This document shows, piece after piece, positions 1 to 64,000 of a stretch of 64,000 bases of DNA. This DNA is from Algoriphagus machipongonensis. Its GTDB lineage: Bacteria; Bacteroidota; Bacteroidia; Cytophagales; Cyclobacteriaceae. The stretch is from NCBI RefSeq assembly GCF_000166275.1, contig NZ_CM001023.1, positions 3,723,001 through 3,787,000 of the forward strand. Reading direction: 5' to 3'. The notes beneath the pieces were generated by a model. It ran no database searches. It was not told the DNA's origin and saw only the letters and a list, made by a program, of their open reading frames with translations. Made by a program: the position numbers and the translations under genes. Position 1 is the first letter of the stretch. The number at the start of each line of letters is the position of its first letter.

Positions 1-1586
1 ACCTTATTCACCTGTCGGATCAATCGAGTTGAAATATTCTTAGGTCCAGGAGGAGTACTTTTCAAAAAGAGGGAAGAAACCACGGGTACATAAGTGACTC
101 CTAAAATCATGGCTCCAATCAAAGCAAAGCTAAACACCTCTGCCATGGGTCGAAACATCTTCCCCTCCACTCCGGACAAGGATAAAATTGGGATGAAAAC
201 GATGATGATGATGATTTGCCCAAAGATGGCTGAATGCATCATTTTGGATGCTCCTTGAAAGGTAATCTTATCTTTTTCCTGCTGGATTTCAGTTCTGGAT
301 TTACCAGAAAAATTATGGTGAACTTGTGTGAATTTAAAGGCGATAAATTCTACAATAATCACGGCACCATCGATGATAATCCCAAAGTCAATGGCCCCTA
401 AACTCATCAGGTTGGCATCCACTTTAAAGATATACATCATGGATAGCGCAAAGAGCAAACTCAAAGGAATCACAGAAGCCACAACCAATCCCGAACGAAA
501 ATTCCCTAACAAAATCACCACTACAAAAATCACTATCAAACACCCTTCAATCAGGTTTTTGGAAATGGTATTGGTGGTTCTACCTACCAGTTCGGATCGA
601 TCTAAAAATCCATTGATAACAATTCCTTCTGGAAGACTTTGTTCCATTTCTTCCAGTCTTTCTTTGACCCTTTCAATGGTACCTTTGGAATCAGCACCTT
701 TTAGCATCATGACCTGACCGAGTACTTTCTCCCCTTCTCCATTGGCAGTAATAGCTCCAAATCGGTTAGCATGCCCAAAGCCTACATTGGCAATATCTCG
801 AATCAAAATTGGAGTGCCATCTCTTGATTCTATCACGATGTTTTCGATATCTTCAAGAGAGGTCACCAAGCCTTCTCCACGAATGAAAAAGCTCTCATTG
901 GTTTTCTCAATATAGCTTCCTCCTGCGATGGAGTTATTTTGTTCCAAGGCTGTAAAAACAGTGGAAAGTGGGATTTGCATAGACTTCAACCGCTCTGGAT
1001 TGATCGACACTTCGTACTGCTTCAAAAATCCTCCCCAAGTATTCACCTCCACTACTCCTTCAATTCCTGAAAGTTGCCTTCTAACTATCCAATCTTGAAT
1101 TGTCCGTAAGTCGGTGATGGAATACTCAGCCTCATACCCGGGCTTCACATCGATGATATATTGAAAAATCTCTCCCAATCCTGTGGTAATTGGGCCCAGA
1201 CTAGGTTGACCAAACCCCTCAGGAATACTTTCCTTGGCAATCTTTATTCTTTCCTCAATCAGCTGCCGGGGAAGGTATGTGCCCATTTTATCTTCAAAAA
1301 CGATCGTCACGACCGAAAGCCCGAATTTAGAAACAGAACGAATTTCTTTGACTCCCGGAAGATTAGCCATTTCTAATTCTACCGGATAAGTCAGGTACTT
1401 TTCAACATCTTCCGTCGCCAAATTTCTTGAGGTGGTAATCACCTGAACCTGATTATTGGTAATATCAGGAACGGCACCGATGGGAATGTGGGTAAGAGCA
1501 TACACTCCAAACCCAATCCAAGCCGCTATAAATAAAAAAACGATGAGCTTGTTGTGAAGGCTCCACTGGATAATCTTGTCTAACAT
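1..1586 (-). CDS. CusA/CzcA-type heavy-metal RND efflux pump, N-terminal part
   Basis: Inner-membrane subunit of a proton-driven tripartite heavy-metal exporter; about the first 528 residues are present and the gene runs off the left edge. The start is the ATG at 1586 (MLDKIIQWSLHNK). TM1 follows at once, then the porter domain with the family motif PDITNNQVQV and, near residue 400, DFGIIIDGAVIIVE, the TM4 stretch with the proton-relay aspartates of CzcA/CusA pumps. It lies 88 bp downstream of a histidine kinase gene on the same strand, with a regulator-like box in between, so control by the adjacent two-component system is likely. The metal (Cu, Ag, Co, Zn or Cd) cannot be read from this half. 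Confidence 0.93.
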   Translation of the reverse strand, partial: MLDKIIQWSLHNKLIVFLFIAAWIGFGVYALTHIPIGAVPDITNNQVQVITTSRNLATEDVEKYLTYPVELEMANLPGVKEIRSVSKFGLSVVTIVFEDKMGTYLPRQLIEERIKIAKESIPEGFGQPSLGPITTGLGEIFQYIIDVKPGYEAEYSITDLRTIQDWIVRRQLSGIEGVVEVNTWGGFLKQYEVSINPERLKSMQIPLSTVFTALEQNNSIAGGSYIEKTNESFFIRGEGLVTSLEDIENIVIESRDGTPILIRDIANVGFGHANRFGAITANGEGEKVLGQVMMLKGADSKGTIERVKERLEEMEQSLPEGIVINGFLDRSELVGRTTNTISKNLIEGCLIVIFVVVILLGNFRSGLVVASVIPLSLLFALSMMYIFKVDANLMSLGAIDFGIIIDGAVIIVEFIAFKFTQVHHNFSGKSRTEIQQEKDKITFQGASKMMHSAIFGQIIIIIVFIPILSLSGVEGKMFRPMAEVFSFALIGAMILGVTYVPVVSSLFLKSTPPGPKNISTRLIRQVNK

Positions 1587-1645
1587 AACATGGAATTAGC
1601 TGCCGTAAAATTCCAATATTAGTTTTTGGTAAGACTTTACTAATT

Positions 1646-1661
1646 CTTAAGATTACCTTAA
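1646..1661 (-). promoter_or_regulatory. Putative response-regulator box upstream of the metal pump
   Basis: On the plus strand it reads CTTAAGATTACCTTAA. On the coding (minus) strand it is the direct repeat TTAAG-N6-TTAAG with an 11-bp period, the form usual for OmpR/PhoB-type regulators. It differs at one of 16 positions from the box at 3812-3827 upstream of the regulator gene itself. It lies about 60 bp before the pump start. Confidence 0.55.
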
Positions 1662-1674
1662 ATATGTTGTTAGG

Positions 1675-3042
1675 TCAAAAAGTAAGACGAAAGGTACTTC
1701 CTTCCTCCTTATCACTCATTACGCTTATTTTGACGCCTGTCTCTAGGGCCAGTTTTTTGACAATCGCCAAGCCCAAACCAGTCCCTGGAATCACTTTTTC
1801 TAAAACTTCAGGATCACGATAAAAAGGGTCAAATATCTTAGAAAGAGACTCTTGACTAATTCCTGGCCCCTCATCTTTCACCAAGATATATCCCTCTCTA
1901 TCCGTTTTACCTACAACCAGATTCACAGTCCCTTGGGTATATTTGACGGCATTTTGGATCAGATTATTAAGAATCATTTGTAAGGACTTTTCACTGACAT
2001 GTACAAAAATCGGGACCGAAGACTCAGGAATAAACTGAACATCACGCCCTGTTTCAAGCTTTGCCTGATCTGCCAGCTCTTCCACAAAAGAGATGATCTC
2101 TACCTCATCTTTGGGTGAAATATTTGCTTTCTCCACTCGAGCCAAGGCCAGTAGTTGGTCAATCATAGAAGACATGCGGTCAATACTCGTTAAGGCCGTT
2201 TGTATCTTTTCTACATATTGCTCAGAGGTCCTGGGCTTCCTGATCAACACCTCTAACGTTCCCCGTAAAACAGAAAGTGGAGTCCTCAATTCATGAGATG
2301 CGTCTGAGGTAAATTGCTTTTCCCTGATCATGGACTGCTCCAACCTATCCAACAGTTCATTGATGGATCGAGTCAACTGACCTATTTCATCCTCCCTGTC
2401 TAAAATGGGCACTCGCTCATCCAAGCTACTTTGAGTAATTTGATTCGTTTTATGAATGATTTTCTGAATAGGTTGTATGCTCTTCCCAGCTAAATATAGC
2501 ATGATCAGATATAAGGAAATCAAAATCCCCGGATACAATACCAGTAAAATCAATCGGAGCTTACTGAGCAATTCACTTGCATCTTCAAAGGAAGTGGCCA
2601 CCAATAAATAGCCTTCCAGTTCCCCTTTATTTTTTAATAGAATTTGTTTCTGCCTGACTTCCTGATCGCCAATTTTAATGGTCCAAGCGTCTTCATCTGA
2701 TCCTCTTCCAGGAAAGTATTTTAACCTATTATTCCTCAAGTTGGGAGACTTATCCATGGAGTTACCTTCCAAGTCTACAATCTCAATAAAAATGGGATTC
2801 AACTGTATTTGCTGGTGTTCTTGTTCCTGCCATTCGTCTTTATGCATGAATTTGATTACACCATTTTCCAAAAATATCTGCCCCACATGCTTTTGAGTCT
2901 CTAATTCCAATTCCTTGTCGATATTTTGTACAACCGTGAAGCTTACGACGAGGTAGATGATAGCAAAAACCACCATCACGATTAATGCTGTCACCAAGGT
3001 CAACCTTCTTGCTATCTGCTCTTTGTAAGACCTTCCTTTCAT
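1675..3042 (-). CDS. Sensor histidine kinase (CusS-like, HAMP domain)
   Basis: Membrane sensor kinase of a two-component system, 455 residues. TM1 is at about residues 13-37, a periplasmic sensing region at about 40-160, TM2 at about 163-186, then HAMP. The phospho-acceptor is H250 in SDASHELRTPL. The N-box is NLIQNAVKYT; the G-boxes are GPGIS and GTGLGLAIVKKL. Its ATG overlaps the TGA of the upstream response regulator by 4 bp (3039-3042), so the two are translationally coupled. The metal-pump gene lies just downstream, which suggests periplasmic metal as the signal; this is inferred from context. Confidence 0.93.
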   Translation of the reverse strand: MKGRSYKEQIARRLTLVTALIVMVVFAIIYLVVSFTVVQNIDKELELETQKHVGQIFLENGVIKFMHKDEWQEQEHQQIQLNPIFIEIVDLEGNSMDKSPNLRNNRLKYFPGRGSDEDAWTIKIGDQEVRQKQILLKNKGELEGYLLVATSFEDASELLSKLRLILLVLYPGILISLYLIMLYLAGKSIQPIQKIIHKTNQITQSSLDERVPILDREDEIGQLTRSINELLDRLEQSMIREKQFTSDASHELRTPLSVLRGTLEVLIRKPRTSEQYVEKIQTALTSIDRMSSMIDQLLALARVEKANISPKDEVEIISFVEELADQAKLETGRDVQFIPESSVPIFVHVSEKSLQMILNNLIQNAVKYTQGTVNLVVGKTDREGYILVKDEGPGISQESLSKIFDPFYRDPEVLEKVIPGTGLGLAIVKKLALETGVKISVMSDKEEGSTFRLTF

Positions 3043-3707
3043 CGTTCTTTTGCTATATATCCTACTCCTCGGATCGTCTGTATATAATCCTCATCTTTTT
3101 GCAAATCCAGCTTTTTTCGAAGAGAATTAATAAATACATCAATTACCCCTGTGTTATAATCGAAGTGAATGTCCCAGACGCTTTCGATGATCCTCGTTCT
3201 CCGGCAAACTTTGTTTTTATTACGCATGAGGTATTCAAGCAAGGCAAACTCTTTTTGGGTCAACTGAATTTCCTGCTCATTTTTCAGCACTATGTGACGC
3301 TCAGTATCCAGCACAATCGGGCCTAAAGTGAATTTTTCTTTGGCACCTTTTTTTGCTCTTAACTGTACCCGGATTCGCTCCAAAAGCTCTTCAAAATGAA
3401 AAGGTTTTTTGATGTAATCATTCGCTCCAGATTGCAGACCAAAAATAGTTTCATCTACTGTATCCTTGGCAGTCAGGAAAATGATGGGGGTGTCTGAGAA
3501 CTGCTTTCTAAATTGTCTGGTCAATTCTATACCGCTGATACCTGGAAGCATCCAATCTAAAAGTAGCAAATCATAGGACCCTGACAGTGCCAACTCAAGT
3601 CCCGACTTGCCGTTATCAGCCAGATCCACGGCGAAAGCCTCTTCCTCCAAACCTTGCTTAAGGAAATTAGAAATACCCGGTTCATCCTCAACAACCAAAA
3701 TCCGCAT
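3039..3707 (-). CDS. OmpR-family response regulator (CusR-like)
   Basis: DNA-binding response regulator, 222 residues. The receiver domain (about 1-115) has acidic residues E7/D8, phospho-acceptor D51 in LLLLDWMLPG and the conserved Lys in FLTAKD. The C-terminal winged helix (about 125-220) ends IQTIRGVGYIAKE, typical of OmpR/PhoB proteins. It is first in an operon with the histidine kinase (4-bp overlap), and the metal pump follows. Boxes with an 11-bp direct repeat occur upstream of this gene and of the pump, consistent with autoregulation and pump control. Confidence 0.95.
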   Translation of the reverse strand: MRILVVEDEPGISNFLKQGLEEEAFAVDLADNGKSGLELALSGSYDLLLLDWMLPGISGIELTRQFRKQFSDTPIIFLTAKDTVDETIFGLQSGANDYIKKPFHFEELLERIRVQLRAKKGAKEKFTLGPIVLDTERHIVLKNEQEIQLTQKEFALLEYLMRNKNKVCRRTRIIESVWDIHFDYNTGVIDVFINSLRKKLDLQKDEDYIQTIRGVGYIAKER

Positions 3708-3811
3708 CAGCTTAATTAATTTTCATTGAATAATCTCTGTCATTTTCCTCTTTGACAGATGGAAAATAAATCAAATCTCTAAAATTTAAGCTCATTTAGT
3801 CTGAACTCACT

Positions 3812-3827
3812 CTTAAGATTCCCTTAA
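3812..3827 (-). promoter_or_regulatory. Putative autoregulatory response-regulator box
   Basis: CTTAAGATTCCCTTAA on the plus strand, i.e. TTAAG-N6-TTAAG on the minus strand, about 105 bp upstream of the regulator start. It matches the pump-proximal box at 1646-1661 at 15 of 16 bases. Confidence 0.55.
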
Positions 3828-3880
3828 AAGTCATCTAAAAAAGAGATTTAACAATTTCATTTTCAATCTTATGCAAAAAG

Positions 3881-3912
3881 AAAGACCTTTTGAAAATTTT
3901 CAAAAGGTCTTT
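3881..3912 (-). terminator. Rho-independent terminator of the PepSY gene
   Basis: A perfect 32-bp palindrome (arms AAAGACCTTTTGAAAA and TTTTCAAAAGGTCTTT) begins 6 bp after the PepSY stop. On the minus strand it is followed by CTTTTTGC, a short U tract. Confidence 0.85.
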
Positions 3913-3917
3913 CATTA

Positions 3918-5135
3918 TTAAGCAACTTCCAATTTTCTTGCTTGTGTCTTCTTCTTTTTTGAAGGCTTCTTTTTCTTTTTATTCAGCCAAATCAATGTTC
4001 CAGTTATTGGCAAACTTGTGGCAACCAAACAAGCTAAAAACCATATAAACTTAGTAAACTGCCCATAAATATCTCCAGTGTGAAGCGATTTTACCGATCT
4101 TCCAACTTGCTGTCTCCATGGCAAATCTGAGAATAGATTAGCCTCCTGGACTGATAAATCAGCGGTATTTAATTTCAATTGATCAGATCCTGCTCTTGCA
4201 AAAAATCCCGTTCTATACTTACTAACAGAGACCGTATTATCTCCTTCTTGAGGCAAAGAGATTCTTAAGGTTCCCTCATAAAGTAGTTCTTCATTTACTT
4301 TTGAAATCAACTCATCCAAGGTAAATACCCCTGCAGCACTTTTTATCACTTCCTCTTCAGCAACTTGTTCTGAACGCTCATTTGATTTACGGCTGGTATC
4401 CCAAGTATTTTGCCAACCCTCTCTATACCATGAAAAAGACCAAAAAGGACCTGTCAACCCCATAATGAGTAGAAAAATCAAGGAATAGAAAGCTAATGTA
4501 TTGTGCAAATCATGGTTGACTCTCTTCCAGTTTGCATTCCATTTTACTTTCAAACCCTGTCTCCAATTTTTCACTTTCTTTGGAAACCAAATTACAATCC
4601 CTGTCAAAACCCCTAAGGTAAAAAGCAAGGTTGCCACACCATTGATAAACCTACCTAGTTCTCTATTGGACATGCTCTCCAGGATAGGAGTCTCTATTTT
4701 ATCTATCAGCAACCAGCGGTGTAAGCTAAACATATAGCCCATGAACTCAGAAGCTGCTGTTTCAGGGCGTGTTCCCCCTAAAATTTCAGCAGTATAGGGA
4801 TTGACGAAATAGCTGCTTCCTCTTCCCTCTTCACCTTCTTTTTTCAGAGTAAACTGTACACTTTCACCTTCCTCATCATTCCAGTTGATTCCGATCACTT
4901 TAGATTGCTCAGAGCTTTCCAACTTTGTCTTAATCTCCTCTGGCGACATTCTTTCACCAGTAGCCTCTACATGGTATAATTCAGGACTGGCCATTTCCCT
5001 AATTTCTGAATTATAAACATAGATGGTTCCACTGAAACAGACTAGGATTACAACGATCCCAGAAATCAATCCTGCCCACAGGTGAACCTCATTAAAAATA
5101 TGCCGGACTGAATTCCAAAGGGTTGATTTTCTCAT
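3918..5135 (-). CDS. PepSY-associated TM-helix (PiuB-like) membrane protein
   Basis: Inner-membrane protein of 405 residues with four TM helices: about 17-40 (WAGLISGIVVILVCFSGTIY), about 165-185, about 215-235 and about 360-385. Two large periplasmic PepSY-like regions lie between them, and the cytoplasmic tail is very lysine-rich (KKKKKPSKKKK). In Bacteroidota and Proteobacteria such proteins usually accompany siderophore receptors and are thought to act as ferric-siderophore reductases or in iron uptake. No receptor is adjacent here. The gene is divergent from the DUF6503 lipoprotein; two TTTAGA-N5-TCyAAA dyads lie between them. Confidence 0.85.
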   Translation of the reverse strand: MRKSTLWNSVRHIFNEVHLWAGLISGIVVILVCFSGTIYVYNSEIREMASPELYHVEATGERMSPEEIKTKLESSEQSKVIGINWNDEEGESVQFTLKKEGEEGRGSSYFVNPYTAEILGGTRPETAASEFMGYMFSLHRWLLIDKIETPILESMSNRELGRFINGVATLLFTLGVLTGIVIWFPKKVKNWRQGLKVKWNANWKRVNHDLHNTLAFYSLIFLLIMGLTGPFWSFSWYREGWQNTWDTSRKSNERSEQVAEEEVIKSAAGVFTLDELISKVNEELLYEGTLRISLPQEGDNTVSVSKYRTGFFARAGSDQLKLNTADLSVQEANLFSDLPWRQQVGRSVKSLHTGDIYGQFTKFIWFLACLVATSLPITGTLIWLNKKKKKPSKKKKTQARKLEVA

Positions 5136-5213
5136 GGTTTAAATAGGAGTTGATGGTATGATTATTTCGACCTTGGTTGGATGAAGCACCAAATTTAATA
5201 ATCTCAATTGTTA

Positions 5214-5264
5214 TTTAGACTAATTCCAAAGTATTTTTTCAAAAAAGTTTAGAATCAGTCTAAA
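5214..5264. promoter_or_regulatory. Paired dyads, candidate metalloregulator operators
   Basis: Two 17-bp dyads 34 bp apart, so on one DNA face: 5214-5230 TTTAGA-CTAAT-TCCAAA and 5248-5264 TTTAGA-ATCAG-TCTAAA. They lie in the 191-bp divergent region between the PepSY gene and the DUF6503 gene. The PepSY family suggests an iron-responsive repressor (Fur- or DtxR-like); the repressor itself is not in the window. Confidence 0.4.
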
Positions 5265-5326
5265 TATTTATTTTTCCATCAAATTCAACTACATTCAAAA
5301 TCCAGAAAACCAATAATCACCCAAAA

Positions 5327-6091
5327 ATGAAAAACCTCCTCTTTTTAGGATTCGCGTGCTGTTTTATGTTGCTTTTATCATGCTCAGAAAATAGCAAGGA
5401 AACTCTTCAGCTAAATCCAGAATTTGAGAAATTACTGAATGCCCATGGGGATTGGGAAAAATGGATCAATGCAAAGGCCATGAGTTTTTCCATGATTCAT
5501 GAAACCACCTTGACTCAGGAAAACTATTTTGTCAATCTGGAATCAAGAAAAATCAGATTAGATGAATCTACTTTCAGTATTGGTAAAGATGATACGGGAA
5601 CTTGGGTGAGCCCAAGAAGAGAAGCATTTGGAGGAAGATCAGTAGACTTTTATCATAACCTATACTTCTATTTTTATGCCATTCCTTATGTATTGACAGA
5701 TCCGGGAGTCAGAGTTCTTCCTGTGGAAAACAAAACTGTAAATGGCACTTCTTATAAAACCCTACATGCTACAATGAACCAAGGGGTGGGTGAAAGTTCG
5801 AATGATCAATTCTACCTTTTACTTCATCCAGAAACAGGAAGACTGGAATATCTATTATACTCAGTCACCTATTTTGATGAGAATTCACAGACTTTAAATG
5901 CCCTTAAATACGCTGATTATAGAGATGCTGATGGATTGGTATTCCCTAGGACTCTCACAGGATATGTTTATGAGAATGACTCTACTAAAAACATGAAGTA
6001 TCAAGTGAGTTTTGCAGACGTATTGATTCTTGACGAACCCTTTGAGGATTCCATCTTCGAAAAACCTGAAAACGGAGTTTATGCTGATTAG
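5327..6091 (+). CDS. DUF6503-family lipoprotein
   Basis: Exported lipoprotein of 254 residues. The signal peptide ends in a lipobox (LLLLSC, Cys at about 19), so it should be anchored in the periplasm or on the cell surface. The mature part (AHGDWEKWINAKAMSF and a beta-rich remainder) resembles the Bacteroidota family DUF6503, whose function is unknown. It is divergently transcribed from the PepSY membrane protein and convergent with the alpha-E gene, 12 bp away. Shared control with PepSY through the dyads at 5214-5264 is possible. Confidence 0.7.
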   Translation: MKNLLFLGFACCFMLLLSCSENSKETLQLNPEFEKLLNAHGDWEKWINAKAMSFSMIHETTLTQENYFVNLESRKIRLDESTFSIGKDDTGTWVSPRREAFGGRSVDFYHNLYFYFYAIPYVLTDPGVRVLPVENKTVNGTSYKTLHATMNQGVGESSNDQFYLLLHPETGRLEYLLYSVTYFDENSQTLNALKYADYRDADGLVFPRTLTGYVYENDSTKNMKYQVSFADVLILDEPFEDSIFEKPENGVYAD

Positions 6092-6103
6092 GCCTCTATA
6101 GGG

Positions 6104-7090
6104 TTATCCCTGCTTTTGCTCCTGCTTTTGATGGGTGAAATTATCCTTCGTTCTGAAAAAATTCTCATCGACCAAATTAGAAATGTTATTGATTTTGATC
6201 TGAAGATTATCCAGATATTCATGAAGGCCAGTATTAATAATATCAGTTACCTCACAATACTCCAATTTTGATCTTAATTCACCCATAGCCTTTTCAGCAG
6301 AGTTTTGAAACCCACCAGAAGAATTCCCTGAAATACTCAAAAGACATCTTTCTGATTCTTTTAGGCAATAATAAATCGAGCGTGGAAAGTACTTATTGAG
6401 CACCAAAAATTCCACTACCCCGGAAGGGTCAATATTTCCATAAATTCTACGGTAGGAGTTAAACCCTGTCACAGACTTTAACAAGGCCATCCAATGCAAG
6501 AAATCCAAAGGCGTACCAACCTCACTTGGAGAGGGTAATAGAATGTGGTATTTCACATCTAAAATTCTGGAAGTCTGGTCAGCCCTTTCGAGAAATTGTC
6601 CTAATTGTCTAAAAAACCATCCCTCTGCTCTTGCAACGGTATTGTCTGCAATGCCATATATCAGAAGAATCTGATTTTTTATTTTCTCAAAAAAGTCTCG
6701 TGGGTCTTCTCTCTTCCAAAGCTTTTTCTCCGCCCCATGTTTGATCATGTAATAAAGTTCATTTACTTCTTCCCAAGTTTCCTTGCTAAGGCTCTCACGA
6801 ATAATCCTGGCATTTTCTCTGGAATGGTAAATGGTATTGACCATGGAATTGGGATTCTTCGCATCAAAAGCCAAAAAGTATAGTACTTGCTCTCGAGAAA
6901 AGGTCTCATGGGTTTCCATGTACAATTTGAGATCCCCTGTTGCAGCAATTAATGGTTGCCATTGTTCTTTAAGACCAATAGGCAGGTCCTGCATCAAATT
7001 AAAATTCACATCAATAAAACGCGCATAATTCTCTGCTCGCTCTAGGTATCTCCCTAGCCAATAAATATGATTTGCTACTCTACTAAGCAT
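6104..7090 (-). CDS. Alpha-E domain protein (DUF403)
   Basis: A mostly helical protein of 328 residues that starts with the family hallmark MLSRVANHIYWLGRYLERAENYAR. Alpha-E proteins are nearly always encoded beside circularly permuted ATP-grasp enzymes and transglutaminase-like proteases in predicted peptide-modification systems of unknown product. Here the gene follows the ATP-grasp gene by 6 bp, an obvious operon. No transglutaminase partner is in the neighbourhood. The C-terminal tail is Gln/Lys-rich (HQKQEQKQG). Confidence 0.9.
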   Translation of the reverse strand: MLSRVANHIYWLGRYLERAENYARFIDVNFNLMQDLPIGLKEQWQPLIAATGDLKLYMETHETFSREQVLYFLAFDAKNPNSMVNTIYHSRENARIIRESLSKETWEEVNELYYMIKHGAEKKLWKREDPRDFFEKIKNQILLIYGIADNTVARAEGWFFRQLGQFLERADQTSRILDVKYHILLPSPSEVGTPLDFLHWMALLKSVTGFNSYRRIYGNIDPSGVVEFLVLNKYFPRSIYYCLKESERCLLSISGNSSGGFQNSAEKAMGELRSKLEYCEVTDIINTGLHEYLDNLQIKINNISNLVDENFFRTKDNFTHQKQEQKQG

Positions 7091-7096
7091 TTTTTT

Positions 7097-8524
7097 TTAG
7101 TTATATAAAACCCAAGTATCCTTACTACCCCCGCCTTGTGAACTGTTCACTACCAGTGAGCCTTTTTTAAGTGCTACCCTTGTCAAAGCTCCTGGAATTA
7201 CTTCAATTTCTTCTCCATAGAGAATATATGGTCTCAAATCCACATGCCTTCCAGAAACTCCTTCATCAGTCAAAGTTGGAACTGTGGAAAGTGACAATGT
7301 GGGCTGTGCAATGTAATTAGTCGGATTGTCTTTAATTAATCCTCTGAAGGTCTCATGTTCTTCTTTCGTCGCCTTTGGACCTATCAACATTCCGTACCCT
7401 CCAGCTGCGTTTGTTTCTTTGACCACCAGATTTTCAATGTTCTCCAAGACAAATTTCCTATCCTTTTCTTCCCTACATAAGTAAGTGGGAACATTGTTTA
7501 ATATAGGCTCTTCATCCAAATAATATTTGATGATCCTTGGCACGTAAGCATAGACTGCTTTGTCATCCGCCACACCTGTTCCCGGAGCATTGGCAAGACC
7601 AATATTCCCAGCTTTGTAAGCATCAAAAATTCCAGGTACGCCTAGCATTGATTTTGGATTAAATGTCAAAGGATCTAAAAATGAATCATCGATCCTTCTG
7701 TAGATCACATCAATTTGCTGTAGACCTTTGGTGGTTTGCATGTAGACTTTTTTGTCCTCCACAATCAAATCCACTCCATTCACTAATTCCACTCCCATTT
7801 GAAGGGCCAGATATGAATGCTCGAAATAGGCTGAATTGTATATTCCTGGTGTCAAAACACCAACTACCGGTTTAGCTTTCCCACTTAAATTTTGAAGCAT
7901 TTTCAAGAGCTTCATGGGGTAATCGGAAACAGGCATTACCCCTTTTTGATTGAACAGCTCAGGATATACTCGTTTAATGATTTCACGACTTTCAAGCATA
8001 TAGGAAACTCCAGAGGGGCACCTTAGATTATCCTCCAAAATGTAAAACTCTCCATTTTTATCCCGTACAAGATCTGTCCCTGTAATGTGGCACCATATTC
8101 CTTTGGGTGGTGTCAAACCTATACAAGGCTCTAAATAGTCCTTACTTTTTAAAATCAATTCCGATGGGACTACCCCATCTTTTAATATTTTTTGCTCATT
8201 GTAGATATCCTGTAAAAACAGGTTGAGCGCATAAATTCTTTGTTTTAAACCTGCCTCTAATTTTTTCCATTCTTGGTTGGAAATGATCCTAGGTATAATA
8301 TCCAAATGAAGAATCTTCTCCATGCCTTGATTGTCATGGTAGACATTGAATGTCATCCCCATGGCCAATTGTGTTTTATTGGCTGAAGATTGAAGGTGAT
8401 TCATCTTCTTTGAAGAGGCTTTTTTTAAAAAATTAGAAAACCCATCGTAGTGTGATCTCACTTCCCCATCAGGTGTAAACATTTCGTCGTAATGCTCTCC
8501 TGCATTATATCCTTCTGTATTCAT
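7097..8524 (-). CDS. Circularly permuted ATP-grasp protein (DUF404/DUF407)
   Basis: Predicted carboxylate-amine ligase of 475 residues from the circularly permuted ATP-grasp family. Recognisable segments are NVYHDNQGMEKILHLDIIPR near the N terminus, DLVRDKNGEFYILEDNLRCP (metal/ATP-binding Glu-Asp-Asn-Arg) and KETNAAGGYGMLIG (nucleotide-binding loop). It is first in a two-gene operon with the alpha-E protein. The pair probably makes or modifies a short peptide or amide; the substrate is unknown. Confidence 0.9.
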   Translation of the reverse strand: MNTEGYNAGEHYDEMFTPDGEVRSHYDGFSNFLKKASSKKMNHLQSSANKTQLAMGMTFNVYHDNQGMEKILHLDIIPRIISNQEWKKLEAGLKQRIYALNLFLQDIYNEQKILKDGVVPSELILKSKDYLEPCIGLTPPKGIWCHITGTDLVRDKNGEFYILEDNLRCPSGVSYMLESREIIKRVYPELFNQKGVMPVSDYPMKLLKMLQNLSGKAKPVVGVLTPGIYNSAYFEHSYLALQMGVELVNGVDLIVEDKKVYMQTTKGLQQIDVIYRRIDDSFLDPLTFNPKSMLGVPGIFDAYKAGNIGLANAPGTGVADDKAVYAYVPRIIKYYLDEEPILNNVPTYLCREEKDRKFVLENIENLVVKETNAAGGYGMLIGPKATKEEHETFRGLIKDNPTNYIAQPTLSLSTVPTLTDEGVSGRHVDLRPYILYGEEIEVIPGALTRVALKKGSLVVNSSQGGGSKDTWVLYN

Positions 8525-8823
8525 GTATCGTTAGCCTTTAAAATTAGAGGTCAAATAATATAGCTCAAAATAGATAAATTTCAAAATTTCTTATAATTCA
8601 CGGTGAAATTTTTACTGATTTTAGGTTTTTACCATCTTTTTTTCAAAAAATAGATTAAATCATTAAAACAAACGACAACTAAAACAATCAAACATTTGTT
8701 TTGAACTTTACAAATTTGACTTAAATATTTATCAATATAAATCGATGTCTGGTAAGTTCATGAATTCATTTTAATTCTTTAATAACAAATTTATCCCATC
8801 AGTTAAATAGTGTATTTTACGGC
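8525..8823. other. Divergent intergenic region, nothing specific seen
   Basis: A 299-bp AT-rich spacer between the minus-strand ATP-grasp operon and the plus-strand YitT gene. It must hold both promoters. No dyad or conserved box convincing enough to name was seen. Confidence 0.5.
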
Positions 8824-9729
8824 ATGATTCAACCACATTCTTCACTTCCAGAACAAAACTTCCTAGCTAGGTTCACTTCTTGGAATACATGGAAGGACAT
8901 CTTATTTATTATCATAGGTATTTGCATGGCCAGCATTGGTCTAAAAGGTTTCCTCCTTCCCAATGGCTTCTTTGACGGCGGGGCAATGGGAATGTCTCTC
9001 TTGTTAGAAATCCTGACTCCGGTCAACCTTTCCATCTTGATTGTCCTGGTCAATATTCCATTTATCCTTTTAGGCGCACAACAGTTTTCTATCAGCTTTG
9101 CCGTAAAGTCGAGTTTGGCCATTTTCGGATTGGCACTTTTGGTTCACTACATTGAAGTTCCAGCAATCACTGCCGACAAACTTTTAATCGCTGTCTTTGG
9201 AGGCTTCTTTTTAGGAAGTGGCATAGGGTTTTCCATTCGAGGTGGAGCTGTGATAGACGGAACGGAGGTATTAGCCATATCGGTGAGTAGAAAATCAAGC
9301 TTGACAGTGGGTGACTTTATCACTGTTTTCAACATTTTCCTTTTTATCGTCGCTGCCATTTTCGTCAATATAGAAACAGCCATGTATTCTATGCTGACCT
9401 ATTTTTCAGCTTCGAAAACGGTAGATTTCCTGATCAATGGTGTGGAAGAATACCTTGGCGTGATGATTATGTCACCACAAACTGAAGAGATTAAATCCAT
9501 GATCTCACATGGACTGGGAAGAGGGGTTACGGCTCTAAAATCTGATGGAGGATATGGTGAGAAAGCCAATCTATTTCCCGAAAGGAAAGTTCTCTTTTGC
9601 GTGATCACTCGACTGGAAGTCACTCGTCTTCTTACTGAAATAGAAAAAATAGACCCCAAAGCCTTTGTCATACAATACCCAATCAAAGACACCAAAGGTG
9701 GGATGATCAAGAAAAGACCTTTGCATTGA
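8824..9729 (+). CDS. YitT-family membrane protein (DUF161 + DUF2179)
   Basis: Integral membrane protein of 301 residues. The first about 200 residues hold five to six hydrophobic helices with glycine-rich motifs (LLPNGFFDGGAMGMSLLLE, GGFFLGSGIGFSIRGGAVIDG). The last about 90 residues form the cytosolic DUF2179 domain (GRGVTALKSDGGYGEK). YitT proteins are widespread and have been linked to transport, but the substrate is not established. It is a single gene followed by a bidirectional hairpin. Confidence 0.88.
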   Translation: MIQPHSSLPEQNFLARFTSWNTWKDILFIIIGICMASIGLKGFLLPNGFFDGGAMGMSLLLEILTPVNLSILIVLVNIPFILLGAQQFSISFAVKSSLAIFGLALLVHYIEVPAITADKLLIAVFGGFFLGSGIGFSIRGGAVIDGTEVLAISVSRKSSLTVGDFITVFNIFLFIVAAIFVNIETAMYSMLTYFSASKTVDFLINGVEEYLGVMIMSPQTEEIKSMISHGLGRGVTALKSDGGYGEKANLFPERKVLFCVITRLEVTRLLTEIEKIDPKAFVIQYPIKDTKGGMIKKRPLH

Positions 9730-9775
9730 TTTGGAGTCAAGATGCTAGAAAAAAGAATCAAGACTTAAAACCAAA

Positions 9776-9806
9776 AAGAGCCAAGAGAATAATTCCCTTG
9801 GCTCTT
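9776..9806. terminator. Bidirectional terminator between yitT and metG
   Basis: Stem AAGAGCCAAG (9776-9785) / CTTGGCTCTT (9797-9806) between convergent genes; on the minus strand CTCTTTTTGG follows. An outer 11-bp inverted repeat, AAGAATCAAGA (9753-9763) / TCTTGATTCTT (9824-9834), encloses it. The rest of 9835-9940 is AT-rich and repetitive (TACTAAATACT, TACTAGATACT) with nothing else visible. Confidence 0.75.
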
Positions 9807-9940
9807 AATTCTTGAATCTATATTCTTGATTCTTAACCTTTCCTAGCTCTTGATATTTAATACTAAATACTTTGTACTAGATACTGAACAAAGGCTTGGA
9901 TCCGGATAATTATACGGGAAACTCAGCCTGATAGTCTTTC

Positions 9941-12019
9941 TTACGAAATAGTGGAACCACTGGCAGTTCCCTCATGAGGCTGAATTAGCTTTAACTTTCC
10001 GTCTTTATCTTCCGCCATCAAGATCATGCCTTCTGAATCAATTCCCATCATTTTTCTTGGTGCTAAATTGATCAACATGGTCACTTGCTTTCCAATCAGG
10101 AACTCAGGCTCAAAATGCTCAGCTACACCACTCAATACTGTTCTATGTCCTAGCCCAGTATCCACTTTCATTTTGATCAACTTCTTGGATTTCGGCATTT
10201 TCTCCGCTTCCAATACCGTTACCACCCGCATGTCTAATTTAGCAAAATCATCATAGGTGATAATATCTTTCATCGCTGGCACAGGAGCGTTTGCTGCTTC
10301 GTTTTCTTTCTTCGCGTCCATTAATTTTTGCACTTGTTTTTCAACTACTTTATCTTCAATTTTTTCAAAAAGCAATCCCATTTCTCCTAAAACTGTTCCT
10401 GCTTTCACCAATTCAGGCTGACCTGATTCTTCCCACTTAAACTCATCCATTCCAAACAATTCCTTCAGCTTATTCGCCGTAAAAGGAAGGAAAGGCTCAG
10501 ACACAATTGCCAGATTTGCGGCAATGTTTAATGCGATATTTAATATGGTTCCGGTTCTAGCCTCATCGGTTTTGATCACCTTCCAAGGCTCGGTATCAGC
10601 CAAATATTTATTTCCCAATCTGGCTAGATCCATCACAATTCCTAAGGCTTCTCTAAATCTATATCGCTCAATAGAAGAAGCTATTTTTTCAGGGAATCCT
10701 GCTAAGGCCTCCAATACCTCTTCATCATAACCCGTCAATTCTCCTCTCTCAGGTATAACATCGTTGAAGTATTTCTTGGTCAGCACAACGGCACGATTCA
10801 CGAAGTTTCCATAAATCGCAACCAGCTCTGAATTATTCCTTCCCTGAAAATCCTTCCAGGTAAAATCATTGTCCTTCGTTTCAGGAGCATTTGCCGTCAA
10901 CACATAGCGAAGCACATCTTGCTTCCCTGGAAATTCTTCTAAATACTCATGCAACCAAACCGCCCAGTTTCTGGAGGTGGAAATCTTCTCTCCTTCCAGA
11001 TTCAAAAACTCATTGGCAGGAACATTATCCGGCAAAACATAACCTCCATGAGTTTTTAGAATTGCTGGGAAAATAATACAGTGGAAAACGATATTATCTT
11101 TCCCGATAAAATGAACCAGTTTGGTATCCTCATCTTTCCAGTAAGGCTCCCAATCTTTTCCGTTTTCAGCAGCCCACTCTTTGGTAGATGAGATGTAACC
11201 GATTGGTGCATCAAACCAAACATAGAGCACTTTACCTTCGGCGTCGTTTAGGGGCACTTTGATTCCCCAGTCTAAATCTCGGGTCATAGATCTGGCCTGC
11301 AAGCCGTCACCAGCTTCTAACCAAGATCGACATTGTCCAAGCACATTGTTTTTCCAATCATCAGCATGATCTTCGATGATCCATTTTTTCAGGAAACTTT
11401 GGTATCTCGCAAGATCCAAAAACCAATGTTTGGTCTCTTTAAGTACAGGAGTTCTACCACTCAATTTTGACTTTGGCTTAATAAGATCTGTTGGACTTAA
11501 TGAAGAACCGCATTTTTCACACTGATCGCCATAAGCATTTTCATTCCCACATTTCGGGCATGTTCCCTCTATGTATCGATCTGCTAAAAACTGTCCAGCT
11601 TCCTCATCGAAATACTGCTCAGTACTTTGTTCTAAAAACTCTCCTTTATCGTAAAGATCCTTAAAAAACCCTTGTGCAGTTTCATGATGGATTTTCGCTG
11701 AGGTTCGGGAATAGTGATCAAAGCTGATTCCAAATTCCTGAAAACTCCCCTTCATGATCTCATGGTATTGGTCTACCACTTGTTGAGGGGTTTTACCCTC
11801 TTTTTTTGCTTTGATCGTGATCGCTACACCATGCTCATCCGAACCACATACATAAAGCACATCTTTCCCTAAAGACCTTAAATACCTTACATAGATATCA
11901 GATGGAACATAACACCCTGCCAAATGCCCAATGTGCAAAGGCCCATTGGCATAAGGTAAAGCGGAGGTAATGGTATATCTTTTAAAATTATTTTGACTCA
12001 TTTGCTGAGGAAGATTCAA
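9941..12019 (-). CDS. metG: Methionyl-tRNA synthetase
   Basis: Cytosolic enzyme that charges tRNA-Met, 692 residues, the length of the long dimeric form. The class I signature is [10 protein letters not shown] (HIGH), followed by the zinc knuckle [18 protein letters not shown], and KISTS in [11 protein letters not shown] is the KMSKS loop. The anticodon-binding helical domain follows. A C-terminal tRNA-binding (Trbp111/EMAP-like) domain starts around residue 585 ([20 protein letters not shown]). It stands alone; a TetR gene lies 64 bp upstream on the same strand. Confidence 0.98.
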
Positions 12020-12083
12020 TATGTTGGGTGAATAAGAAGATTATTTCTGGCCGCAAAGATAAGAAAATCAATCGAGGGAGGTA

Positions 12084-12716
12084 TTAGCCTTCGACAAATT
12101 CATTCCTTGCTTCTTCTGTCAGTATTCCATTATAAATCACCGATACGGCTTGATCATAAATTTCAGAGGGTGACAGCTTCATTCCCTCTTGAAATGTTTT
12201 TGGAAACTGGGAGATAAACTTAGGGTCTAAAAGCGATTGAACTGCTGACGCATATAACATAACGATCAAATTGATATTCAACCGTGGATTGACTAAACCT
12301 TGATCCATACCTTGCTGGATCAATTTATGAAATCTCAAGTATGCGGAATTATTGATATATGTGCACAAGTCCTCCCAAACTTCCGGAGCATATTCTCTCA
12401 AATCCTCGAATAGATCTGGGTTGATTGGAGCCAGATAGTTCGCTACCACAGTCAAAGCAGATTGGAGTTTCAAAGGGAAAGAAATGTACTTATTATCTAA
12501 AATCGCCTCAATTTTTGCCGTCATTTTTGTTTTCAAAACATCAAATGAGGACTCCAACAATTCTAATTTCCCTGGATAATATTTATACAGAGTCTTTTTA
12601 CTCATTCCGAGCTCTAAAGAAATTTCATCCATGGTGGTTTGCCTGTAGCCGTTCTTCAAAAAAAGTTTGTAGGCAGTATCCAATATCTTTCCTTCTATAC
12701 TGTGTTTTTTGCTCAT
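12084..12716 (-). CDS. TetR-family transcriptional regulator
   Basis: A 210-residue regulator. The N-terminal helix-turn-helix (about residues 8-55) shows the family pattern TTMDEISLELGMSKKTLYKYY. The C-terminal ligand and dimerisation domain is of the type annotated TetR/AcrR in Bacteroidota. The only close same-strand gene is metG, which is not an expected target. The upstream side is the ligA-fragment island at 12.8 kb, so an original partner gene may have been displaced; this is a guess. Confidence 0.88.
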   Translation of the reverse strand: MSKKHSIEGKILDTAYKLFLKNGYRQTTMDEISLELGMSKKTLYKYYPGKLELLESSFDVLKTKMTAKIEAILDNKYISFPLKLQSALTVVANYLAPINPDLFEDLREYAPEVWEDLCTYINNSAYLRFHKLIQQGMDQGLVNPRLNINLIVMLYASAVQSLLDPKFISQFPKTFQEGMKLSPSEIYDQAVSVIYNGILTEEARNEFVEG

Positions 12717-12842
12717 TGGATTTATTAAAAAACAAAGATTTAAAATAATGAATTGATATACAATTAAAACCTATTGTACCCATTATACTTTCCCCTCTAA
12801 TAATACCTACCTGACAGTTTATGGCTAAAAAAAATGTCACTC

Positions 12843-13011
12843 ATTGCTCCTTCCCAAACCAAATCCTATTTTTACAAGCCCAGATTTTCACTAATTGACT
12901 ATGAACCACCAGGAAGCTGCCCAAAGAATCGCCCAACTCAGCAAAGAAATCGACCACCCTAACCAATTGTATTACATGGAAGATCAGGCGGTTATTTCGG
13001 ATTTTGAGTTT
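12843..13011. repeat. Direct repeat, left copy (ligA promoter and 5' coding end)
   Basis: 169 bp aligning without gaps to 15486-15654 (offset 2643), with four mismatches that I count. It covers about 57 bp upstream of ligA and its first 37 codons. It marks the left end of the sulfatase island. Confidence 0.93.
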
Positions 13012-13056
13012 AATCAATCGCGGAATGATCTAAACCTATTAAAACCGACTCTTTAA
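12901..13056 (+). pseudogene. Truncated ligA 5' fragment
   Basis: It begins ATGAACCACCAGGAAGCTGC exactly like intact ligA and encodes its first 37 residues with one change (His to Pro in KEIDHP). Homology stops after SDFEF, and the frame then runs 14 codons through unrelated DNA to a TAA at 13054. It lacks the catalytic Lys and every functional domain. Two of the three substitutions within the codons are synonymous, so the duplication is recent or partly conserved. Confidence 0.9.
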
Positions 13057-13140
13057 TTGATTACAGGTAATTGGTAGATTCTGACTAATGAAAACCTTTT
13101 TCGAATTCAGGAAATAATACGAAGCCCCCTGAAAAAGAAA

Positions 13141-13401
13141 ATATGGAATGCCCTGAAATAAGTCATTCGGGATTTGTCTATTGACACAACCCCATTATTT
13201 AGGTTTTGGATATAAGACTCAGAAGATCCTCACAGTGGTTTTTCGTTATCCGCAAAGAGATTTTATATAGTGAGCTATGATGGGGATTAACATATGCCGT
13301 ATATTTTGGAGAAAAGTGAAATAAAGGGATATAAATATGACTTTGTTCATGAAGGAGAAAAAAAACTACCTGTTGCATTTATTGGTCGAACCTGGAAATA
13401 G
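13141..13401 (+). pseudogene. Decayed gene with in-frame stops, family not recognised
   Basis: One frame keeps protein-like composition for about 87 codons but is broken by TAA at 13159, 13213 and 13288 and ends with TAG at 13399. Readable pieces are VIRDLSIDTTPLFRFWI, DSEDPHSGFSLSAKRFYIV, and EGEKKLPVAFIGRTWK. It lies inside the island between the ligA fragment and the sulfatase, and no promoter or start is evident. I do not recognise the family. Nothing else is seen in 13057-13140 or 13402-13478. Confidence 0.5.
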
Positions 13402-13478
13402 GCTGATTTTGATATTGTAACGAAATAAGAAAAATTTAAAAGGTAGAAATAGCCTTTATTAATCCGTACATAAGCACA

Positions 13479-15017
13479 ATGAAAATTTTTACTAATAAAA
13501 CAGTTACTCTAATATGGTGCTTAATCGCATTTGCAAGTTGTAAAAAAGAAACTGTGCAACCCCCAAATGTCATTGTGTTTTTGGTCGACGATTTGGGTTG
13601 GAACGATACATCTTTGCCGATGGATGGGCAATCGACTCTGTATAATCAACGTTATCAAACTCCTAATTTAGAAAAATTAGCATCTCAAGGAAAAATGTTT
13701 ACCCACGCACGTTCTAATGCGATTTGTGTACCCTCAAGGGTTTCATTACTCACAGGACAAAATTTTATGCGTCATCAAGTCAAAGGGGATATTATTGAAC
13801 AATACAACGTCCGTAAAACCCTTTGGTTTCCTCCGGGGAAAGTCATTGAGAAGCCTGAAAATATGCTTCCTGCAATGTTAAAAAAACAAGGCTACCGCAC
13901 CATTATATCGGGGAAATACCACGCTTGTGATCTTTGTCCTGAAGACAAAAGTCCCACTCCAGAGGCGGCTGGTTTTGATGTGAATATAGCAGGTACGGGG
14001 TTTGGTGCACCAAAAAGTTATTACGGTATAGACAGTTTCCAACGAAAAAACACAGAAACACAGCCTATGCCGGGTCTAGAGAGCTATTTTGGGAAAGAAA
14101 TCCACCTTACCGAAGCGCTAACCATCGAAGCCCTAAAAGCTTCAAAAGTGGCTGTTGACAAAGGGCAGCCTTTCTTTTTATACCTCAGTCACCACGCTGT
14201 GCACACACCGATACAAGAGCAAAAACCATATCGAGAAAATTATACTTTGACTGAAGGAGAACCAGAAGCAGAAGCCGCCTATGCAACGATGATAGAGGGC
14301 GTTGATAACAGTTTGGGAGAAGTCATAAAAGCTCTTGACGATTGGGGGATTGCTAATAATACCTTATTGATTTTTTATTCGGACAATGGTGGGCGTGTGC
14401 TGTTTAGAGGTAAGAAATCGCTATATGGCGACTTTGAATTTAATTACCCCTTACGAAGTGGTAAAGCCTCAAATTATGAGGGAGGTATTCGCGTTCCTTG
14501 TGTCGTACGCTGGCCAGGAAAAGTGAAAAAACAAACCGTTTCTGATGCCCCTCTTGTTATAGAAGATATTTATACAACAGTTTTGGAAGCAACGCACACA
14601 AAAATACCTGATGATTACGCAATTGATGGAATGAGTTGGTTGCCTGTTTTAGAAAAAGAAGAACCCCAAAAAGCATTTAAAGACCGTTCAATGTTCTTTT
14701 TTATGCCCTATCGTTTTGACGGGGTAACATATAACGGCAATGACTTTTCTAATGGAGGTGTAAAACCTTCGGCCTCCTTTATAAAGGGTGATTGGAAGTT
14801 GATTTACTTTTTCGAAGAAGAAATTTTTGAGTTGTATAATCTTAAAGAAGATGTTGGTGAGCAAAAGAATCTTTTTGCTTCGCAACCTGAAAAAGCCAAA
14901 GAAATGATAAACGCTTTAAATCAAAATATGGCAGAAAAAAAGATTACTATTTTACCTAAGCACTTACCCTCTCAAGAGCCAGTATTGTGGCCTAAGGCAG
15001 CATACGATAAACTTTAG
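13479..15017 (+). CDS. Lipoprotein sulfatase (S1/arylsulfatase family)
   Basis: Predicted surface or periplasmic sulfatase of 512 residues. The signal peptide has a lipobox (LIAFASC, Cys at about 21). The N-terminal metal site is VIVFLVDDLGWND. The activation motif is NAICVPSRVSLLTG (C-x-P-S-R), whose Cys would be converted to formylglycine by a maturase that is not encoded here. YSDNGG and GKYHACD supply further active-site residues. It probably removes sulfate from a polysaccharide. There is no SusC/SusD pair nearby. It sits between duplicated ligA ends, so it was probably acquired. Confidence 0.9.
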   Translation: MKIFTNKTVTLIWCLIAFASCKKETVQPPNVIVFLVDDLGWNDTSLPMDGQSTLYNQRYQTPNLEKLASQGKMFTHARSNAICVPSRVSLLTGQNFMRHQVKGDIIEQYNVRKTLWFPPGKVIEKPENMLPAMLKKQGYRTIISGKYHACDLCPEDKSPTPEAAGFDVNIAGTGFGAPKSYYGIDSFQRKNTETQPMPGLESYFGKEIHLTEALTIEALKASKVAVDKGQPFFLYLSHHAVHTPIQEQKPYRENYTLTEGEPEAEAAYATMIEGVDNSLGEVIKALDDWGIANNTLLIFYSDNGGRVLFRGKKSLYGDFEFNYPLRSGKASNYEGGIRVPCVVRWPGKVKKQTVSDAPLVIEDIYTTVLEATHTKIPDDYAIDGMSWLPVLEKEEPQKAFKDRSMFFFMPYRFDGVTYNGNDFSNGGVKPSASFIKGDWKLIYFFEEEIFELYNLKEDVGEQKNLFASQPEKAKEMINALNQNMAEKKITILPKHLPSQEPVLWPKAAYDKL

Positions 15018-15096
15018 AATAGTTAACTTAAATTCCTTCAATTATCATTCTTAACATTTTTTTTCAAGGTATTGAATAGTTCTTTTGAGTTCAGCT

Positions 15097-15384
15097 ATGA
15101 CCTTTGAATTCTTTGGTTACCAACTTCATTATTTTTATCTGGACAAAAACCATTTAGTGATCAAAAATCACTTGTGGCCATGGGTAAACGATAAATACAA
15201 AGTCGAAAACATACAACAGATTATTTTCGAAACCTCCTACAAAAGGTCTACCTCGATGAGAGTAATCACCAAAGACTTCAAATCAAAACTCTACTCTGGT
15301 GGGAGTTTAAGAAAAAGTATCTGGAAATAACTTGAAAAGGATATAGACCAGATGAATATGAATGTGAAGGATGAAGCATTTTAA
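15097..15384 (+). pseudogene. PH-like small protein gene with an internal stop
   Basis: The frame from ATG 15097 encodes about 77 residues (FEFFGYQLHYFYLDKNHLVI, then SMRVITKDFKSKLYSGGSLR) up to TAA at 15328. Past the stop the same frame continues plausibly as LEKDIDQMNMNVKDEAF to TAA at 15382, which looks like the natural end of a PH-like domain. A nonsense mutation in a short cytosolic protein is the simplest reading. TTG at 15085 is an alternative start. It lies inside the island. Confidence 0.5.
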
Positions 15385-15485
15385 TAATTGATGTTTCTTT
15401 AAATATCATCCAGAACTCTTAGCTTATTTCTTTACGTCACTTTGTGACTAAAAAAATTCAACTAAACATGAAAGCCTAAAATTCA

Positions 15486-17994
<2,509 letters not shown>

Positions 17995-18068
17995 CAAATT
18001 TAGAAAACACCTGAGTGCAATTCAATGAAGCCCCTTATCTTTAAGGTCCCAAACCTAGTTACAAAATT

Positions 18069-18932
18069 ATGATCCAATTAAAAGGCACCGGCGTAGCATT
18101 AGTCACCCCATTTCATGATGACTGTTCTATTGATTTCGAAGGTCTCAAAAAACTAATTGACTTTGTCATCGATGGTGGTGTAGATTATCTGGTAGTTTTA
18201 GGAACTACCGGCGAAAGTGCCACGCTAGCACCTGCAGAGAAGAAACAGGTATTGAAAGCTTGTTTGGAATACAACAATGGAAGAGTACCTGTGGTATATG
18301 GGATTGGAGGAAATAATACTCAGGGAGTTTTAAATGACCTAACCAAAACAGATTTTACAGGAATTTCGGCGATTCTTTCCGTAAGTCCTTTTTATAATAA
18401 GCCAAGCCAAGCAGGGATAATAGCGCACTATACGGCCATAGCTGACAATTCTCCCGTACCGGTAATTTTATACAATGTTCCGGGCAGAACCATGTCTAAT
18501 ATGACTGCAGCAACCACGGTAAGGTTGGCGGACCATCCCAATATCATTGGCATGAAAGAAGCCAGCGGTAACTTGGAACAATGCATGCAGATAGCAGCCA
18601 AAAAACCAAAAGACTTTATGTTGATATCAGGCGATGATCTGATGACCAAAGCAATGTATAGTATCGGTGGATGTGGCATCATTTCAGTTCTTGCCAATGC
18701 CCTACCTTCTACTTTTAAGGCAATTTGCCATGGCACTGAAAAGGAAAGCCTAAAAGCAGCTTTATCCTTGTTGGACTATAACTCTCTGATGTTTGAAGAA
18801 GGAAACCCTGTTGGGATTAAAAACCTTTTAATGCATATGGACATCTGTGGAGATCAATTAAGATTGCCGATGTTGAGAGCCAGTTTAGAACTCAACCGTC
18901 AAATAAAAGCTTTGCACCAAAAATCTAAATAA
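18069..18932 (+). CDS. dapA: 4-hydroxy-tetrahydrodipicolinate synthase
   Basis: Condenses pyruvate with aspartate semialdehyde, the first committed step of the lysine/diaminopimelate pathway. 287 residues, the usual length. It shows the substrate-loop motif LGTTGESATL, the catalytic Tyr region ILYNVPGRT and the Schiff-base Lys in IIGMKEASGN. It is followed after 5 bp by xseA and then xseB, a probable operon; ligA lies 74 bp upstream in the same direction. Confidence 0.97.
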   Translation: MIQLKGTGVALVTPFHDDCSIDFEGLKKLIDFVIDGGVDYLVVLGTTGESATLAPAEKKQVLKACLEYNNGRVPVVYGIGGNNTQGVLNDLTKTDFTGISAILSVSPFYNKPSQAGIIAHYTAIADNSPVPVILYNVPGRTMSNMTAATTVRLADHPNIIGMKEASGNLEQCMQIAAKKPKDFMLISGDDLMTKAMYSIGGCGIISVLANALPSTFKAICHGTEKESLKAALSLLDYNSLMFEEGNPVGIKNLLMHMDICGDQLRLPMLRASLELNRQIKALHQKSK

Positions 18933-18937
18933 CCTGA

Positions 18938-20248
18938 ATGCATAATGCTCGATCCATTTCGGAACTAAACCAATTAATTCAACAAGTCCTAGACAGTGAA
19001 TTAGATCCGGTTTATTGGGTCATTGGCGAGTTATCTGACTTTAGATTATCACCTCAGGGCCATGCCTATTTTGAGTTGGTCGAGAAAAACGGCAATAAAA
19101 TTCAGGCAAAAATCAGAGCAAATCTCTGGCAATTCACATACCGGAATGTTGCTACTCGCTTTGAATCCTCCACAGGCACCAGTCTTAAAAATGGAATGAA
19201 AGTATTGGCCCAGGTCGCAATCAATTTTCATCCTCTTTATGGACTTAGCGTAAACGTCAAGGACATTGATCCATCTTTTTCTCTAGGGGAAAGAGCCCGT
19301 GTCCGTCAAGAAACCATTGATCGGTTGACGCGTGAAGGAATGCTTCAGCTCAATAGCCAACTCCCAATTCCAGGGGTCATCCAAAAAATTGGAATCATCA
19401 GCAGTGCCACGGCGGCTGGTTATGGAGATTTTATCAATCAGATTGAATCAAACTCCGGAGGGTATAAAATTTACCATAAGTTATTCCCCTCACTGATGCA
19501 GGGAAATGACGCAGTTAAAAATTTAATTCAAGCTATTGATTCGGCCGAAAAATCTAAAGATTTACTGGGACTAGAATCAATAGTCATTATCAGGGGTGGC
19601 GGAGCTCAATTGGATTTAGACTGCTTTGATGAATATGAGTTGGCGGTAAAAATTGCCAAATGCAGCCTTCCCGTATTTACAGGCATTGGGCATGAAAGAG
19701 ATGACACCATTGCGGATATGGTTGCTCATACAAAGCTAAAAACACCTACTGCTGTAGCAGAATTCTTACTTTCGGGATTCCGAGAGTTTGAGGAAAGATT
19801 GACCTTGGCAAGCAGAAGAATGGAGCGAGCAACTAAGCTTAAGATTCATGAGCAAAGTACCATAATTCAACAATTTAGCCAGCGCCTTCAATCCTATTCC
19901 CGAAATCGTTTAATCCAAGAACATGATAAGCTGAACTCTTGGCTTTTGAGAATCAATACTTCCTCTAAAAACATGTTGGAGTTGCAGCAATTGAAGCTGG
20001 AAAATTTAGAGAAAGGCATTCGTCAGAATACAACCAGAATCTTAACAAAGGAAACCGAGAAGCTGGAAAACAAATCCCACTGGTTAAAGCAACTTGATCC
20101 CAAATCGATCTTAGCCAAAGGTTATACCAGAACCGAAATATCAGGAACGCCTATTCATCTTACCAAAGCGAAAGTTGGGGATGAAATGACGACCCATACC
20201 TTAGCGGAAAAAATCAACAGTACGATTACACAAATTGAGGAAGAATGA
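18938..20248 (+). CDS. xseA: Exodeoxyribonuclease VII large subunit
   Basis: Catalytic subunit of the single-strand-specific exonuclease VII, 436 residues. The N-terminal OB fold (YWVIGELSDFRLSPQGHAYF) is followed by the catalytic core (GIISSATAAGYGDF, IIRGGGAQLDLDCFDEYELA, GIGHERDDTIADMVAHTKLKTPTAVAE) and a long coiled coil. Its TGA overlaps the ATG of xseB (20245-20248), so the subunits are translationally coupled. The start at ATG 18938 lies 5 bp after dapA. Confidence 0.97.
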   Translation: MHNARSISELNQLIQQVLDSELDPVYWVIGELSDFRLSPQGHAYFELVEKNGNKIQAKIRANLWQFTYRNVATRFESSTGTSLKNGMKVLAQVAINFHPLYGLSVNVKDIDPSFSLGERARVRQETIDRLTREGMLQLNSQLPIPGVIQKIGIISSATAAGYGDFINQIESNSGGYKIYHKLFPSLMQGNDAVKNLIQAIDSAEKSKDLLGLESIVIIRGGGAQLDLDCFDEYELAVKIAKCSLPVFTGIGHERDDTIADMVAHTKLKTPTAVAEFLLSGFREFEERLTLASRRMERATKLKIHEQSTIIQQFSQRLQSYSRNRLIQEHDKLNSWLLRINTSSKNMLELQQLKLENLEKGIRQNTTRILTKETEKLENKSHWLKQLDPKSILAKGYTRTEISGTPIHLTKAKVGDEMTTHTLAEKINSTITQIEEE

Positions 20249-20433
20249 CAGAAAAAAACTATACGGAAGCAATGACTCGACTGGAGGAAATTTTAATCCA
20301 GCTAGAGGAAGGTAAAAAAAGTGTGGATGAACTCTCGGAACTTGTAAAAGAGGCCTCAGAGCTCGTTAAACTATGTAAAACAAAGCTTAAAACTACGGAA
20401 GAGGATATTCAAAAAGCATTTGAAGAAGCTTGA
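20245..20433 (+). CDS. xseB: Exodeoxyribonuclease VII small subunit
   Basis: A 62-residue helical protein with the family pattern YTEAMTRLEEILIQLEEG and VDELSELVKEA, the partner that wraps the coiled coil of XseA. It overlaps xseA by 4 bp and ends the dapA-xseA-xseB unit. Confidence 0.93.
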   Translation: MTEKNYTEAMTRLEEILIQLEEGKKSVDELSELVKEASELVKLCKTKLKTTEEDIQKAFEEA

Positions 20434-20566
20434 TTTCCTAAATAAAAAAGCAATAATATTAGAAATTTAAGGTTAGAGATATAAATCCTGATAAAGGATT
20501 GGCATATTTGTTGTAAAATTTGCAATAAATCCTGAACCCATTACTTCACTTATCAGGAATCTTCCT

Positions 20567-21268
20567 ATGCATAGATTACTTTCCATATCACTTTTTTCTT
20601 TGACACTGCTATTTGCGAGCATTGCAAACGGGCAAAATTTCTACAAAGAAAAAATCTCAAGAGATCATATTATATCCTTTGGAATAGGGCCCGCATTCGC
20701 ATACATGGATAATGGAGGACAGTACCGTGATTTTAATTTTAAGTTTAAGCCTTCCATCTCAGCCGCAATAACCAAAAGGTTATCCCCTTTGTTTGATGTG
20801 CGTGCAACAGGTGGAATCCAGTGGATTGAAAGCGGAGGAGATCCAAGCCAAAGAGTGATTGATCATTGGAAACTTTACAATTCCTCATTTACAGCGAAAG
20901 GCACTGCTTTGTTTTTTGACGTAATGCCTAGCGTCAACCTTATTCCTTTTGCCAATCATATGAACCGTAGTTTTGCCAATTTTTATGGAGGCTTTGGTTT
21001 CGGTGTGATGTATACAAGCACCGAGCAAACGAAATCTTTTGAGGAAAATGAAATACCTCAGAGAGAAACGCTTACGACAGCCTATGTGCCATTTAGAGCA
21101 GGTCTAAGTTTTCAATTAGGGGCTTATGCCGATATCGCTGCCGAGGGTACTTTGATGCTATCCTTTACTGACAATATGGACGGAAATGTAGGATTCAACA
21201 GATTTGGAGACCATCTAGGTCAGGTCCAGATTGTTTATCGAAGATATATTTATCCAAAATTGGATTAG
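20567..21268 (+). CDS. Secreted beta-barrel-like outer-membrane protein, unknown
   Basis: 233 residues with a signal peptide (LLSISLFSLTLLFASIANGQ). The mature protein is rich in alternating aromatic/hydrophobic strands with glycine turns (FGIGPAFAYMDNGG, NFYGGFGFGVMYTS, VPFRAGLSFQLGAYADIAAE) and ends in a terminal strand (QVQIVYRRYIYPKLD). This is the pattern of small Bacteroidota outer-membrane barrels. The function is unknown. It is a single gene with its own terminator at 21272-21296. Confidence 0.6.
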   Translation: MHRLLSISLFSLTLLFASIANGQNFYKEKISRDHIISFGIGPAFAYMDNGGQYRDFNFKFKPSISAAITKRLSPLFDVRATGGIQWIESGGDPSQRVIDHWKLYNSSFTAKGTALFFDVMPSVNLIPFANHMNRSFANFYGGFGFGVMYTSTEQTKSFEENEIPQRETLTTAYVPFRAGLSFQLGAYADIAAEGTLMLSFTDNMDGNVGFNRFGDHLGQVQIVYRRYIYPKLD

Positions 21269-21271
21269 TAG

Positions 21272-21296
21272 AAAGGAGCTTTTAGCTCCTTTTTTA
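21272..21296 (+). terminator. Rho-independent terminator
   Basis: Stem AAAGGAGC (21272-21279) / GCTCCTTT (21285-21292) with a 5-nt loop and a T tract, 4 bp after the barrel-protein stop. Confidence 0.88.
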
Positions 21297-21428
21297 TTTC
21301 TAAAAACTCCCATTGATCTATGGAAGTGGCTAGGCCTAATGCTAGCGAATCCCAAAGCAACTGACTATTTGAAGTTTATGTGAATAAAACTTAACTTCAG
21401 ACTGTACTTTTATACTAGCTGATTTTTT

Positions 21429-23141
21429 ATGGCCTTTGATCCAAAATCAATATTTATCTCTTATGCCTGGGGAGGCTTAAGTGAAGAAGTTGCCAATGAA
21501 CTGGACCAACTGATAACAGAAAAAGGACTACCTCTCGTAAGAGACAAAAGAAACCTTGGTTTTAAAGGCCTCATAAAAGACTTTATGAGGAAAATTGGAA
21601 CAGGAAATTCTGTCCTTCTTGTCATCAGTGATAAATACCTCAAGTCACCCAATTGCATGTTTGAGCTATTGGAAGTTCAGAAAAAGGGAAACATCCATTC
21701 CCGGGTTTTCCCTATTGTATTGGGAGATGCAAACATCTACAAACCCATTGGCATAATTTCCTATTTAAGGTATTGGGAGGATCAAATCGATGAGCTCAAT
21801 AAGGCACTAAAAGACTTGGATAGCTTTGCCGATACGCAAGGAATAAGAGACGACATTGATCTCTACACTGACATTCGAGGCGCTATCGCACAATTAGCCA
21901 ATATCTTTCGGGATATGAACACCCTCTCTTTGGAGGAGATGAAAGCTAAAAACTACTCCCCTTTATTAGACCAACTTTTAGATAGAACGGAGGATAATCA
22001 AACCCCTAGCCCCACTCCTAGCCCTAAAACAAATAAATACGGCAAAGTACTTTATCATATCCCCGATATGATGCAGATCGAAGCATGGACACGTTGTATT
22101 GTACGTTTAGCTTGGGATGAAATTCTATTGAAAGAGGGCCTTAATTTACCAAAAGACTCTGAAGTCATAGAAGAAATACGTCTTGGAAAAGTGATGCAGG
22201 TAAATCTAGAAGAAGGAAAAGGGGATGGAAATTTTGAAATCGACCCCCTCTCTTCTACCGAGCAATTTATTTTCGAAGATGATTACACAGAATGGCTTTT
22301 TGATGTTCGAGCCAAGAAAGAAGGAACCTTCACTTTGGTATTAAGGGTAACCTTACTTCAAATTATTGAAGGATTTGGAGAAAGGAAAAAAGACATTGTC
22401 TTAGAGAGAAATGTCAAAACTGAAGCATTTGTACCTGAATCTCTCCCTAACTTTGAGGTAGCCCAAAGTAGCTTAGCCAAAGGGGATGAAAAAGGCAAAA
22501 TATATCCTACTCTTTCCGACGAGATGGATGTCAATGAAGTCCAAAAAGTAGAATCTTTAGCGCCAAACCCTAGGAAAAGAAGTCCTGCTCCCCCTCCTAT
22601 GCCTGCTCCTTCAGCGGAACCTATCGAGAGAGAAGCTACTTCTCCAGGAAATACATCAGACCCTAAACCAAAATCTGTTTTAAGAAAACTGATGCCTTAT
22701 GCAGCCTCGATCGCTTTTGTGATTATCGCAGGCATATTTATCCTTCCTAATTTCAACAATCAAAGCAGTCCCGTCTCTAGCGGGGATATGGTGTCCGAAA
22801 AGCCTTCCGAAATGATTCCTCCCCCAGTAATAGAGGCACCAAATCTCCCAATTACAATAGAAAATGAAAACGTCCTTATTTCTATCAAACCAATTGGCAA
22901 TAATTCAGCAGGTCAAGGCAGTTTCAAAGCAAAAGTTTTCTTGGTAAATCCTGCATCTTTAGATTCGTTGTACAGTGATTCAACCATTGTAGATTTCATT
23001 CCAATTTCTGACACAGTGAGGTACCTCAAGGGAAATACTAAAATCTATTCCGCTGCAGAAATTAAGGACTCTATTAAAACTAAAAGAAAACCTGCTGCAG
23101 CATTTCAGGCACCTGCGCAGGTGGTAATTGACAATAATTAA
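21429..23141 (+). CDS. TIR-domain protein with a single membrane helix
   Basis: 570 residues. The N-terminal TIR domain (about 5-135) begins SIFISYAWGG and carries the conserved Glu of NADase-type TIRs (E79 in NCMFELLEV). A linker (TPSPTPSPK) leads to a beta-rich domain of unknown family (about 203-335, IPDMMQIEAWTRCIVRLAWD), then a Pro-rich stretch (SPAPPPMPAPS), a TM helix at about 424-440 and a C-terminal part of about 130 residues on the other side of the membrane. Bacterial TIRs often consume NAD+ in antiviral defence. No partner genes are beside it. Confidence 0.8.
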   Translation: MAFDPKSIFISYAWGGLSEEVANELDQLITEKGLPLVRDKRNLGFKGLIKDFMRKIGTGNSVLLVISDKYLKSPNCMFELLEVQKKGNIHSRVFPIVLGDANIYKPIGIISYLRYWEDQIDELNKALKDLDSFADTQGIRDDIDLYTDIRGAIAQLANIFRDMNTLSLEEMKAKNYSPLLDQLLDRTEDNQTPSPTPSPKTNKYGKVLYHIPDMMQIEAWTRCIVRLAWDEILLKEGLNLPKDSEVIEEIRLGKVMQVNLEEGKGDGNFEIDPLSSTEQFIFEDDYTEWLFDVRAKKEGTFTLVLRVTLLQIIEGFGERKKDIVLERNVKTEAFVPESLPNFEVAQSSLAKGDEKGKIYPTLSDEMDVNEVQKVESLAPNPRKRSPAPPPMPAPSAEPIEREATSPGNTSDPKPKSVLRKLMPYAASIAFVIIAGIFILPNFNNQSSPVSSGDMVSEKPSEMIPPPVIEAPNLPITIENENVLISIKPIGNNSAGQGSFKAKVFLVNPASLDSLYSDSTIVDFIPISDTVRYLKGNTKIYSAAEIKDSIKTKRKPAAAFQAPAQVVIDNN

Positions 23142-23150
23142 CGATGTCTT

Positions 23151-23663
23151 CTATTGGCTAACCTTACCCAGAGACTGCAAGAATTTTCTAGGGATGCTTA
23201 CGAGCATATTTTGATAGATACTAGGAATTCGAATTAAGAAATAGTCTTTATTTCCTTTCTCTATTACCTCCCCAGTCATATGTTGGAGAGCGCCGCCAAT
23301 CACTTCTACCTTTTCTCCAGCCTCGATGACACTTCCATCTGACTCCACCGCTACACCGGTAGAAATGATCCTTTCAATGGTCTCAAGCTCCTCATCTCGT
23401 ACTGTTGCATGCTGTCCGGAGAAATGAACAAACTTCACCGCCCCGGGCACTTGAAGGCATTCCCATAATTGGTTGCGGGTTGTTTTCACAAAAACATATC
23501 CATTAAAAAGTGGTTTTTCTACCTTCTTCTTCCGGTCTGACCATTGTCTGATTTCTTCAATAATTGGCAAATAAACTTCCTTGCCATTTTCTCTTAATCT
23601 CTTTGCTACCTTTTTCTCTGATCGAGAGGCAGTATACATGACAAACCACTTCAACTCATTCAT
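23151..23663 (-). CDS. UpxY-type NusG-family antitermination protein
   Basis: Specialised NusG paralogue of 170 residues. The NGN domain begins KWFVMYTASRSEKKVAKRL and contains FNGYVFVKT. A C-terminal KOW-like region follows (AGEKVEVIGGALQHMTGEVI). UpxY/LoaP/RfaH-type proteins help polymerase read through long operons, usually capsule or exopolysaccharide loci in Bacteroidota. No such operon adjoins it: its 3' neighbour is the convergent TIR gene (9 bp) and the efflux operon upstream ends in its own terminator. The target must be elsewhere or is lost. Confidence 0.88.
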   Translation of the reverse strand: MNELKWFVMYTASRSEKKVAKRLRENGKEVYLPIIEEIRQWSDRKKKVEKPLFNGYVFVKTTRNQLWECLQVPGAVKFVHFSGQHATVRDEELETIERIISTGVAVESDGSVIEAGEKVEVIGGALQHMTGEVIEKGNKDYFLIRIPSIYQNMLVSIPRKFLQSLGKVSQ

Positions 23664-23739
23664 TCTTGTAATCTATTTGGGTATTCAAAATTAACATTTT
23701 TTAGCAGCAAAGGTCGAACCAAGTGGGCTTAAAAATCAA

Positions 23740-23770
23740 AAAACCCCCGGGATAGAACCCCGGAGGTTTT
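23740..23770 (-). terminator. Terminator of the RND efflux operon
   Basis: Stem AAAACCCCCGGG / CCCCGGAGGTTTT with one mismatch and a 6-nt loop, about 29 bp beyond the stop of the RND gene. The minus strand continues TTTGATTTTT. It separates the efflux operon from the NusG-like gene. Confidence 0.8.
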
Positions 23771-23798
23771 ATTAAAAAAACCACCAACCTTAAAACAA

Positions 23799-26700
23799 TC
23801 ATGCTTTAATTCTCTTTAGGCGCATATTTAACTTATCGGCCAAGAGATACATGACTGGTACAATTACTAACGTGAGGAAGGTCGCAAAGGTTAACCCGAA
23901 AATAACTGTCCAGGCCATTGGACCCCAAAATGCTGCGTTATCCCCTCCTACATAAAACTGTGGATCAAAATCACTCAAAAGCGTACCGAAATTAATATTC
24001 ATACCAATCGCAAGTGGAATTAATCCTAAGACTGTAGTGATTGCTGTCAGCAATACCGGTCTTAACCTGGTTTTTCCTGACTCTACAATACTAGAGATCA
24101 TCAGATTAAATGGTAAATGATCTTTTGGACCCATCCCCAACTCTTCTCGCTTACGCTCTCTCACCAAATTGGTATAGTCAATCAATACAATGGCATTATT
24201 TACCACGACACCAGCCAGGGAAATAATACCGATACCCGTCATAATCACAACGAAGTCCATATTGAAAATCACCAATCCTAAGAACACCCCAATGGTACTT
24301 AATACGACTGATGCCATGATGATAAATGGTGTAGTCACAGAATTAAACTGTGCTACGATGATCAGGAAAATCAAAGAAACAGCGATTCCCAATGCTCCCA
24401 GCAAGAAGTCCATTGATTTCTGTTGCTCCTCTTGCTCACCCGTATATTTCATAGAGATTCCATCTGGAACACTGTAATTCTGAAGGGCCGCCTGAATTTG
24501 CGCATTGACTTCAGTAGGGTTATAGCCATCCAAAACATTGGAGTAAACAGTTATCGCTTTATCCAGATCTTTTCTTTTTACAGATCCATAAGTAGAACCG
24601 TATTTAATCTGAGCTACCGCTGAAATCGGCACTTCACGCTTAGTTCCAAACTTATCTCTAAACCCGATTTTCTTATTGACCAAAGTATTGATATCATACC
24701 TGAAACCTTCCTTCAACCTAAGCTGGATTGGATAATCATCCTCTCCTTCTTTGTATTTAGATACTTCCAGACCAAATAATGCCGTTCTTAAGTCATTGGC
24801 AATTTCAGAAGTAGAAAGCCCAAATCTTCTGGCTTTTTCACGATCGATATTCAAAATCACTTCTGGGCTACCAAGAGATAAATCAGACTTCAATTCTTCA
24901 ATACCAGGAATATTAAGGTTAGTCAAATACTCCCTCGTTTTATTTACATAAGCGATCAACTGATCGTAATCTTCTCCTACAAACTCAATGTTGACTGCCT
25001 TACCTGTTGGCGGACCATTTCGTTGCTTATCGACGGTGATCAATACCCCTGGATATTTTTCAACCAATTCACGAATTGCCTCCATGGCATCATTGGTGTT
25101 GATTCCTTGACGATCAATATAATCCACAAAACCAATGGTAATTTTCGCCTTATGAGGTGTAGGTTGGTTACTTGGACCTTCCAAAGGATCTCCAGTTCCT
25201 TCACCTACCTGGCTAATCACAGACTCCAAAATATCGGTATAATCATCCAGTGCCACCATCAACTCATCTTCCATTCCGTCCACAAACTCATTTGTCGCCT
25301 CGATGTCAGTTCCAATAGGGAACTCAATAAAGACATTGATCAACTGAGGCTGATTGTCTGGAAAGAATAGCACTTTCGGAGCTCTAATTCCTAATAGTAC
25401 CAATGAGAAAAATAACAATAGAACTGTTCCTCCTAGGAATAGGTAGGGTTTCTTTCCATTGAGGGCGAACTCCAACATGGATTCATAAAAGTTCTCAAGC
25501 TTCACCAAGAGTACTGTCTGGAACCAACGAATGGCTTTACGAAGTAAAAAGACATTAAATAACGTAAGAAAACATCCTACCAATAATAATGTCCCTATCG
25601 CAGTGACACCTAACAAATAAAAGATCGTAGAAAGAACTAATAATACTCCAGCCACAATGATCGATTTCTGCTTTGGTTTATCCTTTGTCACATCCTCTAC
25701 TTTCATATAAAGTGCTGTCAACACCGGGTTAATCACCAAGGCCACAAACAAGGAAGAGGAAAGTACAATAATCAAAGTGATTGGAAGGAACTTCATGAAT
25801 TCGCCCACGATGTCTTTCCAAAATGCCAATGGTAAGAATGCTGCAAGTGTGGTGGCGGTGGATGTAATGATTGGCCATGCCACTTCTCCAACACCCTCTT
25901 TTGCTGCCTGCACAGCATCTTTCCCTTCAGACATCAATCGATAGATGTTTTCTACTACCACGATTCCATTATCCACCAGCATTCCCAGAGCCAAAATCAA
26001 AGAGAATAGCACCATTAAGTTTAAGGTGATCCCAAATGCATTTAGCACCAAGAAAGAAATAAACATGGAAAGTGGAATCGCAATCCCTACAAACAATGCA
26101 TTCCTAAAACCAAGGAAAAACATCAGTACCAAAACCACCAGAATAACTCCGAAAATAATGGAGTTTTCAAGGTCAGATACTTGAAGTCTGGTTTGCTTAG
26201 ACTGATCATTGGTTATAGTTATTTCCAAATCTGGAGGAAATCTATTGGCCTTTGTAGTCTCAATAATCTCTTTGATCTTATCCGCAGCGTAAAGCAAATT
26301 CTCTCCACTTCGTTTCACCACGTTGATGGTAACTACCGGAAGGTTTTTGCTTCGGGCATAACTTGTTCTTTCCTTATAAGTGTCTTTGACTTCAGCAACA
26401 TCCCGTAGGTATACAATCTTTTGATTATCTGTCTTGACAATCACATTTTGCAAGTCCATAGGATCATCAAACTCCCCATCTACACGAAGGGTACGCTGAT
26501 AATCACCCGTACGGATATTTCCTCCGGAAATGGTGACGTTTTCCGTTTGCACTGCTTGCGCAATATCATTAAAACTTACTCCCACAGACTCCATCTTGTA
26601 AGGGTCTGCATTGATCTGAATCTCGCGCTCCACAGTTCCTGCTAAATCAGCTTTGGAGATTTCCGGTAATTTCTCAATCTCATCTTCCAGATACTCTCCA

Positions 26701-27203
26701 AACTTCTTCAGTTCGGCTTCCGAGTAATTTCCAGAAATATTCACGTTCATGATTGGGAAATCAGAAGTATTCACTTCCAGGACATTGGGATCTTGATCCA
26801 GGTCTGTTGGAAGTTCACTTTTGGATTTATCCACGGCATCTTTTACATCCTGAATAGCTTTGGAAATCTCCACTCCAGGATTAAACTCAATCACAATCGA
26901 TGAGAAATCCTGAACAGAGGTAGAATTAATATCCTTGATATCATTCAGTGATTTCAACTCCTTCTCTATCGGACGGGTAATCAGATTCTCCATATCCACT
27001 GGAGAGTTTCCAGGGTAAGGAGTTCCTACATAAACCGTAGGAATTACAATTTCCGGGAAACTTTCCTTCGGCATATTTCTATATGCACTTAGCCCCAGAA
27101 CAGTAATAATTAATGTAAGAATGACCACCGAAGTGGAATTGTCCACACTCAGGCTAGACAATCCAAATTCACGAGTTTTTTGTGGTTTTTGATTTTCTGC
27201 CAT
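23799..27203 (-). CDS. RND multidrug efflux transporter (AcrB/HAE1-like)
   Basis: Inner-membrane pump of 1134 residues with the usual RND two-fold repeat. TM1 follows NSTSVVILTLIITVLG; the proton-relay motif is in LALGMLVDNGIVVVENIYRL. The second half contains GIGIISLAGVVVNNAIVLID. It is about 85 residues longer than AcrB (1049). The excess includes two hydrophobic segments in the central loop (about residues 508-555, SIIVAGVLLVLSTIFYLLG and a second). Last gene of the tetR-tolC-adaptor-RND operon, 2 bp after the adaptor. Substrates are probably drugs or detergents. Confidence 0.95.
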   Translation of the reverse strand: MAENQKPQKTREFGLSSLSVDNSTSVVILTLIITVLGLSAYRNMPKESFPEIVIPTVYVGTPYPGNSPVDMENLITRPIEKELKSLNDIKDINSTSVQDFSSIVIEFNPGVEISKAIQDVKDAVDKSKSELPTDLDQDPNVLEVNTSDFPIMNVNISGNYSEAELKKFGEYLEDEIEKLPEISKADLAGTVEREIQINADPYKMESVGVSFNDIAQAVQTENVTISGGNIRTGDYQRTLRVDGEFDDPMDLQNVIVKTDNQKIVYLRDVAEVKDTYKERTSYARSKNLPVVTINVVKRSGENLLYAADKIKEIIETTKANRFPPDLEITITNDQSKQTRLQVSDLENSIIFGVILVVLVLMFFLGFRNALFVGIAIPLSMFISFLVLNAFGITLNLMVLFSLILALGMLVDNGIVVVENIYRLMSEGKDAVQAAKEGVGEVAWPIITSTATTLAAFLPLAFWKDIVGEFMKFLPITLIIVLSSSLFVALVINPVLTALYMKVEDVTKDKPKQKSIIVAGVLLVLSTIFYLLGVTAIGTLLLVGCFLTLFNVFLLRKAIRWFQTVLLVKLENFYESMLEFALNGKKPYLFLGGTVLLLFFSLVLLGIRAPKVLFFPDNQPQLINVFIEFPIGTDIEATNEFVDGMEDELMVALDDYTDILESVISQVGEGTGDPLEGPSNQPTPHKAKITIGFVDYIDRQGINTNDAMEAIRELVEKYPGVLITVDKQRNGPPTGKAVNIEFVGEDYDQLIAYVNKTREYLTNLNIPGIEELKSDLSLGSPEVILNIDREKARRFGLSTSEIANDLRTALFGLEVSKYKEGEDDYPIQLRLKEGFRYDINTLVNKKIGFRDKFGTKREVPISAVAQIKYGSTYGSVKRKDLDKAITVYSNVLDGYNPTEVNAQIQAALQNYSVPDGISMKYTGEQEEQQKSMDFLLGALGIAVSLIFLIIVAQFNSVTTPFIIMASVVLSTIGVFLGLVIFNMDFVVIMTGIGIISLAGVVVNNAIVLIDYTNLVRERKREELGMGPKDHLPFNLMISSIVESGKTRLRPVLLTAITTVLGLIPLAIGMNINFGTLLSDFDPQFYVGGDNAAFWGPMAWTVIFGLTFATFLTLVIVPVMYLLADKLNMRLKRIKA

Positions 27204-27205
27204 CT

Positions 27206-28339
27206 TTATTGCTGTGCTATGTTCACATTGAAATTATCTCCAACTTCACGGAATCCCTTGTCCACCAACATCTCGGTACCTGTAAGTCCCTCTAAAATCT
27301 CAGTTTCCTTATCAAAGGTTTTTCCTCTTTCCACATATTTCTTCACAGCTTTTCCACTTTCTACTGTAAACACATAATCTCCACGGTTGTCGCTAAGAAT
27401 TAAGTAACTCGGAACAATAACCGCATCAGCACTTTGGTAATCCAAAATCTTTAATACTGAAATCATGTTAGGCTTCACCATGGACATGTTAGGAAGGAGA
27501 ACCTCCACTTTGAAAGTCCTGTTATTTGGATTGATGATCGCACCTACTGAAGAAACTTTTGTTTGAATATCCTTATTGATTGATGGGAAGTTCACATCTA
27601 CTGAATCCCCTTTGGAAAGGACTCCTATATAGCTTTCAGAAATATCTGCTTCGATAAATAAGTCACTCTCTCCGATAAATTGGAACATGCCCATTCCAGG
27701 CTGAACCAATTCACCCAATCTCACTTCAACCGTTTCAATCGTACCTGAGAATGGTGCTCTAATTATTGCTTTATCCAGATTGGTACGAGCTGAAGCCAAG
27801 TTTCTTTCCAGTCCTTCTTTTCTGTTTTTAGCTTCCAAGTACTGAACCTCAGTACCAATTTGCTGATTCCAAAGCCTCTCCTGCTTTTCGAATAAAGTCG
27901 TAGCGAGTTCTAATGAATTCTCTAATTCGTCGATGTTACGCTCGATAATTTCGGCATCAATTCTTGCCAAAACTGTCCCTTTATTCACTCTCATCCCTTC
28001 TAAAACTGGAACTTCAAGAATTCTTCCTGAGGTCTCCGCACTGATCATGACATTCTTCTTAGAAAGCACTGATCCAGTCACCTCTACATAATGATCAAAT
28101 TCTCCCTTTTTTGCAGGAATGGTAGTGATCAGAATAGACTTTTGATTTTGCTTAGCAAAATCAGGATCCAATTTCATCAACTCTTCTTCCAACTCAGCGA
28201 TGGAAGTCGTCAGTTTATTTGATTCAGCTTTGAGCTCCTCCAATTCAGCCTTCTTTTCCTCCACCTCATCCTTTGGCTCACAAGAAAAGACCAGAAAAGC
28301 TAAGCCTAATAGGGGTAAAAATCTATGTGATAATTTCAT
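27206..28339 (-). CDS. RND efflux periplasmic adaptor (HlyD/MFP family)
   Basis: Periplasmic adaptor lipoprotein of 377 residues linking the RND pump to its outer-membrane channel. It has lipobox FLVFSC (Cys at about 20), a short N-terminal coiled coil rich in Glu/Lys, the lipoyl half-motifs (GRILEVPVLEGMRVNKGTVL and RAPFSGTIETVEVRLGELV) around a helical hairpin, and a beta-barrel domain (DVNFPSINKDIQTKV). It lies between the tolC-like and RND genes in one operon. Confidence 0.94.
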   Translation of the reverse strand: MKLSHRFLPLLGLAFLVFSCEPKDEVEEKKAELEELKAESNKLTTSIAELEEELMKLDPDFAKQNQKSILITTIPAKKGEFDHYVEVTGSVLSKKNVMISAETSGRILEVPVLEGMRVNKGTVLARIDAEIIERNIDELENSLELATTLFEKQERLWNQQIGTEVQYLEAKNRKEGLERNLASARTNLDKAIIRAPFSGTIETVEVRLGELVQPGMGMFQFIGESDLFIEADISESYIGVLSKGDSVDVNFPSINKDIQTKVSSVGAIINPNNRTFKVEVLLPNMSMVKPNMISVLKILDYQSADAVIVPSYLILSDNRGDYVFTVESGKAVKKYVERGKTFDKETEILEGLTGTEMLVDKGFREVGDNFNVNIAQQ

Positions 28340-28385
28340 TGTATATAGTTAATGTCGTTGTTACAAATTTTATGAAGGTCAAATC

Positions 28386-29768
28386 TTATTGACCTAATCC
28401 ATCTTTTAATATGCCCAATGCCTTCTCCAAATCTACTTTCGAAATCAAACCATCGTAAAGGGCTCCCAAATAATTAATCTCAGACTCAATCAAAGCTGCA
28501 TCAGCCTCCACAACTTCCAAGTTGGATCCGACTCCTTCATTGTACTTAATTTTAGAGATATCATATACCTCTTTGGCCAGTTCCATACTTTCTTTCTGCA
28601 CTGCCAAAACCTCCAGGTCATTGGCTAGGTTTTGCTTAGCCTGATACACTTCCAATGCTATGTTTTGATCCAAATAGAATCGCTGGTTTTCCAGCTGCTG
28701 TAACTGTAGTCTGTTTCTTTGAATTCTTGCGCTCTTAGATAGGCCATCAAAAATTGGAATGTTCATCGTTACTCCGAGCATGGAGGAACTAAACCAATTC
28801 CTAGATTGAAACAAAGTATTGAATGAATCGCCTGCTCCAGATCTCGTATAACTTGCATTAAAATCTAAGGTCGGCATGTATTGGGAGGTATTATATCTTA
28901 GATCCAACTGGGTTAATTCCATGTTGGTGTTTAATTGATCCATTTCCACTCTATGCTCAACTTCCATTGCCTGAAGAGCCGCTAAATCTTCCTCTGGGTT
29001 TAGCTCTGCCAAAGTTTCTGTTATCACAACGTCATAATTCTTAGGTAGTCCCAGTTGAATTTTTAGCAATTGCTTAGAAATATCGTAAGCAGTCATGCTT
29101 TGCTTTAGTTGAGAAAAGGTATTATTCCGCTGCACCTGAATTCTGGAAACCTCGATTTTTTCTGTAAATCCAGCTTCGTTCATCGCTTTGGTTTCCTCCA
29201 ATAAGGAGTCGATTCTACTCAAGTTGGATTGAGAAAGTTTGATTCTCTCCGCATTCACCAAAACCCCATAATAGGCCTTTTTGACATTTTCGATAACATC
29301 ATTTTCCACTTTGATTTTATCATATTCCGTCAAAGCCTTATAGGTTTTGGCTGCTCTCAGTCCCACGAAGAATGATCCATCAAAAATCATTTGTGATAAA
29401 GTAACCCCTGCATTCCCAGAGTAACTTACACCAAACCTGGCCGGAATCACATCGGAAGGAATACTCGGATCTCCAAATGGAGGTTCGTTTGGTAAAAACA
29501 CTACCTGAACCAATGGATTATAATTAATCCCAACATTTCCATTAATCTGTGGTAGACCAGCAGCCGTTTCTTCCTTAATGGTCGTTTGCGACACCATCAC
29601 TTCTAACTTGGCATTCTTGGAGTCTGGGTTATTTTCTAAAGCAAATTCCAAGGTCTCCTTTAAATTCAGCTGGAGAACTTCTAAAGGTGGTGCTTCCTGT
29701 GCAAATGCCTCAATCTTAAGAAAACTCAAGACGAGCAGGACAGCTAAATAAATCTTCTTTTTAAACAT
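28386..29768 (-). CDS. TolC-family outer-membrane efflux protein
   Basis: Outer-membrane channel of 460 residues. After a signal peptide (cleavage near EAFAQ) it shows the two OEP repeats: long helices (TLEFALENNPDSKNAKLEV; QIALEVYQAKQNLANDLE-like pattern) and barrel strands (GNVGINYNPLVQV, DFNASYTRSG). It is the second gene of the operon, after the TetR regulator (62 bp) and before the adaptor (46 bp). Confidence 0.93.
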   Translation of the reverse strand: MFKKKIYLAVLLVLSFLKIEAFAQEAPPLEVLQLNLKETLEFALENNPDSKNAKLEVMVSQTTIKEETAAGLPQINGNVGINYNPLVQVVFLPNEPPFGDPSIPSDVIPARFGVSYSGNAGVTLSQMIFDGSFFVGLRAAKTYKALTEYDKIKVENDVIENVKKAYYGVLVNAERIKLSQSNLSRIDSLLEETKAMNEAGFTEKIEVSRIQVQRNNTFSQLKQSMTAYDISKQLLKIQLGLPKNYDVVITETLAELNPEEDLAALQAMEVEHRVEMDQLNTNMELTQLDLRYNTSQYMPTLDFNASYTRSGAGDSFNTLFQSRNWFSSSMLGVTMNIPIFDGLSKSARIQRNRLQLQQLENQRFYLDQNIALEVYQAKQNLANDLEVLAVQKESMELAKEVYDISKIKYNEGVGSNLEVVEADAALIESEINYLGALYDGLISKVDLEKALGILKDGLGQ

Positions 29769-29830
29769 GGTACTATTCTAAATAAAAGTCGGTTTGAGAT
29801 TTAAATTTGTTTGGAAAGCCTTAGCTCTCA

Positions 29831-30430
29831 TTAATTATATCGATGTCTTTCTAAATATGCCTGTCTTCCTTTCTCTGTGAAAATCCCGTGCAGAAAATGA
29901 TTCATCATCTCTACCTGTAGATCCAATAAACTATGAGAGCTGGTATTGAAGTACGTCGGGTCAAAAGCTGCACTGATCTGATTCACACGCATTTTGGCCA
30001 AAATTTCGGAGTTAATTTCTTCGCGAAAGTAACCCAATTTTTTACCTCTTTCTAAGACTTTGACGATGTCTGTCACGATTATTTCATCCCGAAAACACTC
30101 AAACATTTCCCAGGCATCTGGAAAGTACCTTTGCACCTCCAATACCGCCATCGGGTTCATATTTTCCAATCGCTCACGAATGGTTTTGGAAGTACAAATT
30201 AAATGTTCAATTACTCCATCGTCTTCACTTAGAATTCCAGTCAACTTCTCCTGATCTTGACTTAAAATCATCCCAAAAGCCTTCTTTACCAGCTCGCGCT
30301 TATCCTTAAACTCCTGGTAAATTGTCTTTTTAGAAACTCCAGATAGCCGAGCAATATTCTCCATGGTTACAGTGCGAACACCATACCTGCTAAACTGCTC
30401 AATCGCTACATCTAAAATCTTCTCCCTCAT
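29831..30430 (-). CDS. TetR-family regulator of the efflux operon
   Basis: Regulator of 199 residues. The N-terminal helix-turn-helix spans about residues 5-50, with RTVTMENIARLSGVSKKTIY. It is first in the operon with tolC-, adaptor- and RND-type genes. A 38-bp inverted repeat overlapping its promoter (30465-30502) is the expected site for autorepression of the whole operon, to be relieved when the C-terminal domain binds a pump substrate. The inducer is unknown. Confidence 0.93.
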   Translation of the reverse strand: MREKILDVAIEQFSRYGVRTVTMENIARLSGVSKKTIYQEFKDKRELVKKAFGMILSQDQEKLTGILSEDDGVIEHLICTSKTIRERLENMNPMAVLEVQRYFPDAWEMFECFRDEIIVTDIVKVLERGKKLGYFREEINSEILAKMRVNQISAAFDPTYFNTSSHSLLDLQVEMMNHFLHGIFTEKGRQAYLERHRYN

Positions 30431-30460
30431 CTAGTTTTAACTCTTTAATAAATCAGGATG

Positions 30461-30502
30461 CAAAACTACGGAAACTTTAGGCTCTTCAAAAGTTTCCGTA
30501 GT
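30461..30502 (-). promoter_or_regulatory. Promoter and overlapping TetR-type operator
   Basis: Inverted repeat ACTACGGAAACTTT (30465-30478) / AAAGTTTCCGTAGT (30489-30502), 14-bp perfect arms with a 10-bp spacer. On the minus strand a Bacteroidota promoter lies within it: -33 TTTTG (30491-30487), 18 bp, then -7 TAGTTTTG (30468-30461). The regulator's ATG is 30 bp downstream. The arrangement predicts repression by blocking both promoter elements. Confidence 0.75.
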
Positions 30503-30700
30503 ATCAAAAGCGAACAATCTCCTGCTTTAACAAAAAAATAATATTGAAATCCGTACGATTTTGAACATTTGACAGAAATACCAAAAATTCCATTGAGTCA
30601 AACCACCTAAAAAACTCATTCCCTGCTCTGGAATTTCAGAAAATATCTTGGGGAGGCAAATTACCCTCTTCCAAATATTTCAATCTAAAGTCCAATTTCT

Positions 30701-30708
30701 TACCTTTG
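30701..30708 (+). promoter_or_regulatory. Predicted -7 element of the purL promoter
   Basis: TACCTTTG fits the Bacteroidota -7 consensus TAnnTTTG and lies 20 bp before the purL ATG. The -33 element is not clear. The rest of 30503-30700 holds no other feature that I can see. Confidence 0.5.
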
Positions 30709-30728
30709 CAGCTTACTAGCCTAAGGAC

Positions 30729-33700
30729 ATGATATTCTTCTTCGAATCCCCTCAAAACCTTATCTACGCCGTACAAACTCCACAACCCTTTGCTCCTGAA
30801 GACGTCCAGAAATTAATCTGGCTTTTCGGAGAAGCCAAAGCACTGGAAACCAACAATGTAGAAGGTAAATTCTCTGGTCCCAGAAAAGAAATGATTACTC
30901 CCTGGTCCACCAACGCCGTGGAAATTGCCAAAAACATGGGAATTGAAGGTGTGGTAAGAATTGAAGAATTTTTCCCGATGAAGGCCGGAGATCAAATCGA
31001 CCCTATGCTCCAGAAAGCATACGAAGGTTTGGATCAGGATATTTTTGATATCCATTTACAGCCTGAGCCAATTGTCGAAATCAAAGATATTGCTTCTTAC
31101 AATCAGAAAGAGGGACTTGCCCTTAGTCAAGAGGAAGTAGACTACCTGGAAAATGTTTCCCAACAGCTAGGGAGACCTTTGACAGACTCTGAGGTATTTG
31201 GTTTTAGCCAGGTAAACTCTGAGCATTGCCGCCATAAAATTTTCAATGGCACCTTTATCATCGACGGAGAGGAGAAGCCAATGACGCTTTTCCAACTGAT
31301 CAAGGAAACCTCTAAAAAGCATCCGAATAGAATTGCCTCTGCCTATAAAGACAATGTGGCATTTGTAGGGGGGCCAAGAGCACAACAATTCGCCCCAAAA
31401 ACTCAGGATAAAGCAGACTTTTTCGAAACCAGAGATATCGATACCGTCATCTCTTTAAAAGCTGAAACACATAATTTCCCCACTACGGTAGAGCCTTTCA
31501 ATGGAGCGGCAACGGGTGGTGGTGGAGAGATCCGTGATAGAATGGCTGGAGGAACAGCTTCTATTCCATTAGCAGGTACTGCTGTTTACATGACCTCTTA
31601 TTCAAGGTCTGAAAAAGGAAGAAGTTGGGAGAAAAACCTGCCAGAAAGACCATGGTTATATCAAACACCGATGGATATCCTAATCAAGGCATCCAATGGA
31701 GCTTCTGATTTCGGAAATAAATTTGGTCAACCACTGATTGCAGGTTCAGTTTTAACATTCGAACACGAGGAAGACGATAAGCAGCATGGATTTGACAAAG
31801 TAATCATGCTAGCAGGTGGTGTAGGTTTTACCAATGCCAAATACACGAAAAAGGAGGAGCCTAAAGCAGGCGACCAAATCGTGATCATGGGTGGTGACAA
31901 CTACCGTATCGGAATGGGCGGATCTGCAGTTTCTTCCTTAAACACGGGAGAGCTTTCCAATGCCATCGAACTCAACGCGATCCAAAGATCCAATCCTGAA
32001 ATGCAAAAAAGGGTTGCCAATGTCATCCGTGCCATGGCAGAAGATGAAAACAACCCCATCATCTCCATTCACGATCATGGAGCAGGTGGACACCTAAACT
32101 GCCTTTCCGAATTGGTAGAAGATACGGGAGGCACGATTCACATCGACCAACTTCCTGTAGGAGACCCTACCCTTTCCGCTAAGGAAATCGTGGGAAATGA
32201 ATCTCAGGAGAGAATGGGCTTAGTGATCGGTAAAAAAGATATTGACACACTTCAGACTATTTCTGAAAGAGAAAGAGCTCCTTTCTATGTCGTAGGTGAA
32301 ACGACTGGAGATATGCACTTCAAATTTGAGAATCAGAAAACGGGTGAAAAACCAGTAGACTGGAATCTCAGCTATATGTTTGGTTCCTCTCCAAAAACAA
32401 TTTTGGAGGACAAAACGCAGAATGCCTCTTTTTCTGAAGCAGCCTATTCTCAGTCTGAAATCACAAATTACATACAAGAAGTGTTGCAGCTTGAGGCCGT
32501 GGCTTGCAAGGATTGGCTGACCAATAAAGTCGATCGATCCGTTACCGGTAGAGTTGCCAATCAGCAGACTACTGGAGCCATCCAATTGCCATTAAATGAC
32601 GTGGCTGTGATGGCTTTGGACTTTACAGGAAATAAGGGAATCGCTACTTCCATTGGACATGCGCCAGTTGCAGCATTGGCAAACCCAGAAGCAGGTAGCC
32701 GCTTGGCGATTGCAGAAGCCATGACCAATTTGATTTTTGCTCCAATTCAGGATGGGTTGGCAGGAATTTCCCTTTCTGCCAACTGGATGTGGCCTGCAAA
32801 GAATGAAGGCGAAAACGATCGCTTATATCGTGCCGTGGAATCAGTTTCTAAATTTGCGATTGATTTGGGAGTGAATATTCCTACCGGAAAAGACTCTTTA
32901 TCCATGACTCAAAAATATCCTGATGGGAAAACAGTCTATTCTCCGGGAACGGTCATTATTTCTACAGTGGGTGAATGCTTCGATGTTCAGAAAACGGTAA
33001 AAACGGCACTTCACCCGATCAAAGGAAGTAGAATCCTATATATCAACTTCTCCAATGATGATTTTAAGTTAGCAGGCTCTAGTTTTTATCAAGCCCTCAA
33101 TAAAATCGGAACGGAGACTCCAGATGTAAAAAGCCCTGAATATTTTGCCAAGGCATTTACAGCGATCCAAGACTTGATTGATCAAGGCTGGTTATTGGCA
33201 GGGCATGACATATCTTCTGGCGGTTTGATCACGGCATTACTTGAAATGTGCTTCCCAAGCCCAGGAGTGGGACTGAAAGTTCATGTGGACCGTATGGGTG
33301 AGGAAGATTTGGTGAAAGTCCTATTTGCTGAAAACCCAGGAATTCTGATTCAGGTAGCCGATGAAAATGCCGTGGAAGCACTTTTAGTCGAAGCGGATGT
33401 AGATTATGTGGAATTAGCGAAAGTCACAGACAGCGGCAAACTGGACTTAAAAGGAAAAGATATCAGCCTGGATATTGCAGAACTTCGTGATACTTGGTTT
33501 AAGTCTTCCTACTTATTGGACAAAAAACAAAGCGGTGAGAAATTAGCAAAAGACCGTTTTGAAAATTATAAAAATCAGGCCCTATCTTACGAATTCGCTG
33601 AAGGATGGAAAGGAAGTTTTGAAGGAGCCGGTCTGGATCCATTTAGAAAATCTTCCGGCAAGGCCAAAGCAGCTATCATCCGGGAAAAAGGTGTGAATGG

Positions 33701-34412
33701 AGATCGTGAGATGGCCTATTCACTTTGGTTGGCTGGCTTTGATGTCAAGGACGTTCATATGACCGATTTGATTGCAGGTCGAGAGAACTTGGAAGATGTG
33801 CAGATGATCGTCTTCGTAGGCGGATTCTCTAACTCCGATGTATTAGGATCAGCCAAAGGTTGGGCGGGTGCATTCCTTTATAATCCAAAAGCAAAACAAG
33901 CGCTTGACAACTTCTACGCTCGTCCTGACACCTTAAGTTTGGGTGTTTGTAACGGTTGCCAATTAATGGTAGAGTTAGGTCTAGCCACTCCTACCCATAC
34001 AGAAAAGCCCAAGATGCTTCATAATGAATCGCATAAGTTTGAATCTACTTTTGTGAATGTGACCATTCCTGAAAACAGCTCTGTGATGTTAGGTTCACTT
34101 AGTGGACAGAGGCTGGGTGTTTGGGTAGCTCATGGAGAAGGGAAATTCTCTCTTCCATTGGCATCTGACCAATACAATTTCGCCATGAAATATAGCTATG
34201 AAGCCTATCCAGGTAATCCAAATGGATCGGATTATGCGACCGCCGGTATTGCTTCTGCGGATGGACGTCACTTAGCGATTATGCCACATATTGAGCGTAG
34301 TTTGAAGCCTTGGAACTGGCCTTACTATCCTAGCGACAGAAAAGATGATTTCACCCCTTGGATGGAGGCATTTGTGAATGCGAGGAAGTGGATTGAGACT
34401 CACAATTCTTAA
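30729..34412 (+). CDS. purL: Phosphoribosylformylglycinamidine synthase, large single-chain form
   Basis: Converts FGAR to FGAM in purine synthesis with ATP and glutamine. 1227 residues, the fused form carrying synthase and glutaminase. Visible in order: linker and N-terminal domain (SQVNSEHCRHKIF), the AIRS-like ATP domains (KAETHNFPTTVEPFNGAATG, GNESQERMGLV, GHDISSGGLITALLEM) and the C-terminal class I amidotransferase with nucleophile Cys in LSLGVCNGCQLMVE and the His/Glu pair in IMPHIERS. It is a single gene with its own terminator; the cassette array begins just after. Confidence 0.98.
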   Translation: MIFFFESPQNLIYAVQTPQPFAPEDVQKLIWLFGEAKALETNNVEGKFSGPRKEMITPWSTNAVEIAKNMGIEGVVRIEEFFPMKAGDQIDPMLQKAYEGLDQDIFDIHLQPEPIVEIKDIASYNQKEGLALSQEEVDYLENVSQQLGRPLTDSEVFGFSQVNSEHCRHKIFNGTFIIDGEEKPMTLFQLIKETSKKHPNRIASAYKDNVAFVGGPRAQQFAPKTQDKADFFETRDIDTVISLKAETHNFPTTVEPFNGAATGGGGEIRDRMAGGTASIPLAGTAVYMTSYSRSEKGRSWEKNLPERPWLYQTPMDILIKASNGASDFGNKFGQPLIAGSVLTFEHEEDDKQHGFDKVIMLAGGVGFTNAKYTKKEEPKAGDQIVIMGGDNYRIGMGGSAVSSLNTGELSNAIELNAIQRSNPEMQKRVANVIRAMAEDENNPIISIHDHGAGGHLNCLSELVEDTGGTIHIDQLPVGDPTLSAKEIVGNESQERMGLVIGKKDIDTLQTISERERAPFYVVGETTGDMHFKFENQKTGEKPVDWNLSYMFGSSPKTILEDKTQNASFSEAAYSQSEITNYIQEVLQLEAVACKDWLTNKVDRSVTGRVANQQTTGAIQLPLNDVAVMALDFTGNKGIATSIGHAPVAALANPEAGSRLAIAEAMTNLIFAPIQDGLAGISLSANWMWPAKNEGENDRLYRAVESVSKFAIDLGVNIPTGKDSLSMTQKYPDGKTVYSPGTVIISTVGECFDVQKTVKTALHPIKGSRILYINFSNDDFKLAGSSFYQALNKIGTETPDVKSPEYFAKAFTAIQDLIDQGWLLAGHDISSGGLITALLEMCFPSPGVGLKVHVDRMGEEDLVKVLFAENPGILIQVADENAVEALLVEADVDYVELAKVTDSGKLDLKGKDISLDIAELRDTWFKSSYLLDKKQSGEKLAKDRFENYKNQALSYEFAEGWKGSFEGAGLDPFRKSSGKAKAAIIREKGVNGDREMAYSLWLAGFDVKDVHMTDLIAGRENLEDVQMIVFVGGFSNSDVLGSAKGWAGAFLYNPKAKQALDNFYARPDTLSLGVCNGCQLMVELGLATPTHTEKPKMLHNESHKFESTFVNVTIPENSSVMLGSLSGQRLGVWVAHGEGKFSLPLASDQYNFAMKYSYEAYPGNPNGSDYATAGIASADGRHLAIMPHIERSLKPWNWPYYPSDRKDDFTPWMEAFVNARKWIETHNS

Positions 34413-34478
34413 ACTTCAACATTCATCATTCGATATTATTCTGATTGGAATATTGAAAGATTGAAAAATTTCACACAC

Positions 34479-34511
34479 AAATCCCTTGGAGCAATCTGAG
34501 GGATTTTTTTT
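34479..34511 (+). terminator. Rho-independent terminator after purL
   Basis: Stem AAATCCCT (34479-34486) / AGGGATTT (34499-34506), then a run of T to about 34511. It insulates purL from the cassette array. Confidence 0.85.
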
Positions 34512-34619
34512 TGATATTTTTCTATATATTGAAATACTTTTAGTTCATTATATAAAAACGATTTTTATGCGATTGCTACAAATGAAAAAGAGGGAAAGCG
34601 TTTTAGGGAAATTTACTTT

Positions 34620-34801
34620 TGATAATAAGCTAAAAGTCTGCAATCCTACCCAATTTGTGAAGAGTGGTACAGATCTAAGATATATTCAAGTATTATTGGG
34701 TCACAATTCCAGTAAAAAGACAGTCCCGATAGCTATCGGGATACACTCATGTCAGTGAAAAGAAACTTAGACTAATCCGCTTCCCGTTCGATGATCTATA
34801 G
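34620..34801 (+). pseudogene. 3' remnant 1 of an integron-integrase-like tyrosine recombinase
   Basis: Two frames together carry the C terminus of a tyrosine recombinase. SGTDLRYIQVLLGHNSSKKT (box II region with the LLGH motif) is followed, after a frame-shifting palindrome at 34724-34741, by YTHVSEKKLRLIRFPFDDL and a TAG at 34799. A YTHV-x(n)-SP/FP-(L/F)D ending is typical of integron integrases rather than XerC/D. The upstream part, including the catalytic Arg and HxxR regions, is missing or unreadable. It reads in the same direction as the cassettes. The region 34512-34619 holds nothing recognisable. Confidence 0.7.
34724..34741. repeat. Short palindrome inside integrase remnant 1
   Basis: TCCCGATAGCTATCGGGA, an 18-bp perfect palindrome lying between the codons for KKT and YTHVS. 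It replaces the two codons expected there and shifts the frame. The same position in remnant 2 holds a related hairpin (35671-35688). Confidence 0.85.
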
Positions 34802-34814
34802 AAAGACAAAACCT

Positions 34815-34879
34815 GTGACTAGCTGATTCAATTCGGCACATAGTCACTATAAAACAGTAACAATAAACAAGTTGTAAAC
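34815..34879 (+). other. attI-like site 1
   Basis: A hairpin (GTGACTA 34815-34821 / TAGTCAC 34841-34847) is followed by the 19-bp sequence GTAACAATAAACAAGTTGT (34857-34875), which recurs exactly at 35814-35832. Both copies lie just downstream of an integrase 3' end and end in GTTGT, the start of a cassette. That is the position and form expected of an integron attI. The crossover would be after G34871. Confidence 0.6.
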
Positions 34880-34911
34880 AAGCTAATAAAAATCAGTAAT
34901 TGAATTAAAAT

Positions 34912-35634
34912 ATGGCGAAAATCCCAATCGAAATTGAAAAAATAAATACCGCATATCGAAATTTTAGCTCAAATGATAATGCAGAAAATGAAAGGACAGA
35001 ATATTTAGTTTCAATAATTGAGAAAGGACAGAATTGGAATAAAACTTTCCGTTGCGGACTAAAAGAATTGACAAAATTGCGTGACGAAATTTCGGATATA
35101 ATTGACAAGACAACGACTGCCGAAAAGCTAAATATCACAAATGATAGAGCAAAAATACTTGACAAACATTATGAAGATGATGAATTGTGTCAAGGTTGTA
35201 ATTATAAACTAACCCATAACTGTTTGACTTGTATTTTCGATTTACAAAGTCCACTCGAAAGAAAACTATTTCTTGCGTTGAACAAAAAATACATCCGATT
35301 TGAGGCTCAATATCCTCTAAACTGGAAAGGAGAAAATATTTCCATCGCTGGAAAAACCTATGATAATCCCAGAAATAATTTCAAAGATGTTTTAACTGTA
35401 GCGGATTTTTATATTGAGAAAAAAGGAGTCAAATTATGTGTTTATACAGATGGACACACTTATCACGAAAGAACTGAAGAACAAGCTCAAAGAGATAAGC
35501 GAATTGATAGGAAATTACAAGAACTTGGTTTTCAAGTATTGAGATATACAGGAAAAGATGTAAACGAAAACACAGATTTAATAGTCAATGAAATCAAAAA
35601 GTGGATAGAAAAGCCAGTTTACAATAACGTATAA
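34912..35634 (+). CDS. Cassette 0: DUF559/Vsr-like PD-(D/E)XK nuclease-fold protein
   Basis: 240 residues. A Cys cluster CQGCNYKLTHNCLTC (about 93-107) suggests a zinc knuckle. It is followed by a nuclease-like core: SPLERKLFLALNK (acidic residue), VADFYI, then LCVYTDGHTYHE and RDKRIDRKLQELGFQVLRYT, the order seen in DUF559/very-short-patch-repair-type endonucleases. This could be a DNA-cutting defence or repair enzyme; that is inferred from fold motifs only. The C terminus (PVYNNV) reads through a degenerate R'' box (GTTTACAAT, 35617-35625). It is bracketed by two integrase-remnant/attI-like units. Confidence 0.6.
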   Translation: MAKIPIEIEKINTAYRNFSSNDNAENERTEYLVSIIEKGQNWNKTFRCGLKELTKLRDEISDIIDKTTTAEKLNITNDRAKILDKHYEDDELCQGCNYKLTHNCLTCIFDLQSPLERKLFLALNKKYIRFEAQYPLNWKGENISIAGKTYDNPRNNFKDVLTVADFYIEKKGVKLCVYTDGHTYHERTEEQAQRDKRIDRKLQELGFQVLRYTGKDVNENTDLIVNEIKKWIEKPVYNNV

Positions 35635-35640
35635 AAACAG

Positions 35641-35748
35641 TAGGGGAGCATAATTCAAGTAAGACGACAGTCCCGATTTCTATCGGGATACACCCATGTG
35701 AGTCAGAAGAGTCTTCAAAAAATCAGGAGTCCATTTGACGACTTATAA
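35641..35748 (+). pseudogene. 3' remnant 2 of an integron-integrase-like recombinase
   Basis: EHNSSKTT, a hairpin TCCCGAT-TTCT-ATCGGGA (35671-35688) that shifts the frame, then YTHVSQKSLQKIRSPFDDL and TAA at 35746. The IRSPFDDL end closely resembles the RSPLD-type C terminus of integron integrases. It is clearly related to remnant 1 but diverged from it (e.g. SQKSLQKIRSP against SEKKLRLIRFP), so the two are not a very recent duplication. It lies only 6 bp after the stop of the cassette 0 gene. Confidence 0.7.
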
Positions 35749-35768
35749 AAATATAAAATAAGGTAAAA

Positions 35769-35836
35769 CCGTATCTATCAGCCCAAAAACAGGTAAGTAT
35801 ATACGGAAAAACCGTAACAATAAACAAGTTGTGGTG
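35769..35836 (+). other. attI-like site 2
   Basis: A hairpin (CCGTAT 35769-35774 / ATACGG 35801-35806) is followed by GTAACAATAAACAAGTTGT (35814-35832), identical over 19 bp to attI-like site 1. It continues GTTGTGGTG, the first box of cassette 1, whose complement CACCACAAC ends that cassette at 36391-36399. Confidence 0.6.
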
Positions 35837-35856
35837 CATATAAGACGACATTGGCA

Positions 35857-36381
35857 ATGATAATAAGACAAGAAACCCAAAATGACCATAAGGAAGTCTT
35901 TAGCGTAATTGAAAGTGCTTTTAAAGACGCTGAATTCGCTGACCACACTGAACAGTTTTTGGTCGAACGATTAAGAAAATCGGACGCTTTCATTCCTGAA
36001 CTATCAATGGTAGCGGAAATTGACGGTAAAACAGTTGGACATATTCTATTGACAAAACTTAAAATCAAGAACGAGTCGAATGAATTCGATTCATTGGCGT
36101 TGGCACCTGTTTCTGTATTACCTGAATTTCAAGGAAAAGGAATTGGTGGAAAACTAATACTTGAATCGCACAAAAAGGCAAAAGAATTAGGGTATAAATC
36201 AATCGTTCTTCTAGGACACGAAAAATACTATCCAAGATTCGGATATGAACAAGCAGATAAGTACGGAATAGAATTGCCATTTGAAGTTCCGAAAGAGAAT
36301 TGTATGGTAATTGAATTAATAGAAAATGGACTGAAAGGAGTAAATGGAATGGTTGAATATCCAAAAGAGTTTAATGAATAA
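35857..36381 (+). CDS. Cassette 1: GNAT-family N-acetyltransferase
   Basis: 174 residues from ATG 35857 (TTG 35851 is also in frame). It has the acetyl-CoA binding pattern LAPVSVLPEFQGKGIGGKLI (motif A, Q-x-x-G-x-G) and the C-terminal VLLGHEKYYPRFGYEQA typical of this GNAT group. The acceptor is unknown. It starts 29 bp after the attI-like crossover, the first-cassette position where expression is usually strongest in integrons. Confidence 0.85.
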   Translation: MIIRQETQNDHKEVFSVIESAFKDAEFADHTEQFLVERLRKSDAFIPELSMVAEIDGKTVGHILLTKLKIKNESNEFDSLALAPVSVLPEFQGKGIGGKLILESHKKAKELGYKSIVLLGHEKYYPRFGYEQADKYGIELPFEVPKENCMVIELIENGLKGVNGMVEYPKEFNE

Positions 36382-36390
36382 AAAATACGA

Positions 36391-36523
36391 CACCACAACA
36401 ACGCATATAGCTTATGGCGGGTGAACGGCTGCCAGGAAGGTTTTCGCTCCTTAGCCAGCTTTGGTTTCGGTGGACAGGAAAGTGCTTCGAAACCGCCACA
36501 AAGCCATATGCAAACCGTTAGCC
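36391..36523 (+). repeat. attC-like site 1 (133 bp)
   Basis: R'' CACCACAAC (36391-36399) and R' GTTAGCC (36517-36523). Inner arms GCATATAGCTTATGGCGG / GCCACAAAGCCATATGC pair with mismatches. R'' is complementary to the start of cassette 1 (GTTGTGGTG), not to the R' that follows it. Confidence 0.8.
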
Positions 36524-36566
36524 TTCACCAAAAAAAATATGGATGCTAAAAAAATAATATTTTCAA

Positions 36567-37025
36567 ATGCCTGGCTTTAACTTGATAATTGGACTTTTAA
36601 TAATTTTAGGGGTAACTAAAATAACCACTGAAAGATTTCCTTATACTAAAAAACAAAGAGTTACAAATTTTTTTATACTAATTGCAGGATTTATTATTCT
36701 TTATTTTGGCTACAAATGTCGAGTTGAAAACAATGGCTTTATTCTTGGCGTTTTACCAAATTTTTTAACTGGTCTTTTTTATCCTTCTCTAATAGTTATG
36801 TCAGGATTCAGGGTGAAGAATTTCTTGAAAAAAGAAGAATATTCATGGATAATATTCACCCTTTTTATTTGGACATTATATGAGTTTATGCTGATTTTCG
36901 ATGGAAGGTTCTTTGATATATTTGACATAATTGCAACTTTAATTGGATCAGTAATCAGTGTACCAATACTTCTTATGTTAACAAGTTCTACACATAATAC
37001 ACCTAATGATCACTATGACAACTGA
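36567..37025 (+). CDS. Cassette 2: small multi-pass membrane protein, unknown
   Basis: 152 residues with about four hydrophobic segments (NLIIGLLIILGVTKI, FFILIAGFIILYFGY, WIIFTLFIWTLYEFMLIF, IIATLIGSVISVPILLMLT). No family recognised. It lies 50 bp into its cassette and is followed by attC-like site 2. Confidence 0.6.
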   Translation: MPGFNLIIGLLIILGVTKITTERFPYTKKQRVTNFFILIAGFIILYFGYKCRVENNGFILGVLPNFLTGLFYPSLIVMSGFRVKNFLKKEEYSWIIFTLFIWTLYEFMLIFDGRFFDIFDIIATLIGSVISVPILLMLTSSTHNTPNDHYDN

Positions 37026-37080
37026 AACTTTCAATCATGAATATTTTTTCAGTATTAAAAATGAATTATTAATAAAGGCG

Positions 37081-37143
37081 AAAGGCTAACACCGTGTATA
37101 GTTCATGCCCTTCGGGACACGCACCATACACAAACCGTTGTGG
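37081..37143 (+). repeat. attC-like site 2 (63 bp)
   Basis: R'' AAAGGCTAAC (37081-37090) and R' GTTGTGG (37137-37143), with arms GTGTATAGTTC / GCACCATACAC and an inner GCCC/GGG turn. R'' is complementary to GTTAGCCTT at the start of cassette 2. Confidence 0.82.
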
Positions 37144-37160
37144 GCAATTCTGAGAACAAA

Positions 37161-37811
37161 ATGAAGCTTCCTGCATTTAATGCAAAAATTTTTGTACCGT
37201 TTAAAGGAATCGATTGGAGGATCAATTCTTCAAAATTAATGTATGGAGGTTATATTCTATTCTTGATGATTGGTTTAATAGCCAGCCAAGTGAATTTATC
37301 TTCAAACATTGATTATTCAATTAGGACTTTACTTTTTTCTATATTAGGAATGATTTTTTATTCAGCCTATTGGGGTTCCAGGGAAAAGGAAAAGAAATAT
37401 GGGAAATTAGAGGGTGAACTTGAAATATGCGTGGAAAGAATCAGAATAAATGACTATTCGTATTCTTGGACTGAAATAGAAAAATTTGAGTTTAGAACTT
37501 TTCAAGTAGTTGATGAAAAATTATGGTCTGAAACGTATCCGATTGCAAGATACTACGGTGGACCAGCTTATTCTCAAGGTGTGAATAACTTCATTGAGTT
37601 TATGGTTGATGATAAGAAAGTGAAAGTTTTTTTTCAATTGGAAACCCCTTCACACAAAGTTGAGCTAAAGAGAATGATGCGTTTGCTTCTTTTTCATGAT
37701 CGAATAGATCTCTCCACTACCTATCTGGGATTAAACTTGGATTATGAGGAAATTCAAAAATTGAAAAAAGCCAAAGCTAAGTATTTTATCGACCTGGAGG
37801 CACAATTCTAA
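37161..37811 (+). CDS. Cassette 3: membrane-anchored protein, unknown
   Basis: 216 residues from ATG 37161; the in-frame GTG at 37140 is part of the attC R' box and is an unlikely start. Two TM helices near the N terminus (YGGYILFLMIGLIASQV and TLLFSILGMIFYSAYWG) are followed by a soluble domain (YSWTEIEKFEFRTFQV) resembling PH-like proteins of two-helix plus domain type. Function unknown. Confidence 0.6.
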   Translation: MKLPAFNAKIFVPFKGIDWRINSSKLMYGGYILFLMIGLIASQVNLSSNIDYSIRTLLFSILGMIFYSAYWGSREKEKKYGKLEGELEICVERIRINDYSYSWTEIEKFEFRTFQVVDEKLWSETYPIARYYGGPAYSQGVNNFIEFMVDDKKVKVFFQLETPSHKVELKRMMRLLLFHDRIDLSTTYLGLNLDYEEIQKLKKAKAKYFIDLEAQF

Positions 37812-37885
37812 TTTTACAAGACTTCTCAATTGGATGATAAAATAACCTGTACAAAAATCCTACAAGTTCAATATCAAGAAGAAAA

Positions 37886-38018
37886 GCCCATAACATCACC
37901 TTGGAATACAGCGGGCTGTTTCGAGTTAATAGAAAGTTTCATATTTGTAATAAGTTAGTAGTAGGCTGAATAGGGATGGACTTTGAATGCCCGCCGTTTC
38001 CAAGCCAAACCGTTAGCC
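37886..38018 (+). repeat. attC-like site 3 (133 bp)
   Basis: R'' GCCCATAAC (37886-37894) and R' GTTAGCC (38012-38018). Inner arms CTTGGAA/TTCCAAG and GCGGGC/GCCCGC pair perfectly. R'' matches the complement of the cassette 3 start (GTTGTGGGC) with one transition. Confidence 0.78.
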
Positions 38019-38038
38019 TTCATTACATTTAAAACTGA

Positions 38039-38773
38039 ATGACAGAAACTATACATAAGCAACTAACAATAAAACGGGGAATTCTGGCCATTGTGGTCAT
38101 GTACGCATGTCAACTCCTAGCCGGAATTATTATCTCTTATGGGTTTAAGTTCTTTTCGCCTAATAATGAAGTTCCTATCGAGATCTTAGGACTCACTTCT
38201 GCTTTGCTAAGTGGCATCATGATAATTACTTTTTTCTGGTGGGATATCCGTAAATCAGGTGAACCTTTTTATCCTGAGATAGGACTTCAAAAAAGTAAGA
38301 TTAAAAAAAGCAAAGGTCTTTTATTGGTTTTATCAGCATTGATATTAACGCACTTTTTGGCATGGATATATAGATCATTAATCTTACCTGCCTTAGGTCA
38401 CGAAGGAATCATTGGAGGCGGCTCCAAGATGTTTAGCTACATCAAAACAAATGGAGGATCACTTGAAATGTCTGGTTTTTTACTACTAGCACTCCTTGTT
38501 GGACCCATTATGGAAGAAGTTGTATTTAGGGGATATTTGCAATCTTCACTAGCAAAGAAAATACCTTCCTGGGCTGCTATATTGATAACTTCTATTGTTT
38601 TTACCGTTGGTCATAATCCCATGATATTATGGCCCATGTATTTTCTGTATAGTGCAACATGGGGTTGGATCTTATTACGCACAGGCTCATTAAAAATGGC
38701 GATCCTAATTCATGTTCTAAGTAACTTATTTTATGCTGTTGTAGGTTTTGCGGGGTGGGATATTCTTGCCTAA
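38039..38773 (+). CDS. Cassette 4: CPBP-family intramembrane glutamic protease
   Basis: Multi-pass membrane protein of 244 residues with the CPBP/Abi motifs: EExxxR in GPIMEEVVFRGYLQ, a His in VGHNPMIL and the final HVLSN. Related proteins process prenylated substrates in eukaryotes and act in bacteriocin immunity or unknown roles in bacteria. It starts 27 bp into its cassette. Confidence 0.87.
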   Translation: MTETIHKQLTIKRGILAIVVMYACQLLAGIIISYGFKFFSPNNEVPIEILGLTSALLSGIMIITFFWWDIRKSGEPFYPEIGLQKSKIKKSKGLLLVLSALILTHFLAWIYRSLILPALGHEGIIGGGSKMFSYIKTNGGSLEMSGFLLLALLVGPIMEEVVFRGYLQSSLAKKIPSWAAILITSIVFTVGHNPMILWPMYFLYSATWGWILLRTGSLKMAILIHVLSNLFYAVVGFAGWDILA

Positions 38774-38874
38774 TTTGAATATGAGTCAAATAGTATTAAT
38801 TGCTTTCCATGATAGTAAAAAGCTTACAAGATTCAGTTTTGATGCTCCATATTGCAGTAACAAATAAAACGAAA

Positions 38875-38936
38875 GGCTAACAAAACCTAAACTGCATTAA
38901 AACGCAGTTTAGCCAAACCGTTGTGCTTCATTATAA
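38875..38936 (+). repeat. attC-like site 4 (62 bp)
   Basis: R'' GGCTAAC (38875-38881) and R' GTTGTGC (38930-38936). Perfect inner arms CTAAACTGC / GCAGTTTAG with a short loop. AAGGCTAAC is complementary to the cassette 4 start GTTAGCCTT. Confidence 0.85.
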
Positions 38937-38950
38937 GAAACCGCTAACCA

Positions 38951-39709
38951 ATGATAAAATTCTTTAGAAAAATTAGACAAAACTTACTTTCAGAAGGTAA
39001 AACTGGAAAGTATTTGAAATATGCCATCGGAGAAATTATCCTTGTTGTTATTGGCATTTTAATGGCTGTACAGATTAATAATTGGAATGAAAATAGAAAG
39101 AATAATATAATTAAACAGTCATTACTTGAAAATCTAATTGTTGATCTGAAAAAGGACATTGAAAATTTAGAAGCCCTTAATAATGTTAATACAAATGCTG
39201 AAAAAGAAGGATTTTACCTCGCTTCATTTTTAGATAATACCTTGAATGAGGTAGATACTTTAAGGCTTGCAAATTCAATCATTTTTTGTGGATATATTCC
39301 AAATAAATCTATCATATCATCTACCTATAATGACCTCATTAATAGTAATAATATTCACTTATTCAATGATGTAAAATTAAAAAGGCTTTTAGATGATTAT
39401 TATGTGCCAAATTTATGGTCTGAACGTATGAATGCCCGAATTCTTAAAACCGTTTGGTATGATTATCGTGATGAAATGTCAAAATTTCATAGTCCTAAAC
39501 TTTATCAGGATTTTTATGAAATACAAAAATATATAGACGCCTATAATGCTTCAAAATACGATGTGCAATGGTATAAAATCCAGCATAATGAGTACCTGAA
39601 AACCCAAGTGGGAATGATTGGAGCATACAGAATTTTAATAAGGCAAGATTTTGAAGCTTACATTCAAAAAGCTAAAGTAATAACAAACTATTTAGAAAAT
39701 TTAAAATAA
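38951..39709 (+). CDS. Cassette 5: DUF6090-family protein
   Basis: 252 residues with the DUF6090 opening: basic IKFFRKIRQNLLSEGKTGKY, then one TM helix in YAIGEIILVVIGILMAVQIN and NNWNE, and a helical soluble domain. Function unknown; the family is common and often multi-copy in marine Bacteroidota. A broken paralogue, with the same 5' leader, lies at 46878-47084 in the last cassette. Confidence 0.8.
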   Translation: MIKFFRKIRQNLLSEGKTGKYLKYAIGEIILVVIGILMAVQINNWNENRKNNIIKQSLLENLIVDLKKDIENLEALNNVNTNAEKEGFYLASFLDNTLNEVDTLRLANSIIFCGYIPNKSIISSTYNDLINSNNIHLFNDVKLKRLLDDYYVPNLWSERMNARILKTVWYDYRDEMSKFHSPKLYQDFYEIQKYIDAYNASKYDVQWYKIQHNEYLKTQVGMIGAYRILIRQDFEAYIQKAKVITNYLENLK

Positions 39710-39713
39710 CAAA

Positions 39714-39844
39714 AGCACAACATTGTATAAAAATAATAGCGGTTCAATCGCTAAACGAAAATAATTAAATGGAAAAAGGTCTGTGTTTAATCGAAAAATT
39801 AAAGCCTTAAAACCCGCTACTATTCTTATACCAGACCGTTGTGG
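39714..39844 (+). repeat. attC-like site 5 (131 bp)
   Basis: R'' AGCACAAC (39714-39721) and R' GTTGTGG (39838-39844). Inner arms AATAATAGCGG / CCGCTACTATT pair with one mismatch. AAGCACAAC complements the start of cassette 5 (GTTGTGCTT). Confidence 0.82.
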
Positions 39845-39879
39845 GCAATTTAAACCAACTGCCAGAAGCTATATACTGA

Positions 39880-40542
39880 ATGAGGAAAATTATATTAATA
39901 CTACCCTTTTTTCTACTGACTATTCTAGGTTGTAAAGCACAGAATAATCAACCTTCCAATTTTATTCCTAAAGGATATGCCGAATTTGAAAAATATTTTG
40001 GAGACCTAAATAAAGATGGATTGGAGGATTGTGTTTTGATAATCAAAAAGTCTGATACAGCAAACATTGTGACTAATCGTTTTGACAAAAAAGTTGACAG
40101 AAATAGACGTGGAATTGTTGTCTTATTTAAAAATGAGAAAGGTTATGAACTTGCCGATAAAAACTACAATTGCTTTTCGTCAGAAAATGAAGATGGTGGA
40201 GTTTATTTTCCACCAGAATTATGGATTAAAATTGAAAACGAAAAACTTTATATCCATTACGGACACGGCAGATATGGATATTGGGAATATACCTTCCGAT
40301 ATCAAAACTCGAATTTTGAATTAATTGGATATGATTCAAGTAGCAATCGTGGACCAATCACAATGACAGAAACAAGTATCAACTTCTTGACAAAAAGAAA
40401 ATTAGTCAAAGAGAATACAAATGAAAATGCAGAAGGTGGAGATGAAATATTTAAGGAAACTTGGAATAATATTGAAATAGATAATTTAATCAAACTATCT
40501 GAAATAAAAGACTTTGACGAATTAGATATGTATAATTATTAA
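39880..40542 (+). CDS. Cassette 6: lipoprotein with FG-GAP-like calcium loop
   Basis: 220 residues with signal peptide and lipobox (LLTILGC, Cys at about 18). The segment FGDLNKDGLEDCVLII resembles the DxNxDGxxD calcium loop of FG-GAP/VCBS repeats. The rest is beta-rich with no further family assignment. It is probably surface or periplasmic. Its attC-like site is interrupted by an IS110-family element. Confidence 0.65.
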   Translation: MRKIILILPFFLLTILGCKAQNNQPSNFIPKGYAEFEKYFGDLNKDGLEDCVLIIKKSDTANIVTNRFDKKVDRNRRGIVVLFKNEKGYELADKNYNCFSSENEDGGVYFPPELWIKIENEKLYIHYGHGRYGYWEYTFRYQNSNFELIGYDSSSNRGPITMTETSINFLTKRKLVKENTNENAEGGDEIFKETWNNIEIDNLIKLSEIKDFDELDMYNY

Positions 40543-40552
40543 ATAAAAAACT

Positions 40553-40578
40553 GCCCACAACAATGGCTTCCATGAATA
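40553..40578 (+). repeat. attC-like site 6, left half (R''-L'')
   Basis: R'' GCCCACAAC (40553-40561) complements the cassette 6 start GTTGTGGGC. L'' ATGGCTTCCATGAATA pairs with TACTCATAGCCCA at 42132-42144 on the far side of the IS, with a 3-nt bulge. Confidence 0.7.
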
Positions 40579-40599
40579 ATCAAAAGTTCATTTTCTAGC

Positions 40600-40927
40600 A
40601 TTTTTTCTTTGTTTTGGCTGTTTTTGAGTTGATTGCCTGTTTTTTGGACTGATTGAAAGAAGTCAAGAATGGACAAAGCGCTGCCTTGCGGGTGGGTTGT
40701 TCACTCGCCTTGTTCTTTACTTCTACAGTATCAGTCCATATCTTGCGATCATCAAATACAAGCCATGCTTCCATCAGAGATCCATGCTATTTATGGTCTC
40801 AGTTTCCGGTTAGTTTAGTAAGTGCTCCAGCCCCATACTATAATAGAGTTCCTAATTATTGGACTCACACAGTGTTGAGAGGTCTGGAGCTTTTTGATGG
40901 GCTTGATCCAATGGTCTCTGCCACGGA
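40600..40927 (-). ncRNA. Candidate IS110/IS1111 guide (bridge/seek) RNA region
   Basis: A non-coding stretch of about 330 bp downstream of the transposase stop, where IS1111-type members encode their target-selecting RNA. It contains GCTTCCAT (40767-40774), which also occurs in the interrupted attC arm (40566-40573). The ends and fold of the RNA could not be determined by eye; the family-based expectation is the main support. Confidence 0.3.
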
Positions 40928-41983
40928 CTAAGTTGAATATCCTACCTGGTAAGGTTCACCCGTTTTTAGGACATGATATATTCTTGACAAGAGCTTTCTT
41001 GCTATGATAACTATGGCTCGTTTGCCGGTATGTCTTTGCAATAGTTCCTCGTATCGATTCAGCATCACCGGATCGCGTTGGACAGTGGTCCAGGCACATT
41101 CGATCAGTGAGCTTCTCAGTCCCTGATGATGGCGATAAGTCATGTATCCTTTTCGGTCTGATTCACCGCTGGAATGGACCATCGGTTTGAGCCCGATATA
41201 ACTGTTGAAGTGTTTGAAATTCCTGAAACGGTTAACATCCTCTATTTCGGTGAGCAATTGTACTGTTGTCAAAGGACCTATCCCGGGAATCTGTCTCAGC
41301 AGCTTGGAGTTTGCCTTGTATTTGGATTTTCGCTGTAGCGCACGGACAGAAATGGAGACCTTCAAAAAGTGACGGTAGGTAAATTCAAACTGATCGAGCA
41401 ATAAATCCATTACCAGTCTGCTGCTGTCCGAAGGGAGCTCTACGATGGCCAGCCAGTCCAGAAAATCCTTTGTCCAATAAGGATTATCGTATTTAGGAGG
41501 TGTTTCTATCCCGTTTTGAAGGAGTTTGTCCTTGATCCTGTTTTTTACTCTAACCAAGTCTGCCCAGAGCCTTTTGCGATATCGGAAGAGCTGGCGATCA
41601 CCTTCTGTTTCCAGGGTAGGCACGTGGATTCCTCGCAGCAGTCCTGCACGGAGAGCTTTGGCCATTTTGCGACTATCCACAGGATCGGTTTTTTCACTAC
41701 TTTCTTTATTGGTAGTGGGAAGATCAGCTGGATTGATCACCAGACATTCATATCCGAAACTCTTTAGATCCCGATAGATCCAAAAACCAAACTTACAGGC
41801 TTCATAACAGCAAATGATCTGATATTTTGGAAAAAACTTATCCAAGTAAGACTTCAAGGCTTTGGGATCAGGTGCCTGACTGAAGGTTTTATGATGGCAA
41901 TTGGCTGTAATGATGCAAACGCTCCACTGGCGCTTGTGCACATCAATACCAATGAATAACTTAGGAGAAACTTCGGTGTCCAT
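40928..41983 (-). CDS. IS110-family DEDD transposase
   Basis: 351 residues. The N-terminal RuvC-like DEDD domain shows D14 in IGIDVHKRQW, E61 in CCYEACKFG, and D100/D103 in EKTDPVDSRKMA. The C-terminal transposase_20 domain has LLRQIPGIGPLTTVQLLTEI (helix-hairpin-helix-like) and the serine motif HSSGESDRKG. The length and all key residues look intact, so it may be active. It is antisense to the cassettes. Confidence 0.93.
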   Translation of the reverse strand: MDTEVSPKLFIGIDVHKRQWSVCIITANCHHKTFSQAPDPKALKSYLDKFFPKYQIICCYEACKFGFWIYRDLKSFGYECLVINPADLPTTNKESSEKTDPVDSRKMAKALRAGLLRGIHVPTLETEGDRQLFRYRKRLWADLVRVKNRIKDKLLQNGIETPPKYDNPYWTKDFLDWLAIVELPSDSSRLVMDLLLDQFEFTYRHFLKVSISVRALQRKSKYKANSKLLRQIPGIGPLTTVQLLTEIEDVNRFRNFKHFNSYIGLKPMVHSSGESDRKGYMTYRHHQGLRSSLIECAWTTVQRDPVMLNRYEELLQRHTGKRAIVIIARKLLSRIYHVLKTGEPYQVGYST

Positions 41984-42131
41984 GATATATTCTTTTTGGT
42001 TCTGTCCTTAAAACGAACCAGATTATATCATGGGAACTATAAGTAATTGCTTGTTCTCGCCTACCTCTGAAAATCCTCGCGGATTTTCAGTTTGGTCTGT
42101 ACTTGCAAAGTTAAGTGCTAAACCACGCAAC

Positions 42132-42154
42132 TACTCATAGCCCAAGCGTTGTAG
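42132..42154 (+). repeat. attC-like site 6, right half (L'-R')
   Basis: L' TACTCATAGCCCA followed by AGC and R' GTTGTAG (42148-42154). It completes the site whose left half is at 40553-40578. Confidence 0.7.
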
Positions 42155-42173
42155 CCAATATAAAATCATTATA

Positions 42174-42764
42174 ATGGAAAGAAGAAAATTCATTAAAAAC
42201 ACTACTTTTTTTGGTAGCGCTTTATTGATTGGATGTAATGGAAATCCTTCAGAAACTGAATCAATAAAACAAAACGTCAACGCAGATACACTTTACATTC
42301 CACCGAATGACAAACGAATAAAACTTAGCTATGAACAAACGGGTGACCAACTGACAACCGTCGAACTGAAGCTGCCACCAAAAATGTGTGGGCCAGCTCC
42401 TCATTCCCACGATGAGCTAGACGAAATAGTTCGTGTATTATCAGGTACTTTGACCGTAATGGTGGAAGATTCAATAGTTAAAATCCCAGAAGGTGGCTGG
42501 CATTTTAGACCGAGAAAAAAGATTCACGGATTTTGGAATGAAGAAGATGAACCTGTACATTTTATAGAGATTTACCCAAACCAAAATTTTGACGTAATGC
42601 TACAAAGAATATGGGATTTACGTAATAGATTGATTAAAAGCGGAATTTCGCTAGACTCCAAAGCGGCTTGGGAAAAAGTTGATGAGATTCAAAAAGAATG
42701 GGGAATTAAAATGTATCACGAAAGACGTAAAGAAATAATCGATAAGTACGGATTGAGAGGTTAA
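42174..42764 (+). CDS. Cassette 7: exported cupin-domain protein
   Basis: 196 residues. The N terminus MERRKFIKNTTFFGSALLIGC combines a twin-arginine-like motif (RRKFIK) with a lipobox, suggesting Tat export and lipid anchoring. The cupin core shows PAPHSHDELDEIVRVLSGT (metal-binding His and Glu) and the second motif GGWHFRPRKKIHGFWNEED. The substrate is unknown. Confidence 0.8.
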   Translation: MERRKFIKNTTFFGSALLIGCNGNPSETESIKQNVNADTLYIPPNDKRIKLSYEQTGDQLTTVELKLPPKMCGPAPHSHDELDEIVRVLSGTLTVMVEDSIVKIPEGGWHFRPRKKIHGFWNEEDEPVHFIEIYPNQNFDVMLQRIWDLRNRLIKSGISLDSKAAWEKVDEIQKEWGIKMYHERRKEIIDKYGLRG

Positions 42765-42773
42765 ATAAAAACT

Positions 42774-42839
42774 GGCTACAACAATATACATGACGATCAT
42801 GCTCCTAACGTCGCACGCCGCATGTACTAACCGTTACAC
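42774..42839 (+). repeat. attC-like site 7 (66 bp)
   Basis: R'' GGCTACAAC (42774-42782) and R' GTTACAC (42833-42839), with arms TACATG / CATGTA. TGGCTACAAC complements the cassette 7 start GTTGTAGCCA over 10 bp. Confidence 0.82.
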
Positions 42840-42855
42840 ACAATTATCAACCACT

Positions 42856-43779
42856 ATGGTAAAACTATTTCTCACTTTAACTGTAGCCTTACTAAGCCAG
42901 ATCACAGTTCTTGGTCAGGCGAACCAACGATTTAATTCATTCGAAGAGGCATTAAGAGACCCTGAGAAAGTTAAATGGCTAGACTTGGTTTGTGAAGATA
43001 TTCCAACAATTACGGAACAAATTGATAATTTCCCGAACCTTGAATCCTTTTACCTTACTGGATGCGAACTCGATGAACTTCCGGAAGGTCTTGGACAGGT
43101 TCAGAGTTTAGGGTTATTGAACGTTCAGGACAACAACTTAAGATCATTGCCGACAGAGTTAAAGGATTTGAAGCAGCTAACAGTTGCAAATCTGAGGAAT
43201 AATAACTTTGAAGAATTACCAGAAGTTCTACTGACCCTACCCAATCTGAGAGAAATAGATTTATCTGGCAATGCACAACTGGATCTGAATAAAACTTTGA
43301 ACTCGCTTTCTAAAGTTCAAAAACTCGACTTCTTGTATCTTAGTGGACTAGATATTTCCATAATTCCATTGAATGTCAAGGAGCTAAAACTATTGGAAGA
43401 ACTGCATTTATCAAGTAATCCCAATCTGGATTTGCCTAATGTTTTTTCTCCGTTATCAACTACTCCCAATTTGAAAATACTGGTCTTATCAGATAACCAG
43501 ATAACCTCTATCCCGAAAGAGATAACTTTGCTCAATCAATTGAAGGGATTGGTTCTCGACAATAATCCAAATATTGAGATCGACATACTAACCGAACACC
43601 TTGAACAATTACCCAATCTCAAGGTACTATTGCTCAGAAAGAACGAACTGACCAAACTGCCTGAAAATTTAGATGGCCTTCTGAACTTAGCCGTTTTAGA
43701 ACTTAGTGAAAACAATTTCTCCGAATCGGAACAAACAAGGATTAAGTCCTTGTTGCCAAATACAAACGTAATATTTTGA
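42856..43779 (+). CDS. Cassette 8: secreted leucine-rich-repeat protein
   Basis: 307 residues from ATG 42856; the longer frame from 42790 starts inside the attC-like site and is unlikely. A signal peptide (LFLTLTVALLSQITVLGQ) precedes about nine LRR units of the bacterial type, e.g. LNVQDNNLRSLPTELKDLKQ and LVLSDNQITSIPKEITLLNQ. It is probably a binding or adhesion scaffold; the ligand is unknown. Confidence 0.85.
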   Translation: MVKLFLTLTVALLSQITVLGQANQRFNSFEEALRDPEKVKWLDLVCEDIPTITEQIDNFPNLESFYLTGCELDELPEGLGQVQSLGLLNVQDNNLRSLPTELKDLKQLTVANLRNNNFEELPEVLLTLPNLREIDLSGNAQLDLNKTLNSLSKVQKLDFLYLSGLDISIIPLNVKELKLLEELHLSSNPNLDLPNVFSPLSTTPNLKILVLSDNQITSIPKEITLLNQLKGLVLDNNPNIEIDILTEHLEQLPNLKVLLLRKNELTKLPENLDGLLNLAVLELSENNFSESEQTRIKSLLPNTNVIF

Positions 43780-43787
43780 AAAAAAAA

Positions 43788-43909
43788 GTGTGTAACAAGC
43801 ACTAAAATGAATATGCGAACTGAGACCTTTGATAAGACAATAATACGAACCAGAAACTTCAGTGCTTCTAGCAGCTGGGGCGCATACTCATTTTAGTTGG
43901 TCGTTGTGT
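43788..43909 (+). repeat. attC-like site 8 (122 bp)
   Basis: R'' GTGTGTAAC (43788-43796) and R' GTTGTGT (43903-43909). Inner arms CTAAAATGAATATGCG / CGCATACTCATTTTAG pair at 15 of 16. R'' complements the cassette 8 start GTTACACAC. Confidence 0.85.
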
Positions 43910-43922
43910 GGCATTGAAAAAA

Positions 43923-44252
43923 ATGAGAGAAATATCTAAGTCAGAATTGAAATTGGTTAGCTATCTGCTTGAAAAGGCTGGTAGACAGACTCATATTCCG
44001 AAGATGGTAAGGCCATTACAGGATGGAGGAATGGGATCCATATCTTTTGACTTGAAAGGATCACGAAAACGAGACTCTCAAATAATTGGAGGATCGTTTA
44101 AGGATTCTGATGGTGTTCTTGTAGACTTTGAATTAACTGCTGACGAAAACAATGAAGTATACGAGCTGGATTTATGGAAAGTGGACTTTTCAATACTACT
44201 TAGATATCCTCAGCTGAATGAAATAAAAATAACGCCACACAACAATGGCTAA
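43923..44252 (+). CDS. Cassette 9: DUF6984-like small protein
   Basis: 109 residues from ATG 43923 (the GTG at 43908 lies in the R' box). Features LVSYLLEKAG and DGGMGSISFDL resemble DUF6984, a family of small cytosolic proteins of unknown function. The C terminus (ITPHNNG) is encoded by the R'' box and L'' arm of the following attC-like site. Confidence 0.65.
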   Translation: MREISKSELKLVSYLLEKAGRQTHIPKMVRPLQDGGMGSISFDLKGSRKRDSQIIGGSFKDSDGVLVDFELTADENNEVYELDLWKVDFSILLRYPQLNEIKITPHNNG

Positions 44253-44307
44253 AATGCATGCCCGACCTACCCGACCAAAGCACGACATTTTAGCCTGGAC
44301 GTTGTGG
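44234..44307 (+). repeat. attC-like site 9 (74 bp)
   Basis: R'' GCCACACAAC (44234-44243) and R' GTTGTGG (44301-44307), with perfect arms GGCTAAAATG / CATTTTAGCC. R'' is a perfect 10-bp complement of the cassette 9 start GTTGTGTGGC. Confidence 0.88.
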
Positions 44308-44349
44308 GGCATTAGGATTTAAAATTGTAAGAGCGGAAAAGAAAGTTAA

Positions 44350-44829
44350 ATGAAAGAAGTTCAATTAACAGACGAAGAAATATCTATTCTTCAACAAGAA
44401 ATTAATCATGCTGAGGATTATCGAACAAAGAAACTGAAAGAAGTAACGCTCATGGTTATCGGAGGGGTCATACTTTCAGCTACAATTTTTATTTTCAACA
44501 AAGGATTAAAGTTTAGTCAGATAATTATTCCATGTGCTGGACTTGGACTACTGATGATATTAATTTCTTTAATTGCTTGGTTTTTTGCGTACAAGCCTAT
44601 AAAGAAAATGAAAAACGATTTATCTAATCAGACTAAGCTAATTGGGCATTCTGAAATTGAATCAATAAATGTTTTTAACAGAAAAATTACTCTAGTAGAT
44701 GGGACCAAGGTTTGGCAAATGAATCAACATCAAGAAAAATGGAAAAAGGGGGATTTGATAATTTACAGTATGACCCCTAGTAATGAATATATATTTGAAT
44801 GTGTGAAAACGCCCCACAACAAAAGCTAG
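44350..44829 (+). CDS. Cassette 10: two-helix membrane protein, unknown
   Basis: 159 residues with two hydrophobic helices (VTLMVIGGVILSATIFIF and IIIPCAGLGLLMILISLIAW) flanked by charged N- and C-terminal regions. The tail is a soluble beta-rich part of about 60 residues. No family recognised. The last residues (TPHNKS) are encoded by the attC R'' box. Confidence 0.6.
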   Translation: MKEVQLTDEEISILQQEINHAEDYRTKKLKEVTLMVIGGVILSATIFIFNKGLKFSQIIIPCAGLGLLMILISLIAWFFAYKPIKKMKNDLSNQTKLIGHSEIESINVFNRKITLVDGTKVWQMNQHQEKWKKGDLIIYSMTPSNEYIFECVKTPHNKS

Positions 44830-44943
44830 CGCCAAGCCTAAGTTGAAAAGAAATTTGGTTGCTTTTTGCTCTAAGTTCTAACAATGAAACACGAATAGAA
44901 AACGCAAACATGGCCGGCCTGACCGCTAGCCAAACCGTTAGCA
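44811..44943 (+). repeat. attC-like site 10 (133 bp)
   Basis: R'' GCCCCACAAC (44811-44820) and R' GTTAGCA (44937-44943), with arms GCTAGCG / CGCTAGC. R'' is a perfect 10-bp complement of the cassette 10 start GTTGTGGGGC. Confidence 0.85.
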
Positions 44944-44971
44944 ACAATTGAAATAAGAAATAAAGTTGGTG

Positions 44972-45841
44972 ATGAATATCTACAAAATACATAAAGCTAA
45001 TCCAGATATTTTTACTCAATTGTCTTTAAGAGACCAATTATTCTGTTACTACCAATGCCCTCAAAGGGAGAAAATCATTCAGCTTTATTCTAATCACAAT
45101 CAATTGACATTTACATTAAGTGGAAAAAGAATAGTAAGACAAGGAGATAATAAATGGATACTTAGTCAAGAAACTGGATTTTTGGTAAAGAGGGGCGCTT
45201 TTCTTCAAGAATTGCCTAATAATTATTCAGATTGGGTAGTATTAGTTTTATACTTAAAGGACGATTATCTAAAGAAAGTTTTTGAGGAATTCAGACCACA
45301 TTTTTCACTAGGGAATTTACCTAAAGTTGATTCGGAAATAATTCAAGAATTTACCATTGACGAAAAAATCCAAAACAGTTACAACAGCCTGCTTCCTTAT
45401 TTCTCGAAACCACAATTATTGCCAGATTCTATTTTTGAGGGGAAATTCAAAGAATTGTTGTTTAACATCCTTATCCATCCAAATAATAAAAAAATTCTGG
45501 CCTATATCAATCAAATCATTGACAATTATACCATACCGATTTGGGAAATAATGGAAACCAATTATTATTATGATTTGAGAATCTCAGAATTTGCGGAAAT
45601 TGCTAACAGAAGTACAAGCACCTTCAGACGAGAATTTGAAAAACATTATCAAACTACTCCTGGTAAATGGATAACAGCTAAAAGACTAGAAAAAGCTACT
45701 ATACTGCTCCAAACTTCGAACAAAACTATCAGCGAAATAACTTTTGATTGTGGGTTTAAGAACATATCTCATTTCAGCAGAATTTTCAAAGAAAAGTTTC
45801 AATTGTCACCCACTGAATATCGTGAGCATAACAAACAATGA
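44972..45841 (+). CDS. Cassette 11a: AraC-family transcriptional regulator
   Basis: 289 residues from ATG 44972. The N-terminal half is cupin-like or of unknown sensing type. The C-terminal AraC domain carries two helix-turn-helix motifs (FAEIANRSTSTFRREFEKHY and ISEITFDCGFKNISHFSRIF) and ends KEKFQLSPTEYREH. It shares its cassette with the downstream secreted cupin gene (107-bp gap) and may regulate it. Confidence 0.9.
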   Translation: MNIYKIHKANPDIFTQLSLRDQLFCYYQCPQREKIIQLYSNHNQLTFTLSGKRIVRQGDNKWILSQETGFLVKRGAFLQELPNNYSDWVVLVLYLKDDYLKKVFEEFRPHFSLGNLPKVDSEIIQEFTIDEKIQNSYNSLLPYFSKPQLLPDSIFEGKFKELLFNILIHPNNKKILAYINQIIDNYTIPIWEIMETNYYYDLRISEFAEIANRSTSTFRREFEKHYQTTPGKWITAKRLEKATILLQTSNKTISEITFDCGFKNISHFSRIFKEKFQLSPTEYREHNKQ

Positions 45842-45948
45842 ATAGTACCTGAGTAATAAAGTAAAAAGATTGACTTTTTAAGAAAATCTCAACTCATAAT
45901 GGATTTCTAAATTGGTGGTATACTTATTAATCACTAAAATTTAGAACA

Positions 45949-46305
45949 ATGAAGTATCTATTATTATTATCCATGCTGTTTTTATACTCTATTACCTTCG
46001 GACAAATTCCTGTAATTAATGAGCCAGAAGGTAAAACAGTAATTGAAAATGACAAAATGAAGGTAGTTGAACATGTCAGTCAACCGAAAGGTGACGTATG
46101 TGGATTAGGAATGCACCATCATGAACCACATTTGACTATTGTTTTAACTGATGCAAAAGTTCGGATTACACCTGAAAATGGGGAACCTCAAGAAATGGAA
46201 GTGAAATCCGGAACATCAATTTGGTTTGATGCCGCTGAAACTCATTCGGTTTCAAACATTGGAAACCAACCCACAAAAATGATTTTGGTATATTTGAAAG
46301 AATAA
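45949..46305 (+). CDS. Cassette 11b: secreted small cupin protein
   Basis: 118 residues. The signal peptide MKYLLLLSMLFLYSITFGQ precedes one cupin domain with metal ligands in GLGMHHHEPHLTIVLTDAKV and GTSIWFDAAETHSVSN. It is probably a small-molecule-binding or isomerase-type cupin in the periplasm. Second gene of the only two-gene cassette in the array. Confidence 0.8.
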   Translation: MKYLLLLSMLFLYSITFGQIPVINEPEGKTVIENDKMKVVEHVSQPKGDVCGLGMHHHEPHLTIVLTDAKVRITPENGEPQEMEVKSGTSIWFDAAETHSVSNIGNQPTKMILVYLKE

Positions 46306-46316
46306 AAGACAAAGCT

Positions 46317-46449
46317 GTTGCCAACATTTTGTATAAGTAATGGCTGTTAAAAAATTAAATTTCAAGGCTTGTATCCCGCTCAAACTTTGTAGCGAGTTGA
46401 CAGTAAATACCACGCAATCTGCCATTACTTATACAATTTACCGTTGTGC
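46317..46449 (+). repeat. attC-like site 11 (133 bp)
   Basis: R'' GTTGCCAAC (46317-46325) and R' GTTGTGC (46443-46449), with a perfect 16-bp arm pair TTGTATAAGTAATGGC / GCCATTACTTATACAA. R'' matches the complement of the cassette 11 start (GTTAGCAAC) with one mismatch. Confidence 0.85.
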
Positions 46450-46463
46450 ATCATTATCAGAAA

Positions 46464-46874
46464 CCACTAATGAGTGAAAAAGGGGTCGCCGAAAACCTAG
46501 CAGAGTAGGTATAAAATCAAACATAAAAATTATGAATCTTATAGTACTTTATCCACAACCAACAGACCTAGAAAAATTTGAATCAGAATATTCTGCTCAC
46601 GTTAAATTACTTCACGAGAAAACAGGAATACCCAACGATGTAAAACCTTATACAGTAACTAAATTTTTACAAGGACCTGAAGGTAAGCCACCTTTTTATC
46701 AAATGTTTACAATGCCTTTTGATTCGCTTGAAGCATTAAATGAAGTAATGTCTTCGTCAGGAATGCAAGAAGTTGCAGCAGACGCAAATAGGATTTCAAC
46801 GGGAGGTGCACCAACAATCTTAATCGGAAAATTAAGTTAAAAAATAAGTCACTATTTTTAAGACTAACCACTAA
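46464..46874. repeat. 7-bp direct repeat flanking the EthD segment
   Basis: CCACTAA occurs at 46464-46470 and 46868-46874. The sequence before the first and after the second copy, joined together, matches the uninterrupted leader of cassette 5 (ATTATAAGAAACCGCTAACC). The intervening 0.4 kb with the EthD gene thus looks inserted. Confidence 0.5.
46532..46840 (+). CDS. Cassette 12: EthD-family protein
   Basis: A 102-residue dimeric alpha/beta-barrel (ferredoxin-like) protein. It shows MNLIVLYPQPTDLEKFESEY at the N terminus and the conserved central FYQMFTMPFDSLEAL of the EthD group. Such proteins act as small mono-oxygenase-like or accessory proteins; the substrate is unknown. The segment carrying it seems to have been inserted into the leader of a DUF6090 cassette. 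Confidence 0.82.
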   Translation: MNLIVLYPQPTDLEKFESEYSAHVKLLHEKTGIPNDVKPYTVTKFLQGPEGKPPFYQMFTMPFDSLEALNEVMSSSGMQEVAADANRISTGGAPTILIGKLS

Positions 46875-46877
46875 CCA

Positions 46878-47084
46878 ATAATAAAATTCTTTAGAAAAAT
46901 TAGACAAAAAATACTGACCGAAAATAAGTTCAGTAAATATCTAGTTTATGCAATTGGAGAAATTATTCCAGTAGTAATTGGAATATTGATTGCCTTAAGT
47001 ATTAATAACTGGAATGAGCAGAGTAAAGAATCAAAATTGGAACTGGAAATATTAATTGGATTTTCAAAAGGTATTCGGACTTAG
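46878..47084 (+). pseudogene. Broken DUF6090 gene (paralogue of the cassette 5 gene)
   Basis: The frame IKFFRKIRQKILTENKFSKY, YAIGEIIPVVIGILIAL, INNWNEQ matches the N terminus of the cassette 5 protein, but the start codon is ATA instead of ATG and the frame ends at TAG 47082 after about 68 codons. The DNA upstream (CACTAACCAATAATAAAATT) also matches the cassette 5 leader. Only the N-terminal quarter is left. Confidence 0.8.
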
Positions 47085-47217
47085 CCTTTTAGCGTTTATT
47101 ATCCTTCTTTTTATAGTGGGTTATGCATTCGGAATTTCAATGAAGATAATCGGCTCGGCATTTTTTCTTTTACCAATAGTAATTGGATATTCCTATTTGA
47201 AGTATGGGGTGAATTGA
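47068..47217 (+). pseudogene. Fragment of a two-helix membrane protein
   Basis: In another frame after the DUF6090 fragment: KVFGLSLLAFIILLFIVGYA, then IIGSAFFLLPIVIGYSYLKY and a TGA at 47215. It looks like the C-terminal end of a small membrane protein joined to the DUF6090 remnant by deletion. No attC-like site follows. The region 47218-47311 holds nothing further that I can name. Confidence 0.5.
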
Positions 47218-47311
47218 ATGAAAAACGTTTGCCAATCGTGTAGACGGCATTTAAAAGACTGATTTCACTTAGTGTTCCAACCATTTACACTAAAAACGCA
47301 TCTTTTATTTG

Positions 47312-48292
47312 ATGAAGAATTTTTTCCTAACCCTTATGCTTATAGGCTGCCTTTTGGTTTCTACTAAGAGCAATGCTCAAGAAAACTACCTAAAATACCA
47401 TTCGAAGGTAATTGAGTGCGAACGACTAATTGTTAAAGAAAAATACAGTTCTGCAATTAATATGTTTGATTCTCTCTTTAAGCAGTTTGATTTCTTGTTT
47501 CTAAGAGACATCAAAGTTGCTACTGAACTCAGTGCATTCGAAAAAGATTATAAATCAGGAATGAAGTTCACTAGGCTGGGGATCAAGGCTGGGTGGACAC
47601 TAAAAAGCATCAACAAAAATGACAATTTAAAGTCATTAAAAGATGGTTCAGAATGGGAGAAGATTGAATCAGAGTATGACTCACTCCACAAAATTTACTT
47701 ATCAAGACTAAACCCTCAGATTAAAGAACAAGTACATGAAATGTTTAAGAAGGATCAGAAAAAGGCACTTGGTGCATTTATCAGAATTGGACAAAAGTCT
47801 AAAAGAAAGTATTCTGAAGAAAAATTTGCTCCTCATAGCGAACATCAGTTAGAGATCCTGGAGCAAATTATAAATGAATATGGTTATCCTGGTGAACGAC
47901 TTATTGGAGATGACTTATGGGGTTCAGTGATTTTAAGTCACCATATTTCAATATCAGTGAATTACAATTCGAAAGACACTATATATAATCATTTAAGGCC
48001 GAAATTATTGAATGCATTGAAACAAGGTGAAATATCACCCTATGAATTAGCTCAAATAGAAGACTGGCGAATTGCTGCTTTAAACGATCATAAATTAACA
48101 TCATATGGCTTTCTCGGTGCCATTCCAGACGATATAGTTCTTGAAACAATAAATAAAAATAGAACTACAATTGGATTAAGGAGCATTGACCTAAGAAATG
48201 AATTAATAGATGTTGAAAATGAAACAGGAATGAACATGCATCTACCCAAAGGATGGCAGAATGGAAAAATTAAACACAAAACAAAGGAGTAG
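47312..48292 (+). CDS. Secreted protein with DUF6624-like C terminus
   Basis: 326 residues from ATG 47312 (TTG 47309 is in frame). A signal peptide (FFLTLMLIGCLLVSTKSNAQ) precedes a helical, TPR-like N-terminal part (KYSSAINMFDSLFKQFDFLF). The C-terminal half (HSEHQLEILEQIINEYGYPG, DDLWGSVILSHH, YELAQIEDWRIA, the LRNELIDVENETG region) resembles DUF6624. Function unknown. It may be an old cassette gene or simply the array's right neighbour. Confidence 0.65.
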   Translation: MKNFFLTLMLIGCLLVSTKSNAQENYLKYHSKVIECERLIVKEKYSSAINMFDSLFKQFDFLFLRDIKVATELSAFEKDYKSGMKFTRLGIKAGWTLKSINKNDNLKSLKDGSEWEKIESEYDSLHKIYLSRLNPQIKEQVHEMFKKDQKKALGAFIRIGQKSKRKYSEEKFAPHSEHQLEILEQIINEYGYPGERLIGDDLWGSVILSHHISISVNYNSKDTIYNHLRPKLLNALKQGEISPYELAQIEDWRIAALNDHKLTSYGFLGAIPDDIVLETINKNRTTIGLRSIDLRNELIDVENETGMNMHLPKGWQNGKIKHKTKE

Positions 48293-48392
48293 TTAACCGA
48301 TGTGATAGAATCAATACTAGTACTTTTGAACCACATAATTAGCTTCGACAGTACAATGGTGCTAGTTTTATGAATCAAAAGTTTGAAAAAAC

Positions 48393-49589
48393 ATGAATCG
48401 ATTAGTACTATCAATTCCGGTCTTATTTAGTTTCCTGTTAGTTGGATGTAGCCAATCAAATGACAAAGAAATTGATGACACTTGGACATTTGTCAGTATG
48501 CCTGACTTTCTAAATGTTGATTGTGACTACCCACAAGAAGGTTGGGAAGATGCCCTCTCCTACATTTTAACTTCAGTAAAGGAAGAAAATCCAGATTTTT
48601 TGGTTGTTGCCGGAGATTTAGTCATGGGACATTGGGATAGTCCAGAATGGAACGATAAAGATACCATTGCAAAATATGCAGATCGATACTATTCAGCCTG
48701 GACAAGAAGAATGAATGACCATGGATTAAAATTTTACACTTCGATAGGGGATCATGAAGTGGGGGATAATCCTTGGAATAACCCAAAGAAATTAAAAGCA
48801 GTAAAGCTTTATAAAAATGCTTTTGCAAAGTATTTAGATATGCCAAAAAATGGACCAGACCACATGAAAGGCACAGCATTCTGGTGGCGGCATAAAAATG
48901 TCTTATTTATTTCTACAGATGTCTTTGAGGAAGGAGAGAGTGATCAAGGGTTTATAAAAGCAGGCGTTACGGGTAAGCAACTAGAATGGCTCAGGCAAGT
49001 ATTGGAAGAAAACAAAGACGCTGACCATAGAATTGTATTGGGGCATGCTCCTACCCTTGGTCCTGTCAGAAAATGGAGTTCAAGTGGGTTGATGATAAAG
49101 GAAGGTCAAGATTCTGAGTTCTGGCAAACAATGAAGGAATACAATGTTGATGCGTATTTATGTGGTGAGGTCCATGCCATCACATGTACAGAAAGGGACG
49201 GTATTATGCAAGTAGCACACGGTGGCTTAATTGGATACAATACTCGGACTAATTATATGGTAGTTAAGGTCAGTCAGAATAAAATCGAATTAGAAATAAA
49301 AGAGATCGAACTATTGCCTCATGGGAATCATCTATGGCAAACAAAAAATAATAGACCTCTGGAAAATGTTACAATTTCGAAGGAAAATAAAGCGAAAGGT
49401 TTTTATCCTGTTGGATCAGTAACGATAAGCAAAACAGATGGTAAGCAATTTATCAATCGCAAAGGTTATTTTTTAAGAAAATATGAGACAAGTAATGAAT
49501 ATGCCGTCCCTATTTTTAGAAAAGATAATGACCAAGGTTTACCATATCAGCTGCCAAAAGTATTGATAAATGAAGACCAAAATAACTAA
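48393..49589 (+). CDS. Calcineurin-like metallophosphoesterase lipoprotein
   Basis: 398 residues with lipobox SFLLVGC (Cys at about 19). Metallophosphoesterase signatures appear as VVAGDLVMGHW (GDxx), TSIGDHEVGDNPW (GD/NHE), IVLGHAP and CGEVHA; the first Dx(H) motif is weaker (MPDFLNVDCD). It is a predicted periplasmic or surface phosphatase or phosphodiesterase. A C-terminal domain of about 110 residues follows the catalytic part. Single gene. Confidence 0.82.
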   Translation: MNRLVLSIPVLFSFLLVGCSQSNDKEIDDTWTFVSMPDFLNVDCDYPQEGWEDALSYILTSVKEENPDFLVVAGDLVMGHWDSPEWNDKDTIAKYADRYYSAWTRRMNDHGLKFYTSIGDHEVGDNPWNNPKKLKAVKLYKNAFAKYLDMPKNGPDHMKGTAFWWRHKNVLFISTDVFEEGESDQGFIKAGVTGKQLEWLRQVLEENKDADHRIVLGHAPTLGPVRKWSSSGLMIKEGQDSEFWQTMKEYNVDAYLCGEVHAITCTERDGIMQVAHGGLIGYNTRTNYMVVKVSQNKIELEIKEIELLPHGNHLWQTKNNRPLENVTISKENKAKGFYPVGSVTISKTDGKQFINRKGYFLRKYETSNEYAVPIFRKDNDQGLPYQLPKVLINEDQNN

Positions 49590-49719
49590 AGACTTCCAAT
49601 AACATCTTGTGTGAATTATAGGATGAAGAACAAAACAAAATTCAATTGGAAAAATATTTTCCAATCCTAATTCCTGTGGCATTTCAATTGATTAATCTTA
49701 TCCTCTTCAAGAGGACTTT

Positions 49720-51087
49720 TTAATCATTCCCAACAAAATTGGCCCTTCCAAAAAATCTTCGATTCACGAAGTTGTTGAGATTAGAACCAAATCGGTAATT
49801 AAACCCAAATCTGGAATCGACATTATATGCTGAAGGAAGGGTTACCCTCCCGCTTAATATATCCTGTTCGGTGAAATCTCCTGATGCTAGGTAAATCTGA
49901 TCCTTTACATAGTTTCCTTCCACTCTCATAAAAAAAGAAAAATTCCCAGTGACACGGACTTCTGCACTAATATTCAAACCTGTGGACCAAGAGCTAAAAT
50001 CATCTAGATAATTTCTCAGACGATATCCCACTTCCAGGTTACCCCATCGTTGATTTAGGCCAAGACTGGCTCTCAGGCTATGAAGGACCCTAGTTTCTTG
50101 AACTGCTCCATAAATCGTTTCTTCAACATATCTATTATTCCTGACCTCAACCCCATAGTTCACTCTAAGAAATCTGGAATTCTGCACTGATTCCGGAAAA
50201 AAATTGTACTCAACAGCCGGTCTAAAGCTGGTCTGAAATTTATAATTAAATCGGGTGTTCTGACGACCTGCTATATCATACCCATAGGACCATTTGGGTG
50301 AAATAGCCTTCACAAGCTGGTGACTAAATCCAAATTCTGATACATCAAATTTATTCTCCACTTCATCAATGATCTGGTTACCGTTTTCATCAAGAACCGG
50401 ATTGCCATTGTCATCCACTCTTGGTTCTTTTTGAATCGTCCTTCTCAGTCTTTCATCTATTCTCCCGGAAAGGGATATTTTCCATTTATCTGTGATCCGG
50501 TCAATATTGATATCTCCACCAAAATTGATTTGCTTGCTCAATTCCTCTAATTCAATGTTTGCATCACTACCGACGTTAAATACCCAGTAGTTCCATGGAT
50601 CAACTGTTTCCCGTGCAGTATCTTCCAAAACGCTAAGTTCAGTTTTCATGTTGATTTCGACCACCTCCCCTGCTTTGGTCTTCGCCACAAAAGGAGCCAA
50701 ACCTAATTTGATAAACCGGGTAAGTTTTTCCCGAACTTCAAAGTCAGTATCCGTCTGTTTATTATTGACATACAGGGTGTCTGTTCTTCCCGCATGAATG
50801 TTTTGTTGACCTATAAAAATCAGTTGATATTGTCTTCCACCCCCACCAGATTCATTGTCATTAATGAGCACAAAGACGTCTGCTAGTTGATTATCCCTGT
50901 AGAAATCCACCGCTGTAATTTCTGTTCTGATAAAATCCATATCACAGCCTCCATCTCTCCGATTACAGCCATCGATAAACACCCGTAGCTTATTGGGAGG
51001 GTTGTTATTTTCAATTAATGTTTGACTAATCGCAGGAGGGTCAAAGGAAAAGAATATCAGAATTAGTAAAAATGGTGTTTTTCTCAT
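49720..51087 (-). CDS. DUF481-like outer-membrane protein
   Basis: 455 residues. The signal peptide (TPFLLILIFFSFDPPAISQ) is followed by a short Cys-containing segment (VFIDGCNRRDGGCDMDFIR) and then a long series of amphipathic beta strands with an R/N-rich end (SRFGFNYRFGSNLNNFVN), as in DUF481-like barrels. An acidic Asn/Asp-Gly stretch in the middle (DDNGNPVLDENGNQIIDE) looks like calcium-binding turns. Function unknown. No terminator was obvious in the 130 bp between it and the metallophosphoesterase gene. Confidence 0.6.
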   Translation of the reverse strand: MRKTPFLLILIFFSFDPPAISQTLIENNNPPNKLRVFIDGCNRRDGGCDMDFIRTEITAVDFYRDNQLADVFVLINDNESGGGGRQYQLIFIGQQNIHAGRTDTLYVNNKQTDTDFEVREKLTRFIKLGLAPFVAKTKAGEVVEINMKTELSVLEDTARETVDPWNYWVFNVGSDANIELEELSKQINFGGDINIDRITDKWKISLSGRIDERLRRTIQKEPRVDDNGNPVLDENGNQIIDEVENKFDVSEFGFSHQLVKAISPKWSYGYDIAGRQNTRFNYKFQTSFRPAVEYNFFPESVQNSRFLRVNYGVEVRNNRYVEETIYGAVQETRVLHSLRASLGLNQRWGNLEVGYRLRNYLDDFSSWSTGLNISAEVRVTGNFSFFMRVEGNYVKDQIYLASGDFTEQDILSGRVTLPSAYNVDSRFGFNYRFGSNLNNFVNRRFFGRANFVGND

Positions 51088-51399
51088 TTGATTTGGGGTG
51101 AATCACGTGGACCATAGCCTTTAAATCAAGGTTGGATGGCAGTTATTATTATATAATACCATTATCATTTGAGAAAAAATATAGATTTCATATGAACGAG
51201 CTAAGAAATTGATTGTCGGTGCGGGCTAAAAAGTATCCAAAACTTTCCTATTTCCATTTTAAATAGCCAGAGATCAATAAATAGGACAAACAAAATTCTT
51301 ACTTTGGTTTAGTAACTCCCAATTTTACTGTTAGCAGTGCCGAAATAAACGTATTAGGCCGCAATGGATTTTTTACAAGGGGCACAAACCATTTTCAAC
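51088..51399. other. Divergent intergenic region
   Basis: A 312-bp AT-rich spacer between the DUF481-like gene (minus) and the M61-like gene (plus). TACTTTGG near 51302 is close to, but not a full match of, the TAnnTTTG -7 consensus. Nothing else seen. Confidence 0.4.
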
Positions 51400-52785
51400 A
51401 TGAGAGGAATCTTCGTTCTATTTTCGTTTTTCATTTATGTCTCAAATCTAAATGCCCAGCAAAAGGTTAGCTATTTGCTTCAACAGCAAGCAGATTTAAA
51501 TAAAGTAACCATTCAAATCACATTTGAAGGTTTATCGGCCAGTGATGCCAATTTAGTGATTCCAAGAAGTGCACCAGGAACCTATATTCTAACCAACTAC
51601 ATCACCTTTGTGGATGATGTTGTAGGTTATACAGCTACAGGAGAGCAGTTGCCAGGGATGATTGGGGATGGAAGCTTCTTTACTTTTGGAGCAAGTAATG
51701 AGCTTTTGAATAAGGTGAGTTATACGGTCGACATTCAAAAAATGGAAATTGATTTATTGGATGCCTCCACGAGTTCCAAAGCCAGAGAAGACTATATGGG
51801 ACTATTCGGCTATTCTATCTTTGGGTTTATTGAAGGAATGGAAGCAGAGGCCGTCAATTTAACGATCAACACTGAGCCTTCTTGGCCTATTTTCAGCACG
51901 CTAAGACCTGATACCAATCGCAAATCGGGAACGGATACATATAAGATTGAAAACTATGCCGCTTTGGTTGATGCCCAGTATCTCTTGGGTAATGGAGTCC
52001 AGGTCATTCGAGTTGAAGAAGCACAAATCCCTTTATATGTAGCAGCCTATGCTGCGACAAGAAATGATTTGGAAGGTATAGGGAAAACAGGTTTATCATC
52101 GCTAAAGAAGCTATCTGATTATTTTGGATACGTTCCTATGCCTCATTATACCTTAGTTTATGAGTTTCTGGAACCCATATCACCTAGACATGACTACGGT
52201 TTCAATATGGAACATCTCAACAGCATGACGGCGCACAGGGATATTTCGCTGGAATATATTCCGAATAGAGATTTAGGAACTATCGTACATCATATGGGGC
52301 ACTCATGGGTTCCATTAAGATCCTGGGGAGAAGGATACCGCCCATTTGCATGGCAAGTGGCCCCACTAATCGAAACAATCTGGCTGAATGAAGGATTTAT
52401 TTGGTATGTTTCTTTCCAGCAAATCCTAAGCGACGAGGCAAGGTTAAATTGGTGGAAATCCAACATGGACAATGCCCCAGATTTTATTAAAACCAAAACC
52501 TTAAAGGAATTATCTCTTTTAGGTTCAACCCAATATGCCTCTGATTTTAGAATAGGAAAAAACCTTTTTTCAAGAGGAGCTTTAATGGCTTATGATTTGG
52601 ATGAGTATATTCAAAAACAAACCAATGGGAGTAAATCCTTTAGAGACGCGATTCTTGGTTTGCTAAATTGGTCAGAAGACAATCAAAGAGCATTTAAATA
52701 CAATGAGATTGAGCCCATCATGTCCAAGGCAACGGGAGTTGATTTAAGTCCGATATGGAATAAATGGCAAAATGCCCCGGAATAG
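51400..52785 (+). CDS. M61-like peptidase with altered zinc motif
   Basis: 461 residues from ATG 51400, chosen because a good signal peptide starts there (GIFVLFSFFIYVSNLNAQ); the upstream ATG 51364 would bury it. The N-terminal beta domain (VIPRSAPGTYILTNY) and catalytic domain resemble M61 glycyl aminopeptidases. The HExxH site reads H297-H298-M-G-H301 followed by SW; the third zinc ligand E331 in WLNEGF is in place. The catalytic Glu is thus replaced by His, so the protein may be inactive as a peptidase or use other chemistry. It is also shorter than many M61 enzymes because no C-terminal PDZ domain is seen. Confidence 0.75.
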   Translation: MRGIFVLFSFFIYVSNLNAQQKVSYLLQQQADLNKVTIQITFEGLSASDANLVIPRSAPGTYILTNYITFVDDVVGYTATGEQLPGMIGDGSFFTFGASNELLNKVSYTVDIQKMEIDLLDASTSSKAREDYMGLFGYSIFGFIEGMEAEAVNLTINTEPSWPIFSTLRPDTNRKSGTDTYKIENYAALVDAQYLLGNGVQVIRVEEAQIPLYVAAYAATRNDLEGIGKTGLSSLKKLSDYFGYVPMPHYTLVYEFLEPISPRHDYGFNMEHLNSMTAHRDISLEYIPNRDLGTIVHHMGHSWVPLRSWGEGYRPFAWQVAPLIETIWLNEGFIWYVSFQQILSDEARLNWWKSNMDNAPDFIKTKTLKELSLLGSTQYASDFRIGKNLFSRGALMAYDLDEYIQKQTNGSKSFRDAILGLLNWSEDNQRAFKYNEIEPIMSKATGVDLSPIWNKWQNAPE

Positions 52786-52936
52786 CTTATGTTATGGTTA
52801 GGTAATATTTTAAATTAGGTGTACCTATAAGCCTTTGAATGGAAAAAGGTTGCACAATCTAGGGTAGTTATGAGGAAGCTGTAAATAGTTAAAGCTATGT
52901 TCCAGAATCTTCTACCCATCAAAAAAAGATAATCTC

Positions 52937-53470
52937 ATGCCCAAAATCATATACTATGTAGCCAGTTCCCTTGACGGTTTTATAGCGGGACCCAATGATG
53001 AAATAGGTGATTTCGTTCCAAGTGGAGATGGAGTAAATAAATACTTAGCTGACTTAAAAAAATTCAGCACAGTGATCATGGGTCGCAGAACATACGAATT
53101 TGGTTATCAGTACGGTCTTGAACCAGGGCAGCCTGCCTATGCTCATATGGAACACTATATTTTTTCCGATTCCTTAAAATTTGAAAAGAAGTCTGACTTG
53201 GTACACATAGAACCAAAATCAATTGACCGAGTAAATGAAATTAAAAGTAAAGCTGACACTGACATTTACTTATGTGGCGGAGGAGAGTTTGCTGGCTGGT
53301 TATTAGATAATGGGCTTATTGACCAGTTAAAGTTGAAACTCAACCCGATTATTCTTGGGGAAGGAATAAAGTTATTCGGTAACTCAAGCCAAAAGGCAAA
53401 ATGGATTTTAAAGGAAACGGAATCATTTAAGGATGGACTCACTATCCTGACTTATGATATTAGAAAGTAA
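52937..53470 (+). CDS. Dihydrofolate-reductase-like (RibD C-terminal) protein
   Basis: 177 residues with the family opening IIYYVASSLDGFIAGPNDEI, TVIMGRRTYEFG, IYLCGGGEFAGWLLDNGLID and the end NPIILGEGIKLFG. These proteins share the DHFR fold and bind NADPH; the physiological substrate is usually unknown. Single gene. Confidence 0.9.
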   Translation: MPKIIYYVASSLDGFIAGPNDEIGDFVPSGDGVNKYLADLKKFSTVIMGRRTYEFGYQYGLEPGQPAYAHMEHYIFSDSLKFEKKSDLVHIEPKSIDRVNEIKSKADTDIYLCGGGEFAGWLLDNGLIDQLKLKLNPIILGEGIKLFGNSSQKAKWILKETESFKDGLTILTYDIRK

Positions 53471-53740
53471 TACTGAATGAGGAAGGATGTTCCATTTAAA
53501 CAATCAGCAAGCTCTTTTGAGAATAATGAATACTTCTACTAAACCTTACCACAACCCGATAGTTTTTAGTTTAAAGCACAGAATTGATTAAAAAGTCAAG
53601 CTTGTCTCCTTTCAATATATCCGTTATTTTGATGGGGAAATGAATAAAAAGACTAAGCTGATATACGACATCAACCTTTTTTTTTAAAACTTAGCCCCCT
53701 ATCTCCTACCCAAAATTTTCTAAGCTTTATTTAAGAATAC
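53471..53740. other. Intergenic region, nothing specific seen
   Basis: 270 bp between the DHFR-like and esterase genes. AT-rich, with no terminator-like stem or small gene that I can support. Confidence 0.4.
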
Positions 53741-54631
53741 ATGAAAATTAAATTACCCTATCTTATTGGAATAACCTTGTTGCTGGGGATAATTTACTTT
53801 GGGTACATTAAAATATCTGAGGGAATACGGGAGAAAAACCGTCAGGAAAAAGTAAAAAAACTAGAGAATACAGCCTCAAAAAATGTAACCATTCTCCCTG
53901 ATATCATATCCATTGACTACCTGGGAGAAAAACGAACCTTGGCCATCTATTTGCCAGAAAATTATGCGCTAGACAGCACTGATTACTCTGTGATCTACTT
54001 TCTAGATGGACAGTCCCTTTTTGACCAGAAGATCCAAGAGGGCACTGAATGGCAGATTGATGAGGTTTTGGATAGTCTTGGAAATCTAGGCCAGCAGCAA
54101 TCCATCGTCATAGGTATTTATAATTCATCTGAGAGAATCAAAGAATACAAACCCTTCCCAGAAACAGGTTTTTTTGCTGACAAAAGCTATGAGGGAGACC
54201 AGCATGCTGCTTGGATTATAGAAACCCTCAAGCCATGGGTAGATTCAAAATACCGAACCAAAAAAGACCCAGAGTATACCATCATTGCAGGAGCATCTTT
54301 GGGTGGGTTGATGTCTTATTATATGCTGATGAATTACCCTTCCACTTTCGGCGGAGCTATCGTGTTTTCTCCATCATTTTGGGTAAATGAAAAGGTATTC
54401 TCACTTCATCAAAATAATGAGTCCCTATTCACTCAAAAAATTTACTTCAATGCAGGAGAGCTGGAAAGTTCAAACATTGAAAATATATTGAAAATGCGTG
54501 ATACCCTTCTGAAACAAGGCATGCCCAAAGAAAACATCAAACTAGACATAGAAGATGGATTGGGTCATTCTCACTCTACTTGGAAAAATGGATTTAGAAA
54601 CGCTTATCCCTGGATTGTAAACAGGCCTTAA
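53741..54631 (+). CDS. Membrane-anchored esterase (Fes/esterase D-like alpha/beta hydrolase)
   Basis: 296 residues. An N-terminal hydrophobic helix (LPYLIGITLLLGIIYFGYI) acts as anchor or signal. The hydrolase domain carries the nucleophile elbow GASLGGL, the segment YSVIYFLDGQSLFDQ, and a catalytic His in GLGHSHSTWKNGF. This is the pattern of enterochelin-esterase-like or S-formylglutathione-like hydrolases. A siderophore or other ester substrate is possible; the context gives no hint. Confidence 0.83.
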   Translation: MKIKLPYLIGITLLLGIIYFGYIKISEGIREKNRQEKVKKLENTASKNVTILPDIISIDYLGEKRTLAIYLPENYALDSTDYSVIYFLDGQSLFDQKIQEGTEWQIDEVLDSLGNLGQQQSIVIGIYNSSERIKEYKPFPETGFFADKSYEGDQHAAWIIETLKPWVDSKYRTKKDPEYTIIAGASLGGLMSYYMLMNYPSTFGGAIVFSPSFWVNEKVFSLHQNNESLFTQKIYFNAGELESSNIENILKMRDTLLKQGMPKENIKLDIEDGLGHSHSTWKNGFRNAYPWIVNRP

Positions 54632-54730
54632 TTTAAATTGAAAAAGGGATGTAAAAACATCTATTAATATGCCTCCTCCCTGACTCCCTTACTATTTGCA
54701 TCCCATAGTATTTACTGGTTGTATTATGAA

Positions 54731-55474
54731 CTAAACATCCAAAATCGCTCTTCCTTTTTCACCAATCCGCAGCAAAGTTTCTTCAGTGATATATTTCTTT
54801 TGATCGATCTGTTGGGGTTGCTCTTTTGAGCAGAAGTAACTGTGGATACTCCTCCTGATTTTTGAAGTTTCGTTCATTGTTCCTCCATGCCAAACATGGG
54901 AATTAAAAATGAAGACAGAGCCTGCGGGGGCAATTATTTTGATTTCCTTAGGATGTTTGTCTAAAGGATTAATCAGGGCTTCATCGGGCAACTCACTCCA
55001 TTTATGTGAGGAAGGAACAATCCGTGTGGCCCCATTATTCTCTGTAAAATCGTCCAATAACCAAATACTATTACAAACCTGATACATTTCATTCACAACA
55101 GTATTTTTCCAATCTACATGTAGCTTTTGAAGCCCTTGACCTGGTTTTGCTGCTCTGTAATTAAGAGATGACAATTTGTATTGTTGGCCTAAAACAGCTT
55201 CAATCCCGGCCAAAACACGTGGATGCGTATAAAACATATCAAACACCTCTCCTTTGTTAACCAAGTCTGCTAATCGGTCGGCCCCTTCCTCTTTCGGGTG
55301 TCGAATGTATTTGGACTCTACTAATTCTGCGCCTGCCTTCTCCCCTTCTGATTCAATCAATTCGGCAATTCTATTATTGACTTGATTGACTTGATCATCA
55401 CTTAGTAACTGCCCTAAATTGAGATAACCGTAAGTATCCAAAAAATCAATTTCATTTTTCGTAAGCATATACAT
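54731..55474 (-). CDS. Phytanoyl-CoA dioxygenase family protein
   Basis: 247-residue Fe(II)/2-oxoglutarate oxygenase. Iron ligands are H and D in LQKLHVDWKN and the distal His in FNSHVWHGGTMNE; the 2-oxoglutarate-binding Arg is in SKIRRSIHSYF. The substrate is unknown. Alternative start at Met3. Single gene, divergent from the small membrane protein at 55586. Confidence 0.87.
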   Translation of the reverse strand: MYMLTKNEIDFLDTYGYLNLGQLLSDDQVNQVNNRIAELIESEGEKAGAELVESKYIRHPKEEGADRLADLVNKGEVFDMFYTHPRVLAGIEAVLGQQYKLSSLNYRAAKPGQGLQKLHVDWKNTVVNEMYQVCNSIWLLDDFTENNGATRIVPSSHKWSELPDEALINPLDKHPKEIKIIAPAGSVFIFNSHVWHGGTMNETSKIRRSIHSYFCSKEQPQQIDQKKYITEETLLRIGEKGRAILDV

Positions 55475-55585
55475 TCATTTTAAGAATCAAGATACAGATA
55501 TAATGATATTAGTTTTTCAATATGAGTTTAGGTAATAAAAGCCAAAAATCCACAACTTTTCTACTCTCCTGCGTATCTCTTTAAT

Positions 55586-55888
55586 GTGAAAAAATTCATC
55601 ATACCTGGAATTGCCTTTTTGATTTTTATCGCTGGTTTGGCGGCCTTGATGGTACCTTTTATCCCTGTTGGTTGGTTATTGATCGCTCTGGCCTCCTTAC
55701 TCATGGCTCCTTACCTCCCTATAGTCCGCCAATTTATAGGTTGGTTGACCAAGATCGACAATACTGGATTCGTAGAAAAAGCGGGTGAAAAGGCAGCAAA
55801 TCTTTACCGATGGGCCAATGATCCCAAAAGAGCAAAGAAACTGGAGGCTATTTTAGAAGAAAATAAACAAGAGAAAAAAACTAAGTAA
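55586..55888 (+). CDS. Small PGPGW-type membrane protein
   Basis: 100 residues from a GTG start (an ATG one base upstream is out of frame and stops at once). Two hydrophobic segments (IIPGIAFLIFIAGLAALMV and VGWLLIALASLLMAPYLPI) flank FIPVGW, resembling the PGPGW/YbaN-like putative membrane family. The tail is strongly charged (RAKKLEAILEENKQEKKTK). Confidence 0.6.
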   Translation: MKKFIIPGIAFLIFIAGLAALMVPFIPVGWLLIALASLLMAPYLPIVRQFIGWLTKIDNTGFVEKAGEKAANLYRWANDPKRAKKLEAILEENKQEKKTK

Positions 55889-55992
55889 GGCAACTAAAAT
55901 TACTACAAATAACAAATTAAAATAGAGCTCTTATTCCTTAAGAGTTATTGATTAATTTCTCGACCTTTAATTTTTAGACCAATCCATTCAAC

Positions 55993-56931
55993 ATGCAAAT
56001 CATCCCAGAAGATAAAATCAGCACCCTTTTAGATTACAAAAAACTGATTGAAGAGCTTCGCGAAATTTTCAAATCTGATTACACCATGCCTGTTAGGCAT
56101 CATCATTTTTACAAAACAGAAGACGGCGAAGAAAACACCCTTATTTTAATGCCTGTATGGAATAATGAATACATGGGTATGAAGCAGGTCACTGTGGCAC
56201 CGACTAACGCCAAAAACAACATGCCTTCTATTTTTGCACAGTACATTCTAAGTAATTCTAAAACCGGTCAACCACTGGCGATGATGAATGCTACGGAACT
56301 AACTGCACGAAGAACAGCTTGTGCATCCGCCCTTGCATCCTCTTATCTTTCTAGAAAAGATGCTGAAAACCTCTTAATTGTCGGAGGTGGAAGTGTTGCA
56401 AATCATTTGGTTCAAGCTCATATGTCAGTAAGGAATTTCAAAAAAATTAGTGTTTGGATGCGAAACCAAGAAAAAATGGAAGCCTTTGTCAATAACCTAA
56501 AGGATCAAGGAATCCCTGCGGAAAGCGTCTCCAATTTAGAGGAGTCCGCTCGCAATGCAGATATTATCTCCTGTGCTACCTTATCTAAAGACCCTATCAT
56601 TAAAGGGGAATGGGTTAAACTTGGAGCACATTTAGATATGATTGGTTCCCATAAACCTACTACCCGAGAAACAGACAATGACGCTATACGTAAAAGTTCA
56701 ATTTTCTTAGATTCCCGTGAAGGAGCATTACATGAGTCAGGCGAACTTGCTATTCCTATTGCTGAAGGGATTATTACAGAAAATGACATCAAAGCTGACA
56801 TCGTAGAACTAGTAAAAGGGATTCATCCGGGAAGAAGTTCGAATGATGAGATCACTTTATTTAAATCTGCAGGACTTGCCGTTGAAGATCTTGCTGCCGC
56901 ACTCCTGATCTACAAAAGCTACAATGCTTAG
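55993..56931 (+). CDS. Ornithine cyclodeaminase / mu-crystallin family protein
   Basis: 312 residues. NAD-binding Rossmann motif LLIVGGGSVANHLVQAH; substrate-domain features RHHHFYKTEDGE, MMNATELTARRTACASALAS and IGSHKPTTRETDNDAIRKS. Members include ornithine cyclodeaminase, alanine dehydrogenase and ketimine reductases, and the sequence alone does not decide among them. Single gene. Confidence 0.88.
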   Translation: MQIIPEDKISTLLDYKKLIEELREIFKSDYTMPVRHHHFYKTEDGEENTLILMPVWNNEYMGMKQVTVAPTNAKNNMPSIFAQYILSNSKTGQPLAMMNATELTARRTACASALASSYLSRKDAENLLIVGGGSVANHLVQAHMSVRNFKKISVWMRNQEKMEAFVNNLKDQGIPAESVSNLEESARNADIISCATLSKDPIIKGEWVKLGAHLDMIGSHKPTTRETDNDAIRKSSIFLDSREGALHESGELAIPIAEGIITENDIKADIVELVKGIHPGRSSNDEITLFKSAGLAVEDLAAALLIYKSYNA

Positions 56932-57017
56932 TTTTGTATTTTTTGCTGGGTTATAGAAAATGATCCTTAACTTATCTAGCAACTTTCTTAGTACACACTT
57001 TTAAAACTTATTTTTCT

Positions 57018-58592
57018 ATGTCCGATAAAAACATCAAAATGCCTGGAGTTTACATCGAAGAAAAAAATGCTTTTCCAAATTCCGTTGTCGGCGTCGCAAC
57101 TGCCATTCCTGCTTTTATTGGATACACTCCACAGGCAAACCTTAACGGAAAATCCTGCATCAATAAACCGGTGAAAATAAGCTCATTTAATGAATTCAAA
57201 AGTATCTTTTGCTTTCCTAATGAGCCCAATTCTTCAAACCCCAAACAGCAATATACTCCTTCATACTATTTGGTAAAACAGGAAAAAGAGCCAGAAAATA
57301 CTCCTTGGCTAACAATAAGAGGTAGTTACTATGCCATAGTACCAGATCCCTCCACTGTTTATTACCTATATAGCAGCATTCTATTATTCTTTCAAAATGG
57401 AGGTAGTGATGCTTATATTGTATCTGTGGGTACTTATGGTTCTCCATCGAATGCAGCACAGAAAATCGGAGAAGACCTTATAAACCCTAATATTCGCCTA
57501 AACGATTTAGTGAAAGGGTTACAACTCTTAAAAAATGAACCGGAGCCCACTCTTTATGTCTGTCCTGAAGCAACGCTGCTTTCTAAAGCTGAATTTGGAA
57601 AATTGACTCAAATGATGCTTCAGCAAAATGAAGAAATGGGGACTGCAATCAGTATTTTGGATGTTCCTTGTGGAAAAAATCCTGACCCTATTACTTTTAA
57701 TGAGGGAATAGAGTCTTTTAGGAGAAGTATAGGAAGTAAAAGTCTAAGCTATGGAGCGGCATATTATCCTTTTGTGGAAACTACCATCATGCAAGATCGG
57801 GACATTGATTTCACCATCTTATTTGGAGGAGATATAAGCAAACTCCAAGAAATCATCAACCCTAAAGATCACCCTGATAAAAACGTATCGGATTTATTTA
57901 AGCAAATTGAAGACAAGCCTTCAAAATTCACAGAGAAGCAAATTCACAAATCCTTGTATATGCTTAGCAAAGCTTATAAAGAGATAATTTCTAAGGTTTT
58001 GAAAGAAGCAAATACACTTCCTCCAAGTGCTGGCATCGCGGGTGTAATCACGATGACTGATAACTCTTTTGGAGTTTGGAAAGCACCTGCAAATCAATCC
58101 TTAATGGGAGTCATCAACTTACCCATACGATTGACGGATTCTCAACAGGAAAACTTTAATATAGACCCGGCCACTGGTAAATCCATCAATGCAATTCGTG
58201 TTTTTAATGGTCAAGGGATATTGATTTGGGGAGCTCGAACTTTAGATGGCAATAGCCTAGATTATAGATATATATCTGTTAAGAGAACTTTGATATTTAT
58301 AGAGCAGTCCTGTAAGGCAGCATTAAAAGCTTATGTTTTTGAGCCTAATGATAAAAACACCTGGTCAACAGTAACTAAGTTGATCAGCAACTTCCTTACC
58401 TCCATTTGGAAGCAAGGTGGTTTGGCTGGAGCTAATTCAAAGGATTCCTTTTCGGTTGCCTGCGGAATTGGGACTACTATGACTGAAAATGACATTCTAG
58501 AGGGAGTATTAAGATTATCAATAAAAGTTGCACTAACACATCCTGCAGAATTCATAGATATTTCACTAGAACAAAAAATGGCAAAAGCTTAA
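57018..58592 (+). CDS. Orphan contractile-tail sheath protein (eCIS/phage type)
   Basis: 524 residues. MPGVYIEEKNAFPNSVVGVA followed by TAIPAFIGYTPQA is the start of tail-sheath proteins of Afp/PVC-like extracellular contractile injection systems. The C-terminal sheath domain is present (FEPNDKNTWSTVTKLISNFL, GTTMTENDILEGVLRLSIKV, THPAEFIDISLEQKM). Between them is a long variable middle (about 150-330). No tube, baseplate, ATPase, spike or other tail genes lie on either side, so the protein is separated from a system or serves another role. Confidence 0.88.
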   Translation: MSDKNIKMPGVYIEEKNAFPNSVVGVATAIPAFIGYTPQANLNGKSCINKPVKISSFNEFKSIFCFPNEPNSSNPKQQYTPSYYLVKQEKEPENTPWLTIRGSYYAIVPDPSTVYYLYSSILLFFQNGGSDAYIVSVGTYGSPSNAAQKIGEDLINPNIRLNDLVKGLQLLKNEPEPTLYVCPEATLLSKAEFGKLTQMMLQQNEEMGTAISILDVPCGKNPDPITFNEGIESFRRSIGSKSLSYGAAYYPFVETTIMQDRDIDFTILFGGDISKLQEIINPKDHPDKNVSDLFKQIEDKPSKFTEKQIHKSLYMLSKAYKEIISKVLKEANTLPPSAGIAGVITMTDNSFGVWKAPANQSLMGVINLPIRLTDSQQENFNIDPATGKSINAIRVFNGQGILIWGARTLDGNSLDYRYISVKRTLIFIEQSCKAALKAYVFEPNDKNTWSTVTKLISNFLTSIWKQGGLAGANSKDSFSVACGIGTTMTENDILEGVLRLSIKVALTHPAEFIDISLEQKMAKA

Positions 58593-58650
58593 AAGCTAAT
58601 TCTTGAGTTGATTTAATTTTCTTGTTTTACAAGCTCAATAAATCAAAAAA

Positions 58651-58683
58651 ACTGGCGCCTATCTAGAAAATATTGGCGCCAGT
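58651..58683 (-). terminator. Terminator of the sigma-factor operon
   Basis: Perfect 9-bp stem ACTGGCGCC (58651-58659) / GGCGCCAGT (58675-58683). On the minus strand it is followed by a run of T (TTTTTTGATT). It lies 43 bp after the stop of the membrane-protein gene and may also stop the convergent sheath transcript. Confidence 0.82.
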
Positions 58684-58726
58684 AGATAATATATTTTGTT
58701 AGAAGAGGATTTGGAGCATCATCATC

Positions 58727-59365
58727 CTAACCCCTGCTCAACTCCTCCATTTCGGAAATAGCATCATCAAGCTTTTTTAAAATGCCTCCATATATGGTTT
58801 TCACATCTTCTCTATGGATTTTTTTAGCAAAAACACTCATCAATATAGCTCCCAGCAAAATAGGAATCGTGGATTGAATATGCACCCCAAAAATTAGATC
58901 ATTCGAAGACTCAACCACTTTTTCCCGTATCCCCAAAAAGATATCGGAAAACCACAATCCAAAATAAAAAGTTAGAATTAAGGCAGGGTATACTACTCTA
59001 TACATGCTACCATATCGCTCTATAGAGTTTTCTATCCAATCTTTAAAAGCTTTCAAATAGGCATAACTATTTTGACCCTTATCCACTTTCTCTAGTGCCT
59101 TCATTTCATTTGTTGCAGTATAAGCCACATATAACATCATGACGAGCACTATACTTCCTGCCAATAGAGCCCCCGCAAAATAGGATGCTATCCAAAGCAT
59201 CGAAGACCCTCCAATTATCAACCAAATATTGTTTCGAAACATTCTGCTATATTTCTCAATAATGTGGGCTGACTTTCGATTATATAGGTCATTGACTTGA
59301 GGAGCAACCAATGCTTCTTCATTTAAAAACCCATCTTTCCATATATTTTCAATTGACTTTTCCAT
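58727..59365 (-). CDS. Membrane protein paired with the ECF sigma factor
   Basis: 212 residues. A cytosolic N-terminal segment of about 45 residues precedes four hydrophobic helices (NIWLIIGGSSMLWIASYFAG, ALLAGSIVLVMMLYVAYTA, VVYPALILTFYFGLWF, TIPILLGAILMSVF) and a helical C terminus. Its start overlaps the sigma gene by 17 bp, so the two are coupled. The position suggests an anti-sigma-like or accessory role, but it has no zinc motif (HxxxCxxC) or recognisable anti-sigma domain. Confidence 0.7.
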   Translation of the reverse strand: MEKSIENIWKDGFLNEEALVAPQVNDLYNRKSAHIIEKYSRMFRNNIWLIIGGSSMLWIASYFAGALLAGSIVLVMMLYVAYTATNEMKALEKVDKGQNSYAYLKAFKDWIENSIERYGSMYRVVYPALILTFYFGLWFSDIFLGIREKVVESSNDLIFGVHIQSTIPILLGAILMSVFAKKIHREDVKTIYGGILKKLDDAISEMEELSRG

Positions 59366-59843
59366 CTAATATTTTCTTTAAACGTTCTTTAATTCTTTTA
59401 ATTCTCACACCAATGTTATTGGCGTTAGTGCCAATAATCACCGAAATTTCTTGATAGGACTTCTCCTCCAAATACAAGAGTATGACCGCTCTATCTACTT
59501 CTGAAAGTTGCCTTATGGCTGCATAAAGTTGGGCTAGCGATTCATCTGAAAAATCAGAAGTACTATCTTCTGGCCGATCCACCGGTTGATGACCAGAAAG
59601 AATTACCTGCTTTTTCTTTTTACTACTCTTCAATAAGGTCAGACACACATTTAGGCTCAGTCGGTAAATCCAGGTAGACCATTCTGACTGATCATTGAAG
59701 TTGTCTCTACTTCTCCAAATCTGAAGACATACCTCTTGGTAATAATCTTCAAAATCCTCTTTTGTATCAGTATAAGCTCTACAGATTTTGATGATAATGC
59801 CTGCATGTGGTAATATGAATGAAGTATAGAAATCGCTGCTCAC
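59349..59843 (-). CDS. ECF-type RNA polymerase sigma factor
   Basis: 164 residues, the usual ECF length. Region 2 includes DTKEDFEDYYQEVCLQIWRS and STWIYRLSLNVCL; region 4 includes LSEVDRAVILLYLEEKSYQE and the helix-turn-helix IIGTNANNIGVRIKRIKERL. It is first in a two-gene operon with a membrane protein that probably controls it. Target genes are unknown. Confidence 0.93.
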   Translation of the reverse strand: MSSDFYTSFILPHAGIIIKICRAYTDTKEDFEDYYQEVCLQIWRSRDNFNDQSEWSTWIYRLSLNVCLTLLKSSKKKKQVILSGHQPVDRPEDSTSDFSDESLAQLYAAIRQLSEVDRAVILLYLEEKSYQEISVIIGTNANNIGVRIKRIKERLKKILDGKVN

Positions 59844-60104
59844 TTTCTGCCTGTTTATATTGGTTAGTGGAGAAAATTAAAAATCATTACAGTCTGGGCA
59901 TTATTTTTTTTCTAAGGAAAGCATCCAATTTGAAATAATCCTTAAACCAAAACAAACAATTCAGGCCTTCCCCAAATTGCTTTTTCATTTCTACCCATCA
60001 TTTTTAGATTAAACAAATACTGGAAATCGAAGTTGATGAGTTAAGTATTGGCCTTTATAGCAAGGCAATTTAGATCGAAGTCAAATCCTTAAATTATATC
60101 AACT

Positions 60105-60800
60105 TTGAAGAATTATTTGATTGTAGGAGCATCCTCCGGAATTGGTAAATCTCTTGCGAAAATATTGACAGAATCAGGGCATCAAGTTTATGCGACTTAT
60201 AATGAAAACCCCATTGACAGTCTTTCTTCCAAGATCAGTTATTCTCACCTGAATGTAATGGAAGAGGAATTAGACTTGAATTTTCTACCTGAAAAACTCG
60301 ATGGAGTTGCTTATTGCCCTGGAAGCATCAATTTGAAGCCTTTTGCCAGAATTAAACCAGAGGCATTCAAAGAAGATTTTGAACTTCAAGTCTTGGGAGC
60401 CATTAAAGTTTTACAAGCAGTTAGCCCAAAATTGAAAGCTTCAGAAAATTCTTCTGTAGTCCTATTTTCCACGGTGGCTGTTCAGATGGGATTCAACTTC
60501 CATACTCAGGTAGCTGCCTCTAAAGGTGCTCTGGAAGGATTGACCAGGTCTTTGGCGGCTGAATGGGCTCCTTCTATCCGTGTCAATGCAATCGCTCCTT
60601 CTGTGACAGATACTCCTTTGGCTAGTAAACTATTGGGATCAGATGAAAAAAAGGAAGCCAATGGACAGAGACATCCGTTAAAAAAAATAGGCATGCCTGA
60701 GGATATAGCTGAAATGGCTGCCTTTCTTCTCTCCGAAAAATCCTCCTGGATGAGCGGTCAAGTACTTCATGTAGATGGGGGAATGTCAAGTATTAAATAA
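60105..60800 (+). CDS. SDR-family oxidoreductase lacking the catalytic Tyr
   Basis: 231 residues from a TTG start (no usable ATG; the glycine-rich motif VGASSGIGKSL begins a few codons later). The Ser of the triad is in VVLFSTVAV, but the YxxxK motif reads V-A-A-S-K in HTQVAASKGALEGL, so Tyr is replaced by Val. The rest (WAPSIRVNAIAPSVTDTPL, SSWMSGQVLHVDGGMSS) is ordinary SDR. First of a three-gene unit with a 58-residue protein and a second NAD(P)-binding protein. Confidence 0.85.
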   Translation: MKNYLIVGASSGIGKSLAKILTESGHQVYATYNENPIDSLSSKISYSHLNVMEEELDLNFLPEKLDGVAYCPGSINLKPFARIKPEAFKEDFELQVLGAIKVLQAVSPKLKASENSSVVLFSTVAVQMGFNFHTQVAASKGALEGLTRSLAAEWAPSIRVNAIAPSVTDTPLASKLLGSDEKKEANGQRHPLKKIGMPEDIAEMAAFLLSEKSSWMSGQVLHVDGGMSSIK

Positions 60801-60806
60801 AAAATC

Positions 60807-60983
60807 ATGTTTGGAATATTCAAGAAGAAATCAAAAATCGAAGTGCTGGAAGAAAAGTATAAAAAACTTCAGCAGGAATCATATAAGCTATCCACGGTCA
60901 ACAGAACTGAAAGTGATAAAAAATTAGCGGAAGCAGAGGAAGTGATCAAAGAAATAGAACTCCTCAAAAAACAAGACCAATAA
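60807..60983 (+). CDS. Lacal_2735-family small protein
   Basis: 58 residues, MFGIFKKKSKIEVLEEKYKK followed by a highly charged coiled coil ending ELLKKQDQ. It matches the pattern of the Lacal_2735 family of small Bacteroidota proteins of unknown function. It starts 6 bp after the upstream SDR, and its TAA directly abuts the next ATG, so the three genes form an operon. Confidence 0.8.
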   Translation: MFGIFKKKSKIEVLEEKYKKLQQESYKLSTVNRTESDKKLAEAEEVIKEIELLKKQDQ

Positions 60984-62399
60984 ATGAGAGTACTCCTGAC
61001 TGGCGCTTCTGGTTATATCGGGAAACGATTACTCCCTGTTCTGATAGAAAATGGCCATCAGGTGATTTGTTGTGTCCGAGATACCAGTAGGTTTAACCCA
61101 GAGCCAGAATTTGAATCTCATATAGAGGTAATAGAAGTAGATTTTTTGGAAAAGGAATCCCTGGATAAAATCCCAAAAGATATTGATGGAGCTTATTACC
61201 TATTGCATTCCATGGCGGCCTCCTCTGATTATGAGGAATTAGAGCTTAAATGTGCCAGAAATTTCAGAGAAGCAATTAATCAGACGGATGCAAAACATGT
61301 TATTTACCTGAGTGGAATCGTTAACGAATCATCCTTATCCAAACACCTCTCTTCAAGAAAAGCCGTGGAAGTGGAATTAAAGGAAGGCAAGTACCACTTC
61401 ACTACTTTTCGAGCTGGAATCATTATTGGTTCGGGCAGTGCATCCTTTGAAATCATCCGTGATTTAGTGGAAAAACTTCCGATCATGATCACCCCAAAAT
61501 GGCTTAACACAAAATGTCAACCGATTGGGATTGCTGATGTCATTGCCTTCTTACAAAAAGCACTTTTAAAAAAAGAAGTTTACGATCAAAATTTTGACAT
61601 AGGTGGTCCAGATATCCTATCATACAAAGAAATGCTTCTTGGCTTTGCGGAAGCCAGAGGTTTAGAAAGAAAAATCTATATCGTGCCGGTCATGACTCCC
61701 AGGCTTTCTTCCTATTGGCTTTACTTCGTCACTTCTACCTCATACAAATTAGCTACAGCTTTGGTCAGCAGTATGAAAGTAGAGGTGATTTGTCAACCGA
61801 GTTCTATCAATGAAATCCTAGATGTGAAGCCAAGTGATTACAAAACAGCCCTGAAAAAGACCCTTTACAAAATCAAAGGGAACGAGATTCTATCCAGTTG
61901 GAAGGATTCCTGGAGCAGCGGTGTAATAGACCAAAAAATAGATATCAACCTTTCTGTCCCTCAATACGGTTGCTTTAAAGATGTGAGGTCCATGGAAGTA
62001 AAGGATACGGAGTTGACTAAGGAAAAAATCTGGCAAATCGGTGGGGATAAAGGCTGGTATTATGGGAATTGGTTATGGAAAGTGAGAGGTTTTTTAGACC
62101 AGTTGGTAGGAGGCGTAGGATTAAGAAGAGGAAGAAGTCACCCTTCCCGACTATTGCCGGGGGATGCATTGGATTTTTGGAGAGTGCTTTATGCCAATCA
62201 AAAAGAAGGAAGGTTATTACTATTTGCAGAAATGAAACTTCCAGGAGAAGCTTGGCTTGAGTTTAACTTAAAAGATGGCATACTCAAGCAAACTGCAACT
62301 TTCCGACCCTCAGGAATTTCTGGACGCCTATATTGGTATGCGGTTTTCCCTTTCCACGGCTTTATTTTCAATGGAATGCTAAATAAGCTAGCTAGTTGA
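60984..62399 (+). CDS. NAD(P)-binding SDR / DUF2867 two-domain protein
   Basis: 471 residues. The N-terminal extended-SDR (NmrA-like) domain begins MRVLLTGASGYIGKRLLPVL. The C-terminal about 150 residues (GGDKGWYYGNWLWKVRGFLD, VGLRRGRSHP, GDALDFWRV) form DUF2867. Such two-domain proteins are common near photolyases and other stress genes; the substrate is unknown. Last gene of a three-gene operon. Confidence 0.87.
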   Translation: MRVLLTGASGYIGKRLLPVLIENGHQVICCVRDTSRFNPEPEFESHIEVIEVDFLEKESLDKIPKDIDGAYYLLHSMAASSDYEELELKCARNFREAINQTDAKHVIYLSGIVNESSLSKHLSSRKAVEVELKEGKYHFTTFRAGIIIGSGSASFEIIRDLVEKLPIMITPKWLNTKCQPIGIADVIAFLQKALLKKEVYDQNFDIGGPDILSYKEMLLGFAEARGLERKIYIVPVMTPRLSSYWLYFVTSTSYKLATALVSSMKVEVICQPSSINEILDVKPSDYKTALKKTLYKIKGNEILSSWKDSWSSGVIDQKIDINLSVPQYGCFKDVRSMEVKDTELTKEKIWQIGGDKGWYYGNWLWKVRGFLDQLVGGVGLRRGRSHPSRLLPGDALDFWRVLYANQKEGRLLLFAEMKLPGEAWLEFNLKDGILKQTATFRPSGISGRLYWYAVFPFHGFIFNGMLNKLAS

Positions 62400-62785
62400 A
62401 TCATCGGGGTTTCAAACTATTAACAGTTTAAATTTTTATTGTTTTGATGATTTTTCGAGAACAGTTTTCAAGCAATTTCTACAGATAGAAACTCAAATAA
62501 TAAGTCAATTCCACATTATGGAACAGAAGAGTTTGAAATATTTTTTTTAAAAAAACATATAACTATTTCATGATTTAAAAAACTAACATTGATTTCTTAA
62601 ATACAACCTATCTATTTATTTTTCAGGTATTTACAAAAAATTAATATTATTCTAAAAATTTATTCCAATTGTATTTTTTTATTGCGTTTGTAGTTTTTTA
62701 ATTATAAATTGTACATAATAAACTTCAGTAGATGTTTATTTTCAGTTGATATTTTTCTCTTTTTCCAATTTTTCTTTTTTACCTA
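62400..62785. other. AT-rich promoter region before the TonB receptor
   Basis: 386 bp of very AT-rich DNA with long T and A runs. It must hold the promoter of the receptor gene. I cannot name any box with confidence. Confidence 0.4.
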
Positions 62786-64000
62786 TGAAACAGTTCTTCT
62801 TTTTACTTGCATTCTTGTTGGTACTTGGGGTTAGAGCCCAATCAATTTCCGGAAAAGTACTCGAACCATCTGGATCCCCTTTATCATTTGCCAATGTTCT
62901 TTTACTGACTACCTCGGATTCTTCTTTGATCAAAGGTGCTGTTACTGACACCTTAGGAAACTTTGCGATTTTTAATGTTCCTAGCGGGAAGTATCTTATT
63001 TCTGCTTCAATGATGGGATATAAACAGGTTTACCTACCTCCTATTTTGGTTGAGACTACCCCTGTTGAAGGAATTACTCTTTATCTACAAGAAGACAGCC
63101 AACAGCTGGATGAAGTGATGGTCGTGGAGAAAAGACCATTTGTAGAACAATATATTGATAAGATGGTGGTCAATGTTTCAAACAGTATTATTGCCAGTGG
63201 GTCTACGGCTCTAGAGGTATTGGAAAAGCTCCTGGGGTTACCATAGACAGACAAAACAATTCTCTCCGACTTCGAGGTAAAGACGGGGTAATCGTCCAAA
63301 TGGACGGAAAGCAAACCTATTTATCCATGGAGGATTTGGTCATCTTGCTTAGTACCATGTCTAGTGATAACATTGATCAGATCGAGTTGATCACAAACCC
63401 TTCTGCAAAGTATGATGCTGCAGGGAACTCAGGCATTATCAACATTAAATTGATGGAGAATAATGATATCGGAACGAATGGATCAATATCATTAGGAGCT
63501 GGTTCTGGGCGTTTTGACAGAGAAAGAGGAAGCTTGCAAATCAACCATCGAGCAAAGAAAATCAACGTGTTTGGTAACTATAGTGCAAATGCAGGAGGAG
63601 GATATTTTGATCTAGATAGTAGACAGTTTATTGAAAAGGGAGAGCAACAAAATTACATTGATCAAAAAACCTACATTGTATTTGATAACTGGGGTCAAAA
63701 CGCAAAAGCAGGAGCAGACTATTTCTTAGGGAAAAACACAACAATAGGTGTGGTTTGGACTGGATTCTGGAGTAATAATGGCGAAGATGGAATTGCCAGT
63801 AGCGATTTCCAAAGGAAAAATGGCGACTATTATTTAGAAACAAGTACAGCTAAACAAATCAGTAGTATCTCTAAAAACAATGTTGGCAACCTGAATTTTC
63901 AACATAAATTCGGTGAAAATGGTGGACAGCTTACTGCAGACTTTGATCTTGGCCAATTCAAAAGACAATACTCAAATACATTACAGACTGATAGTCACAC
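62786..64000 (+). pseudogene. TonB-dependent outer-membrane receptor, frameshifted and cut by the window edge
   Basis: Start ATG 62786. A signal peptide (QFFFLLAFLLVLGVRAQ) is followed by a CarboxypepD_reg-like domain (SISGKVLEPSGSPLSFANVL, SGKYLISASMMGYKQVYLP) and the start of the plug (LDEVMVVEKRPFVEQYIDKM, SGSTALEVLEK). At about 63228 one base is missing: the frame ends LLGLP and TAG, whereas the +1 reading restores APGVTIDRQNNSLRLRGKDG and stays open to 64000 with plug and barrel sequence. It is an outer-membrane-beta-barrel-family receptor, inactivated by the frameshift unless this is a sequencing error. Confidence 0.85.

Follow-up and report, generated by a model that had tools for sequence, protein, structure and literature searches.

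Does the run of gene-sized modules in the chromosome of Algoriphagus machipongonensis, all on one strand and each closed by a palindrome, belong to an integron, and if so to the kind run by an IntI integrase? The window that we analyse is a stretch of 64,000 nt from this chromosome (NZ_CM001023.1, positions 3,723,001 to 3,787,000). Its modules C1 to C11 are an integron-type cassette array, as an earlier reading made from the sequence alone (the sequence-only reading) had held; the standard IntI integron is not the class of system seen here. The window very probably carries the relic of an integron-like gene-cassette capture system of a distinct class found in Bacteroidota. It is a relic in that it has two decayed recombinase 3' ends, an attI-like site after each, and an IS110-family element in one hairpin. 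The intact system, judged from the sequences of relatives, appears to combine a tyrosine recombinase other than IntI with differently marked hairpins.

Features of the window (window coordinates, strand)

34648..34801, +, delta-int 1: decayed tyrosine recombinase 3' end, frame broken near the CCCGATAGCTATCGGGA palindrome
34802..34879, +, attI-like site 1: opening GTT at 34871, ~70 nt after delta-int 1
34871..35630, +, C0: a single ORF, 34912-35634; 1 mismatch in the closing box, which no full hairpin follows
35631..35748, +, delta-int 2: decayed 3' end of a second recombinase copy
35749..35836, +, attI-like site 2: CGG-AAAAA-CCG palindrome; opening GTT at 35828
35828..36516, +, C1: ORF 35851-36381, acetyltransferase-like, all NCBIfam matches below cut-off
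36391..36525, +, attC-like site S1
36517..37136, +, C2: ORF 36567-37025, no NCBIfam match
37082..37145, +, attC-like site S2
37137..38011, +, C3: ORF ending at 37811
37886..38020, +, attC-like site S3
38012..38919, +, C4: ORF 38039-38773, CPBP-type intramembrane protease-like, matches below cut-off
38873..38928, +, attC-like site S4
38920..39837, +, C5: ORF 38951-39709, no NCBIfam match
39713..39846, +, attC-like site S5
39838..42147, +, C6: ORF 39880-40542; IS110-family element within the hairpin
40553..42156, +, attC-like site S6, interrupted by the IS110-family element
40569..42038, -, IS110-family element in the left arm of S6: transposase 40928-41983; ends deduced from the flanks
42148..42832, +, C7: ORF 42174-42764, no NCBIfam match, cupin-like by eye
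42774..42841, +, attC-like site S7
42833..43902, +, C8: ORF ending at 43779, leucine-rich-repeat type, matches below cut-off
43788..43911, +, attC-like site S8
43903..44300, +, C9: ORF ending at 44252
44235..44309, +, attC-like site S9
44301..44936, +, C10: ORF 44350-44829
44812..44945, +, attC-like site S10
44937..46442, +, C11: two ORFs, 44966-45841 (AraC-type regulator-like, below cut-offs) and 45949-46305
46317..46451, +, attC-like site S11
46443..46840, +, last module, truncated: ORF 46532-46840; no closing site by eye

Cassette boxes

The central claim of the sequence-only reading was that the box opening each module is the reverse complement of the box closing the same module. Every box that it named lies at the place given, and a comparison over 9 nt recovers its exact cases (C1, C4, C6, C7, C8, C9 and C10) and those with one mismatch (C0, C3 and C11), adding C2 and C5, absent from its list, as exact. 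Nine of the 11 cassettes C1 to C11 thus agree exactly at their own ends and the other two with one mismatch each, 2 mismatches in total; no random pairing was as good in 200,000 permutations, the pool being slightly degenerate because C2 and C4, and C3 and C6, have common opening boxes. The discordance that it saw between adjacent R'' and R' boxes is equally plain, with 41 mismatches over 10 pairs. Relatives follow the same rule. Of 91 consecutive pairs, 62 agree exactly at their own ends and a further 8 differ at one position; adjacent boxes give 6 exact and 4 one-mismatch cases of 91, and random pairing gives 2.5% and 3.1%.

The longest ORF runs along the array in 179 of 204 cassettes and opposite to it in 6 (19 have no ORF of 50 aa), so that the palindromes placed by the sequence-only reading at gene ends are not divorced from gene boundaries.

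Cassette mobility

One 933-nt cassette is 99.2-99.9% identical in three genomes, apart from a diverged loop in one copy. The shared stretch, which comprises gene and hairpin, runs from the GTT that opens the cassette to the GTT of the following box. The mobility expected of an integron is thereby seen for a single cassette, in three genomes, with the GTT triplet as the limit of resolution. We place the break at the triplet and not inside it because every box starts with GTT; by analogy with known integrons, the break point within it would be G|TT. It occupies the first place in two genomes and, when chained sites are counted, the fourth in another; copies with 100% identity lie interspersed through the arrays of genomes G049, G096 and G028. 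Cassette order therefore varies between genomes, a constant order not having been seen. Cassettes move between genera, including one with a Lnu(H)-like lincosamide nucleotidyltransferase gene. Cassette-type insertion, which the sequence-only reading had proposed, is backed by the 933-nt cassette and by the first-cassette boxes that stand directly behind intact recombinase genes (below).

Hairpin anatomy

The hairpins of the aligned sites, an alignment built on hairpin arms instead of whole sites, carry G-T wobbles at fixed positions and with a marked polarity: 174 favour the bottom strand as against 14, or, by site, 93 against 0 with 9 ties. The 62 sites found without the covariance model give 76 against 10 wobbles and 48 sites against 2, counted on one strand, and 61 background stems, in a both-strand count, give 20 against 20. 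The predicted stem is more stable as the bottom strand in 91 of 96 cases, the better folding of that strand being due to these wobbles. Recombination of the sites as single bottom strands is predicted from this folding. The extrahelical bases of IntI sites are missing from most hairpins: 98 of 123 stems in the alignment have no bulged base and 25 of 123 have one. Site matches extend across 15 Bacteroidota families, for some of which the record is a single weak match.

S6 is the site interrupted by the IS110-family element. Joining its flanks restores a normal 134-nt site with wobble marks at +10 and +15, and the insertion point is GGCT|ATA in the left arm. A second copy in the genome is identical over 40565-42041, and both full copies sit at GGCT|ATA in the left arm of a non-canonical site. 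Elements of the IS1111-attC group, of the IS110 superfamily, are likewise located inside cassette recombination sites; the present case differs in its non-canonical site, with insertion in the left arm at GGCT|ATA.

The recombinase

The window has two attI-like starts, 34871 and 35828, each after a decayed recombinase 3' end. Two tblastn pieces of delta-int 1, 34648-34722 and 34742-34798, matched apart, with a combined E of 1e-10 to the recombinase of locus L067 and 6e-4 to the best IntI. In delta-int 2, 18 of 19 residues over 35689-35745 are identical to the recombinase of locus L101; the upstream piece 35631-35669 is a weak match (E 0.9). Attachment site 1 ends in ATAAACAA|GTT, as does the attI stretch of L101, and the opening box of site 2 matches the closing box of C1 exactly. 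Compared by their C-terminal ends alone, without the N-domain, the remnants are nearer to the recombinases that we call HARP-type (up to 95% identity, best E 2e-11) than to any of 23 IntI rows (best E 6e-4). The genome has no match to recombinases of this type at E ≤ 1e-85, and its three Phage_integrase proteins all lie away from the array. Both recombinase copies seen in the genome being decayed, the array is probably frozen unless an enzyme arrives from outside.

The catalytic domain of the intact enzymes has what we take to be the conserved R, K, HxxR, H and Y. Five of five proteins score 187-221 bits with TIGR02249, below its cut-off of 265. As a finder of the relevant enzyme this model proved unspecific, matching 148 of 148 genomes, 2 of them over the cut-off. 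Inspected by eye, the alpha-I2 insert is absent from all 39 HARP-type rows and all 9 short rows and visible in 18 of 23 IntI rows, the remaining 5 lying outside the inspection. The IntI rows all fall on one side of a branch with support 100/100; their placement among the other recombinases is tentative (branch 83/80, row L003 left out).

Eight of 10 N-domains match the Pfam domain HARP (PF07443) at E ≤ 0.009, all below the gathering cut-off, the best with 24.7 of 25 bits; the Pfam match is missing in L101 and L105, both from the clade nearest to the window remnants. The best PDB sequence match of the N-domain profile is 4o66, the SMARCAL1 HARP domain (E 3e-5); the Foldseek match to HARP is weak (E 0.09). 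For rows beyond the 10 N-domains, a HARP-like domain is suggested by length and alignment. SMARCAL1 carries this domain on an SNF2 motor, whereas here it is fused to a tyrosine recombinase. A search of the published literature, with preprints outside its scope and few subscription papers within it, found no description of HARP-type integrases or wobble-marked sites.

Linkage of recombinase, attI and sites

In relatives the first cassette opens 45-159 nt after the recombinase 3' end, on the same strand. An attI beside the integrase with a first cassette inserted is found at 22 of 33 loci, where the first-cassette box has an exact match within 200 nt (control, 4 of 1056), and in the window beside the decayed copies. 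At the 20 loci hand-picked from the recombinase list, 66 chained sites lie downstream on the recombinase strand (15 loci) and 4 upstream (3 loci); the 32 loci of the named collection with the N-terminal part have 48 downstream and 0 upstream. No chained site was seen in 5 of the 20 and 19 of the 32, several of which have little downstream sequence. Co-occurrence of sites and recombinase at genome level is not significant (49/21/52/26 of 148 genomes, Fisher p 0.73), by a site search of low sensitivity (in each genome 22 candidates were scored out of roughly 500-3,000) and a recombinase count at 1e-85 that takes in forms without the N-domain; even so, this outcome counts against the proposed system. 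No R1 match was obtained in four named genomes that do have chained sites (Flavobacterium aciduliphilum, Rufibacter, Aquiflexum and F. enshiense). Arrays lacking an intact recombinase seem to be common.

Proposed mechanism and alternatives

The recombinase, composed of a HARP-like N-domain, a SAM-like domain and the catalytic domain, would bind the bottom strand of a cassette site folded as a single-stranded hairpin, cut at G|TT and, in the manner of IntI, join the site either to attI or to a second site. Wobbles in place of bulged bases would tell bottom from top strand, and the HARP-like domain may help to recognise or anneal the folded hairpin, taking the place of the IntI alpha-I2 helix. 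Here we infer both the activity of the enzyme and the role of this domain. In its broadest form the proposal has, in our judgement, about an even chance: that Bacteroidota hold a phylum-wide second integron class, whose integrase reads folded single-stranded sites via a HARP-type DNA-structure domain replacing the IntI helix, whose strand choice is made by G-T wobbles 10 and 15 nt from the R'' box replacing bulged bases, and which has a separate origin or preserves a pre-insert IntI state.

Somewhat less probable, though a serious contender, is that the HARP-type recombinase is the mover while strand choice and hairpin recognition belong to the SAM-like and catalytic domains only, the HARP-like domain being otherwise employed, for example in loading at replication forks. 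In its favour, the recombinase was matched without an N-terminal part at two array loci, L127 and L145, and the 280-aa forms lack it. Against it, among the 13 named loci with at least two chained sites, 11 have this part, against 2 of 48 loci without it having such chains, but the latter loci are mostly from other phyla, so the comparison confounds kinship with domain; loci picked for near full-length recombinases are uninformative on the need for it.

We consider it improbable that the window is an ordinary integron, with normal attC sites of a canonical IntI now lost (a plain CALIN). The site anatomy is attC-like in its R boxes, unpaired spacer and hairpin, and the family sample has two true IntI genes (2 of 148 genomes over the TIGR02249 cut-off), yet those two loci have 0 chained sites around them and one isolated R1 match, and the decayed ends in the window favour the HARP-type enzymes. 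The boxes, too, depart from the canonical GTTRRRY, as the sequence-only reading had remarked: 0 opening boxes in the window fit it when read by eye, and 4 of 91 in the set from relatives. The bulge-free majority of stems likewise stands against a first extrahelical base described as absolutely conserved (PMC2727003). It is hardly credible that the hairpins act in RNA, as terminators or stabilising structures placed at gene ends by chance: they do come after genes in the transcribed direction, but their boxes match across the gene and not across the hairpin, the wobble asymmetry favours bottom-strand folding and not the sense of the cassette ORFs, and an Rfam scan of the window gave nothing at gathering level.

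Comparison with known systems

Our preferred reading, a relic of a distinct cassette-capture system, shares features with several described groups. A CALIN is a cluster of attC lacking an integrase (PMC9024848), and the window has at least two attC-like sites with no intact integrase nearby; it differs from the CALIN of that source by its visible decayed recombinase ends, its attI-like sites and its non-canonical sites. The recombinases may belong to the 'Integron-like' tyrosine recombinase subgroup of PMC8138268, the available part of which names neither a HARP domain nor cassette arrays for such members. Bacteroidota are listed among phyla with integrons (PMC8618304, PMC9668308), and IntegronFinder 2.0 counts a single complete integron for Bacteroidetes, that of Salinibacter ruber (PMC9024848). 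If the arrays are as they look, a large Bacteroidota cassette pool has for the most part escaped notice, one possible reason being that the models in use describe other boxes and another recombinase. Treponema integrons resemble the present system in that the integrase is transcribed toward attI, in the cassette direction (PMC3607928); there the integrase is called intI, and the accessible part of that paper names no HARP-like domain or wobble mark.

Chromosomal IntI integrons, such as the Vibrio cholerae superintegron (TIGR02249), are alike in their tandem one-way cassettes, own-end match of R'' and R', unpaired spacer and variable loop, and in an attI beside the integrase, a break at the GTT of the box and predicted bottom-strand folding. 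The present system, if the arrays are as they look, offers a natural test of two tenets for IntI: that recombining single strands with a strand preference requires alpha-I2, and that it requires extrahelical bases. Unlike those integrons, it has a recombinase outside the IntI clade, without alpha-I2 and with an extra HARP-like N-domain, whose gene runs toward attI, and its sites have boxes that rarely fit GTTRRRY and are marked by G-T wobbles, mostly with no extrahelical bases.

Cassette array and hairpin sites

Between 34.6 and 46.5 kb the plus strand of the window carries twelve cassette modules, C0 to C11, followed by a final module that is truncated. Closing boxes are succeeded by a hairpin and then by the next GTT box, an opening box being GTT plus six bases. 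In C1-C11 the closing box is the reverse complement of the module's own opening box, exactly in nine and with one mismatch in two, a fit equalled by 0 of 200,000 random pairings, which bears out the own-end complementarity proposed in the sequence-only reading. Neighbouring modules often have unlike adjoining boxes, as was also proposed (41 mismatches across 10 pairs). A covariance model (R1) trained on ten of the window's attC-like sites recovered those ten on the plus strand (E 6e-9 to 0.003), and its only other match in the window was the mirror image of site S11 (E about 1). Just beyond the array, at 46865-47065, lies by eye an apparent degraded paralogue of the C5 gene. The same genome holds another, smaller group of these sites about 0.37 Mb off (L063; G000:C1:3377000-3390000, minus strand).

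Features in the window, its genome (G000) and relatives
34648-34801, plus strand (as cassettes): tyrosine recombinase 3' end, relic 1, before array
35689-35748, plus strand (as cassettes): tyrosine recombinase 3' end, relic 2, before array
40569-42038: IS110-family element, left arm of S6 hairpin, between GGCT and ATA
G000:C1:3385592-3387078: other full copy of the element, left arm of a cassette hairpin, between GGCT and ATA
L067:3957-4888, L094 and L070, in three genomes: lnu(H)-like cassette

Site S6 is split by an IS110-family element, whose transposase scores 214.9 bits (cut-off 140). Once the flanks of S6 are joined, they make up a normal site of 134 nt, wobble-marked at +10 and +15. A search of the genome for this element returned one further full copy and a partial match of 45 bases. 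With both full copies at the same point of a left arm, the element seems to target cassette hairpins.

Removal of near-duplicates and of stems scoring under 7 left 102 distinct stems from 132 sites. Their top-strand mismatches are A-C or C-A in 174 cases versus G-T or T-G in 14, which means G-T wobbles on the bottom strand; 93 sites lean this way, none the other, and 9 are ties. The wobbles fall 15 nt after AAC in 90 stems and 10 nt after it in 53; S11 in the window has none. This polarity is no product of the covariance model, because 62 sites found by box matching alone show it (76 versus 10; 48 sites versus 2) and 61 background stems elsewhere in the window do not (20 versus 20). In 91 of 96 sites the stem is predicted to be more stable as bottom strand; for entire sites the figure is 80 of 96. 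For IntI (classical integron integrase) sites, a passage of PMC2727003 describes a bulged G as absolutely conserved and essential to strand choice. Since the wobbles are polarised while 98 of 123 stems have no bulged base at all, strand choice is probably written here as wobbles. By eye, at loci L065-L083 and across differing loop sequences, AAC-to-GTT distances seem clustered near 41, 60, 80, 120, 151-160, 176-186, 207 and 232 nt.

Cassette mobility

Exact box matching at 41 loci, including the window (6 cassettes), excised 204 cassettes. The longest ORF runs with the array in 179 and opposite in 6, and 19 have no ORF of 50 aa; the palindromes are thus tied to gene boundaries, as had been supposed. 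One cassette of 933 nt is shared at 99.2 to 99.9% identity by G130, G082 (the window's genus) and G040 (another genus), the common stretch running from the GTT of its own opening box to the GTT of the next. It stands first behind the recombinase in two genomes and fourth in the third (our count), so that the differing cassette order anticipated among relatives is found. Its gene is an lnu(H)-like lincosamide nucleotidyltransferase (452 bits, cut-off 540), and in G130 the hairpin loop has diverged more than the gene. In G049, G096 and G028 identical cassettes recur, interspersed.

Recombinase and entry point

Behind each recombinase relic in the window is an attI-like stretch (a putative entry point) ending in ATAAACAA directly before GTT. 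Over 19-25 residues the relics show up to 95% identity to HARP-type recombinases, tyrosine recombinases with a HARP-like N-terminal domain found in relatives (best combined E 2e-11); the best E against 23 IntI rows is 6e-4. The window's system is a relic, because these ends have decayed, the three Phage_integrase proteins of the genome (4.79 Mb, one contig) all lie outside the array neighbourhood, and the genome holds no relative of the HARP-type recombinase at E <= 1e-85. Both decayed ends show, by eye, CCCGATAGCTATCGGGA or a near variant of this palindrome in corresponding positions (about 34725-34742 and 35671-35688).

At 22 of 33 loci, all having chained sites (stem sites with an exact 9-nt own-end box match to another), the opening box predicted from the first cassette's closing box had an exact match no more than 200 nt from the recombinase 3' end. 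The distances are 45 to 159 nt, accurate to a few bases and counted from where the aligned or open frame ends, and boxes swapped between loci gave 4 matches in 1056. Viewed by eye, many attI-like sites have their own small palindrome, 10-30 nt ahead of the opening GTT.

The HARP-type open frames are 365-400 aa long, reaching up to 570 aa where the N-terminal part is longer, in the order N-domain, Phage_int_SAM_4, Phage_integrase; the alpha-I2 stretch of IntI proteins is absent. With TIGR02249, whose cut-off is 265, five of these proteins reach 187-221 bits, versus 303 for a true IntI of the family and 98 for the genome's own XerC-type protein; with the XerA model NF040815 (cut-off 220) the same five score 217-229, four of them over the cut-off. 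A 73-row tree places IntI in one group (100/100) with all HARP-type rows outside, although the exact branching in the tree is weak. An AlphaFold model (mean pLDDT 86; residues 352-362, near the Tyr, under 50) matches XerA and IntI4 best in fold, and the sequence profile that placed IntI4 first in the PDB included one IntI row. For the N-domain, the SMARCAL1 HARP domain came first in a profile search of the PDB (E 3e-5) and, weakly, with Foldseek (same structure, E 0.09), and Pfam HARP matched 8 of 10 N-domains at E <= 0.009, all under its cut-off. A passage of PMC4035279 gives HARP proteins roles in annealing and fork remodelling, which by analogy would suit a domain meeting DNA hairpins.

A recombinase of 280 aa that lacks the HARP-like domain is seen at L082:5869-6708, L069:4979-5815 and G085:C1. 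G085 has at least 11 similar-scoring copies of it, one directly behind a cassette site, and two such rows adjoin IntI in the tree (99/90).

Distribution and linkage

At E <= 0.01, R1 matched in 70 of the family's 148 genomes, in 10 of the 14 Bacteroidota genomes among named records and in none of the 15 genomes from other phyla. In the phylum it matched 54 of 395, whereas the rough E-values, if they hold, predict about four by chance; the spread over 15 families includes several with one match and three with a best E of only 0.001 to 0.01. This search is poorly sensitive, returning 5 of the 10 array sites in the window's own genome. Genome-level co-occurrence of sites and recombinase was not above chance in the 148 genomes (p 0.73), which an insensitive site search and integrase loss may explain; our argument rests on local linkage, not on presence per genome.

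A first locus set comprised 20 regions around R1 sites, picked partly for a recombinase nearby. The second, 20 regions chosen by hand among the higher entries of the recombinase list with R1 matches unused, has same-strand downstream chained sites at 15 loci (66 sites) and upstream ones at 3 (4 sites). In the named collection, the best 80 of 591 recombinase pattern matches were analysed. For the 32 whose match begins at residue 40 or earlier, 103 kb downstream holds 48 chained sites (13 loci) and 170 kb upstream none; the 48 without the N-terminal part have 8 in 197 kb downstream, at two loci (L127 and L145, each with an array behind the recombinase), and none upstream. Among the named records, those that have two or more chained sites include Algoriphagus ornithinivorans, Algibacter onchidii, Flavobacterium aciduliphilum, F. 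enshiense, Rufibacter, Aquiflexum, Winogradskyella ursingii, Seonamhaeicola aphaedonensis and Alkalitalea saponilacus. A MAG labelled Spirochaetota (L144) carries a HARP-type recombinase and two chained sites. Relatives thus carry the whole machine, whose reaction steps we infer.

Comparison with known integrons

Our literature search found no published description of such a system. Judged from its sequences, it works like an integron. It differs from an IntI integron in the features that define the latter: the recombinase is without alpha-I2 and falls outside the IntI clade, few boxes fit GTTRRRY (4 of 91), and extrahelical bases are missing in most sites. We regard it as a variant form of integron.
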